DNA of 64,000 nucleotides from the NCBI GenBank assembly GCA_028554755.1, contig JAPTOF010000021.1:6115001-6179000 (forward strand), in the 5' to 3' direction. Below the pieces are notes generated by a model. It ran no database searches and was not told the origin of the DNA. It was given only the letters and a program-made list of their open reading frames with translations. Each line of letters begins with the position of its first letter. The stretch's first letter is position 1. Made by a program: the position numbers and the translations under genes. Source of the stretch: Cordia subcordata (taxonomy: Eukaryota > Streptophyta > Magnoliopsida > Boraginales > Cordiaceae). This document shows positions 1 to 64,000 of the stretch, piece by piece.

Positions 1-416
1 TTCATCCCTCCACTATTTTACTTTCCATCTCTCAGATTCAAAACGTGGTATTGACAATAAATGTTGCACCCAAATATGCGAGATAAGCCACGCATAGAGA
101 AGTCAATAGTGAATGGAACCACATGTGGGAAGTGCAAAAATAGACAAGATGGAGCATAGAGGGTTCAAGTTCAAATTCTAATATGGAAGTTAAGAAGCTC
201 GTAATAGTCAATGGTCCAAAGCTTAGCAAGTTATGCCATTGCATTTCAGATATCTGTAAATCAACGTTGGCACACAGGAAGCAACTGACATGTGCCAATA
301 AGAAGTGGCCTAAAAGGTTTTATATGCATTGGAAACCACTAGAAATAATTAGATTTCATGCAACAATTATCAACAGCTTGGACATTCCAGCTTAGAAAAG
401 AAATTTAGCCCATTAC

Positions 417-560
417 CGTGGACTGGGAAAACCTCTTGGTGGAAGGCTTTGAACTGAACAATGAGGGATAGTTCATCCCACCAAAGTGGGATGATATAGA
501 GGTCTCAACTGATCCTAATGAGTCTGGTGAAGAAGATCCAGATGATCTGACATCATCTTC
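417..560 (-). CDS. TASH3: TASH3 exon ([20 protein letters not shown]), last exon in window
   Basis: The exon encodes [40 protein letters not shown] and a short tail to a GTAATG donor at 416. An alternative donor a few codons earlier (AG before GTTTTC) cannot be excluded. Nothing in 1-416 resembles the SH3 domain expected next, so the gene continues beyond the left edge. Confidence 0.85.
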
Positions 561-3500
561 CTGCATCAACACAAAGAATATGATTGACAAAAATGCTTTT
601 CTCATGCCATGCATGAGCTACAAATGATAAAAGATGATGAAGGCAGATTCCAACCTCCATTTCTGTTGTCTCTAAGAGAGTCTTTGCCCACATATCATCA
701 TAACTCATAGATTTCCGGGAAAATATGTTATCTTCCTCAACATCCGGTGCATCAGTACCAGCACCAGCAAGAAATTCATTGACCTAACAGCACACAGAAG
801 AAGGGGCACTTGATCAGATTAAAAGAGGATGACAAAAGGAGTTCAGACAGAGGACATTATTAAAAATTTCTCCCTTCCAAGAAGAAAATGATGCTTTTTA
901 GCTCTCAAATGATTATAGGAGCTGACACGCACATTACCGGTCAATACTGTAGATGACTAAACTTCTTAGCATTACTCGTTTTTGCTTACACCAAAATGGA
1001 ACTGAAGAAAACTTGTTGTAAAGGTTAAGGAATTGAAACTGGAAACTACTGGTTGTCCTCTTACATGAAAATGTTTCTACAAACTAAGTTTTCAAGCCAG
1101 AATGATGTGTTCATACAGTGTCTACTTTTAAATAGTCCAAATAATGCCCCAGCATTCTATTATTAGAACTACAGTCAATTAGAAGCAGAAGTCCTTTAAG
1201 TATTTACCAATGATCACCATGAAACTATCTCTGCTAACAAGGAAAAGAGAAAGTGTAGAGTGTGGATTGCTGCTCCATAAAGACAAAGATCAGAAATGAT
1301 GGGTTTTGGTCAAACCATGACTGCCAATATATTAAGCCTAGTGAACTAGCCCAGAATGCTCAAGCCTGTACTAACTAAAATACAGAACCCACTAACCATT
1401 ATAAAATGAATACATATTATTAGACAAACAATGTGAGACACAGTGTTTCAAAGTCTTATGCTCAAATACATGACGAAGAACCAAAGTTTTTATTCAGCAA
1501 TAAGAGGGTCTCAGAGATATACCCTACTCACTGCAGGTGCATTTTTCCCCAATAAATCATCATCTCCAAGGCTTGTAGCCCAAGCATTTACAAGATCGTC
1601 ATCAAGCATGTCAGGCTCAGTAGTTGTGGCTTTTGTAGTCTCATAAATAAGATCAGATATCCCAGTTGCAACAGCTGGATCACTGAGGCCAGTTGAGGCG
1701 CTTTTGTTATGCCGAGTGCAGTAGATGTCAACAAGTTTGGCACTGTTGTAACCAAATAGAATATAAAAGAGAACGTGAGACTAATTACAGAGAAGAAGCA
1801 AAGCAACAAAGGTTCAGGTGGCTGACTATATCTTTAGAAGACAAAAGCAACAATTTTACATTTTGGAAATAAATGTGTTATATCTGGAAAACATCTGGAA
1901 CACAACCAAATTGAAGTTTTTTGCCTTCAATATAGATTTTGCAGGCCATCTCCCTTCAATGAACCAGACCTGATTTGTTCTATCCCTAAAAGAGAAAAGA
2001 TAATCTTTTTTTATCCTAACGTTGACAAGCTTAAACTCCCCTTGTTAGTCCACTACTAGCAACTTTGACTGCCATTATAGTCCTACTTACATAAACATTT
2101 GTACACTGAGGAAATAACCTAACACAATATCCAGGTAGACTTCACCATGAAATCTATAAACATCTTATTTCAAAGCTCGTGAAACAAAGGATGAATAGTC
2201 CTTGACCAATTAAATTTTGAATTTTATGAAACTGATGAAATTTCTGATAAGTCAGAACAATTTCTAAGTTGCAGTACTTTGAAGTACTTTGTTCTAAGGA
2301 AACTACCACTTGTATGAAAAAGTTCCAAGTCTGAAAAGAATAACACTCGTTGCATTTATAGCTTAACAATCATATTTCAAGTTTTCTATAGGCAAGATAA
2401 CAGCTGGACAAATGAGTCAAACAACAAATATATATTATTGTGTATAACTGCAAGCAAATCTCGCAACAGTTCGGTTACATGGAGAGTCTAGTAGGCAACA
2501 ACAATCTGGGGTTCCCTCCCAGTCGAAAAGATTGACAGTGACCGCTAGATGCTAAACATTGAAGGAGATCACAGTTATGTTAAAGTTTAGAAATCCACTT
2601 TATATGGTCCGCTAGAAAGTAGATTTCCCTGTTATATAACTTGGAATGTGGATTTAAACATGAATTAAGGAAAAAGAAAATATTGGCAATGAAGAAAAGA
2701 AAGACCTGCCCAAGTATTACATACACATATGAATGCAGATGAAAAGGTCAACAAGAGAATGGAGGTTCTAAAGAATTCTAAAGCCAGGTCATTTCTCAAG
2801 TAAACCTGATATAATAGACCTCATAAGTTTTTCATGTAGCCATAATAGAAAACCTTCCTTGTCAGCTTAAGGCAAAATCCTAGAGCCAACATCAGAAAAT
2901 AAAATGAAAAGTACATACCTAGTTGGGCCCAAAGGCAGATACTTTGCTCTCGGAACATAACAAAATAGTGAAACAAGATCCAACAGCGTCTCATGAGTTT
3001 CATATAACTTCTTAAGCTCCCCTTCCGTCCACTCCTTTTTGGTATTATCATGGTTGCGCATCTCTCTAAGAAGGCAAGTGCAGAGTCCCATTAATGACAA
3101 ATGACAAGCTGCATCCTTGACACTTCAATACTATAATTATAAATCTCAGAATCAGGCAGAAAGAAAATATTATCATACTTTATCAGTTCATCCTGTGCGC
3201 TATACATCTCATCAAGAACTTTCAGCATAGGACTTATCAAAGACCCAAGGCCAGTCCCGCTGGCTCCCTGGTCTTCTCCATTGCTGACATGCATATCTGA
3301 AAACTGAGACTGCATGCCACCCTGTGCTAAAGTATGCAAAAATTCATAGATCTGTATCCTGTAAGGCTCACCAGATCTAATCGCCAAAGTTGTGAGAGCC
3401 TGAGCAGCAACAATGCAAACCTGGGGTAAATTAAAGTGGATTCTAGTGAGAAGAAAAAACGGAAAAGAATGTCCATGTGTACCAAGGAAACCGAATGCAG

Positions 3501-6500
3501 ACTGGCAGATAGGACACTCTATAAATAGCATTCCAGATAGGGCTGTTAGAGTATAGGCAATTGATTTAATTGTTGTGTAATGTTCAATAGACTATTGATT
3601 GTATTAGAGTCAAACTCAACTCATTAAAAGAGTTGACAACTGGCAGTTAGTTACAACCAACTAACTCTCTCTAATCAAGTGCCTATATATACCTGACATT
3701 GTAACTGAATTATAACAATGAAAATTATTTCTTTCTTCTCAAGAAATATCTTCCGTTGTGGTATCCAAAGTAGGTTCAAAGCCTGGTTCTCTCTCTTCGA
3801 GCTTGAGAAGCTCCATAACCATGGCTTCCATGGCTGCTGAGTTTTAGTTTCGGGTGTAGATCAGCTTCCTTTCGACTAAGCGAAGCATCACAACACCACA
3901 AACTCTGAATTTTTTTCATCTCTAAAACACTTTTCCTTTTTTTTTTGCTTCTCCTCTTTAGTTCCTTATTGTTAAGGTTTCTACCATACAAAATCTTCAT
4001 ATTGTAATCAAATCTTCACATCCAGAACTCAAAATTTAGCAGATTCTTCATTTCTTGTGTGCAAACAACTTTGCTGGTTTAGTTCTTCAAATCACATCTC
4101 AAATCATCAACTTTTTTTTGTCTTGTTCTCACTCGTGAAAACCCTAACATGGCCCTACCTTCAGATGAAGCTTTACCTTTTGTTGTAAAGCATCTTCTCC
4201 AACACTTTCCAACCTATGTTACAACCAAACTGGACTCTAACAATCATTTGTTTTGATAAACACAATTCCAATCCTTTCTCAAAGCTTGCAAATTATTGAA
4301 TCATATTATTGGTATTGTTCCATGTCCTCCTCAGCACATCACCAGGCCGAATGGCTCAATTTCTCTCAATCTTGAGTACACAGCTTGGCAGACAACAGAG
4401 GAGTACCTGAAGTCTTGCTTGTTTGCCTCAGTCTCATATTCAATGTTCTCACACATTTATCATCTATCCACTGCACCAGAAATTTGGACTACTATTGAAA
4501 AGAGGTTTCAATTAGGCAACAGATCATAGATCTATCAGCTTAGACATAAAATAATGAATATGACTAAGGGCACAAAGTCTATTCAGGCCTATGTTGATGA
4601 GTTGAAGGCCTTAGCTAATTGTTTTGTAGCTACAAATGATCCTCTTAAGGAGGAAGATCTGGTCGATTATATTCTTCAAGGATTGCCTTCAGCCTATGAT
4701 TCTCTTAAGAACACAATAAGAGTCAGACTTGAATCTATTGTAGTTCCTGAAGTCACCAGTCTTCTGCTTAATGAAGAACTTAATCTAGCCTTCAACAACA
4801 AACTCCAGGTCACTGACTCTTCCTCTGCAGAGCTACAAACTGCTCTCTACACTAACGCTGCCTCACAAAGGGGAAGAGGTAGAGGTAGGTTCAACAATAA
4901 CAATAGAGGCAGAGGTCAAAGGGGGCAAGGCAGAGCTATAGGCAATCCTAGTCCAGCTCCAAATTCCACTGTCAATTCGTTTGCTCGAGGAGCCAAAATT
5001 TTTTGCCAAATATGTGGCAAGCCTAGCCACAATGCCTCACAATGTTGGCATAGACTTGACACAGATAACTACTACTATGACAAGCCAAATCAAACAGCTC
5101 TCACAGCTCATGTTTCTACCTCTGGCCCTCCTCCAACTACATCTACAACTCCCTGGTATCTTGATACAGGAGCCACAAGTCATGTAACATCTGATTTCTC
5201 ATAGCTGCACTAGCCTCAAACTTATACAGGGTCATCTTCAGTGGCAATAGGCAATAGAGCTCAACTCCCTATCCAAAAAATTGGATCTGGTATCCTCGAA
5301 GCACCCTCTGGTAGTCTTATTGTCTCTAATCTTCTTTATGTTCCATCCCTCTCCTTAAATCTTTTATTAGTTTCTTAACTAACAAAGGATAATCACTACA
5401 CTATTGTGCTTAATTCTAAGGAGGTGGTCATCCTGGACAACTACTCCAATTTGGTGATTTTCCAGGGCCCTTGTGATAGAGAACTATATCCCATTCCCTT
5501 CCAGCTGCAATCTTCTTCACTCAACAATTCTTTTGTATTGCATTGTGTTTGCACTACTCCAGCACTTTCAGTGGACAGAGATTGGCATCTTAGACTAGGG
5601 CATCCTACTAGACAGTCTTTCAATATTATCTCTTCATATATTAATAAGCAGCTAGGCTATTTTTCTGAGCATTGCAATGACTGTTCTGTCTCTAAAGCAC
5701 ATAAGCTACCATTTGCTAGATCAACTACATGTACTTCTAAGCCTCTTGATTTAATACACTCCGATGTATGGGGTCCTTCCCCTGTTGATTCTTGCATGAA
5801 ATACAGATATTACATCATTTTCTTGGATAATTGTACAAAATTTTCATGGTTTGATCCCCTAAAATCTAAATCTGATGCCTTTCTTGCTTTTATCAGTTTT
5901 CATTCTATGGTCAAGGCACAATTCGACACTGAAATTAAACTTTTTAGGGTTGACAAAGATGGTGAATACATAGGCCATCAATTTCAATCGTATTTACAGT
6001 CTATAAACACCATTCACTAAACAACTTGTCCACACACACTTGAACAAAATGGTAAAAGGAAGAGAAAGCATCTTCATCTTATAAAAACAACATTGGCCTT
6101 ACTAAATCATAGTAAAATGCCTTCCAAATATTGGCTTGAAGCCCTGGCCATAGCTAATTTTTTAATAAACAGACTTCCTACACCTACCCTGTCAAACAAA
6201 TCTCCTTATGAATGCCTATTTACAATACTCTTAAAGTGTTTGGCTGCTTATGTTTCCCTTGGCTTAGGCCATATTGAGCCCACAAACTAGAGAATAGGTC
6301 CAAGCCGTGTGTGTTTCTAGGATATTCCTCTACAAGCAAGGGCTACAAGTGTCTAAACATGGAAACCAACGAGGTTTACTTATCTAGATATGTGAAATTC
6401 ATTGAACACACTTTGCCCTTTGCTACAGCCAATCACTCTGATGCTCCTTTAACATCAGATCAGTTTCTTTTCCACACTTCTACTCTGACTTTTGACTCAT

Positions 6501-9500
6501 CATCTAAGTGCCTTCTTGACTTGGTCACCACCTCAATCCAGTCTCAAGGGCATCCTATAGTGCATTCCAATAATCAGAGTCCATCTCAGTCTGAGTCTTC
6601 CAATCCCATTGCAACCACACAATCCCACTCAGAGTCTCTGCCTGTTATACTGCCTTAATCTGAGCCTTCTACAAGTTCACCTTTTGATTCCCTTCCTAGC
6701 CAATCTAGTTCTACATCTATCTCCTCTACTTTTGAGTCCTCTGTCAGTCCTAGCCAACCATCAAACATTCATCCAATGTTAACCAAATTTAAGACTGGTT
6801 CTTTACCTTCACCTGTTTATCCATTGCATTCCTTGGGGCTAGTGCCTACTAACACTGAGCCTAACACCCATAAACAAGCTTCCAAAATGGCTTGTTGGCA
6901 GGCTGCTATGAAGGAAGAATTTGAAGCATTAATGAAATAGGGAACTTAGTCCTTAGTCTCTTCTTCTTCTGACAAGAAGCCAATACGATCTAAGTGGGTT
7001 TATAAGATAAAGAGAAAGCTTGATGGTACTATAGCAAGATATAAGGCAAGACTGGTTGCTAACAGCTACAATCAAGAGAATGGTATTGATTATTCAGAGA
7101 CTTTCAGTCCTGTGGTCAAGGACCCACTATGAGGATTGTCCTAACTTTGGCCTTACATTTTGGCTGGGAATTGCATCAACTGGACATTTCAAATTCATTC
7201 CTACATGGCAACCTACATGAGGTAGTTTATATAGAGCAACCTCAGCGATTTCAGGATCCTTCTCGGCCTGGATATGTGTGCAAGTTACAAAAGTCCTAAT
7301 ATACATTCAAACAGGCCCCAAGGGGTTGGTATGCTAAGCTTTCGTCCTTTTTGTCCAGCCAAGGTTTTGTCACAACAACTGCAGATACCTCTCTGTTCAT
7401 ACTTAAAGTCCCCATTCATACTCTGATACTACTTGTATATGTTGATGACATTATCATCACTGGATCTTCTACCAAAGGCATTTCACAACTTATATCAATT
7501 ATGAACATTACATTCTCCATGAAGTATCTTGGTACTCTATCCTATTTTCTAGGATTAGAAGTCCAACACACCAATTCAAGGATTCTACTTCATCAAAAGA
7601 AGTATGCTATTGACCTTTTAAAGAAAGCAGGTCTTTTAGACTGTGAACCAGTGTCCACACCATCAACCTTCAAATATTCCAAGCCAACTGCAAATGCTAC
7701 TTAACCCTATCCTAATCCTACTATGTTCAGGAGCTTGGTGGGTGCATTACAGTATCTTACTATAACTAGACCTGACTTACAATAATCTGTCAACTCAATT
7801 TGTCAAAGGATGCATAATCCAACAATGGAGACTATGGTTTTCTCAAAAGAGTCCATAGGTACATCAAAGGTACTTTATTTATGGGACTTAAATTTGTATC
7901 AGGACCACTCATTCTCTAGGCCTTCTTAGACAATGATTGGGCTAGTGACACTACTAATAATAAATCCACTACTGGGCACTGTATCTACATAGGATCAAAT
8001 CTTATCTCACGGTGTAGCAAGAAGCAACCTACTGTAGCAAGGTCTAGCACAAAAGCAGAATATAGGGCCATGGCAACGTTGCAGCAGAATTATCCTTGCT
8101 TACATACCTTCTACACGCTCTTCATGTCCCAGTCAGCACACCTACACTATCCTGTGACAATGTCTCAGCCTTGGCTCTTGGTTCTAACCCTATGTTCCAT
8201 GCCAGGACCAAATATATTGAGCTATTCTATCACTACATCAGAAAACAGGTGGTGTCAAAGAAGCTTCACATTTCTTATCTCCAGTCCAGTGAACAAGTGG
8301 CAAACATTTTCACTAAGTCACTCTCTACTCAACAGTTTGAATATCCTAAAGGCAAGCTGCCACTGGCTTTTCACCAGAGCTCAGCTTGAAGAAGGTTGTT
8401 AGAGTATAGGCAACTGATGTAATTGTTGTGTAATGTTCAATAGACTATTGATTGTATTAGAGTCAAAGTCAACTGATTAAAAGAGTTTACAGTTGGCGGT
8501 TAGTTACAACTAGCTAACTCTGTGTAGCCAAGTGCTTATATGTACTTGACATTCTAACTGAATCATAATAATGAAATTCATTTCTTTCTTCTCAAGAAAT
8601 ATCTTCTGTTAAGGGCATCTCAATTCTTTCTAGATTTGTTATTGTGGGAAAACCGTGTGTATATTTTAGGAATTTAAATTAAGAGATTGTGTGTATATTT
8701 TAGGGAAATAGTTTAGAAAATCAATTTCCTTGATGTCCTTGATCTCTTCCATTTGTTAATTCTTGTATTCAGGGAAACCAAATTTGTATGTAATCACTTG
8801 ATTCTATTCAATGAAATTATCGATGAATTTCTCCCCAGTTGACATGGCATCAGAGCCATAGGCTCTTTTCTAGGACTCTTTGTTTTGGCATTCACTTTCA
8901 ATCATTTGTGCCTTTGCTTTCTACTGCCAAAACGGACTTGTTTCATTAAAAGCCTTAAACCTTTTGTTGGCCTTCATTGGCAACTTTGAGTAGCTGATAT
9001 TCAGAATGTTAGAAATCGGAGTGACTACTACTATAGCCTAATCAGAAGAGGTAATCCGACCGCAACAAGTTGGAGAGCTGCAAAATATTCAAGCCTTCTA
9101 TAGGTTATATGGAAAAAATTATCTCAAGTGGTCCCAGATCCAAACTATATTGAAAGGAAAAGGGAGGATTAGCCATCTTACGGGAGGTGGTCCTAAACCC
9201 GATGAGCCCAGGTTTGCAACGTGGGATGAGGAAGAATCTATGATTATGGCCTGGTTATGGAATTCTATGATACTTGAGATCAGTGACACTTGTATGTTCT
9301 TGGCAACTGCAAAGGAAATGTGGGATGCTATGCAGCAAACCTATTCCAAAGCCAAAGATACTACTTAAGTGTACGAACTCAAGGTTAAGACTTTATCTGC
9401 AAAACAAGGAAGCAAGACAGACACTGAGTATGCAAATCAGTTGAAATCCTTATGGCAAGAACTGGACAATTATTGTGTGATAAAGATCAAATGTCAAGAC

Positions 9501-12500
9501 AATGTAGCTATATTGAAGGAATATTTTGAACAAGACAGGATTTATGATTTTTTTTTTTGTTGGACTTAACCCAGAATTCGATCAAATAAGGATATAGATT
9601 CTCGGAAAATCAGAAGTTCCAAGTTTTAATAAAGTTGTGGCTTTAGTTCGAGGTGAGGAAAGTAGAAGAGGGGTGATGCTTGAACCACAAATATCTGATT
9701 CTGCTTTGGTGGCTATTAAACCAGTTATAGCTGATGAGGCAAAAGGCAGACAATCAAAAATCAAAATCGTGATGAAAGATGGTGCACTTACTATAGGAAC
9801 ATTAAATGGGGCAGGTGTACTTGGTGCACGGCCTTGTGACTTACTTACAGATCCAAATGTGAAGCTTTTACCAGACAAGGGGGAGTTGATATCAAGCCCA
9901 AAAAGATATAGAAGGTTAGTTGGAAAAGTCAATTATTTTACTATTACTTCACCATATATCTCTTTTGTACTCAATATTGTCAGTTAGCTTCAAAACTCTC
10001 CACGAGAAAGACATTGAGAAGCAGTCGTTCGAATTTTAAGGCATATCAAAGGTTCCCTTGGAAAAGGCCTCCTTTTCAGTAGGTATATCAAAGGTTCCCC
10101 TGGAAAAGGCCTACTTTTCAGTGATTGAAAGGACATGGAGATTGTAGGGTACTCAGATGCAGACTGGGTAGTAGTCGTTGGTTACTGTGTTTGTTGGAAG
10201 AAATCTTACTTCATGGAAAAATAAGAAACAAGATGTAGTTGCCTGTTCAAGTGCTGAATCAGAATATCGGACTATGGGAGTGGCTGCTTGTCAGCTAATA
10301 AGGATGAATCTTGTCAATCTCTAATCTCCTCAAGGAGATTGCTATCACTTGTCTTGGTCCAATGAAGCTTATTTGGGATAATCAAGCTGCCATTTATATA
10401 AAAAGTCTCTTTAGTGGTTTTTGCATTAAATATATTTGTAACTAGATGGGCACTTCTGATATATAGCTTGAGGGAGAGTGTTAGAGTATTATGTTAGTTA
10501 GAGTATTATATTATTTTTGTAATAAATCTCTTTCCCACCCTAGAAGAGGCATAGTATCTTTGATTTCATAATACTACAAATAGAGTACGCTAATACTATG
10601 AAACATACGGAGCCTTTATTTTTCCATAGCTAGTATAGACATGTCAATAGCTAGTATGTCTGTAAACCCGGTCGATATAATTTGGATAAGTCAAAAGAAG
10701 AGTTGTCATATGGAGGAGCCGATTGAACAGGCTGAAGAGAGGAATTGAAAGAGGTAACTCATCGATCACGATGTCAAGTGAGTTTGAAGAGGAAGCAAAG
10801 TAAGCATAAGACCCAAAAAAAGTAACATCAGCACAAAAGAACAGCCCATCCAATCGGGAAAATAACAATGACAGCCTTTCTAGTTCCGACCATACCAAGA
10901 AAAATACACTTAATAGACTGCGGATTCAACTTATCTACCCAAGGACAGAGATTTGAAACAAAGCAGATGCAGCCAAAGACCTCAAGAGGCAGGTCATAAA
11001 AAGGTTCATAAGGACACGAAATTGAAAACAGGAGTTCATCCTGAAGCATAGAAGATGACATCTGATTAAAGAGGTAAAAAGCATCGAGAACAGCATTATC
11101 CAAAAGACGGACTGAAACATTCATATGTAGAAGTGTGCAAGTTGTCTCAATCAGATGCTAGCTTTTACCCTCAGCAACTCTAATTCATTGAGGAGTGTAA
11201 GCACGAAAGGATTGATGGATGATTACTTTGGAAGACAAAAAAGAAGAGAATGAAGATGAAAAATTCTTTACCATTGTCACTGCATAAAACATAAATGGTA
11301 GAGCCAAACTGAGTATGAATTTCAGTGCAAAAAATTTGAAATATGGAAAAGACCTTTGAGCAATCTTTCACTAAATATAACCAAGTTGCACGTGAAACAT
11401 CATTAATAAAGGTGACAAAATATTTGTAACCAAACTTTGATACAGAAAGACTTGGTCTACAAATATATATAAGACAAGGTTACACACATACCTCCCAACT
11501 GCCACTGAAAGCACACCTTTGGAGCCGAGTCAAAGCACCGGCAAGGGTTGGATTACGCGAACTGGCAGCAGCAACCATTTTATCCGCATCTAACATCATT
11601 AGAGCAGTGCCAGGAGGCATTGCTGACTCCCAAGCATACTCAGAGGCAGCATAATTGGCATTTTCTCCAAGGAACCAAACCTACAAGTAAATACATTATG
11701 ACAAGTGAGTCTATGTAAAATTCCTTAATTACCCTAAGAACAATAACCTGAGATCCTACTATTGAAAAGATTCTTACTGCAGCTTGGACTAATCCTTGCA
11801 ATGCCAGCGCAGACTTTGGATCAGATGCAGATACACCATCAACTGAGATGAGGCCAGTCACTGAGCCAGGTTGAGGAGGTGGTAGATCGAGAACAATAGT
11901 TACTGCCTCCAGAGCTTTGTGTTTCCCATCAGGGCCAGCTCCAACAAGACAAGTCTATAAAATGATATATTTGTCAGAGCGAAGAAGTAATTCTGCTTAC
12001 CTTAACAAAAATAGTAAGAGGGTGTTATTATTTTTGTTAAGTCTAGTAAAAACAGACGACTTTCAGAGAATATTAAGACAATTGTGAGAATCATCCAAAA
12101 CTCATATAGCATGAAAACTTAGAAAGTTTATAGCAAGAAATGGCATTGTGCAAGAAGTAGCAGGCAGCTAGATATCTCCAAGCCAACAAATTTTGAATTT
12201 GTAAACACCATCTACCCGAGGAGCAAAGAAAAAGACTAGAAAATGGATATGCTCAATAAACTACCAAATAGTCTGAGCACAAGAAGCAGATCGATAAAGC
12301 TGAGGATCAATTTTAGCACATCCAAAAATTAACGTTTTCAGTATTCTGGACATGAGGAGCAAACAAATGAAGCTGAGCACCAATTCTAAGACATCGAGAT
12401 ATTGTTATTTTCCAATTGATCAAGAAAGAATGAAGCATTTTAACAATAGGAAGTTGCACCCAGATTATCCAAGACCACTGAAGCAAAATCATATTATAAT

Positions 12501-15500
12501 GAGAGTATCGCTATACAGGTAAAAGTTTAAACTCAATGTAGAAAGAAACACAAAAATAATATGTACTTTTCTAGGTCATGCGTCTTACATTATTAAGTTA
12601 TATATTTCTCTAACTTTTATTCGAAACTTCTACATCCGTCTTCAGTATACAAGTTGCCTCAACTAACCAAGAAACATAGAACTGAGCTTAAATATTTATC
12701 ATTAATTAATCACTTCACCTAATCTCACTAAACATCATAACTAAGATTGCAATAGATAACAACCACCAAATTTAATAAATCAATGCACCACATAGAAGTC
12801 ATGAGCTGTTGTTTGAATCCAACTTTTGTCCAAGCAACATGACTTCCAGAAAAGTACTCTATGGTGCTCACACCATTGGTTTTGTGTTTCAGCAGACATT
12901 ACATTAATGGTTAAAGATATTGCATTACACCAATTACTGCTTTGTGCATTGGAAAGTGAATCATGCACTCAAAGAAGAAATAAAAGTCAGTAAAATAGAA
13001 GAGGAACTTTGACCACAACCAGTTTGTACCTAGCAAGGTCATGCAATGTAAACACAAACATCTGAAAAAGACCGTGTAATAAAACCATATTAGAATAAAC
13101 AACAAAAAGGGCGTTTAAAAATGGTTCAGTTCTAATAATTATAGAAGCTGATGTGCAACATATCAGCAAAATGAATAAAACTTAATATGTTTGCTATCAC
13201 CCTTTATAACAAAATAAATGAAAAGAAAAGAAGTGGTTCTCAACTAACTAGCCATTTGTCTGTATGCATGGCTCAAACCTAATAGCTACGTTCCACCGAA
13301 TCTTCCTTCTCAAAAGTAGAATCTAGATTTGCTGTACCAAAACTATGTTGAACAGGCAAATTCCTTAGAACCAAGATATCCAATACCAAACTTATATAGG
13401 CTAGGAACTAGTATGGTACCTCAGTGATACTTGGCCTGAAGCAAAGTGAAAAACAGTTCATTCTGCCATAGATTGGCATAAAGCTCATTGAGTCTCCGAT
13501 TCACAATTTCATTTAAGGGAAGTGATTAAAATAGTATGTTGCAGAAACTTATAGCCCTCCAATGACTTCACACCACAAGTTCAGTGCCCCTACCATGAAA
13601 TAATCCAAACTTGACACTGTTTAGTAATGCCACCAACAAAATGCACAGGAAAAGGTCTAAAGCAGATAGCTTCAAGGCAGCAACTATGTTCTAGCAAAAA
13701 GCAAAATTTTCAACTTTTTATTAGCAAATTAGATAAGCTAGTGGATAAAAATTTAATTATTAGGCTATATATGATTAAACAATCAATATGTAACAAGTAG
13801 ACGTAGAGATTCTGTATCTAAATAATATATGAAGAGAAAAGGTAAAGATTACTACAATCATTGAAATATATACAAGTACCAGGAGATCACAAAATCATAT
13901 GAGCAACACTTATGGGGAAAAATTAGAATAGTCAGCTCAGCATGTCCAAGAAACAAAAGAATACATCAAAATTTGCACTCCCCATCATGCAAGATAACAT
14001 CATTTGCTAGAACGGATACAGACGTACTTTCCATAGCAGTTGTAATACATCAGCATCAATCTTCCCAGGAACTTTCGTGGCAAAAATTCTTGCAATTTCA
14101 AGAAGAGTGACTGCCATATCTGGGGTAGCCTAATAAGCCAAGAAGCAAACAGAACGATGTACAGTTACACCCTTGTTAGATTAGAGTAAATGGAGGGGAA
14201 AAGGTAGATACTGGCAGGTATGTCAAGAATCGATCCTTGACCATGATATATGATAAGGAAAATTGTTATTGTGGCAATCATGCAATACATCAAAAGCACC
14301 AGAGAAAAAAATCTGTACTTCTAACAAGCCAGAAAATCAAGCAGAAACATAACCTAATCTTATTTGAGGCTTCTCTGACTAAACATTTGTATTTACCACA
14401 TCACGAACAACTCGTGAAACAGCAGCAGCACAGAAATTGTATTTGTATCTGCGTGAACCAGCAACATTATGCTTGGATGAGACTACCAACTACATGATTA
14501 GATGGCCATTTTCATGTTTTTTTTAGTAGCTAAAGCATGTTAAATCACGTCAGCATGCAGAGATTGTGTATTTAAATCAATAAGAAACCAAAAGATAGTT
14601 CTCCTTACAAATTATGACTGAGCCCAAACGAGAAGATTGGAACAGATTGATAGAGTGGTCAGTTAGGCAGTTAATATATATTGTAATTGTTAGTAAAGTA
14701 ATACAGCTGGACAGGATTGTTAGTATTGTTAGTATAGTTAGTTATGCTTGCAACGAATTCTAGAAGATACTAGCCAGAGTAATACAGCTGGACAGTTGTT
14801 AGCATAAGTTAGTTATGCTTGTAATTGCTTCTAGAAGATACTAGCCAGCTGTACTACAACTATAAATATCTGTACTGTTGTTACTAATCATTACAGAATG
14901 GAAAAAATATATACAATACACTTTTCTCTCTCAAAATTTCTTCATGGTTATTAGAGCTTGAAAAAGCTTTGCTGCCATTAAAATTCTTCAATCAAAGCTT
15001 GAAATCTCATCAAAATCACTTGATCCTGGACCTTGAATTGCTGCATACAAGGATCGCGAAGCTCTCTGATGGTTTTTTCTGCAAATTGAACTAGTTCCAA
15101 ATGTCGCGATCTGTCTTCTTCAGTTGAAACCTAAGCTAGGTTTCATATTTGTTTTGACATCTTCAGCTTAATCAAAGCTTCATATCACCTTTACCTTATC
15201 AGGAGGTGATCTATTCTTCTCCAACACTACTTCAAATTTGTTTTTGGAAATCTCGATGGCTCTTCCATTAGATCAATTTCTTCCATGAGGATTAAAGGTT
15301 TTTCTTCAATATTTTACTTCTTTTGTCACAATTAAACTGGATCACTCTAATTATGTTCCTTGGAAGACTCAGTTTCAGTAGTCAGCTCTGAGAGCTAGTG
15401 GTTTATTAAATCATGTTCTTCAAAAAGTACCATGTCCTTCTCCATTGATTCTTCAAGCTGATGGTACTTCTTGTCCTAATCCGGAGTATACTCAATGGTT

Positions 15501-18500
15501 GACTACAGATGAGTATCTTAAAACTTGTTTTTATGTTGCTGTCACACCTTCTTTGTTGTCAAATATTGCTGCCTTATCAACTGCTGCTGAGATCTGGGCC
15601 ACACTGGAGCAAAGATTCAAGTGTGCGAGCATCTCTCATATCTATCATCTGCGGAATAAACTGGTCAACATCACAAAAGGTACAAAAACAATTCAACAGT
15701 ACTTGAATGAAATCAAAGTACCAAATGATAGTTTGGCAGCAGCAGACGAGGCCTTAAAAGAAGAAGTTGTCTTCTACATCCTTAAAGGTCTTCCTCCAGT
15801 ATATGATTCTCTGATCTCTTCTATTAGAGTCAGGGAAACTCCTATCTTAGTCTCAGCACTTACTAGTCTCCTCTTAGTGAAGAGCTTAATCTCTACTTCA
15901 AAAATAAGCTAGTAGTGTCTAATGTCTTTACTTCTACTCCTACTGAGGTTCAAACTGCTCTTTATACAAATATTAATGCAACGAGAGACTGGGGTAAAGG
16001 CAGGAATTCATCCAACTATAACAGAGGAGGAAGAACTTCAAAAGGACAAGGCAGAGAAGCAGCTCAACAGGGACACACTGCTCATACTACAGGCTTTGTA
16101 GTCTGTCAAATCTGTAATAAGCCAAACCATAATGCCCTTCAGTGCTGGCACAGATTTGATGAAGAAAACTACTTCTATGTGAAACCAGAGCCTGCCACTC
16201 AGTCTGCTTTCATCACTCAGTCTACTTCTTTTGCTACTTCAAGCTCCACCTAGTTCTTGAACAACGGAGCTACAACACGTGTCACCAATGACCTCTTACA
16301 GGTTCCTCATCCTTCGACCCACACAGGTGCAGACAAAGTGTCTGTGGGCAATGGTGCTACTCTCTCCATTCATAATATAGGGCATGGTATTCTTCATACT
16401 CCTCTCGCTTCCTTTCATGTTTTTAATCTATTATATGTACCTTCTATATCCTCTAACTTGCTCTCAGTCTATCAATTAACTCATGGAAATAACTGTGCTA
16501 CAATTCTTTATGACAAGGGGGTGAAAATCCTGGACAACACATCTAGTTTGGTGCTGTACCAGGGCCCCTGTAAGCATGGACTCTGTCCTATTCCTTCCAG
16601 TTTTTCATCCAGTCCATCTAATGTTTCACAAGTTTTACATTGTGTTTGCAGTTCACCAAACACATCTCTGGACATGGCACTTAAGGCTGGGACACCCTTC
16701 AAGAACTGCATCTTTCATGTTTCTAGGTCTATAAATAAATAGTTAGGATACTATTCAGAGCATTGTATAGACTGTTCTGTAACTAAGGCTCACAAGAAGC
16801 CATTTCCTCTTTCTAAAAATAAAACTAGTTCTCCTTTTGACCTTGTAGTTACCCTTTTGACCTTGACCACTTTGATGCATGGACCTTCCCCTTTGGCTTC
16901 TTCTATGAATTACAGATACTACATAATTTTTCTTGATGACTTTACTAGATTTTCATGGATATACCCATTATAGAACAAGTCTGATGCCTTTTCTGCTTTC
17001 CAGAGTTTCTCTGCTATGGTTCAGACTCAATTTGCTTCTACCATCAAACAGTTTAGAACTGATAATTGTGGGGGGGGGGGGGGTGGGGAGGGAGTTTATC
17101 AACAAACAGTTTGGGTTATTTCTTCAACAACTGGGCACAATTCATCAAACAACCTACCCTCATACTCCTGAGCAAAATGGGAGGGTTGAAAGAAAACATC
17201 TCCATTTAATAGAGCCCTGGCATTACTTAACCATAGCAAACTTCCTGGCAAGTACTGGCTAGAGGCTTTAGCCACTGCCAATTACTTGATTAGTAGGCTA
17301 CCCACTCCTACCCTTCACAATAAATCCCTTATGAATGCCTCTATGCAGAATTGACTAATTATGATGCTCTGAGAGTTTTTGGTTGTTTATGTTTTCCTTG
17401 GCTAAGATCATACACAAATCGTAAATTGCAAAATAGGTCTATTCCATGTGTTTTCCTAGGCTATTCTTCAACAAGAAAGGGATATAAATGTCTAGATACT
17501 AAAACTAACAAGTCACATGTCTAGACATGTTCAATTTGTTGAAAATACTCTCTCTTTTGCAACACAGTCCACTGAGTCCTTACCACCTGATACCTTCCCA
17601 GCCTTCTTTCAAAGCACCTAGCCCTCAGACCTCTATACTCAGTCTGTGCCATTCATATTTTCCCATCCTATATTTCCAGCAGAATCCTCACACTCTACCC
17701 AACCTACAGTGTCAACACCCACTCTTAATTCTGATCCTAGTCCAGTGTTCTCCCACACACCAAGTTCTTCACATGAGACTTCTTAGTCTAATTCCTCTTC
17801 CTCAGCTACATTTCACACTCAGGATCCTGCACCCTTTTCAATCCCAGTATCTACTACTTCAAATCCTCCAAACACTCATCCCATGCACACTAGAAGTAAA
17901 ATAGGATCCTTGCCACCACCACTGTATAATTTGAATCATGTGGCCCTTGCACCATTAGACACTGAACCAGCCACCTATAAGGAAGCTTCCAAATATCCAT
18001 TTTGGCAAAATGCCATGGAGGAAGAGGTTGCAGCCTTACAAAGACAACAAACTTGGACCTTAGGTGCTTTAGATAAACGGTCTTTAGATTGTAAATGGGT
18101 ATTCAAAATAAAAAGGAATGCAGATGGGACAATCTCTAGGTACAAATCTAGGCTTGTTGCCAAAGGTTATCACCAAGAATATGGTCTAAACTACTCAGAG
18201 ACCTTCAGTCCAGTGGTAAAATCTCAGACTACTAGGATTGTATTGTCTATGGCATTACATTTTGGGTGGTCTTTACACCAAATGAATGTTTCTAACCTTT
18301 TTGCATAGAGACCTACAAGAAGTTTACATGGACCAACCTCAGAGGTTCACTGATGCAATACACCCTACTTATGTTTGCAAACTAAATAAATCCCTCTATG
18401 GGCTTAAGCAAGCCCCTAAAGCATGGTATTCCAAGTTATCTACTTTCCTGTTATCACAAGGTTTTGTTAATACACCTGTAGACACTTCACTATTTGTGCA

Positions 18501-21500
18501 ACATACTATATCTCATATTCTAGTGCTTCTAGTCTATGTAGATGACATTGTGCTTACAGGGAATTCAAAGGCTGCAATACAAAAGTTTATCCCTATCATG
18601 CAAACTCAGTTCTCTATGAAATATTTGGGCCATCTCCCATATTTCTTGGGTATTGAAGTTCAGCAATGTTCTCCTGGTCTTGTTCTTAGTCAGACCAAAT
18701 ATGCCAGTGAATTACTTCTTAAAGCTGGCATGGACAATTGTAACCCTGCTCTGATTCCAATTGCTTCAAAACAGTCTAATTCTCAAAGGTTGCCTTCTGT
18801 GCCTTTAGATAATCCTACATTGTTCAGGAGCCTAGTAGGTGCACTTTAGTATCTTACAATGACAAGACCAGAAATTCAGTTTGCAGTCAGTGCTATCTCT
18901 CAAAAAATGCACCCACCTACTGAGCAAGGCTTCATAGATCTTAAAAGGATCCTCAGATACATAAAAGGGACTCTATATCAAGGGCTACTCTTTAAACCTG
19001 GAGACCTCACCTTGCATGCCTTCTCTAATAGTGATTAGGCTTGTGATTATCTTGATAGGAGATCTATCTCAAGGTTTTGTGTCTTCCTAGGTCCCAATCT
19101 TATTTCCTGGAGTTCCAAGAAATAAGCAACAGTGCTAGGAGTTCTACTGAAGTTGAATATAGAGCAATGGCTCATGCTTCTTCTGAAATTACTTGGCTCT
19201 CTTATATCTTACAAGCTCTGCACATTCTTGTTCAGGTTCCAACTCTAGCTTGTGACGACCAGTTTGCCATGGCCCCTGGCCTTTGATCCAGTGTTCCATG
19301 GTAGAACTAAACATATAGAGCTGGATTATCACTATGTAAGAGAGTTAGTAGTTACCAAGAAGCTCCATATGTTCTACCTATCTACATCAGAATGGACTGC
19401 AGATGTTTTCACTAAGTCACTGCCTACTGCTCAGTTTTACTATCTCAAAGGCAAGTTTCCCCTGGTGGCCCAGCCTCAGCTCGAGGGAGGATGATAGAGT
19501 AGTCAGTTAGGCATTTAATATGTATTGTAATTGTTAGTAGAGTAATACAGCTGGACAAGATTGTTAGTATAATTAGTTATGCTTGTAACTACTAGTAGAA
19601 GATGCTAGCCAGAGTAATACAGCTGGACAGGTGTTAGCACAAGTTAGTTATGCTTGTAACTGTTTCTAGAAGATACTAGCCAGCTGTACTACAACTATAA
19701 ATCTTTGTATTGTTGTTACTGATCATTACAGAATGGAAAAAATATATACAATACACTTTTCTCTCTCTAAATTTCTTCACAACTTAACTTATTGAGAAAG
19801 CTGAAAGGTGTCCTAAAGAGAATGAATAGAATAATAAAATCAGTAGCAAATTTTAGAGCTTAGAAGAAATCTTGCTTTCTTTGGCAAACTGTGTTGCTCC
19901 ACAACTCAATTTCAACAATAAATCAGCTATGGACTTTTCAATTACTAAATGCCCCTAATATCTCAGATTATCGCAAGCTCTAAGAAATTCTGGTATGATA
20001 TGAAGAGAAAGAATCATATGAAGCATAAAGAGACACATAATAGTTACAGAAAGGACAATCAGGAACATCATAACCTATGAATTAAAATAAACGTGGCAGG
20101 GAACAAAACTTTGCTCTATATTGGTTATTGTACTGTCACTGCCTTTTAAATACCTTAAAACGAGCATGCAAGGTCAGTAATACATCATTCAATAAAGCTG
20201 CTGGCCAAGCTGGATCAGACAACTCTGATGCTATAATGGACTTCAATTCATCAAATGATTCATATGGACTTTGCATCCATATTAGTGCTTTTATAACCAC
20301 AGCACGGACATAAACACATTCGCATGCAACAGTTGTTCGCACCACCTCCATTACTGAAGCTAACAAACTTGCAATTGTATCCTTGCCACTTGTCCCATTA
20401 GATGTTGAAGAAACCCTTCGTATACCTAGCAAGAAAAGGAAAATAAGGATATAGAAAACTAGTGCACAGATATTTAGCAAAAGAAGTTAACATCTTCGAT
20501 AATGTGAATCAAAAGCGAAAAGCTACATGAAACAACAGCTTTGAGATGTTCTTGAGCTTATGTATCCCAAGCAATCACAATAGGTGATTCACTGCATACA
20601 AAGCCATAAAAAGCACAAAAATGAGAATAAAAACTGAATAGCATCTCCCGTTCCACATGGAAGCACGAAATCAAATACCATTTATAAATTGAGAACTGCT
20701 TTCACTAATGGTAAATTTCCTTTTTGCATACATACACATATATATATATGTGTGTCCGTGTGTGTGTGCGTATGACTCATCTCAAATTGTTTGATGCTTG
20801 GATAGACATTTTGTATTGATAATAGGACGCCATTGATGTATCATATGATCCGACTAAATGAACCAGTTTCCATCCTATACACCCAACTAAAAATCTCCGA
20901 TAATCTTATAAGCCTCAAAACAGCTACAGATATAAGAGCTAACAAGACTATTTTGACCTCCTGAATACAATCCATATTCCAACTCTCAAGACATTTATCT
21001 ACTAGCTTGTCACTAGGTTTCAGTAGTTAAACTGATTAAAAATCAGATGCTCAGGTCTATCAGTAATTTGTCATCCTTCACTTTTGGAAGAAAATACAAT
21101 GTAAGAAAACGTTTACACTATACATAGAATTATAAGTTTATGTCATTGGAGGAAATGCAACAGGTTGCACACGTGTTTCTTTAGTACAATTTCTAATAAA
21201 ACTAAGAGAAGCAAGTGTCATGCTAGAAACCCTTTCAGAAGGACAGTGTCAGGGCCTTAAAAACAATGTCTCAAGTAATATGAGTGCTTCTGGAAGGAAA
21301 TATTAGGAGCAACAGAATTTATTGATTTAAGAAAAAGAAAGTAATCTATATGTTGCCTTACGTGAAAAGGGAAAATGACAACAAAAGGATTCCAGATGTT
21401 CGAATTTTTAAGAGCCCACAAACAAATTACCAGTAGAGAATTGCATTGATAGGAGAATAGTGGGCAAGTTAGGTTCAAATATCTGCAAGAAAACAATACC

Positions 21501-24500
21501 TATAAACAAGATGACTAGTGGACTAAATGCTGTGAATTTAGGTATGAATAGAGCACCAAGAAGTGAAAGTTCTTAAGCCAATCTAATGAAAGCTTTAGGC
21601 ATGAATCTGAGCAAGAGTAATCACTTCACTAACTTGCAAAATAGAACAAGCGATAGGTAATTCAATTGACATGGAACAAAGACGATGTCAACATGAAAAT
21701 ACTTCAACTAAGAAGAATTAGCCCTATATTAGAGAAGCATATCATCTTGGCAATGACGAAAATTTCTTTGGCTACAAAAATTTCTAAGCCTAAACGGAAC
21801 TGGCAATTAGAGAAAGATCTAGAGAAGTTGTAACCAAAAAACGTTAGAGTAATCATTACCTTTAGATTGAGAGGTTGGGTTAATATCTGGATCATATGAA
21901 TCAGTATTTTCATAGTATGAATCAACATAAGCTCCTTCATCAATATCAAGACCTAAAGCAAATGCAGCAGCACGGCTTTTACCCATCTCTTGCACTACTC
22001 TAGCAGCTGCATGAAGTACAGGCCGAGAGAAACTACGAAATGAACTCTCCAACCTACCAAAAAAGAACAGTGGTAGAACATGAAAACTCCCATAAAACCA
22101 CCCTATCCTTGTCGACTTAACAAAAAAAAGTTCTAATTACAAGTACATAATGTTGTAGAGAGAGAAGTAGAAAGTGATAGAAGCAGCAAATGGACCTCCG
22201 CATCACAAGCTTGATCAGTGCTTGTGGACGTCGTGTCTTAGATTTTTTTTTGGCCTTACGTGGAGGCACATCTTTTGATTCTGAATTGAAGTTGTTACCA
22301 AAAGGAACTTCTGGAAGTTTCAGAATTTCTCTAGTTAGACAGTACCACCCAGCAGCTCGTTCCTCAGTCCTACAACAGAGAAGAACCAGAAAAGAATTTA
22401 AGTATATGAAGTTCAGAAATATCATTTCTTTGAGAAAGGAGAAGCACTAATTCAGATACAAATTAATACCTGTCTGCAATATCAAATTTACCCAATACAC
22501 AAAGGATGGCTTCAAAACAAACTCTTTCACTTGGATCAAGTAGCAGTTGATACAACAAAGAACTATATTGGGCCTTAATGTCTGGCCTTTCTGTGAGTGC
22601 CACAGTTAAGAGGGTAGAGGTTACAACAAATCATCCTTGCATGATATACATCTATTAATGCAAGGCAGGAAGAAGTATGTGAGAACTAACTGCAAATATA
22701 CATACCATCTAATGCCCGAGCTTTTGATATTTTACAGCACAATTTCGCAAGGGCAACTCTGGCAAGAACATCATGCAAATGAAGAACATCCTGCAAAGCC
22801 CCTGATTTGTACAAATTTTGATAAATCTAAGGATGAAAGAGAAGATTCCATCAGTTGATAGAAATGATGTATAATTGAAATTAAATACATACCTCCAGGT
22901 TGGACGTGCTTTTCTGAAGAAAGACAACAAAACTTTGAGAAGTCAACCTTTGATGAAAGATGCCATTCAAAAACATGCTTTAGGAAATAATGATGCACCA
23001 ATGACACAAAGAGTCATTTTGCAGGTAGAGGATAACCAATTCAAGAGTTTAGTAGAATGAAACGACAACGACAATACAGACGCAAATTTTACGAAATATC
23101 AAATATGTATTATCTTAATGTCAAGAAATGATAAATCCAAAATAATTACAACCCTAATGGCATGGATAATCAGGAAAGAAATTGAGGAAAAATTTCAAGA
23201 TAAAAAGAGTTTTCAAAGATGAATGGCTTCTAGATCACTGAAAATCTCATTGCAGTGCTAAGACATAACTCATTGATGAATGTGGTATAGAAGATAACTT
23301 TATAGGGAGTATGATCCACAAAAGGTAAGTTCTCTCTAGAATTACATTTGTTAAAAGGAAGAAAGAGACATTAAAGGAATAATATTGTGTTATTTAACAA
23401 ACTGTATTTATTTAACCTTACTGTATTAGACCCTTCTTCTATAGGGCCAAGTACAAAGGAATATAAAGCTCTTTTTCCAATATGAGACATACTTACATAA
23501 ACACTATTCTTAGTCTCAACAACTTTTTATCTCCCAAATAGTGTCTCAGTGAAATCAAGTTCAGTTGTTGTATAAGAAATCATTTAGACCCTTCAACTCT
23601 TCACTATCAGTGATATTATTATATATCTTAACTAATAATAGATTTTCCTATTGCTTATAGGCATGTGTTTCACTTGTGTGCTAAATGAGATGACAATATT
23701 GGTACTTGTCGAAGTACCAAAATTTACATCATGACACAGAAAACATCTAAACGCAAGAGTTCAAGCATCATAGTTGTTGATACTGGAATCTAAAGAGAAC
23801 AAATGAAAAGGTTGACTTCTACCATACATCATCAGATTTTGTAAAGATTAACTTCATCAAATTACCTAGCGACATTGAGATGGCATATGGATCACTTGCG
23901 GCTAGTTGAGACAAGATTTCCAACGAATGCCTCACTGCAACTGGATCAGCAGACAAAACTCTGACATAACATAAGAAACATCTTAAAAAAGCTTTTTAGT
24001 GTGCCTACCACTAACTGTAAACCATTAAAAACCCGAGTAGCCCTTCCAACAACCAAAAAGAAAAGACACATTCAAAAATTAGTCAATATAAATTGTTCAT
24101 ATATCTTTATTTCTGGTTTATGTATGTGTGCATGCAACTTCAAATGATAAAGGGAATGTTAAAATGCTCTAAGAATTAACACTCAAAAGAACTCCTCTAA
24201 AAATCTCTGACACGTCACTTTTATTTATCCAATAATGTTCTCCACTTCAAAATACATTGATGAGGTATACTATGACTAGGGGTGTACAATCAGTCATAAA
24301 AACCGTAATAATCGATTCTGTTGAATCGAATCGATCGAAAACCATTGGTTTTTAACATAATTTGATCGGTTGCGGTTTTAATTTTGAAATACCGCCATGG
24401 GTGGTTCGGTTAACGGTTTCAAAGGGTAAAAACCACGGTTTAACCGAACCGCCCGACTATATTGCCATTATATATTTTTATATATTGATAGACTAGATAG

Positions 24501-27500
24501 AATAGTTGCATAAAGTCCTGACAGCTGTAATTAATATTCTGCCTGCTAGGCAGTTAGTTATAGTAGTGCATGTGTTCAAGTAGTCAGTCAATTAGTTATT
24601 GACTTACATTGACTTGTAGCTCAAGATATAGATATACTATAAATATCTAGTTGTAACTACTTCTCAATAATAATGAAATCATTTTCTCTTTCATTTTACA
24701 TGGTATCAAGAGCAGAAAAATCCTGGAGAATATTTTTTTTACAGATGCCATAGTTGTGACCTTTAATCATCATTTTTTTTTCTTCTTCCTTTTCTCAAAA
24801 CTCCTCCATCATCTTTTTACCCATATCATTGCGAGCAGATTCATATAATTTTTCACATATTTCTTCACTTTTCTCCTTTTGATTTCTCACTTGTCTACTT
24901 TGCGCAAGTTAGGGTTTCCTCATCAATGAAACCTTTATTTTTTCTTTAATTCTTCAACAGATCATAATCAAATCAGTTTTAATCTTCTTGTCTTTCACTC
25001 ACCTTACAAATTCATATAATTTTCATACAATTTCTTGTTTGTTCTCATTGTCTAGGGTTTTCTCTCATCGATAACAGCTTCATAGCTTCTTCTTATGGCT
25101 TTACCTTCAGATTTAGCTATGTTTCCTAGACTCAAGGTTCTCATGAGGAATCTATCTGGTCTAGTGCATATTAAACTAGACAACAACAATTACTTCCAAT
25201 GGAAATCTCAGATGGAAGCTCTACTTTCTGCCAATGATCTTCTTGATCATGTCACAGGAGCAGCTCCTTGTCCTCCTCGCACAGTTATTCAACCTGATGG
25301 CTCTGTTGTGGTTAATCCAGAATACACTAATTGGATTACCATTGACAAGCATCTCAAAACTTGTGTCTATGCCTCTATCTCTTCTAAAGTCTTCTCTAAA
25401 GTGTCTCAGTTGACCTCTGCTGTAGCTATATGGAGTGCATTGGCTACTAGGTACAATTATCTCACTAGAGCACACATTCAACAGTTGAAACTGAAGTTAC
25501 ACAATTTACACAAAGGTACTCAAACTATGCAGTCCTATTTGGATCAAGTCAAAAATATTACAGATGCTCTTGCAGCAGCTTCAGTTATTGTTGATCCTGA
25601 AGATATTATCTACTACATCCTCCAGGGGCTACCATCTCAGTTTGATTCCTTTAAAGCTTCTATTCGAACAAGATCTACTCCTCTCTCTGTTCCTGAACTA
25701 GTCAATCTTCTTATTTCTGAAGACCTTATCATTCAAACTTCTACTATGTCTCTCAATTCCACTACACAGGACACTCACACTACTCTTACTGCCACTAACA
25801 ATAACACTACTAATGCTGCTTTTAGAGGCAGAGGTGGCAAGGGCAGAGGGTTTTGAGGGAGAGGTGGTAGAAATGGAACTGGTCGGTCTAATCAAACTGC
25901 TCCTGGCATATTAGGAACACCACCTACTACTGGACTATCTGCTACTCAATCTCAACAGTTCCAGGCTGGTCAAGCTTATGCCCAGTCATATCCTAGATTA
26001 CAGTGACAAATTTGTGGTAAGCCCAATCATTCTGCAATAGAGTGTTGGCATAGGTATGAACATATCAATTATGGCAATCCTAAACAAGGCAAACAAGCCA
26101 TGACTGCTCAGTCTGCAGCCTCCTTATCTAGTTCTAGTTCTGAATGGTTTTTGGATAATGGTGCAAACACTCATGTCACAGCAGATTTAAACAACTTTGT
26201 GGTTGCTCAGCCATATCAAGGAACTGATACAGTGCCTGTTGGTAGTGGACAGAATTTACCTATTCAACATACTGGGTCAGGTAAACTATATACACCTACT
26301 TCACAGCTTGTTCTTACTAATCTTCTTCATGTTCCTGATATATCCACTAGTCTTCTTTCTGTCTACCAACTCACTAAAGATAATTCATGTACTCTTGTTT
26401 TTAATTCAAAGGAGGTGACTATAGTGGACAATACTACAAGCAAGGTCCTGTTCAGGGCCCCCTGTAGGAATGGACTCTCTGCACTTCCTTCATCAGTCAA
26501 CTTTGCTGCTTCCTATCAATTCAATAATAAAAGGGACAAGACTGCACTAAGTACTGCAGCAATTCCTGCTTCCATTCAGTGTCATAGCTCTACTGTTACA
26601 CAAGCTGCTACTCATCTCTGGCATGCCAGGCTTGGACATCCAGCTTCTTCTGTTCTGCAACAATTGTCTAGTGAATTAGGTTTCGTTTGTACTTCTAATT
26701 CACTGCAGTGTGTTTCTTGTGCTGTCTCAAAATCTCATAGGTTATCTTTTCCCACATCCCCAAGTGTATTCCCTAACTCCTTTTCATTTAGTTCATGCAG
26801 ATATATGGGGACCATCCCCTGTGCTTTCTTGTATGGGATACAAGTACTACTTCTTATTAATGGATGATTTTTCCAGATTTATATGGAGTTATCCACTCAA
26901 ACTTAAATCTAATACCTATGATGCTTTCCTGAGTTTTAATTCCATGGTTACTACTCAATTTAACACCACAATAAAGCTATTCAGATCTGATAATGGAACT
27001 GAATTTGTTAACAAAAAGTTTCAACATCTTTTTCAGTCTCAAGGCACTCTACATCAAACATCTTGTGCACATACACCTCAACAAAATGGCAGGGCTGAGA
27101 GGAAACACAGACATCTTATTGAAACAACTTTGTCTTTACTCAACCAAGCTTCCCTACCCTCTGAATATTGGTTAGAAGCCCTTGCCTGTGCCAATTTTTT
27201 AATTAATAGACTTTCTACTCCCATTTTAGACTTGGACACCCTTCCTTTGATACTCTTAGAATTATGTTTCCATCCTTGTTTAAGAGTATTGACGTAAATG
27301 TTTTTCACTGTGATGTTTGTGAATTTGCTAAACACCGACGTGTTTCCTTTCCTTTAAGCAATAAAAGAACTATAGCTCCTTTTTCCCTAATCCACAGTGA
27401 TATTTGGGGTCCATCTCAAGTCCCCAACATTTCAGGGGCTCGTTGGTTTGTTTCTTTCATTGATGATTGTACTCGGGTTACATGGATTTTTTTGTTAAAA

Positions 27501-30500
27501 CAAAAATCTGATGTGAGCAACATTTTTCCTCTCTTTCATAAAATGGTTAAAACTCAATTTAATGTTGGAATTAAAAGGTTGAGGACAGATAATGCTAGAG
27601 ACTATTTCAATCAAACTTTGTCCTCATACTTTCAAAAGGAGGGAATTATTCATGAATCTTCATGTGTTAACACACCCCAACAAAATGGGATTGCCGAAAG
27701 AAAAAATGGTCATCTTTTGGCCACTGTTCGTGCTCTTTTGTTTCAGAAAAATGTTCCAAAATCTTTTTGGGGGGAAGCTGTCCTAACTGCAGCTTACCTT
27801 ATAAATCGCATCCCATCACGGGTCCTTGACTTTAAAAGCCCAATGGAGGTTTCTCTAAGTATTTTCCAGATTTCAATGTGTTAACTAATTTAGCTCCTAA
27901 AGTTTTCGGATGTGTCTCATTTGTTCATGTTCACTCTCATGGTCGAAGTAAGTTAGACCCTAGAGCTATCAAATGTGTCTTCACAGGGTATTCACCTACT
28001 CAGAAAGGGTACAAGTGTTATGATCTCACTGCTCGTAAAACATATGTATCTGCTGATGTCACATTTGTTGAACAAGAAAACTATTTTTCTAGTCCTCATC
28101 TTCAGGGAGAGACATTATCTATGGAGGGCAAGGATTTATTTTTGAGAGAGCCATCTATCTTAGCCAAAACACTTTTGCAAATTGAATCCACCCCTGAACC
28201 TACTTTCGAAGAGCCTACAAAGTCAGTTTCTAATCTCTCTGAAGAACCATTAAGTCCAATAAATCCTACTTCCTCGAAGCCACTACAGGTCTACTCAAGA
28301 AGAATAAAGTCCGTTCCTACGCAAGTTCAAGAGACCGAATCGTCACTTGGGAATGAGGTAAGCCCTTCTGCTAGAAAATCACCTATTGTTCTTGATTTGG
28401 ATCTACCCATAAAATCACCTATTGTTCTTGATTTGGATCTACCCATAGCCACAAGAAAAGGTGCAGGAAGTGCACTCAACATCCTTTATCCCATTTTGTG
28501 TCATTTGGAAAATTATCCCCCTCACACAAAACTTTTCTCGCCCATCTAAACACTGTCACCATCCCGCAAACTTTATCTGAGGCACTTAGCAGAAAAGAAT
28601 GGAAGCATGCAATGAAAGTAGAAATGGAAGCCTTGGAAAAGAACAAAACATGGGAACTAGTGGATTTACCAATTGAAAAGAAACCAGTAGGGTGCAAATG
28701 GGTCTTCACTGTAAAGTATAAGTCAGATGGATCCATTGAGAGATATAAAGCAAGACTAGTAGCCAAGGGATATACACAGACCTTTGGGGTGGATTATCAA
28801 GAGACATTTGCCCCAGTTGCGAAGATGAATACAGTAAGGGTGTTGTTATCTCTAGCAGCAAATTATGATTGGCCTTTACAACAGTTCGATGTGAAGAATG
28901 CCTTTTTGCATGGAGACCTTGAGGAGGAAATCTATATGGAAGTTCCACCTGGCTTTGGGATAAATTTGGATAGGAACAAAGTGTGCAGATTGAAGAAAGC
29001 ATTGTATGGTCTTAAACAATCTCCTCGAGCATGGTTTGGCAGATTTACTAAAGCAATGTTGGATATGAAGTACAAACAGAGCCAAGGTGATCATACTTTG
29101 TTTATCAAGCATTCAACTTCAGGGAAAATCACAGCATTGATAGTTTATGTGGATGATATCATAGTAACTGGGGATGATATAGACGAAAAGGAAGCCCTTC
29201 AAAAGTACTTAGCAGAAGAATTTGAAATAAAGATCTTGGGAAGTTAAAGTACTTCTTAGGAACTGAAGTGGCTCGATCTAAGGAAGGAATTTTTGTTTCA
29301 CAACAAAAATATGTTCTTGATCTGTTAAAAGAATCAGGTAAACTAGGTTGTAGACCATCAGACACACCGATACAGCCAAATCATAGACTAGGAAAGTCTA
29401 TGGGAGACGAACCAGTTGACAAAGGTATGTATCAACGACTCGTTGGGAGACTAATCTATTTGTCACACACACGGCCTGATATTGCATATGCTGTAAGTGT
29501 GGTGAATCAGTTCATGCAAAACCCCAAGGATGTCCATCTCTATGCAGTATATCGTATCTTACAATATTTAAAAGGCAGCCCAGGAAAAGGGATCTTATTT
29601 AGAAAAAGTACAAGCATAGAAGTAGAAGCATACACAGATGCTGATTATGCTAGCTCTATTACTGATAGAAGATCGACATCTGGATATTGTACCTTTCTTG
29701 GTGGGAATTTGGTAACTTGGAGAAGTAAGAAACAACCAGTTGTTGCAAGATCTAGTGCGAAGCAGAATTTCGGTCAATGGCACAAGGTATTTGTGAATTG
29801 TTATGGCTCAAGATTATCCTAGAAGACTTGAAGATTAAATGGGAGACTCCAATGAAGCTTTATTGTGACAATAAGTCTGCAATCAATATAGCTCATAATC
29901 CAGTTCAACATGACAGAACTAAACATGTGGAAGTTGACAGACATTTCATAAAGGAGAAGCTTGAGAGTGGATTGATTTGTACACCCTACATTTCCACAGA
30001 GGGCCAATTAGCATATATCTTAACTAAAGGATTGAAAAATTCAACATTTCAAAAGATTGTGAGCAAGCTAGGGATGGAAAATATCTATTCCCCAGCTTGA
30101 GGGGGAGTGTTGGAAATTCAAAATTAAATTAAATCCCATGATTTATGTGAACTTCCCATTATCTATGTGAATGATAGTAATTGTAGGGACAGATTTGTAT
30201 TCCAATTATAGGAGCTTAGCTGTAAATATATTTTCCAGATTTCTAGGGATTGGTAGAATGTCAAACTTCCCTGAATAGCTCTATCTTGCTGTATAAAATC
30301 TATGTAAACAAAGCATTCAAAATATACACAAAATATTCTAATTTTTTCCTCACCCACCCTTCCCTCAACAAAAAAAAAAAAAAAGCCGAACCAGTTCCGT
30401 GTTTCTTTTCCCCTTTTGCTCTTTTCACTTCTCAAAATTTCACTATTCCTTTTTCTTCTTTTTCTAATAATTCCCAATTTGTGTTCCCTTCATTAATTTG

Positions 30501-33320
30501 TATAAGTTGGGTTATTATTATTTATAGTAAATCTAGTTGTCATAATTAAATATTGATTGAATTATTCAATTTGCACGAACAAGATTTTTTAGATTTGATT
30601 AGACTTTTTCCCTTCAATAATCATAATCTTACTTTCTTCTACTTTAAATAAACATCTAATTTGTTCAATACTCAATAATAAATAATTTTTTTTAAAAATT
30701 TAATATTGTTTTCTTTTACTTTACATAAATATCTTATCTATTCTTTCTAATTAATTTAGAAATTTGCCAAGTCCAATTCATTAGTTCTTTTTTCATAGAA
30801 TAATATCAAGGAGTAATAAAACTAAGGTATGTTATTATACTAGTAAAATTTGTGTTTATTTTTCAAAATTATTTGTATTTTTCACGCTTTATAATATTTG
30901 TAAATATTATGCACTTTAATAAGTCTTCAAATACATTTTTATATATCCATTACAACATTAGTAATTAGCCCCTTCAAATGTTGTTTCATGCCACTGGGAT
31001 GAAGCAAGAATTTTTTTTTTTTTTGGTGGGATCAATATAAGAGAAATTCACATATATAAAAACTTGAATACTTTTTGAGAACATTAATTATTATAATTGT
31101 CCTCAGCAGGATTCGATATTCTAAAAGCATTGTATAACCACCTCATTCAAAACTATTATAAATATATCTTTTTCAGCAAAAATAATTAAACAAGCATTTG
31201 AAATACATCTTCCATTCAATTACCTAACTGATTCTTCATAATACTAATAGTGAAAATTACTCTTTTAAACTAAAGGATATACAATATTTTCTGTCACAAT
31301 CAAAAAAGAAATCATTTTCCTATCATGCATTTGATAAAAATTGATTTTCTTTTATCTTTACATTCTCTTTCTCTCTCTATATACCTTTTTTTCCTCTCCT
31401 CATACAACATACATGTTTTTCTTTTTATTAGTGAAATGTACTCTACAGGTACTACTAATTGTTGACTAAGGAATCAAACCATATCAATTGTTTTATAGAA
31501 TGCTCTACAATGCATTTTGAACTATTTCAAATCAAAATATCTTCACTTTGAATTCATGGTTCAAGTGGCCTCCCTCTTCTAAGACTAGAATTGCCCCTAC
31601 TCTTGCTTCGAAATTCTTGTTTTCAAATCGGATTACAAGTAAAGGTATTAGAATATCTTCTCACATGAAAAAATCATACACATTGAGGCAGCCTTCTAAG
31701 ATCTTAAGCAACTGTAATACCACCAATTAGTTTTAGATGGAAGTCCATGATTCTTGACAATTATAAAGGTGACACTTTTCAAGCAAAAATAAAGAATAAA
31801 TCATAAGACATTGGAAATTTCAGAATAGATGCACTCTAAGATAAAGGTACACATTAACCTCAAAATAGCATAGAGTTATCTGGATAAAGAAAGTTTCTAA
31901 AAAGAAATTTAAAAATATATGTTGAGTTTCTTTTAGCCAGACATTTTTCCCTTTTTATAAGTGTAAAGTTTAAAGCAAGTTGAATAAATAAAGCACAAAC
32001 TTCCAGGTAAGTACATAGTTGAGGCATATAATTATCTGCAGCTTATATTTGCGGATGTTCTTCTTTTTTGTTCATAATCTGTCCAAGGAACTGGTGGTAC
32101 AGAAAATATCGATGGTTCAAAAGGATTGGGATCTGATTTGACTACAAGCCTTAAAACTTTGCTCAGGCTTCCTCAGAGATTTCTCCATTATAATGGCATT
32201 AGCAAGCAATATCTCTAAGATAGCTAAATAAACAAGTAGATGTACAGATTTACATGTCATTATATACCACCAGCAGTACTAGCTAACACATGCACAGATA
32301 TCTTACCATGAAGCTCAGAAACTACAATGCAATGTAATCTATCAAAGTCAGTTAGAATTTGAAATGACCAAATACCTACATATCAACTTAAGGAGTAGGA
32401 AACAATATGACAAATTTGTCAAACTATACATAGTTTCACGCTTCATATCCTTTTATTCATGAAATAAGTAGTTTCTACCTTCCTTTGCATTACTTCTCAT
32501 TTTATTCAACAAGCATACCATCACCTCAGTAAGTGAAAGTCCAGCTGATCTCCAAACATTGCTTCCCCTCAATCAGCAAAAAAGACTTTCCGTGCACATT
32601 CTGTTATTCTTGATCCTTATCCTTGTACCACCCCTTGTTTCACCTTTCCTTTTGAATTGATCTCATAATCTCTTCCCAATTTCCTCAATAAAGATTGATC
32701 CGCGCAAACAAAGTCGAAAATCGAAGTGTTACACTTGTGCAACTAGGAAACTCAGTTAAAATTCACACATTTACACATATGACACCAAGAAAACTTAAAC
32801 CATACAACTTTTTATATACTAAGAACTCGCAAATTTGATACTAGTCGCCAAATACTTCCTCAGATTCCCAAAATAATCCCCAATTTCAGAAACGTTATAT
32901 CATGAAATCCCGCTGATTATCATAACTATTTGAAGTAATCCATCAGTAATCCATCCATACTGTTATCTTTGTATCAACAAGCGGTACAAGATGATCACGT
33001 GATCAAACTTTAACCATCCGAGTAAACATCAACTACTAGTGAAATTCGCAGAATCATCCAACTAAAAGCATGCATTGTGAAATGAAAATACTTACCCTTC
33101 CCTTTTGCTTTTGAGGCATGATGTTAGCACGGACGGTGGCTTTAGCGGCAGAGATGGTTCCGCTCTGGATCTGCACCAGCTTATCCCTCTTCGATTTCTG
33201 CTCCGACGTCATTGGAATCGCCACCGCCACAGGCGGCGCCGGCGTGTCTGCCGGCGGTGGCGCCGTCGACGACGACGTTCTCGCCTTGGGAGGCGGCGCG
33301 TCCGACGATATTAGATCCAT
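417..33320 (-). CDS. TASH3: TASH3 homologue, TPLATE/TSET complex subunit (gene span, 16 exons seen, incomplete)
   Basis: This split gene encodes a homologue of Arabidopsis TASH3, a large HEAT-repeat protein with a C-terminal SH3 domain. TASH3 is part of the plant TPLATE/TSET complex, which acts at the plasma membrane in clathrin-mediated endocytosis. Exons in order are 33096-33320, 23866-23960, 22893-22913, 22706-22801, 22470-22590, 22196-22369, 21860-22053, 20154-20425, 14028-14129, 11778-11954, 11492-11680, 3179-3420, 2919-3065, 1532-1742, 655-783 and 417-560. From 23960 downward every junction has AG/GT sites and matching phase, with no stop. Conserved blocks include [24 protein letters not shown] and [17 protein letters not shown]. 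The SH3 exon(s) should lie left of the window. The exon(s) between the first two are not found, so this copy may be a broken allele. Identification rests on remembered family sequence, not on an alignment. Confidence 0.88.
655..783 (-). CDS. TASH3: TASH3 exon ([20 protein letters not shown])
   Basis: The exon has forty-three codons, [20 protein letters not shown] through [17 protein letters not shown]. It is phase 0 at both ends, with a GTTAG acceptor and a GTTGGA donor. It belongs to the acidic linker before the SH3 domain. Confidence 0.88.
784..1531 (-). other. TASH3 intron, no further feature
   Basis: Non-coding DNA between exons 1532-1742 and 655-783. I see no repeat, RNA gene or coding segment. 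Confidence 0.7.
1532..1742 (-). CDS. TASH3: TASH3 exon ([20 protein letters not shown])
   Basis: The 211-nt exon encodes [20 protein letters not shown], then [14 protein letters not shown], a short Thr-rich variant region, and [20 protein letters not shown]. It ends at GTGAGT in phase 0. The ORF drawn over this region in another frame is a shadow. Confidence 0.88.
1743..2918 (-). other. TASH3 intron, no further feature
   Basis: Intron of about 1.2 kb. The small ORFs here have no recognisable domain and no family match. No transposon end was recognised. Confidence 0.65.
2919..3065 (-). CDS. TASH3: TASH3 exon ([12 protein letters not shown]...YLPLGPT)
   Basis: The exon encodes [40 protein letters not shown] and KYLPLGPT, ending in phase 2 at GTATGT. 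Its first base completes the Lys codon of the previous exon. Confidence 0.9.
3179..3420 (-). CDS. TASH3: TASH3 exon ([20 protein letters not shown])
   Basis: The 242-nt exon starts [20 protein letters not shown] and continues through [20 protein letters not shown] to [10 protein letters not shown], ending in phase 2 at GTATGA. The 8.1-kb intron before it (3421-11491) carries at least three copia remnants. The 3' LTR-proximal edge of one element lies only 123 bp from this acceptor. Confidence 0.92.
3544..3758 (+). repeat. 5' LTR of copia 1
   Basis: It starts TGTTAGAGTATAGGCAA and ends just before the PBS-like TGGTATCC at 3759. It matches 8397-8611 along its whole length. Confidence 0.9.
4149..5150 (+). 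pseudogene. copia 1 gag, broken
   Basis: Starts [11 protein letters not shown] and resembles the UBN2-type gag of copia elements. In-frame stops occur near 4254 and 4529. The longest open part (4554-5204) holds the capsid-like region ([20 protein letters not shown]), a Gly/Arg/Asn-rich stretch ([14 protein letters not shown]) and a CCHC zinc knuckle, [16 protein letters not shown], for RNA binding. It cannot yield a full protein. Confidence 0.85.
5150..8392 (+). pseudogene. copia 1 pol, broken
   Basis: Domains in order are: aspartic protease with an intact [14 protein letters not shown] motif (about 5153-5195); integrase HHCC zinc region ([20 protein letters not shown], about 5585-5710); integrase core ([10 protein letters not shown], about 5752); reverse transcriptase ([13 protein letters not shown] near 6995, [10 protein letters not shown] near 7437); and RNase H ending [19 protein letters not shown] (about 8389). 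Stops and frameshifts interrupt it many times. One integrase position usually read DNG is DKDG here. Confidence 0.85.
8397..8611 (+). repeat. 3' LTR of copia 1
   Basis: It matches the 5' LTR and follows a purine-rich tract (AGCTTGAAGAAGG). It is followed by the AGGGC target duplication. Confidence 0.9.
9007..9800 (+). pseudogene. copia 2 gag
   Basis: Copia gag (UBN2-like) containing [44 protein letters not shown] and the block [15 protein letters not shown] stop interrupts it near 9366 and a T-run near 9550 coincides with a frame change. It fuses at about 9800 to reverse-transcriptase sequence ([10 protein letters not shown]). Confidence 0.75.
9800..10460 (+). pseudogene. copia 2 RT C-terminus and RNase H
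   Basis: It holds the end of copia reverse transcriptase ([20 protein letters not shown]) and RNase H pieces ([27 protein letters not shown]). It is broken by stops, and a short segment (about 38 bp) is duplicated in tandem near 10046-10123. Confidence 0.75.
10640..11445 (-). pseudogene. copia integrase fragment, minus strand
   Basis: Read on the minus strand it shows integrase core pieces: [40 protein letters not shown], and the post-core block [16 protein letters not shown] with [13 protein letters not shown]. This is a different element from copia 2, in the opposite direction and in the same sense as TASH3. Its edge lies about 50 bp from a TASH3 splice donor. No LTR was found. Confidence 0.75.
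11492..11680 (-). CDS. TASH3: TASH3 exon ([20 protein letters not shown])
   Basis: The exon has sixty-three codons: [20 protein letters not shown], then [20 protein letters not shown] and [14 protein letters not shown], ending at GTATGT in phase 0. A decayed copia integrase fragment begins only about 50 bp beyond its donor. Confidence 0.9.
11778..11954 (-). CDS. TASH3: TASH3 exon ([20 protein letters not shown])
   Basis: The exon has fifty-nine codons beginning [20 protein letters not shown] and ending [18 protein letters not shown] before a GTAAGA donor. It is phase 0 at both ends and contains no stop. Confidence 0.9.
11955..14027 (-). other. TASH3 intron, no further feature
   Basis: About 2.1 kb of AT-rich intron. 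None of the small ORFs has a recognisable domain, and no transposon ends were recognised. Confidence 0.65.
14028..14129 (-). CDS. TASH3: TASH3 exon ([20 protein letters not shown])
   Basis: The exon has thirty-four codons, [20 protein letters not shown] and [14 protein letters not shown], flanked by a TTATTAG acceptor and a GTACGT donor. It is phase 0 on both ends. A 5.1-kb copia element sits in the intron upstream of it (higher coordinates). Confidence 0.88.
14648..14944 (+). repeat. 5' LTR of copia 3, with internal duplication
   Basis: The 297-bp LTR contains two diverged copies of a roughly 75-bp unit, each running from AGTAATACAGCTGGACAG to AGAAGATACTAGCCAG. Confidence 0.88.
15256..16253 (+). 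pseudogene. copia 3 gag, broken
   Basis: Starts [10 protein letters not shown] and stops at once. The next open parts are 15445-15912 ([32 protein letters not shown]) and 15915-16253, which has the CCHC knuckle [16 protein letters not shown]. It shares its layout with the copia 1 gag. Confidence 0.83.
16254..19494 (+). pseudogene. copia 3 pol, broken
   Basis: The protease motif reads [11 protein letters not shown], where copia proteases normally have WxxDxGA. The catalytic Asp is now Asn, and the preceding Trp position is a TAG. The integrase region (about 16650-17300) is interrupted by a run of 14 G near 17070. Reverse transcriptase is fairly whole: [41 protein letters not shown] and [10 protein letters not shown] (18535-18565). 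RNase H has [10 protein letters not shown] and ends [18 protein letters not shown]. Several stops and frameshifts are present. Confidence 0.85.
19492..19779 (+). repeat. 3' LTR of copia 3
   Basis: The 288-bp LTR has the same internal two-copy structure as the 5' LTR. It ends TTTCTTCA. Confidence 0.88.
20154..20425 (-). CDS. TASH3: TASH3 exon ([20 protein letters not shown])
   Basis: The 272-nt exon encodes [27 protein letters not shown], then [20 protein letters not shown] and [20 protein letters not shown], ending LLTLHARFK at a GTATTT donor in phase 0. This is the best conserved segment seen. Confidence 0.92.
20426..21859 (-). other. TASH3 intron with a small microsatellite
   Basis: Intron without recognised coding or transposon sequence. 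A mixed TA/TG microsatellite lies at about 20738-20775. Confidence 0.65.
21860..22053 (-). CDS. TASH3: TASH3 exon ([20 protein letters not shown])
   Basis: The exon encodes [20 protein letters not shown] then [20 protein letters not shown]. An acidic, Tyr/Ser-rich linker follows. It ends in phase 1 at GTAATG. Confidence 0.9.
22196..22369 (-). CDS. TASH3: TASH3 exon (TEERAAGWY...LIKLVMRR)
   Basis: The exon encodes [20 protein letters not shown], a Lys/Arg-rich linker (about [15 protein letters not shown]), and then LIKLVMRR. It ends in phase 2 (AG before GTCCAT), so the final Arg codon is completed by the first base of the next exon. Confidence 0.9.
22470..22590 (-). CDS. TASH3: TASH3 exon ([18 protein letters not shown])
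   Basis: The exon encodes [10 protein letters not shown] then [20 protein letters not shown] and ends in phase 2 at GTATTA. It is open, with consensus splice sites, and contains strongly conserved residues of the family. Confidence 0.88.
22706..22801 (-). CDS. TASH3: TASH3 exon ([15 protein letters not shown])
   Basis: The exon encodes [20 protein letters not shown] followed by KARALD and ends in phase 1 at a GTATGT donor. It is a HEAT-repeat segment, and its boundaries keep the phase of both neighbours. Confidence 0.88.
22893..22913 (-). CDS. TASH3: TASH3 microexon, 21 nt
   Basis: Twenty-one bases lie between a TTCAG acceptor and a GTATGT donor. They supply the residues KHVQPG, matching the KLVEPGG block of the family. 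The phase fits exactly on both sides (two bases, six codons, one base). Without this piece the flanking exons remain in frame but lose seven conserved residues. Confidence 0.8.
22914..23865 (-). other. TASH3 intron, no further feature
   Basis: Nearly 1 kb separating the microexon from the exon at 23866. No recognisable repeat or coding segment. Confidence 0.6.
23866..23960 (-). CDS. TASH3: TASH3 exon (HEAT region, [13 protein letters not shown])
   Basis: The exon starts one base before a full codon (phase 2) and reads [16 protein letters not shown]..., ending MSLG in phase 1 at a GTAATT donor. The block ADPVAVRH is a family signature. The upstream partner exon, which should end with two bases of a Gly codon, is not found in the window. 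Confidence 0.88.
24274..24485. mobile_element. hAT-like terminal fragment
   Basis: Begins TAGGGGTGTACAATCAG, continues with many ACCGGTT-like words (GGTTCGGTTAACGGTT, AACCGAACCGCC), and stops at the copia LTR. This is the usual look of the end of a plant hAT element. No matching other end was found on the far side of the copia insertion. Confidence 0.5.
24486..24700 (+). repeat. 5' LTR of copia 4
   Basis: Defined by TG at 24486 and CA before the PBS at 24701. It has a TATA-like ACTATAAATATC near its 3' part. No partner LTR is present in the window. Confidence 0.8.
25095..26060 (+). pseudogene. copia 4 gag, two stops
   Basis: [20 protein letters not shown] opens a long gag of 253 codons (capsid-like part with [20 protein letters not shown] and [20 protein letters not shown]). 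A TGA ends it in the Gly/Arg-rich stretch at about 25854. A second TGA (about 26005) replaces the residue just before the knuckle [15 protein letters not shown], so the first Cys is affected. It is otherwise the best preserved gag of this group. Confidence 0.85.
26100..27228 (+). pseudogene. copia 4 protease and integrase, truncated
   Basis: The protease motif [14 protein letters not shown] keeps its Asp (about 26142-26185). The integrase zinc region has [10 protein letters not shown] and [11 protein letters not shown] frame change near 26790 leads into the core: [37 protein letters not shown] and [17 protein letters not shown]. It is cut off at the junction with copia 5. Confidence 0.85.
27229..30100 (+). 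pseudogene. copia 5 pol (integrase, RT, RNase H), frameshifted
   Basis: The integrase zinc part has [14 protein letters not shown]. The core has [20 protein letters not shown] and [25 protein letters not shown] has Ala where Gly is usual. RT has [51 protein letters not shown] and [11 protein letters not shown]. RNase H has [49 protein letters not shown] and ends MENIYSPA. Four small indels (near 27850, 28460, 29245 and 29760) break the frame. A 36-37 bp segment is duplicated in the linker at 28376-28449. Confidence 0.87.
30108..30370 (+). repeat. 3' LTR of copia 5
   Basis: TGTTGGAAATTC to CCCTCAACA, with inverted TGTTG/CAACA ends. A run of A follows directly. No partner LTR is present. Confidence 0.82.
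30371..33095 (-). other. Rest of TASH3 intron 1, missing exon(s) not found
   Basis: Very AT-rich DNA. I searched both strands for the family's next blocks (SYSQLARSIHEL, LNQQCEDR, LRRLPLDPGN) and saw none. A 47-codon open stretch on the minus strand near 32032-32172 has protein-like composition but no start, no clear splice context and no match I know. Confidence 0.55.
33096..33320 (-). CDS. TASH3: TASH3 exon 1 (N-terminus)
   Basis: The exon encodes 75 codons starting MDLISSD, then a Pro/Ala-rich low-complexity stretch, then the conserved block [20 protein letters not shown] and [10 protein letters not shown]. It ends in phase 0 at a strong GTAAGT donor. It is far more GC-rich than its surroundings. 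The ATG at 33320 is chosen because an in-frame TAG lies 9 codons upstream (33345-33347). The codons just upstream of this ATG would read EGTTL, which resembles the usual N-terminus of the family, so the ancestral start may have been lost. Out-of-frame ATGs occur upstream (33351 and 33369). Confidence 0.85.
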
Positions 33321-33369
33321 CAATGTCGTCCCTTCCGCAGAATTCTATCATTTTTTCGCAAATTCTCAT
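33181..33369 (-). promoter_or_regulatory. Overlapping out-of-frame upstream ORF at TASH3 start
   Basis: An ATG at 33369 opens 62 codons in a different frame that runs across the TASH3 ATG (33320) and deep into exon 1. If the transcript starts above 33369, scanning ribosomes would meet this ATG first. Whether it is transcribed is not known. Confidence 0.4.
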
Positions 33370-34744
33370 ATCATCATAAACGAAAAATCAAACTCCAAAC
33401 CAATATATATACACACAAGTATATATATACAAACATAACCATTCATATAACACTATGAACTCCTAAGAAATTTTCTAATTTTAAAATTCACACGTCAATA
33501 TTTAAAATGCTTTCGAAAAGAGCAGGCCTTTGAATATGAATATACGAACGTGTGTGTATATATGTTGCTTTTCGAGTAAAGCAAAATGCGAAGACGTAAG
33601 AGGTAGAAGGCTTACCGTAACAAGTAGTACGTCAGAAACTCACGTCATGCACCGCTCTAGTGAATACTCGTTTTTCATATGTCGAGCTACTAAAAGTAGA
33701 CAACATATAATTGTATGCTTTTCGATAAAAGTTCAAGGGGGGAAAAAAAAAATCATTCCATATAACTAACAAAGAGTGAAATGCGCATGAACAATAGAAA
33801 AATTAGTTGAATCTAACTTATAACGGATATTTTCTTTTAATGTAATATCACTTGAGGTCCTTAATGTCAAAAAAAAAAAAAAAAGGAGTTGTTATATCAT
33901 GCACTTGACCAACATTGCACAAGCAACATGCACGCACAACTATTTAGCGGTGCGCCTATATAAACCAATCCCCTAATCTTCAGTTTGAACTTTTTTCGTT
34001 TTTCTCTCTCCTTTGTTTAGCACAAACCCTAACCAAATGTATTCTTCAATTCGATTCTTTCACAATTAGATCAGCAACAATCAAATATTTGCTTTGATTC
34101 CTTCACAATGACGGAAACAACATCAACTACATCTAGAAAAATTAACAACATTGACTCCGAATGTATGATTTCAACATCAAACCATTCTCTTTGTCAAAAA
34201 TTTGATTTGCATATGTGTATGTCTATGTATGTGTGTTTGCAAAGATTTTCTCTATAGAAATGAAACAAAAAATCTATTTTAAATTTTTCATATTCTGATT
34301 TTTTCAAGTTTACACAAGATTGTTGATATACTGAGTGTAACAATTTAACATGTAATTCAATTCTATTTCTAGTGAACAAACATCTTTAAACTGTGAACAA
34401 ATAGTTACAGATATTGAATTCACTGTAACATTCTATGAACAAACAGAGTTTGCACACTGAACAAAAATCTATAATTGTTTGCATCCACTTTAATATTCTA
34501 TCAACAAACAAAGTTTGCATAGTGAACAAACATTTGTGATTGTCTGTGTATTTTCGTTAAACTGAACTGATTTTTATTCTGTTTTAATTTTGTTTTAAAA
34601 TAATTTTACCAAATATATCAAATAAGATAGTCATTTCATTCTAGTTTTTTTATAATTTTAACCAAATATAAGAAAAAGAAAAAGTATTCCATGGCCATTA
34701 TGCCTTGAATTATTTTCTATGTTAAATGGCCATTTTTTTCCAAA
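33321..34744. other. Intergenic region upstream of TASH3, no gene
   Basis: It should hold the TASH3 promoter, but I see no convincing minus-strand TATA box. It contains A-runs (33871-33886), a plus-strand TATA and telo-box arrangement (about 33953-34035), and two diverged copies of a roughly 70-bp repeat (34417-34550). Confidence 0.5.
33953..34035 (+). promoter_or_regulatory. Plus-strand promoter-like segment with TATA and telo-box
   Basis: CTATATAAACC at about 33956 is followed by a pyrimidine-rich stretch (TTTTTCGTTTTTCTCTCTCC) and AAACCCTAA at about 34024. This is the layout of many plant promoters and 5' leaders. The ATG at 34108 opens fewer than 50 codons (MTETTSTTSRKINNIDSE) with no known domain. 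It could be the remnant of a gene or of a retroelement. Confidence 0.35.
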
Positions 34745-35978
34745 CTATTCCATTATACCAAATAGACGTTTAGTAGAGTAACCTAAAAGTATACCCTCAT
34801 CCGATTTAGCATCAAATTTTCTCAAGTGATACTTTGTATTTAAAATAAAGAATTTACAACCAAAGACCTTAAAATATAAAATCTTAGGGGTTTTGCCATG
34901 CCAAAGCTCATATAAGGTTTTATTCAAAATGGGTCTATTAAGGACTCTATTTTGCACATAACGTGTGGTGTTAACGGCTTCACTCCAAAAGTATGTTGGC
35001 AAGTTGTGTTCTTTAAGTATAGTCCTTGTCATTTCTTATAAAGTACGATTCTTCCTCTCTACTACCCTATTTTGTTGAGAAGTCTAAGGGGCCGAAAAGT
35101 TTTGTTCAATGCCATGCTCAGCACAAAAATGCATAAAATGAATGTTCACCTATTCCATGCATTATTACTATAGATGCAAGTTATAAAATAGCCTGTCTCA
35201 TTTTGCACTTTTCTACACAATTTTGCAAATTTATTGAAGGCATCATTTTTGCATGCAAGAAACATGATCCATGTAAATCTAGTGTAGTCATCTACAACAA
35301 AAAAGATATATCTAGAACCACCTAGGCTAGCCACATTAATTGGTCAAAACAAATCTATATGCAATAATTGTAATGCTCTATTAGTCGAAACCGAGTTGAT
35401 GGATTTGGAAGAAGTTTTATGTTGCTTTCCTAATTGACATGTATCACATACTTTGTCTTTTTCAAATTTGATTTTAGGCAAATCTCTGACAAGATAATGT
35501 TTTGACAAATCTTTCAACAAACTCATGCTAGCATGCCTTAATCTTCTATGCCATAACCAAGTATTATCATTAACAACCGATAAGCATTTAACACATTGAT
35601 TTTCAAGTTGATCAATCTCAACAGTGTACACATTATCATTTCTACTAGTAACAAATAGCACATTTTCACTATCACAATCATGCACAATGCAATTAGAAGA
35701 TTGAAATACCACTTTGTGACCTTTATCACGCAATTGACTAATACTAAGCAAGTTAAACTTAAGACATTCTACAAGCAAGACATAATGAATAGCAAGGGAA
35801 TCCTTATTACCAATGCTTTCTTTACCAATTATCTTTCCTTTGCTATTATCTCTAAATGTTACACCTCCATCTTTGGTTCCCTTCAATTCGTAGAATAATG
35901 ATGGGTTTCCCATTATATGTTTGGAACAACAACTATTCAAGATCCACTTTATTTTGCTAGTTTTGCTCACGTGGCATA
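34745..35978 (-). pseudogene. copia 6 protease and integrase, truncated
   Basis: The protease region reads WILNSCCSKHIMG, where the family has WxLDSGCSxHMTG, so both the Asp and the Gly are changed. The integrase zinc part has LWHRRLRHASMSLL and CDTCQLGKQHK. Core pieces are RALQLLHIDLF, GSRYIFFVVDDYTRFTW and, further left, YFWSEAVNTTRYVQNRVL and KVFGCKFFILN. The element ends abruptly near 34745. Confidence 0.82.
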
Positions 35979-35999
35979 CCTAAACATAGAGGTGTTCAT

Positions 36000-36778
36000 T
36001 ATTCGGGGAAACCCAAATACCGACCCAAAATTTTGGGTTCGGGAAAATTGGGTTTGGGGAACGAGAAAAAATAATTAAGGATGGGGAAAAAGATTGGGGA
36101 ATCGAGTTGAGGACCGGTATAATTTTTTTTATTTGAGGAATCCCCGAAACCCGAATTAAAATTTTTTTAATTATATATATATATATATATATATTATAAT
36201 ACACATTATATATTATATTTTATAAAAAATAATTTAACTCCCCCATCCCAAATCCCTAATCAGATAGAGCTTATTACTTATCACTCTTGAGCTCTTCGAC
36301 CAAAAGGAAAAAGAAAATACAGAGCTTATTACTTATTAGTCTTCATTTGGTTATTGCTTAGTGCTTACTAAGTCTTCAAAGATTTGGAGAAAGCTGCTCA
36401 GTGCTCACCATCAACTCCATCACGATTCGAGCATCAAGCACCAAGGTACTGTTGCTTTCTAGATTTAGATATATGTTTTAGATCTATGCTTTAGATTTAG
36501 GTATATGATTTAGATCTATGCCTTAGAGGCTTAGATATATATATATATATAAAAAAAAGATGCTCTCGAGCAAAATATTTGTGCTTATTACCTTCCATTA
36601 GTTGTGCTTGTGCCGCTGTTGATGGAAGCCGAAGGTACCCAAGCTCGAAATAAATCAATTTGACCAAGTTGCATGATGCAGTACAGAGTACCATGTTGCC
36701 TTGAAATATTTTATGGTTCATAATGTGTGGTGTTTTGGCTAGATCACTATAACATTCATTCTAGAGTGTGTGTGTGTA

Positions 36779-36830
<52 letters not shown>

Positions 36831-37913
36831 ATTCTGTTTTGGGTAGAATTTGCATAAAAGTTGATGCCTGTACTTCGGAGCAAACTTCAGATGATATTCT
36901 TTTGTTTACATATGTGTGAAAGCCAGATTTAGTAGTTTATTACATTCTCATTATATATTTCTTTTTCTTTTCCTTATCTTAACCAATATACTTCCTAGTG
37001 TCTCTTTTTTCCCTTTTGACTTTGCAGATGAAAGAGCCTGATCTATATATTTTTTAGTGTGAATTTTTCTGGAATTTCTGTGATGTTCCTCCATGTTTTG
37101 TCTTTTTCCTACTCTGTAATAAGGATGGGGCAGCTTAAGGTCTAGTTTTGTGAAATAATTCTAAACTGATGCCATAGTTAAAGATAATCTTTTAGAATGG
37201 TATAACACGCCTAAAGATTTGATAAATCTATGTTTTAGTTGGTCTTAATTACATTAGAAAAACTTACTTGTACTTGGAATGGAGGAGCTATGGATTACAT
37301 CACTTAATTTGGCATTGTGTTTACATGTTTATGCTTTGTTTCTAAAATTTGTGTGCTAATACTGCCATCATGCTTCCGACAATGAGTAGGCACCTGATCA
37401 GGAAGAAAATGAAAAGGAAAATGAGAATTACAATACTTTCCTTATTTAGATGGTGATGAGTTAATTGCTGGTGATTAGAACCAAACTTGAGTTTCAGGTT
37501 GAATATTGATTACGGGACTTGAAATATTAGTCTTTCTTGAGGATTAATATTAGAAGCTCATTATGCTCATTTGCAATGAGTCTTCCATTGTTTGAAGCAA
37601 ACAATTCCCTCTGTTTCTATGATCGATTATGGGTACCATGTTACTTTTCTACTGATACTGTAAGTTCTTTTCAAATCCATAGTAGGTCAGCGAAATTTTG
37701 AGTGTAGTCAGCTGGATCGTCACATGAATTTCTAAAGGGCTTTGTTAGCTTAGACAGTACTTTGGTGCACACAAGGAATCCTGACAATATTTTTTTAATA
37801 TACTCATTGCTTTATTATATTATTTCTTTAAATAATAATTAATATACTACCATGAAACGTATAGTGTTGGTCAAAATAAGCAAATTTTAATGAACATTTA
37901 TTGGTGACCATTT

Positions 37914-37945
<32 letters not shown>

Positions 37946-38334
37946 GACACAACAATGAACAAGAAGACAATTTATACATTATTCCCTTTGTCCTTTTTCC
38001 TTGTTTCTTACATATAGGCTAATTGGAATACATAGTCCTAGTTGTCTAACAGCCAAGTAAGTTAGATTTGAATATTGGTTGCCAATCTTTAGATTTAAAT
38101 ATTGATGATCCATGTACCAAGAACACAACTTAGCAATGGGTATCGTCTTTGAAATATACTTTGCTAAATGTTTACTGCTACCTTAGTGTTTTTAATTATA
38201 TGGCCATTGACTGAGCTTTATTTGTTGCACAATCTTTTCTGCACAAGACTAAAATCTATATCTTATTTATTCTAACTATCTTCTATTCCATTTGAACTTG
38301 TGACACTAATATCTATGCATGTATGTTTTTCTAG
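36000..38334 (+). other. hAT 5' region and leader intron with microsatellites
   Basis: Non-coding part of the hAT. A likely 5' leader exon ends at CACCAAG before GTACTG (about 36445) and its intron would run to 38334. TA/TG microsatellites occur at 36172-36194, 36766-36830 and 37921-37945. Confidence 0.5.
36766..36830. repeat. TG/TA microsatellite in the hAT
   Basis: TG run followed by a TA run, about 65 bp, in the hAT leader intron. Confidence 0.95.
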
Positions 38335-40536
38335 ATGTCAAGTGGGGATGCTAATGCAATCATTATTAAAGATGCTTCTTCTAGACATGATCCACTGATA
38401 CCAACATCTAATGAAGATGCAACATCAGATGGAGGTAACGGATATGTTCGAGGTAATGCTAAGAAAAGAACATTAAAACCTAGATCTTATGTTTGGGATT
38501 ATTTTATTAAATTTGAGGACAAAGATGAAAGTTCAAAATTCAAGTGTAATTATTGTGGAAAAGTGCTTAAGGCAGATACTAAGCAAATAGGTACTTCTAC
38601 TTTGAGATATCATTTGAATATGTGTAAAGAATATCCTACTAACAAAGATACTAGCCAAACGAAATTGAATCTCCAAAAGGGTGGAGCACTTGTTAATTGG
38701 AAATTTGATCAAAATGCATTTAGGAAATCATTGGCTCGCATGATAATCATTGATGAATTGCCATTTAGGTTTGTTGAATTTGAGGGCTTCAGAGATTTCA
38801 TGGCAGAAACTTGTCCAATGTTTAAGATACCTTCAAGAGCCACAATGACTAGAGATTGCTATGAGTTGTACATTGATGAGAGATGCAAGGTGAAAAGTCT
38901 TTTAAAATCTGACACTCAAATGGTTAGCATCATAACAGACACATGGACATCAAATCAAAGAATTAACTACATGTGTGTGACAACTCATTTTATCACTAGT
39001 GAGTGGATATTGGAAAAAAGAATTATTAGTTTTGTTCCCATTTCAAGTCACAAGGGTGAGGCAATTGGGTAGGCATTAGAAAAGTGTTTGCTTGACTGGC
39101 AGATAGATAATGTGTTTACTATAGCTGTTGATAATGCATCCTCTAATGATGTTGCTGTTGGTTATTTGAGCAGAAAATTGATTCAGCATGAGAAATCTAT
39201 TTGCCAAGGTAAATTTTTGCATATGAGATACATTGCACACATTATTCAGCTTGTTGTTTCTGATGGTTTGAAAGAAATGAATGATTCTGTTCATAGAGTT
39301 CAAGCTGCAATTAGATATGTGAGACAGTCTCCAGCTAGATTAAAGAGGTTTAAGGATTGTGTTAGCATGGAAAAGATTGAATGTAAAAAGTTATTGTATT
39401 TGGATGTTCCCACTAGGTGGAATTCTACATATTTGATGTTGGATACTACTTTGAATTTTATACCTGCATTTGAAAGATTTAAGGAACAAGATCCATTATT
39501 TGAAAGTGGTGAAAATAAAGGAGTACCAAATGAGATAGATTGGGATAATTTGAAAAGATTTGTACTCTTTTTAAAGCATTTTTATGACTTCACTGTCAGG
39601 GTTTCAGGCTCATTGTATATGACTTCGAACAATTTCTTTCATGAAATTAGTTCAATTCATTGTCTTTTAAATAAGTGGATTGATGAAGGTGATTTTCAAT
39701 TGAGTTCCATGGCTCAAAGGATGAAAAGCAAATATGACAAGTATTGGGGTAGGATAGAGAAGATGAATTCATTGATTTACATTGCTCTTGCTATGGATCC
39801 TCGATACAAGATGGCATATGTTGACTCTCTACTTAGTGAGATGTATGATTCTATTAAGAGAGTGGAAATGTCTGTGAAAGTTAAAAAAGAATTAACGGAT
39901 TTGTTTGAGAAGTATACTAGAATTTATACTTCTCATTTTGCTCAATCAAGTGGGAATGGCTCTAGTTTGTCAAGTAGTGGTTTAGATGTCATCGATATGA
40001 GAGCACTGATGAAGTCTAAATTTAAGAAGCATAGATCAGATTTAGGGGTGGGTGAGTTCAAGTTTGAGTTGGAGAAGTACTTGAGTAAAGATATTGAGGA
40101 AGAAAGTGAAAACTTTGACATTTTGGCATGGTGGAACGTTAATAGTCCTCGTTTTCCAATCCTTTCGCGCTTGGCATGTGATGTGTTGGCAGTTCCCATC
40201 TCAACTGTAGCCTCTAAGTCAGCATTTTCTTCAGGTGCACAGGTACTTAATGATTTCAGGAGTTCTTTAACTCTTAGAATTGTTCAAGCCTTGATTTGTG
40301 CGCAACATTGGCTTCATCAGAAAGTCGAGTTATGATTGAAGAAGACATACATGACCTTGATAAACTTGAAGAAGGTACTAATATCTCAATTTTATATCTC
40401 TAATCTTTATATATTTACAATTATTTTCTTCGAATTATTTTGTTAAGTGAATAATAACATTTAATATTTGGTCTTTTATTTCTTAGACATATCAAAGTTA
40501 GCATTGGAGCCAACAAACACAATGACTGAAATTTGA
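38335..40536 (+). pseudogene. hAT transposase, one stop, one frameshift, Glu-to-Lys
   Basis: BED zinc finger at residues 51-100 (SYVWDYF; C71, C74, H93, C97), then TDTWTS (D202) and, after an in-frame TAG at 39070-39072 (codon 246), VDNASSND (Asp at codon 266). The C-terminal hAT dimerisation region starts at FDILAWWNVNSPRFPILS. The usual ASESAFS motif reads ASKSAFS (codon 628). Near 40315 the frame shifts: the family's expected tail (VMIEEDIHDLDKLEE) is in the next frame and splices through an intron 40375-40486 to a short last exon ending at 40536. A splice acceptor sits directly before the ATG (TTTTTCTAG), so the first intron lies in the 5' leader. Total length, about 700 codons, is normal for the family. 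Confidence 0.88.
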
Positions 40537-41371
40537 AGGTTCATGAAGAATGGAGATAAATGGTTATTGATAACTTGTTAAAACAATGTTTTTATTTATG
40601 CTTTGGACTTTTTATTTATGCTATGGTTGACTAATTATGACTTATGAGACTATGGTCTATGTACTTTATTTATATTGTGGTCTGAAACTATAGTATATGT
40701 AATTTATTTATGTTGTGGTTTGAAGCTATCGTTTATGTAGTTAATTATGATAGCAGGTTTAATGGTTTGATAGGTATTTTGTTTGTGTTCTTTAGTTTTT
40801 ATGATGACACTTGTGAGATGCACAACAGTTTATATTTGGTCTTATTGTAAGTTTTATGAAGTTTCTACTGGTATCTGGAAAGATGGATTAAATTTCTTTG
40901 TTCTTGGATGCATATGTTTCAGTGTTTACTCATGTATGTAGACGCATGCACCACACTTAGTAATTATTTGTTTTGCAAGTTAAAGTTTACATATATCATA
41001 AGAACATATCATAACTTACTTCTGCAATAGACCTCTTTGCTTCATCTTAGTAGTTAGCATTATATATATAAATTTTATACACCCTGGAGATTCTTGTAAA
41101 GCAGAAGATGGAATGCCCAGAGATAATAACAAGGGAGCACAGAGAGGAATATGCAGTTGCTTTATGAAGGGCTGTTTCATGATAGGTTTAAAAGTATGTT
41201 ATTTGGGGATTCCCCAATCCCCATTTATTTTTCCTCATTCCCCAATTCCCCAAAAAGTGTTTCCCATTGGTAAATTGGGGTGGGGAATCGAATAAAAATC
41301 CTTCTCCAAATATTATATTGGGGAAAAAAAATATGTTGATTGGGACGGGGATTCCCCAATAAACACCCCTA
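40537..41371 (+). other. hAT 3' untranslated and subterminal region
   Basis: AT-rich downstream sequence followed, from about 41208, by repeated GGGGATTCCCC and CCCCAATCCCC words, typical subterminal motifs of this element. Confidence 0.6.
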
Positions 41372-41389
41372 CCTATACACATGAAATTC

Positions 41390-43050
41390 AAACAATTCTT
41401 TATTTTTAGGTCCCCAATACTTTGGGCCCTTGACATTAATATCACTTTTTGGCCTTGACAACTCATTTGGGTCTTTGCCAATGTGGAACATATGATCCTC
41501 CATTACAAAGTTTCTTATAATAACAATGGGTTGAAATACGCCCTTTTTTCTCATAATAAGTGCAAGTGATATTTGATTTCATGGTGGTGGTGGAAGTGGA
41601 AATATAAGTGGAAGTCTTGACAAAATAAATTTTCAAATATTTTTATTTAATAGTTGGCTCATAGCCAATTCTACTTTCGTCAAAGGCTAATTTTTTAGAA
41701 CCAAGGAGTTTTTCAAAATTCTCCTTCCCATTTGTAAACTTTTGAACAATACCATTTAAATTCTCATTTTTCGTTTTCAAATCCTTGACTTCATTTTCCA
41801 ATTCCTCAACATTCTCAAGTAGGGAAGATTTTTCTTTTCCAAGCTATCCTTTTCATCAAAAGCATGTTTCAACTTTCTTTACAATTTTTTTTTAAGCCAA
41901 AGCTAATGAGAAATCATCATGAAATTTTGCAAAAGCCTTCTTTAGTTCATCAAAAGTAAAGTCCTATTCCTCTTCCTCACTTGATGAAAATAACTAGACA
42001 TAGAAGGTGAAGATTATACCTCATCCTTATTAGCCATGCGGCAAAAGTTGGCTATCTCATGTTGTTCTTTCATCTCTTCTTCACTCTCAAAGGTGTCCCA
42101 AGTAGCCTTGAGTGCCTTCCCTTCCTTCTTCTTTGCAAGCTTTGGACAATTAGCCTTTATGTGTCCTGGTTTATTGCAATTGAAGCACTTCAATTCTTCA
42201 TTCCTCACATCTTTTGCTTTTTGGTTTCTTTGGCTTCTTTTCCTCTTTTCTTCCAATTGTTGTTGTTGGAAGATACTCTTTTCTTCCATCTTCTAAACTT
42301 CATGACTTTCTTGATGTTTCCTACAAGAAGAGCTATCTCATCATCCTCTAGGTCTTTCTTATCATCTTTATCTTCACTAGATGCATACTTTAAGGCTACA
42401 AGTGCAATGGACTTCTTCATTTTCTTGTCTTCCTGTTCATGACCCTTCACTTCAAGTTTGTGAGTCATAAGTGACCCAATTAGCTCATTTAGCTCCAATG
42501 TGTTAAGGTCTTTTGCTTCCTTAATGGCTGTCACCTAGGGTTGCCATAAAGATGGCAAACTCCTTAACACCTAACTCATATTTTCTACATTAAAATAATC
42601 CTTTTTGAGTGCCTTAAGGCCATTAGTAATTTCAAAAAATCTAGAATACATTTGTTCAACACTTCCATTTGGGAGCATTTTAAAGAGTTCGTATTTATGC
42701 ACAAGCATTGCTATTTTAGACTCTTTAACTTAGCTAATTCTTTCATAAGTTACTTCTAATTGATCCCAAAGTTCCTTAGCCAAAGTACATTCTATTACTC
42801 TGACAAATTCGGTTGCATTCATAGCATTAAACAAGTAGTGCAAGGCTTTTATATCATCATCATTCCATTCACTTTCCAGTTTAGGAATTCTCGTATCTCC
42901 TTCCATTTTAGTAGGCAAAGTAAGTCCATTTTCAATGATCTTCCAAGCCTTATAGTAATGTGATTGAATAAACACTTTCATTCACATTTTTCAAAAAACA
43001 TAATTAGTGTCATCGAAATGAGGTGTTTGTTTGATTAAAATACCTTCCAT
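41390..43050 (-). pseudogene. copia 6 gag, broken
   Basis: Starts MEGILIKQTPHFDDTNYVF and breaks at once. Open parts are 42730-42981 (SHYYKAWKIIENGL, NAMNATEFVRVIECTLAKEL, WDQLEVTYE), 42205-42534 (AKDLNTLELNELIGSLMTHK) and 42014-42289, which has the zinc knuckle CFNCNKPGHIKANCP. A later segment (GPKYWGPKNKEL) is the usual linker before protease. Confidence 0.82.
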
Positions 43051-43112
43051 ATTTGCCAAATAAATTATACCAATTGTTAAACTATTGGTAAAACCCTAGC
43101 TTTGGTACCACT

Positions 43113-44759
43113 TGTTGGGGACAAATATATTAGGGGGGAGGTGAATTAAGATAAAAAATTACTCAATCAAAACAGCAAATTTACTTAGAAAAATTATCAA
43201 ACAAGTAATGCACACAAGTCAAACAAGAGTAAGGAGAAAAGAAAGAGAATAGAGATGACTGATTTTTAGGTAGTTCGACAAGCTTATATCTACCATCTAA
43301 GGATGCTCCCCTTAAGACTTCAACACTTCACTAGTATATGTGCTTCTTCAAGTGTTAGGGAGCACAAACCAACTTGCTTTGCACCTTTTTGAAGTCCAAC
43401 TTAAAAGAACCTAAAAGCTTCACTCTTTAAGATTTTCCTACACTCTCAAGCTTAATAAATGTTTCTCTTAAGAAAATCTAGCCTCTAGAGTATGTTTACA
43501 ACTCTAAATGATATAATGCAGTGTATTTGTAAGCTCAACTTCTAATAAGAAGGTGTAGCAATGAATAGCTCTTGAATGCTCAAAAGATTTCACAAGAATA
43601 GCTCAATCTCTCAATAATTTCTAAGCAATAAATGATATAAAAGAGTTTTGGAAAGCTTAGATGATGTAGTTTGAAAAAGAGGAAAGTGTATTTATAGAAG
43701 ATAGGGCAATAAGTGATGAGAAATAGGGTTAAAAATGAGTTGCAATGACTCTTAACAGCTACGCTATTTAATGCTGCAGTGGAAGCCAGTTGCCTAGGCC
43801 GCTCGATCGGCTAGCGGTTCGGCTTCATTCTTAAAGCCACTAACCCAGTCAAATGCCTAGGTCAGTCGACCAGCTAGGGGTCCAACTGGAGACCCAAATA
43901 TTCTGAGGAGGCTAGTTGGGCTCCGCGACCAATGCGGGGCTCGGTTAGAGGGTCCGACCACTCTAGAATGCTTATAAAAAATCACTAAGCATGTTTTAAA
44001 AGCTATCAACTTTGATCCAAAGCATTTTGCAAGCATAGAACACTTCAAAGAAGGTTTTCTAAGACACTTTAAGTTTAAAAAAACATGCTAACACATTTGT
44101 TTGAGGATTTTCAAGACTTTATGTAATGAGAAGCATTTCTTCAAAGATGAAAACTATTGCCCAAAGGTCTCTTATGCAAAAGATGCAAAGATAAAAGCAA
44201 TTTGATTAAGCTATAAAGGTGAACCTAAGGTTATTCACATAAAAGCACTTAACTGGTACACTTTATGATGCCTCGTCTCTATCTTATGACTCGTCATCCT
44301 CTTCTTCTTCATACTTATTGTGTGTTTGGAATGATTTTATTTTAAGATGCTTACCTTATTTAAATTTAGAGATGTTTTATAAGATTTAAAATATCTTATC
44401 ATATACATCATGCATTTTATAATTGTAAAAAATAAGATAGGATAGATTGCTTATTTCTTATAAGATAAAAAGTATAATTTGTTTTGAATTTTTTAAAAAT
44501 GCATGATAAGATATCCTAAATCTTATAAGATTTTTCTTCATTTCAATAGGATAAGTATCTTAAAATAAGACTATAACAAGCAGAGCATTAAGCTCTTCTC
44601 TCCTTGGATTAGCATTTCTCCCAATTTGATTATGGCTTAAGTCCAACAATTCCATTAATTGCAAACACCTATCTTAAGAATATATTCAAGACAAGCTCAC
44701 AAGATGTTTAGCATTCATGGACATAATTTGCCATCATACAAAGCAATATTAAGCCAACA
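43113..44759 (-). repeat. 5' LTR of copia 6
   Basis: On the plus strand it runs TGTTGGGGACAAATATATTA to TTAAGCCAACA, so both ends carry TGTTGG/CCAACA. It is flanked inside by the PBS. A MITE-like insertion (44334-44573) accounts for part of its length. Confidence 0.8.
44334..44573. mobile_element. MITE inside the copia 6 LTR
   Basis: About 240 bp with inverted ends TTATTTTAAGATGCTTACC and, reversed, TTATTTTAAGATACTTATCC. It is AT-rich, has no ORF, and its interior words TTATAAGAT and ATCTTATAAG also pair. Superfamily and target duplication are not determined. Confidence 0.6.
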
Positions 44760-44764
44760 GCGCT

Positions 44765-45140
44765 GATGTGCAGAGCTAGAATCATTATAAAGATGACAAG
44801 TTTTGTGCAACAGCAGCTCCCAACCACATACTTGGACGTACCGGTATACGAAGGAAGGAAAAAGGCATTTCTTTTTGAGGATTTGATTTGTAAAATCCAG
44901 AAAAAGATTAATGGATGGGAAGTAAGACTGCTATCCGACGGGGGTAAAATAACGTTGCTAAAAAGTGTACTTAGCTCGATACCTATTTACCTCATGCATA
45001 TCCTAAAGCCCCCTGATGGAGTCATAAAGTGAATTGAGAGATTATTTAATAAGTTTCTATGGGGGGTAATAGAAATGGGCATCGAACAACTCATTGGCAA
45101 CTTGGGAACGGGCTTGTAAACCTACTGAGGTGGGGGGCCT
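44765..45140 (+). pseudogene. LINE reverse transcriptase C-terminus
   Basis: Shows QQLPTTYLDVPVYEGRKKAF, INGWEVRLLSDGGKITLLKS and VLSSIPIYLMHILKPPDGVI, a block order found at the end of the plant L1-type RT. An in-frame stop follows at about 45030, before IERLFNKFLWG. Confidence 0.8.
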
Positions 45141-45396
45141 GGGATTTAGACGTCTAAAGGACGTCAGCCTGGCGATGAGCTTGAAATTATGGTGTTGATG
45201 TCGTACCTCCGAGGGGTTATGGGTGCAATTTATGAGCTCTAAATATTGTAAGAGACAATCTTTTCAACTAGTGGAGCGTAAGCAATAAGATTCGCCTACT
45301 TGGAAAAGAATCCTGGATTGTAGGACTTTAGGTGAAGAGCATTTGTGATAGAAACTTAAATGGTGCTTTCCAGAAAGGGGAGGCCTGAAGCTTAAC

Positions 45397-45852
45397 GTGG
45401 ATGGAAGTGTCTACACTCCGAGTGGCTTAGCTGGAGGGGGTGGTATAGTTCGCAATGATCAAGGGCAGTTGGTTCTTGCATTTGCAGAGCCGCTGGGAAA
45501 ACAGGTTGATATGACCCAAGCTGAATTGAGAGCACTGTTGCGCAGACTACACTTTTACAAGGAACGTGGCTGGTCAAAAGTCTGGGTTAAGATGAACTCA
45601 ATGCTTGTGGTTAACTTCATGAATGACCAAGAGATGGGGCCATGGAATTGTTGTTATCTGCTTGCTGCGGCGAGACAGCTTGCGCATGAATTGGACGTAA
45701 ATGTAACGCATATTCTTCGTAAGAGGAATGTTGTCGCTGATTTATTAGCAAATCGGGGTGTTAAGCTTGATAGACTGAAGATAATTAAATCAAGTTCAGA
45801 ATCAACAAGGTTGCGGGGTCTCATTAGAGGCGATCAGCTTGGCTTACCTTAA
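45397..45852 (+). pseudogene. LINE RNase H domain, catalytic residue changed
   Basis: RNase H (RVT_3-like) with NVDGSVYTPSGLAGGGGIVR, AELRALLRRLHFY and a final VADLLANRGV. The central motif that normally contains Glu/Asp followed by Asp-Ser reads VKMNSMLVV, so an Asp has become Asn. The domain is open over 151 codons but lies downstream of a broken RT. Confidence 0.8.
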
Positions 45853-45959
45853 TACAGTTTTAGCTAGAGATTGTTTTCTGTTGTCATAACATTTGCCAAG
45901 GTGGTTTCACCTTCTGATGTACTTTTTTTGGATTAATAAAATTTGAGGGGCTCCTTCCC

Positions 45960-46025
45960 TATCGATTAAAAAAAAAAAAAAAGACAATATGGTTAGATTC
46001 TAAGAGCATATGAGAATGTATTTCT
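45960..46025. repeat. Direct repeat, copy 1, including LINE poly-A
   Basis: TATCGATT, an A-run, AGACAATATGGTTAGATTCT, then a diverged tail to GAGAATGTATTTCT. It matches 46484-46545. The two copies flank the chloroplast-derived segment. Confidence 0.8.
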
Positions 46026-46044
46026 TATAGTTTCTGCGATTACA

Positions 46045-46345
<301 letters not shown>

Positions 46346-46483
46346 GAGAAAACGGCATTTCGACAATAAATGCAAATTCCTCCGATATTATTTGAGAATA
46401 CAAATTCTTGTTGCACCCAAAAAATTGATTTTGGTTAAAATCATTAATAGAAATAAAAAAATGATTCTGTTCATACATTCGAA

Positions 46484-46545
46484 TATCGATTAAAAAAAAA
46501 AAGACAATATGGTTAGATTCTAAGAACAGACGAGAATGTATTTCT
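46484..46545. repeat. Direct repeat, copy 2
   Basis: Second copy of the TATCGATT/A-run/AGACAATATGGTTAGATTCT unit, with a shorter A-run and a few substitutions. Confidence 0.8.
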
Positions 46546-46932
46546 TTAAAAGGAATTCCAATAGTATATTAACAACTTACAGGTTCTACCCATAATTTGT
46601 TTGGTTAAAGTCTCAAAGATTGGAAAATATGAGTATAAATTGTGATTTGTGTAATAGAATATTGATTAAAACCCCAAAAGAAACTTACTTTATTTCATAA
46701 AAATAAATTAAAGACTAATGCAAATGCAGTAAGATTGATGCTTGGATAAAATCTAGTCATTTTAAGACTTTATTGCCCCACTATAGTGCTTATGGTTTAA
46801 TTGCACAAGTGTCCCAAGATACAATAGTCTTTGTCAGATAGTAAGAGTGCTCTAAACTGTTTAGACATAGTAAACCAAATAATGCTAAACTTCTCTCCTG
46901 TTGATATATATCAAAATATGATATATATGTTT

Positions 46933-47032
46933 AGGCTCCGATCAAAGCTGCCCAATCCCGCATAGACCTTCAGAGCCCGTTTCCAAAGTGGTAGAATCAA
47001 ATTTGATAGCTCCAAACATGTCCAAAAGTCCC

Positions 47033-47082
<50 letters not shown>

Positions 47083-47203
47083 TTCCAACTCCTTTTTCCA
47101 AGCATAAACTAGCAAAAATACATAAAAGCACCAATTAATAAGCATCTAATTCTAGAATTAAGTGTAAATAGCTATGAATTAAAAGCTTATTTCAAATTTA
47201 TCA
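46933..47203 (-). repeat. Partial 3' LTR of the gypsy element with TA microsatellite
   Basis: Matches the outer part of the 5' LTR (ACATGTCCAAAAGTCC, TTTTCCAAGCATAAAC, AGCTATGAATTAAAAG). A pure TA run at 47036-47080 is an expansion absent from the other LTR. The rest of the LTR to the left is not recognisable. Confidence 0.78.
47036..47080. repeat. TA dinucleotide microsatellite
   Basis: Uninterrupted TA/AT run of 45 bp. The small YIYIYI-type ORFs drawn across it are artefacts. Confidence 0.95.
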
Positions 47204-47216
47204 AATTCCCCCACAC

Positions 47217-50200
47217 TTAGACCATGCTTGCCCTCAAGCATGAAACCAGTTATGAACATTGAATCTCCTTGCAAGATTGACCACAAGTGTTATTTTGCAA
47301 AGTAAGATGGTAACTTTTCAAAACCTACGAGCAAGCATATTCATGAAACAATGCAACATTTTCAAGCATAAAACCAATATTCTTGTAACTATCTTTTCAA
47401 AGCTAAATGTCTAGTAGCTTATTTCATAAAACATAAATTGCAAAGCACATGTAATACATGCAGCATCAAGAACTTAACTTCACAATATAACTCAAAAAAC
47501 TTGAGCTTTCAACAATCAACGATCCTTCAACTTATGCCATCATTCAACACAAGAATAAATCTATACAAAACCTCATTCTTAATACAAGTTATTCAACCAT
47601 AATTAGTTCAAGTATGCTACATCAAATAAGCATTCTTAAAGTACTTCCTAAATACACAACCTAGGCTATTTTCTTTTCTCATGATTCATGCAATGCTTCA
47701 CACTTTCAACACAAAAAAGCTTTACACTCTATTTGGATTGAGGGGAATGGAGGGGAGGGAATGGTTTTGGAGGGATAAAGGAATCCTTTCCTTTGTTTTG
47801 AAAGTTTTGGAGGGGAGATGGTTTTGAGAGAAAAAGAACTTTCCTCTCATTTCCTTTATTTTTAATCCTCCAATTTGGGAGGAAAGGGAAGGAAAGTTAT
47901 GCAAAGACGATTTTCCCCCATGAGTTTTATTTTAATTACTAAACTTGCTATTTAAAGACAAAATAAGAAAAAGGGCACAAAAGTAAATTTACACAAAATC
48001 TATCCTTTCCTTCCATTTCCTTCCTAATCCAAACACAAGATACTCATAATCTTTTATGTTCCTTTCACTCATATAAATATTCTAATCCAAACATGGATTA
48101 CCTATTTTCTCTCCTTTCCTTTATAATTCTTTCTTTTCCTTTCCTTCCCTTTTTAAAATTCTCCCCCCTCTATCCAAACAAGGTGTTAGACTTTAAAACT
48201 TTTGCAGCACTTCAATCAATAAGACTTGACTCAACCAAAAAAATTTTCAAAGCTCAACTTGTTAGCAAAAGAACTCCCCTAAAAATAAACATTTTCCAGC
48301 AAGAAAACATGGTCACAATTAAAATTTACCAAAAAGAATTCCACTAGAAATTTCCACCAGGCTTCAAAAACAATCCAACCTCCTCAAAATACAAAAATAG
48401 GCACATAATCTGTCAAAAATCTTTCCACCACAACTCATAGAAACTTAAAAACTAAAACAAAAGTAAGTCGGCTTCTAGGAAGACAAAACAAGTACCACCA
48501 CATGTATAAGTCACCCCAATAGCACCCAAACACTATGTAAATGAACCTCGTGCCAATTAAAGCACACATAAGATTATAGTCAAGTATAATTATACCAATA
48601 CATAGCAATGAAATCAAAATCACTTGCCTTGATGTTCAATTTTCCTCAAGAAAAACAAGTTTGTGCCTAGGCCCAGCTGCCGGAAGACAAATCATTTCAA
48701 TTGCTACGTGTGACTTTCATGACTTGCCTAGAATGTCACTCAACCTTTTTACATGATGACAAATATTTGTGATGAATGCTCCTGGTTATTTAATTGGTCA
48801 CAATTCTAGGTGGTTTTTCAGCTCTACTCATGGTCCTTTTTCGGTTAACCAATGGAGTAAAAAAGCACTTGTTTTCTTCCTTTTTTTTTTACTTTTCATT
48901 TATGCGCCTTTTTCACATTTTGAACAACAATTATTAGCACTTTCTGTAAGAGTGACCTCAACCCTGACATAACTTTCCTAGGCACGCATTTTTTCACAAT
49001 TTTACCACAAAAAATAAATCAAGGCAAGTACCTATCAAACTTAAACTAGGCATTGTTTCCAAGTTAAGCACATGCAAATTTTAAGCCCAACTAAAGATTA
49101 AGTAAGGGTCAAGCACGACATGTTCAATACAACTATCAAAAGCAACTAAATACCATAGGGATGGATTTACCACATATACCAACTTACCATTGCAATCAAA
49201 TCAAGTTTCCGAGCATGGAGATTATGCTTTTTCCAAGAGAGGTGCCAAGTTTATAAGGAGAAAAGTCGAGTAAAAAGAGAAAAAAACTTTAACAAAAAAT
49301 TTAGTAAATAGAAATTTACTAAGTCAACTTCACAAGAAACTAGAAAACATGCACTAGAAGATGCTCAAAAGACCCCAAAAAGACTATACTTTTTGTTTTT
49401 TTTGGGAAAAATGACCCATCTTTACAAAGAAATTTTTTTGTCATTTTGGCTTCTCTATTTTGTTGTCTCTCTTTTTTTTTTTAAGACTCAAGAAACACAA
49501 AAATCATATATTTTCACAACATATAAACCAACCACACAAAAATTAAAACTAAGCACAAAAAATAAATTAAACATTCCTTCCCCACACATAGCATGCACAT
49601 TGTCCTCAATATGTTAAAAAATAAAAAGAGAAGAAGAAAATAAAATTAAATTAAAGCAAAGAAAAAGAAAGTAAGAGGATTTCCCTTAAGTAATGTGAGG
49701 GAGGTGGTGAACCAACTACTACTCATTGAAACTGGGGCTATGGAACTCAACAAGATTCATCAATTTTTGAGCCTTGATTAGCATAAACAAAGAAACACAC
49801 CTTCCACCCCTTTCAAATTAAATCCAATCATGCAATCAAATCAATACTCATCTCAAAAATTGTCCAAAAGCTTTGCAAGTGTTCTTCAAAGACTTTTTTC
49901 ATCTAACCCTAACGATTTATATGCCAAAAGAACACCCAAATCTTTGAAAACAAATCTGTTTAGGGTGTTAAAAAATGTATTTTTCATGATAAACATGCCT
50001 AATTCTTGCATAAAATTTCCAATATAATTCATAGTAATCACAATATAAGATCTCCAAGTAAGAAATCCAACCAAAATTGTCATAAGGTCCTTCAACCACA
50101 TTCCTGAAACCCAAAATTTCCAAAATCTCAACATGTAGAAAATTTTCAAGAAATAAAAACAGAACATGAAAACATTCCGAAGTATTTGTTTGTTGCACCA

Positions 50201-51149
50201 AATTTGAAAAAAAAAAGGGAAATACTTCACAAAAAATCAAATTTCAGAGCATAGGTGGTTGGACATTTTAAATTTGGGATCTACAACATAAGGGAGCAAG
50301 TTAGGGAGTAACGGGGGTTGCGGGTGGTGGTGTCACGCGTCGCCAATCGTTAGTCAACTGCCTACTATCAGCTTTACATAGGGGTGGGTCACAGGTATGG
50401 GTAGGGTTGGGGTAAGAGGGTAGGGTATAGTGATTTCAAAGGGATAGGAGGTGTTTTCGTGGTGTTGGAAAAGGGTTTAGGCCAAAAAATAGCCTTGGCC
50501 AGTGTGTTAGTGGGTGCTTAGTCGCCGGTGATGGTGGTACTAGTAGTGGGTTTATGACTTCTTGCATTCTTGGCTTTTGGGTTGCTTGAAGATGATTTTT
50601 GTGCTCTTTCCGTCTTCCCCATTGTTGTTTGTGAGGTAGGTTTAAGAGATTTGTGGTGGGTTTGATGTTTATGGTGATGGTTATAGAGGTTTTTGTGGTG
50701 GTTATGGGGGTGGGTTAGGTAGTTCTTGAGAGGAAGAAAAAGATGGGTGGGTTTTGAAAATAAAGAAAGGTTAAGGTTTATTTCTTAAAAGCTTTATTCC
50801 AATATAGCCCCATTGCACCAATGTGCCCACGTTTAAGTCTCCAGTGACTAAAAAATTTAGAAAACACCATTAAAATCTGCCATTTTTCCAAAACACCTTA
50901 TGCTTGTCAACATCAAAACTCTACCATAACAATTTCATATCAAAGCTAGGCTTCTCGAGGAAGAAAATGACCAAGAATAATTAAAAAATCTCCAAAAAAT
51001 GGAAAAATTTGCAAAAATCGAAAATCAACTAAAATACACTAGAAAACTAAAGATTAAAATTTCTAGTTCTGTGGGTTGCCTCCTACCAGCATCTTTGTTT
51101 AATGTCATTGCCTCGACATAGCCAATTCATCTAAGCTTTATCCGGAGGC
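47217..51149 (-). other. Long non-coding 3' region of the gypsy element
   Basis: About 3.9 kb with no protein domain recognised. It contains a MITE (47729-48184) and a G-rich plus-strand segment (50290-50730) with many GGTGGTGG/GGGTTGGGG words. Athila elements often carry an env-like ORF here, and I see none. Confidence 0.6.
47729..48184. mobile_element. MITE in the gypsy 3' region
   Basis: About 455 bp with imperfect inverted ends: left ACTCTATTTGGATTGAGGGG and, reversed from the right, ACACCTTGTTTGGATAGAGG. The arms are rich in GGAAGG/CCTTCC words that pair with each other. No ORF. The flanks AAAGCTTT and TAGACTTT match at 5 of 8 positions, which is too weak to assign a superfamily. Confidence 0.6.
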
Positions 51150-51570
51150 TTTTCTAGCTCAATCTCTCACAAATGGGATTCAAATGATGTTCATTAACTT
51201 TGAAGACTTTGTCATTGCTCAAGCCCTTTACTTCAACTGCATCACAAGAAATTAATTTAGTAATAACAAAAGAACCGACACATCTAGTCCATGGATCATC
51301 AGGAAACAATTTAAAACTAGAGTGATGATATAAAACTTTTTGTCCAACTGAAAATTATTTTCCGTCAATAACCTTTTCGTGCAAGTTCTTTTTCTTTTCC
51401 TTGCGGATTTTCGCGTTCTCATGAGCATTGTTTTTCCTCTTCTTCGACTCTTGGGACTGCAACTTCCTATATGCACCCCTCTTGTCCACCGTAGATGGAT
51501 TTAATTGGCTTTGAATTTCTCCAATAGACTTTTTTTGATTCTCCCTCACAGCAATTAGTTCCTGCAAGCT
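51150..51570 (-). pseudogene. gypsy integrase C-terminal remnant
   Basis: LQELIAVRENQ, NAHENAKIRKEKKKNLHEKV, FSVGQKVLYHHSSFKLFPDD and GSFVITKLISCDAVEVKGLS align in order with the C-terminal part of plant gypsy integrases (VGQxVLLYxSRLKLFPGKL type). It lies about 120 bp after protease-linked sequence, so RT, RNase H and the integrase core were deleted in between. Confidence 0.8.
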
Positions 51571-51689
51571 AGTACTACCTGTAACAATCTTCTTAGATTC
51601 TTTTAGCTTTTTAAGAGAGAGACTTCCATAAGAGGTAACACTTAGCTTATTATCATCAACCGTTTCTAAAGCAAAAACAGAAGATACCT

Positions 51690-52480
51690 CACTAGGATTT
51701 TTATTTCATTATAAACATCAAATTTAACAATGTCTCCGTCAAACTCCATAGTGAGAGTACCTTTGTGCACATCAATTTTAGTCATAGCTATAGTAAAGAA
51801 TGGTCTTCCTCACAAATTTTTTTACAGGATTTGGAAAATGGATCTTCCTCCATATCAAGCACATAAAAGTCAGTAAGAAAGACCAAATCATCTAAATGCA
51901 CTAAAACATCTTCTAGGACACCTTTAGGATAAACCAAAGACTTATCAACTAGTTGAACAACAAATCCTACTTCTTTCAAAGGTCCTACTTTCAAGGGTCT
52001 CTTATTCAAAGTAGAATAGATGGATTAAGGAATGACACTAATAGAAGCTCCTAGATCACAAATAGTTTTCTTAATACGTAGAGAACCTATTTGACAAGAA
52101 ATAGTGAACATACCTTGGTCCTTGCACTTTGGTGGCAATTTCTTTTTAAGCACGGTGGAGACATTCTCTCCCATACTTATTTTTTCATTCCCAACAAGCT
52201 TCTTTTTATTCATGCACAACTCTTTAATAAATTTCACATAGTGAAGTACTCGCTTCACATCAAGTAAAGGAATATTTACCTCAATTTTGTGAAAAATCTT
52301 CAGAATCTCTTTCTCTTCCTTCTCTTTTTTGGACTTTGAGAATCTTTCAGGGAAAGAAGGCTTAACCACTAGCTTCATACCATTTTTAGGCTTGGATTCC
52401 TTGCCCACCATCATTTCATCATGTACTGTGACCTCTTTTTCATTTTCTTTCTCTGTTTCAAGTGCTATCAACTTTGCGTG
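51690..52480 (-). pseudogene. gypsy protease region, broken
   Basis: PPKCKDQGMFTISCQIGS precedes the protease motif CDLGASISVIP, where Athila-type elements have CDLGASINLMP. Downstream blocks VVQLVDKSLVYPKGVLEDVL and FYVLDMEEDP complete the protease domain, and TKIDVHKGTLTMEFDGD follows. A frame break lies near 52020. The reverse transcriptase that should follow is absent. Confidence 0.83.
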
Positions 52481-53735
52481 CTTACACCTAATTTAGCAGT
52501 GGCTATCCGGCAGCTCTTTCTCATTTCTCAAGGTGATTGCACATGCATTCTCCTTTGGATTAACAACCGCTGGAGAAGGTAATTTACCACGAGACTCCAA
52601 CCCACCCATAGATGTTGCCAATTGGCTTATTTGATTCTCCAAATTCTTTATGCTTGCTCTTGTTTCCTAGTGAAATTGTTGCACATTAATTGCGAGTGAT
52701 TTAACAATTTCTTCAAGAGGTATACATGAATTTGAGGATATGGGCTGCAGTAAGGGGCTGGTCATGGCTAAAAGTGTTAAAGAGTTGGCAGATTAAAATT
52801 TTGTAGCCTCACTCCATAGCTTAAGTTAGGGTGATCTCTCCAACATGGATTGTAAGTATAAGAATATGGATCATACCTCCTTTGTGGTGGTCCAAGAAAC
52901 CCTCCAATGCCATTTACATATTGAGGATCCTCCTCTTGCAGCGTGGGGCATATATCAGTTGGTTGTCCCACCACAGCACAAATTCCACAAACTTTTGGTG
53001 TGGGAACATTACCACCTGTAACCAAGCTTTAAACAAGAGAAGTTAGTTGAGTTAACTTTGAATCAAAAGAAGAAACACTTACCTCATTAACTCTTCTAGA
53101 AGGCTCGTATTTATTCCCAAATTGTTGTGATTTGCACCTATGATGGGAATCAAATCTCTAGCTTTTCGAGGTGTTTTATTGATGATGGAACCTTCACTTG
53201 CAGCATCCATCATCATTCCCTCAATTGGAAGTAATCCTTCATAAAAATACTAGATAAGAGATTGTTCAGAAATTCCATGTAGTGGGTAACTTGCACAAAG
53301 TCTTTGAAATCTTTCCCAATATTCATAAAGAGATTCAGCATCTCTGTGCTTGATGGCACAAATTTCTCTTCTAATCACGATGGCTCTAGAAACTGAGAAA
53401 AATTTATCAAGGAAAGCTCTCGCCATCTTTCCCCAAGTAGTGATGAAACCAGATGGAAGATAGGATAATCACTTTTTCGCCGCATCCGCCAAGGAAAAAG
53501 GGAAGGCTTTTAATCTGATTTGATTTTCGGTCACTCCTTGGGGGTTCATACTTGAACAAACAACGTCAAATTCTTTCAAGTGTTTATATGGGTCCTCATT
53601 CTCTAATCCAGGAAAAGTGGGTAAAAGATGTATCAGACTCGATTTCAATGCTAGGTAAGTGATGCAAAGCGGCTGCTGATTCAAGGGGGCAGCTACTAAT
53701 TCATGCAATGTTGGGTTATTTCAAGCCATCTCCTT
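52480..53735 (-). pseudogene. gypsy gag, broken
   Basis: Begins near LVAAPLNQQPLCITY and has the PF03732-type gag blocks: SLIHLLPTFPGLENEDPYKH, LKEFDVVCSSMNPQGVTENQ, ESLYEYWERFQRLCASYP and LIPIIGANHNN. A later knuckle-like CGICAVVGQPTDICP is followed by the Pro/Tyr-rich GPPQRRYDPYSYTYNP. Stops occur, for example before YFYEGLLP. Confidence 0.85.
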
Positions 53736-53938
53736 ACTTTCAAACTCACTAAATGTTTCGGATTGCACTTGTGAGGCTTCGACTTGTTTTTAGAGTTGTT
53801 TCTGCAACCTTACTTCTTTCTTCAAGCTTTTTACGGTCTTTTCAATCTCTGAATCAAAATGCAACTCACTTGTACAATCTGACCTGGTCACAAAAAAACA
53901 AAAATTTCAGCACCAATCCCTGGCAATGGCACCAAATT

Positions 53939-55308
53939 TGATGGGCGTTGAAACCAAAAAAAATAAATTCCTATCTCTTACCTTGCAACTTTAACTTGTG
54001 TATGAAGTGAGAAAGGGTTAAGTCCACAAGGATTGGGGAATTTAGAATATGGTAATTATGCCAAGTAGATTAATCAAATAAATTGCAATCAAAAAGGGTT
54101 TTTTACTTTGAAAAATTAAACTAACCAAAAATATCTTGCACACTGGACCATTCAGCGTGGGCACGCAATTGGGCAAAAGGTAAAATAAATGTAATGGCAA
54201 TAAAATTAAAGCGATGGATACAATCTAGACTTAAATAAATGCTGAAAATTTAATATTAAATGAGAAATCAATGGAAATTAAGCCTAGCATCGGGTTTAAT
54301 CTCAGTTTTGGTCAACAAATCTAATCCTAGATACAAAGATAACTTCTACCTATTATGATAAATCAATTATGGTCATCGGCACGACCTAACAACCTAATAT
54401 TTCCTTACAGTATTGATAATGATTTAAACCTCTACGATTTTTCTCTCTATTGCTTGACCTATTAGAGGGTCTAACCCCTGGAGATGCCCATAGGGTCTAT
54501 CTAATGGCAACACTAGGTTTTAGAAAGACCTGATTCTAAAAGTTAATTCTTTCGCAATAATTGCCCAATTAGATTACGTGTTTACACAGGAGACCTAGTT
54601 ACCACTATTCTTAGATTAATTAAATTAATCTATTTGGTTACTTATCATCAAGCAATTTAATAATCTCTAGCAAATTAAATAATCACAAGACAATATTAAT
54701 TTTTAAAATAATAAACACACAAATACCAAAATAAAAGTAAAAGGATAGAATCAATTAGATCTCATAAAACTGAAGAACCAAAATTTAGATTAACCATTGG
54801 CTAGAAAGAAATTTAGAACTCCATGGACATGGAGTAGACACCTAAAGAGAAAACCATGCTACAAAATACTTTCTGAATAAAAGTCTAGATGATTTCTACA
54901 TAGTTAATTCCTAATCAGAATCCCCTTTGGATAAGGAAACTCTTTCAAAGATAATTAAAAATAAAAAGGAAATATCTTTTAATATAATCCTTAATGAAAT
55001 AAAAGTCTTCCATATTTGATCTCCTTCCTTTTCACAACTCCTTTCCAAAAGCGATGCAAAAAAAATCTCCAGGCTCCTGTAGAAACTGGTCAATCCCGCC
55101 TAGACCTTCTGGGCCTACTGCCAAAGTGGTAGAATTAAATTTGACAGCTCTAAACATGTCCAAAAGTCCATTGAATCCATATATGCTTCTAACTCTTTTT
55201 TCCAAGCATAAACATGCAAAAATATATAAAAACCACCAATTAAGAAGCATTTAATTCCAGAATTAAGCATAAATAACTATGAATTAAAGGCTGATTTTGG
55301 ACATATCA
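53939..55308 (-). repeat. 5' LTR of the gypsy element
   Basis: 1370 bp, plus-strand ends TGATGGGCG and ACATATCA. Its part at about 55075-55308 matches 46933-47203. No ORF of note lies inside. Confidence 0.82.
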
Positions 55309-55602
55309 CTCTACTAGATGATGGTACTGGTCAACTGGTGGGTCAATCGGTAGAGAGAGAACATCACTGTTGGTGTCTATTTGAACAGGTATTTTCAGTT
55401 AAACCTCCAATAGTTATGTCTATTCATATTAGACACAAAATGTTCTATAAATAGACATTGTTAGAGGACTTCTAAGGTATGAAAAATACATGAAAGGCAT
55501 TCATATCCAACCCCACATTGCCTATACTCTTCTAGATTATCGAGTAAATTGTTTTGTAGGAGATCAACTTAGAGCCTTTAGATATTGATGCCATCTTCTG
55601 AT

Positions 55603-55788
55603 GAGTGCTAGGAAATTAAATTGAAAGTACAAATCAATTCAAGTTGTAGGTTTCATTGTATCCTAAAGGATATTTGCATACTCCCTTTTGCACACTAGGC
55701 TGGTGGGGCAAATAATTCTTAAGAAAAGTGGCATTTTTAGTAGGCCATGAAGCCATCTTTCAAGTGTTTTCCCCACATTACACCAAAA
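55603..55788. repeat. Direct repeat within copia 7, copy 1
   Basis: Starts GAGTGCTAGGAA and runs through TCAATTCAAGTTGTAGG to ATTACACCAA. It matches 56651-56839 with scattered substitutions. Confidence 0.82.
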
Positions 55789-55821
55789 ATCTTAAGGATC
55801 ATTTTTTGCTGTAACTTGAAA

Positions 55822-56625
55822 ATGGCTTCATTGAAAGAAATGCCAACCAATTTCATGAAGCTTGATCGCTTTAAAGGAAACTTCATCCCTTGGCAGAAAA
55901 AGATGCATTTCTTTCTCAGGGACAATGATGAATATCTGCAGAAGACACATTTTGAAAGATATGATAGATGCATTATTTGACACATATTAGAATGAAGCCA
56001 CTGTGAAGGAGTTATTGGACAAGTTGGAAGCTAGGTACATGACTAAAGATGCTAGTAGCAAGAAATTCTTGGTTAGTCCTTTCAATACCTTTAAAATGAT
56101 AATAGATCAATTCCATAAGATATTTCGTATTCTTAATAATTTTAAGCAATATAAACTAAACATGGATGATGATCTTCTATAATTGAGAAACTCTCCCCTT
56201 CCTAGAAAGATACTAAGAACGCATCGAAACATAAGAAAGAAAATATGACTCTAGAAGGACTTGGTAATCATCTTCGTATAGAAAAAGCAAACTTGAGCCA
56301 GGAAGAACTCAAAATTGTGGAAGAAAAGGACAAAGTTCTTGAGCAAAAACTTCTTGAAGTTTCAAAAGTTCATGTGGTGGAGGAAGGACCATCAAAGAAG
56401 ATAAGAAAGAATAATGGTTCTGGAAATAATAAGAATAAGGAAAAAAGAAGGGACCATGCTTCCACTGTGGCAAGAACGGACCCATCAAGGCTAAGTGTCG
56501 ACACTTCAAAAAGGCACAATCACTTTTCAAAAACAATAACCAAGACAAAAAGGCAAGTGGTCATAGCAATACGTTTGAGGCATAGGGGTTATCGAAGTTG
56601 TGTTCACTTTTGGAAATACCCTTCC
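55822..56625 (+). pseudogene. copia 7 gag, broken, altered zinc knuckle
   Basis: MASLKEMPTNFMKLDRFKGN then FIPWQKKMHFFLRDNDE resembles copia gag. Stops begin at 55978. The knuckle, in another frame, reads CFHCGKNGPIKAKC, where the conserved His is Pro. Confidence 0.75.
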
Positions 56626-56650
56626 AACCTCACATTGCCCATCTTTCGGT

Positions 56651-56839
56651 GAGTGCTAGGAACTTGAATTGAAAGTGCAAATCAATTCAAGTTGTAGGCT
56701 TTATTGTATCCCAAAGCATATTTGCATATTCTCCTTTGCACACCAGGTTGGTGGGGGTAAATAATACTTAAGGAAAGTGGCATTTGCAGCATGCCATGAA
56801 GCCATTTTTCAAGTGTTTTTCTCGTATTACACCAACAAA
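56651..56839. repeat. Direct repeat within copia 7, copy 2
   Basis: Second copy of the pre-gag leader, lying between gag and RNase H. This is not normal copia order. Confidence 0.82.
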
Positions 56840-56861
56840 AGAAAGAAATGCCAACAATAAT

Positions 56862-57091
56862 ATATTGTGACAACAAATCTACAACTGCAAGGTCAAGAAA
56901 CCCTGTGCAACAAGGGAGATCGAAGCATATTGCAATGCACTACCATTTCATCAGAAAGCTAGTTTCTAAGGGCGAGATTGAACTTTAACATTGCAACACT
57001 TAGGACTAACCAACTGACATGCTCACAAAAGCATTCGTAGAAGAAAAGTTCAAGAAGTTAAGAACCATGATTGGCATTCAAATCCTTACTT
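56862..57091 (+). pseudogene. copia 7 RNase H C-terminus
   Basis: YCDNKSTTARSRNPVQQGRS, KHIAMHYHFIRKLVSKGEIE and DMLTKAFVEEKFKKLRTMIG are the standard end of copia RNase H. Stops lie between the second and third blocks. Confidence 0.82.
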
Positions 57092-57560
57092 GAATTTAGG
57101 GGAGGAATGTTAGATAATAATTCAAGTAAGTTATGATTATTTAGTTGATCTCCTATTTTGTTGTGAATAATGTAGTAGTGCATTGTTATGTGTCAATCAA
57201 TGGAGACATTTTAGGCATATTTTACTTACTCAAGTAATTAGTAGTAACATGTCAAGAATTATGGAGAAGATGTCCAAGTGGGTAGTTGTATTGTGAGTTC
57301 GTCAATTTACTACAATCAAAAATTGCCTCTTCCAAAATACTTGTCTTTCCCATAATCTTTCTCTATAGATATAATAGAGGTCAAGAGTAATATATTCTTC
57401 ACCAAGTTGTCTAGAATGCTTCTTGCATGTGCCACGAATAGCTAGATAAGTTAATACTTAAGTTGTGGTCATATGAATAACTTTAAGGGGTTGTTATTTG
57501 TAGCAAAAAAAAGAAAAGTGATTAAACAAAGTCAGCGTCATATTATGGTCAAGATGAAGC

Positions 57561-58270
57561 AAAAAACATACTAACTACAAGCAAGGAGCAAATAATCTCA
57601 TAAAAATTTCCAAAAGAGATCGATTTAGAAAAGGAAAGAGGCACAGTTCATGATCTTAAGACTTTAAGATTATAGAAAATATAAGTTATGAATTTCTTGA
57701 TTTATTCCTAAGGATATTCAGGTTTCAAAGTTTGATAATAAGAAGTTACTCGTATAGGAATTTAAACAAACACTTCTTAGGCAAGTTCTAACATGGTAAA
57801 AATTTCAAGAAAAGTCGTTATCAGTTTCTTCTCCAATGTAAAATTAAGAATTTTGAGTAATATCAAGCAAGAGATAGGCTTCACGATAGTAGTATTACAT
57901 TGGGATATAAGGATACAACAATCCGAAGAAATCCCACTTACCTAGTAGATGAACCTTGTAAAGTCGCCAAATCTAGCCTCCAACAATCCTATAACAATTC
58001 AACATATTAAATTTCTCTATTAACACTAAGCGTACTTACAGTTTCCTCACTAAACCCACTATGATCCTATACCATAACAAGCAATTGATAGGACTTACCC
58101 AAAGAAGCAGGTCGTAAAAAGTTACTAATGTTTGAGCCAAAGTTTTTCAGGTTTTCCTCAATCTCTATAAGGACAGAGAGTGTATAAGTTTTGGGTGGGT
58201 TTGAAAAGCTAAGAACCAGTTCTTGTTTTGTTTTTTGTGTGCGTGTGTTTTTTTTTTTTTTGTTTTGTTT
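57561..58270. other. No feature recognised
   Basis: AT-rich DNA without a recognisable gene or repeat, ending in a T-rich stretch (58240-58261). Confidence 0.5.
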
Positions 58271-58677
58271 GGGTTTATTTCCTTAATAGTCCTGGACTAT
58301 TTATTTTGTCTTATTTTAGTCCCTTAATTTTTAAAATAAACCTTTTAATCCTAAATTATTGATGTTGTCGGATTTTAGTCCCTTGACTTTCAAAAGAACC
58401 TTTTAGTCCATGTACTTTGATAAATGAGACGTCGTTAGTTTATGAACATTGATAAATGGGATGTCGTCCATCCTTAAAAAAGGGTCCATTTTTAGAGGTT
58501 CAATGACGAATGACGTCCCATTTATCAAAGTCCATAAATTAAAAGGTTCATTTTAAAAGTCAAAGAACTAAAATATGACAAAGCCAATAATCCAGCGACT
58601 AAAAACTTCATTTGAAAAATCAAGAGACTAAAATACAACAAAATCAATAGTCCAAGGACTAGTAAGGGAATAAATTT
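58271..58677. mobile_element. Foldback MITE with 9-bp target duplication (MULE-like)
   Basis: Two arms of about 165 bp are inverted copies of each other (left ...TTAATAGTCCTGGACTATT, right, reversed, ...TTACTAGTCCTTGGACTATT). GTTTTGTTT lies on both sides (58262-58270 and 58678-58686). The 9-bp duplication suggests the Mutator superfamily, although its simple sequence weakens that. No ORF. Confidence 0.75.
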
Positions 58678-59126
58678 GTTTTGTTTTTAAGTTGGCCAAA
58701 GTCAGAGTTTACTAAAATGGTTCACTAGATTTTAGTTAGCCAAATATTCAATATATATATGTGTGTGTATATGTGCGTGTTTTTTTAGAGACAAACTAAC
58801 TAAATTTATGGCAAATTAGGAGTGCTATTAGCATGACTATTACAAAAAAAAAAAGCCTGTTTGAAAAGATACCAAACCTCTTCTACCTAGCTACGTTGAC
58901 TTATGAAGGATTATCTTTATTTAAGAATTTCTAAAATTTTGGAGTAGATTATAATTGTTCACAAATATATTTTTCAACTTAATTCTTCAATTCTCTATGG
59001 TTTACAATCCAAACGACAACAATTCCCCACATGGATAGGAATTGACTAGTTAGCATGCAAAAATTATGCAAACATAAGAGAGAGTTCAATTTGAAAAATA
59101 TTAGATTGAGATAGGTAGTTTATGAC

Positions 59127-59808
59127 TAGAGGTGTACACGAATTGGTTAAACCGATAAAACCAACCCAACCTAAACTAAAAGTTCGGTTTGATTTGGTTC
59201 TTTTCTAAAAAAATGCAGTACCAATTTCCCCAAACTCGGAACTGGTTTCTATTTTAACCAAACTAAACCAAGAATCCCATATATGCGTATATGATGTATC
59301 CCTCATATAAAAGCAAACTTGAAGGATTCTAACCTTGGACCTTAAGTTTCTTTCTCCACACCTTCACCACTGTGTTATGACTACTTTTGTGATCTTGTAA
59401 AGTTAACTTTACATTATTTTTGAATTTGTTTCAAGTTTTATTCGAAAAATAAACTTTTGTTTGATGCATGATATATGGATTTAGCCTTAAGTTCTTTTGA
59501 CATCTTTATCTGCATTTTTTAAGTCGATCTCTTATTTAATTTTTTTTTCTTGTTTGATGCATGAGTTTACTTCAATCTCATATTAATTTTTTTTTAAAAT
59601 CTATTATGAAATTTGAGTTTAAAAAAAAAATAGGAAAACCTTAACCAAATCGAACCAATCAAACCTAGGTAAGTTGGTTTAGTTATATATATGATAAAAA
59701 AAAAAGAAAAAAAAAACCAACTAGTTTGTGGCCAATATAAACCAATTAGTTTTGGTTTGGTTTGAAATATGGTGAAAACCAAACCAAAATGAACCATGCA
59801 TACCCCTA
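59127..59808. mobile_element. Non-autonomous hAT-like element
   Basis: About 680 bp. The left end TAGAGGTGTACACGAATTGG and the reversed right end TAGGGGTATGCATGGTTC are alike, and both are followed by many GGTTTGGTT/AACCAAACC words. No coding capacity. The flanking 8-mers TTTATGAC and ATTAAACC match at only 4 positions, so a target duplication is not supported. Confidence 0.6.
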
Positions 59809-60149
59809 ATTAAACCTTTCCTAGTGAGAACTATCGGATTTACTTGCTAACAAGGGAATGCAATGTCTTGAACTATTCATACTTTGTGTTCATTTTCGCC
59901 CTAAATAACTCTTGGTTTTTCATGAGTTCTTTAGAGAATTTACCTTTAGAAATTTTAATAGGAGCAGCCCACTCCCTACTCACATAGGTGACTTCTCATT
60001 AAAAGGCTCCTATTGCACCTCCACTTGGTTGTTCCAAGATATAAGAGTCATTAAAACGCTACTTAACCTAAACTTTTATAGGTAGCATTGTTTGCTTGTC
60101 ATAAAAATATGTAGAAAGTAAAACCCCTAGAGCGCTTTTGTACTGAGTC

Positions 60150-60480
60150 GCATATACATAATTCAATTTTCCCTTTGATAGATCTTGGGATCTCCAATTA
60201 GATAGGTAGAGTTTCTATTATAGCAACTCACTAGATGTATAGGTTATACATCTACTGCTGTCAACAACTTGTGCACTTGCTCTCTAGATAAACCTTTTTA
60301 AGTGGATTCATGATATTATCTTTTGATTTCACCTTGTTAATAGAGATAATTCCATTATAGAGAAATTATTTTATGGCATTGTGTTCGTAACAAATATGTC
60401 TACACTTACCATCTTGCATATTCCTTTATGCTTGTTCAATCATTGATTGGCTATCAAAATACGAAAACAACTAGCATAGG
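60150..60480 (-). pseudogene. copia RNase H C-terminal fragment
   Basis: On the minus strand: RHICYEHNAIK, NGIISINKVKSKDNIMNPLK and KVYLESKC correspond to the end of copia RNase H (family pattern RHIRxRHNxI...GVISIDYVKSKDNIADPLTKGL). Single stops occur. No LTR or other domain was assigned nearby. Confidence 0.72.
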
Positions 60481-60560
60481 TTTTGCCTCTGGAATGATCT
60501 AGAAAATGAGAAGCCATTCAACTTCCTTTTTATCTCTTATCAACAGCTATATGTTAAGAT

Positions 60561-62260
60561 TCTATTGTGAATTTTGAAACACTCAGCTACTCAGAAGATT
60601 TCCAAAAATTGCTGTGTCTTAATGTAAAGACATATATGTTTGTGGAACCTTTGCTTTTAGACATCTAATTAAGAATCAATGTCTTAAATATCTACTATAA
60701 TATAATTTAAGATTTCTAAATATGTAACAACCCAACCCCATGCTGCAGGGAATCTGCCCAAGTCCTACTCTGATACCACCTATAACAATCCAGGCCTAAC
60801 TACTGGCTAGCCACAACATTGAGCCTAATCAAATGACCCAAAATGCTAAAGTCCATGACGACAGTAGTAGTGCACACAAATCTCACAAAGAACCAATGTG
60901 GGACGGAGTGTTACAAAGTGTATCTCAAATACCTTAGAACTCTCATAAAATTATCCAAGTGTTACCCTGAATTACTATCTCAACTTGCTTATACCAAAAC
61001 TATATCCAGCCTTATGCAAAATATAATGTACATTAGACTCTTAATAATACTCCAATAGTAAATTTAGATTTATGGAATTAAAATTCTCAAATACTTCCCT
61101 CAAAATGCTTAGAGTAGCATGGAACAAATCCATAAGTTATTGCTCCTTCTAGTGGCATATGCTACACTTATAAGTCAAATTTATCATGCCACTATATTAA
61201 AGCTTGTTTTGATCCAAAGATTGATCACATGTGCTAACTCACCTTCTTATTTTTCTGGAACCAATAAACCCCTTAGATTGTTCCAAATAGATTTCTTCAT
61301 TTAAATCTTTAGTTAAGAAGTTTGATATATCTCAAAATTTCAACTATTATCTTCGATATAACTCAAAATTTCAACTATTATCATCGTTTCCAAACTTCAT
61401 TTACACCTTAAGGTTAAATAAATTTCTTGTGCATTTTCTAACAAAATGGTCTCCAAAAGTATCCATTCCTCGACTCTGAAATAGAAGTCATTTTGTACTA
61501 GAAATCTGTATCTGAAATCACAATTTGCAAACTAATGAAGGTGATCCAATATTGAACGTGAAATGAATTCTTTTCTTAACCTAACATTTGAAGACAATAA
61601 AAGGAAGATAGTCGATATCTTCATTAAACATAAAGTGTTTAATGTACTTTCTTGTAAGATACCTTATTGTGAATACAAATCTCCTTAACGAAGCATGCCC
61701 CTCAAGTGGATCATGATTCGCATAATTAAGGGAGAAAAAGTTACATGGATTTTTATCAGTGAGATGCTGAGTTTTATAAACAAAAAGAAGTATGAGAAAA
61801 GCTCAGACTATTGAGTTTGTAGTGTTTGACAAGCGGTCAAAGCTACGCTTGACCCAATATTGGGTCAGCTTCCACTCTATCCTTATGATCTTTGTTCAGA
61901 GCAGATAAATGTGGTATATTTATATCTGAAAAGCATATTCAAGGTGAATGAGAAATTAGCAATGAAAGTTATGTTGTTAACATGTTTGGTTGCCTAGTTT
62001 AGTATGTGTGGGATGGAATTTCATATAGAAAGATTATAAGGTTTTTGCTCTTTAATATAGAAACCTTTACGGATAGTGCCAACAAGACAAGTGGAGGGAA
62101 CTATACATAGTGGGCATGATCCTAATATCTACCACACACGCACGGGTGTAGGAATGGTCCACAGTTTATTCCAGGTTCGTCTTTTTGAGCAAAATCTCAG
62201 TCACCTTTGCCCGAATTTGAAAGGACGTAATGAAATCATTTAAGGCCAAGTTTAATGCTA
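60561..62260. other. No gene recognised; small repeats only
   Basis: Contains a tandem pair of about 31 bp (61328-61384, unit with CTCAAAATTTCAACTATTAT) and a perfect 18-bp palindrome at 61850-61867. No domain or transposon end recognised. Confidence 0.5.
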
Positions 62261-64000
62261 GTATTAAAGCCTAGGAGTTGTGGCATATAATAGAAAACGG
62301 TTTCAACCTTTACAAAATCTTAGCATTAACCCATGGATTAAATACAATTCATGGTGAATTATTAGTAGAACACTATTCTACCTCTATAAATTGCCTCTTG
62401 TCCAACAGTTTCCTTACACTGAAATTTCTTGCATACTCTGCTGCATATTTTCCTGAGAGAGAATTCATCATTTTCTAGTTTGCAAACTCTTGTTTGGCGT
62501 GCTACCACTACATAAGAGGTAAAGTTATTGTATCCTAGGAGGGACACGCCTAAAACCTTTAGCACCGAGTGAAATAGCGTAAATCTCTTAAGGAGATCGA
62601 TACATTCGAGCCTCGACTTCTAATTTCTGCATTCTTCTTATTTATTTCCGCTTTCCAATATGATTATTTATTTTTGGTTATCAATAAATATATTCATTTT
62701 ATACTCAGTTACTACTTCTTTTATTGTTCTATCTAACAATCTTAAGGGATTTATTTTATTAACACGTTGCTTCTTTGAGTACAAAATTTTTATTTTACCT
62801 TGACTCTTTAAGACAAAATGTCTGGAAACTATGGAAATGAACAAATTGATAAAGCTAGGAATAACCTTCAAATGGTTACTGTTTGAAATGGAATTTTGTG
62901 AAATTCCTAAATATTACCCTGACTGAAGTTACGGGAAATGTTGACGTTATGCTAATAACTGGTTTCACTAATTGAGTTAGTGAAAATAATATAACTTCAC
63001 AAGGATATGAGACTGTGGAGGAATATGGAGGCTATTGGATCAGTTTTGATCCAGTTGGTGAGCCTACTAAGCCTAGATCTTGGATATACTTAGGCAAGAG
63101 GCCTAGGAGTTGGCAAAACTAGATGTTACGCCATTTAACCTCCTTGGGACTTGGGCAGTACTTGGATGACGAGATATGCAAACCATAGAGCCATATCTCA
63201 AGTAGAAAGATGGTGATTTTATCACCGTTTGGATGATGAGTTGAATAAAATCTACTAAGTGTCCGGAGAGACTTTGAGGGCCCTATGGCTAAAGTTAGAT
63301 CTTATTAAAGGTTCAAAACCTCTAGGTCTTGGCCTTTGAGCCAAATTTGTAAGCCTTTAGCAAAGGGGTAATGTTATTGAGAATATTATTTTATTTTGAA
63401 TATAGTAATATTATAGAAAATATTATCTCTGCTTAGAATAATATTTCTAAGAATATTATTGTTATTGTGATTAATTATGATTAAAATAATATTATTGAGA
63501 ACATTAGTTTGGTGAGATTATTATCTGAATAATATTATGGAGGATATTGTTCATGTGTCTCTCTTTTAATTGGGTTGTATGAGTTATATTCTCAATAGCC
63601 AAAATTTATAGTTTCACATATAATGTGTGCAACAAAGAGACTCTAGAGAACTTAATATTAAGATTAAGTTCAAAAGGAAGGAAAATTTTAATTTTTCTTA
63701 TGGCTAATGTGAATTTTGTTAGCCAGGAGCAGCTATCAAATTAAATATTGGTAAGTAGACTTTGGGACCACTTGAAAAAGGTAAATTGTGGCACAAACCA
63801 ATCGATTTTGGGTGAACTCTTGAAATTGATATTGGCTCACATGTGAGATGTGAAATAAGTCACAACTGGGATTGTCACTCATTGTGCATGCAACTTACAA
63901 GTGGAAAATATTTTTTGTTACTACTACTAGAGGTTGCATGAATAATTGAGTCTATATGATTCCACTGAAAACAGATGAATTGGGAATGAAAAATTTGATG
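62261..64000. other. Unassigned repeat-like DNA, possible retroelement leader
   Basis: A TATA-less stretch ending near 62800 precedes an ATG at 62819 (MSGNYGNEQIDKARNNLQMV) that stops after about 22 codons. A purine tract AGCAAAGGGGTAA (63361) precedes TGTTATTGAGAATATTATT, possibly an LTR start. The rest is AATATTATT-rich. I could not confirm any domain. Confidence 0.3.

Follow-up and report, generated by a model that had tools for sequence, protein, structure and literature searches.

TASH3 in the window

The window, a stretch of 64,000 nucleotides of the Cordia subcordata genome, corresponds to C14:6115001-6179000 in an assembly of 472 Mb and 62 contigs. TASH3 lies on its minus strand, with two partial retrotransposons occupying the interval between exon 1 and exon 8 (Table 1). 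The DNA of exon 1 has one match only in the assembly. All 15 exons from position 23960 down to position 417 are bordered by AG/GT, and together they form an open frame of 774 codons. Splicing exon 1 straight onto exon 8 reads SFVC-stop, which places a stop at the fifth codon. Both observations agree with the earlier note on this DNA, which had described the downstream exons as open and phase-consistent and had predicted an early stop from the clash between the phase 0 end of exon 1 and the phase 2 start of the next exon. Exons 24-26, which lie outside the window, align to the SH3 end of the relative P0027 and end in VLYVSQS-stop. In the proteins of the relatives, on which the domain was scored, SH3_1 falls at the C-terminal stretch that matches these exons.

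Table 1 Features of the C14 TASH3 gene and of the interval between its exons 1 and 8.
Feature	Coordinates	Strand	Basis or remark
TASH3 exon 1	33096-33320	-	from MDLI methionine, 75 codons, ends in phase 0, donor GTAAGT
Rest of intron 1, to the edge of element B	30353-33095	-	no missing-exon match inside
Element B, 3' half, other Copia family	27222-30352	+	Pfam domains, ends, genomic copies
A-B join, shared CA	27222-27223		A-type and B-type copies read
Element A, 5' half, Copia	24486-27223	+	Pfam domains, element ends
TASH3 exon 8, next exon still present	23866-23960	-	partner C6:10771752-10771658
TASH3 exon 9, 21 nt	22893-22913	-	C6 partner; too short for tblastn match
TASH3 exon 10	22706-22801	-	AG/GT borders, tblastn with relatives, C6 partner
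TASH3 exon 11	22470-22590	-	as exon 10
TASH3 exon 12	22196-22369	-	as exon 10
TASH3 exon 13	21860-22053	-	as exon 10
TASH3 exon 14	20154-20425	-	as exon 10
TASH3 exon 15	14028-14129	-	as exon 10
TASH3 exon 16	11778-11954	-	as exon 10
TASH3 exon 17	11492-11680	-	as exon 10
TASH3 exon 18	3179-3420	-	as exon 10
TASH3 exon 19	2919-3065	-	as exon 10
TASH3 exon 20	1523-1742	-	as exon 10
TASH3 exon 21	655-783	-	as exon 10
TASH3 exon 22	417-560	-	as exon 10
TASH3 exon 23 (linker), C6 copy	C6:10751968-10751897		72 nt, 24 residues; absent from C14
TASH3 exons 24-26, C14 copy	L002 9280-7656, outside window	-	open to stop codon

A search of 5.8 billion proteins, with 7996 candidates scored, returned 457 relatives. 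The best 120 of these are 950-1454 residues long and 77-85% identical to the 849-residue window protein over 89-91% of its length. Of the listed relatives that bear names, most are 'SH3 domain-containing protein' or uncharacterized, and one is 'TSET complex member tstB'. This similarity over the body of the protein indicates membership in the TASH3 family; the name TASH3 comes from the earlier note and fits the features of the family. When a 358-residue piece served as query in another protein search, 53 relatives were returned, the top-scoring of which is 80% identical and none of which is evidently from Cordia subcordata. A sequence search of the PDB gave no match.

The C14 copy lacks exons 2-7, which amount to 644 nt or about 215 residues. 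In relative P0003, the corresponding N-terminal segment between the products of exon 1 and exon 8 comprises residues 88-304 (217 residues); the earlier note had expected about 200. That note had found no exon between exon 1 and the ADPVAVRH exon (exon 8) and had suggested tblastn as a check. With the missing segments of 92 of the 120 listed relatives as queries (those with both bordering motifs recognisable), tblastn gave nothing credible in the window; the best match (E 0.010, 23% identity, 3588-3319) overlaps a known exon. As a control, full-length relatives searched against the window recovered exon 1 as well as 14 of the 15 exons downstream of it and missed only the short exon 9 (22913, 21 nt). 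Nor does the segment occur within 100 kb of the window in either direction, which speaks against a move of the exons to a place within this distance.

A further exon loss lies near the other end of the gene. Neither blastn nor tblastx against the C6 copy described below detected a counterpart of exon 23 in C14, where exons 22 and 24 are 1.1 kb apart (window 1-416 and L002 9281-10000); this second loss is in-frame. We also considered a frameshifted start as a further lesion, since an ATG that lies 31 bases before the MDLI methionine is out of frame. It was not counted because TTLMDL occurs near the start in only 84 of the 120 listed relatives, the others starting with MDL or carrying MTLM, and because the 30 bases upstream of the C6 exon 1 match hold no ATG.

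A second TASH3 copy on contig C6

A six-frame search of the whole assembly with P0003 yielded 39 matches (38 of 45 candidates scored), 17 of them on C14 and 22 on C6, where they span 10.728 to 10.788 Mb. Exons 3, 4, 5, and 7 match C6 only, whereas exons 2 and 6, which are too short to be listed in this search, were found only in the C6 stretch. Modelled from DNA with AG/GT borders, exons 2-7 of the C6 copy measure 60, 93, 220, 107, 63, and 101 nt and are located between C6:10785670 and 10773667. Exons 1-22 of this copy form 1072 codons with no stop; the last exons were placed by tblastn match alone, except for exon 23. The C14 gene is one of two duplicates, and the C6 copy has the exons that C14 lacks. 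The earlier note's suggestion of an allele broken at its 5' end therefore holds as regards the break, but not in its implication that the allele is that of a sole gene. Some 23 kb beyond the last exon of the C6 gene, an additional stretch (L032, C6:10727819-10728001) matches TASH3 in its exon 24 portion at 74% and contains one stop in the open stretch; it is perhaps a partial duplicate.

Over 773 codons, the C14 and C6 copies differ by a dS of 0.452 and a dN of 0.0646 and are thus an old pair. The resulting pairwise dN/dS of 0.143, together with the 774 open codons and intact splice borders of C14, indicates that constraint acted on this copy during most of its past. C14 nevertheless changes faster than its partner. 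The copies differ at 93 amino acids. At 47 of these it is C14 that deviates from the family majority and at 25 it is C6 (binomial p 0.013); at the remaining 21 neither copy carries the majority residue. C14 holds 19 residues that occur in fewer than 1% of relatives, and C6 holds 3 (p 0.0009). At columns conserved in at least 99% of the family, C14 has changed at 9 of 405 and C6 at 1 of 405. These counts were made on 121 relatives; in a tree of 30 rows (28 of these relatives plus C14 and C6), the C14 tip measures 0.12 and the C6 tip 0.059. Placement in the tree with Lithospermum P0131 and P0027 points to Boraginales as the clade.

The same conserved-column count gives 5 of 409 for P0027, 7 of 104 for Lithospermum P0131, and 10 of 410 for Cuscuta P0025. 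Fast change alone is no proof of decay, since the Cuscuta value resembles that of C14. A long protein branch had been considered as such proof because the window protein shows 11 changes at 409 conserved columns, while none of 120 relatives has more than 10. In a tree of the window protein and 54 of the 120 relatives, the tips of the window protein and P0027 are equal at 0.14. The long branch was therefore dropped as proof, and the unequal rate is clear only against C6.

Two Copia halves between exons 8 and 1

Positions 24486-30352 contain, on the plus strand, a Copia-type LTR retrotransposon that is a chimera of two halves. The two share one orientation; element A adjoins exon 8 and element B adjoins exon 1. 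Element A begins with a 5' LTR (24486-24700; 215 bp, TG...CA) and a primer-binding-like site at 24701, followed by gag, Pol_BBD, GAG-pre-integrase, and integrase. Element B opens with a GAG-pre-integrase that lacks its start (profile positions 28-67 of 67) and continues with integrase, an SH3-like domain, reverse transcriptase, a polypurine tract (30094-30107), and a 3' LTR (30108-30352) that is different from the LTR of A. GAG-pre-integrase and integrase are each present twice in the interval. The domains and their order fit Copia, except that A has only the portion from 5' LTR to integrase and B only that from integrase to 3' LTR.

The outer flanks of the chimera are TATAT beside A and CCCAC beside B. 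They form no common target-site duplication, and their difference indicates two insertions rather than one. A complete copy of B on contig C13 has CTTTC on both outer sides and two LTR tails that are identical over 117 bases; 1,989 bases separate the start of its 5' LTR from the point at which B begins in the window. The B half has at least 14 long genomic copies that are 93-99% identical, the nearest at 99% over 3.1 kb (40 of 615 candidates scored).

To examine the junction, we compared a 400-base query centred on it with the genome and scored 40 of 283 candidates. Among the 40 scored matches, only the window spans the join. Twenty-six are B-type and start at query positions 200-206, six of these being shown at 100% identity; 13 are A-type, end by position 210, and reach 95% at best. 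The overlapping BLAST ends (query 201-210) gave the appearance of a 10-bp microhomology, which was rejected because the copies that were read agree over 2 bp only. When one A-type copy (C23) and one B-type copy (C13) are read across the join, the window equals the former through 27223 and the latter from 27222. Element A likewise aligns with element D, another Copia element of the window, up to 27221 and no further. For this pair of copies the join is non-homologous and shares little sequence (2 bp), as expected for illegitimate recombination.

Other mobile elements are scattered through the window. Element C, a complete Copia element in the intron between exons 14 and 15 (14648-19780), has LTRs that differ by a K2P of 0.081 and no matching target-site duplication at its ends. 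Element D is located in the intron between exons 17 and 18 (3541-8610), and its two LTR copies differ by a K2P of 0.121 over 217 bp. Copia remains, judged from translated frames only, occupy the minus strand from 10300 to 11480, starting just past exon 17. Between element A and exon 8, an AT-rich stretch (24270-24470) that starts GGGGTGTACA resembles, on visual inspection, a small non-autonomous DNA transposon. Two adjoining open frames at 38335-40335 encode a BED zinc finger, a hAT-like RNase-H fold, and a hAT dimerisation region, which identifies a hAT DNA transposon. Retroelement pieces are found at 35344-35970 (minus strand; GAG-pre-integrase and Pol_BBD) and at 45397-45852 (plus strand; RNase-H-like RVT_3).

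Origin of the gap and comparison with known systems

We consider it likely, with a probability of roughly 85%, that end-joining between two intronic Copia insertions recently deleted exons 2-7 of the C14 TASH3 copy. The order of events we infer is as follows. Two Copia elements of different families would have inserted in the same orientation into introns that flank exons 2-7, B between exons 1 and 2 and A between exons 7 and 8. A subsequent break may have been repaired by end-joining, which fused the two elements at their middles over about 2 bp of shared sequence; that the join lacks homology speaks for this mechanism. This single joining event would have taken away exons 2-7 together with the 3' half of A and the 5' half of B. 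The reading frame of the gene is now broken past exon 1, full-length protein would not be expected, and the C6 copy could cover TASH3 function.

The deletion is probably young. Given the close identity of the B half to its genomic copies, the insertion of B is probably recent, and the deletion would be younger still. Consistent with this, the neutral divergence that the C14 copy could have passed through without acquiring a stop, frameshift, or splice lesion has an upper bound of 0.7-1.2%, a rough figure that assumes an indel share of 5-15%. The excess of amino acid changes in C14 probably needs longer than the young B insertion allows, which suggests that relaxation of this copy started before the deletion.

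The gap might instead reside in the assembly, with exons 2-7 of the C14 copy present in the plant and A misjoined to B by the assembler or a chimeric read. B is indeed a repeat with close copies, and the region holds many Copia elements. However, the window is free of N and belongs to a contig of 11.4 Mb, the join is unique among the scored matches, and the 2 bp shared by the copies read are far too little for an overlap-based join. Faster change and the loss of exon 23 moreover fit a decaying duplicate, and we regard such a misjoin as improbable. The earlier note had offered a collapsed assembly as one of its two explanations. The same features of join and contig make this not the better reading; a unique 2-bp join of half-elements is not expected from repeat collapse, which is unlikely, although a small doubt remains. 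Equally improbable is a history in two steps, with a recombination of A and B inside a single intron and a separate deletion that took exons 2-7. The introns of C14 and C6 do not align and give no anchor for the original places of A and B, but this history needs two deletions in one interval where one suffices, and no second rearrangement join was recognised in 23961-33095.

The state of the remaining exons raises a different question, namely whether the C14 copy still works as an N-terminally shortened TASH3 transcribed from a start near exon 8. Its open codons, intact splice borders, pairwise dN/dS, and last exons open to the stop codon would all be expected of such a gene. The same openness would nevertheless be seen if function had been lost within the last 0.7-1.2% or so of neutral divergence, and C14 carries an excess of changes. 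In addition, both elements lie on the plus strand, an orientation in which transcription driven by their LTRs would probably lead away from exon 8. We therefore doubt strongly that the truncated copy works. It is tempting to speculate that a new truncated TASH3, still expressed with its SH3 end, competes with or regulates the complete TPLATE subunit that C6 encodes, but this is less probable still.

Recent deletion by end-joining thus remains our preferred reading, and it bears on an apparent puzzle. The TPLATE complex is reported in PMC13176895 to be essential for plant survival, and one of its subunits seemed broken. A second copy carries the missing exons, so the broken C14 copy need not matter. 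A Boraginales genome paper reports two rounds of duplication for Cordia (PMC10671804). The case cautions against reading much into a broken gene in one window before a search of the whole assembly for a duplicate. It also provides a base-level example of two unrelated intronic retrotransposons that would have taken out the host exons between them.

Compared with TASH3/TSAUCER, the SH3-bearing subunit of the TPLATE (TSET) complex as described in PMC8905187 and PMC13176895, the C14 copy is alike in its 77-85% identity to the listed relatives. Its last exons likewise give SH3-type sequence and the YVSQS end of the family. It differs in being without exons 2-7 (about 215 residues) and linker exon 23, and in a frame that is broken past exon 1.

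Pseudogene formation in a retained gene duplicate is a known process. The C14 case resembles it in that the pair is old, C6 is complete at the missing part, and C14 is truncated and changes faster. Nothing is different in kind, except that the breaking event is here resolved to the base; the case looks like a spare gene decaying, ordinary but unusually clear.

One literature search for exon loss through LTR elements, judged from its listing, found no such paper, which we do not take to mean that none is in print. The proposed deletion is an event of a known kind, well resolved. Plant LTR elements undergo deletions by illegitimate recombination with micro-homology in small patches, according to PMC1940013, which cites Devos et al. 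2002. The C14 deletion is the same in lying inside LTR elements and having little homology at its ends. It differs from the cases described there in that its ends lie in two different elements and that the host exons between them would have been lost as well.
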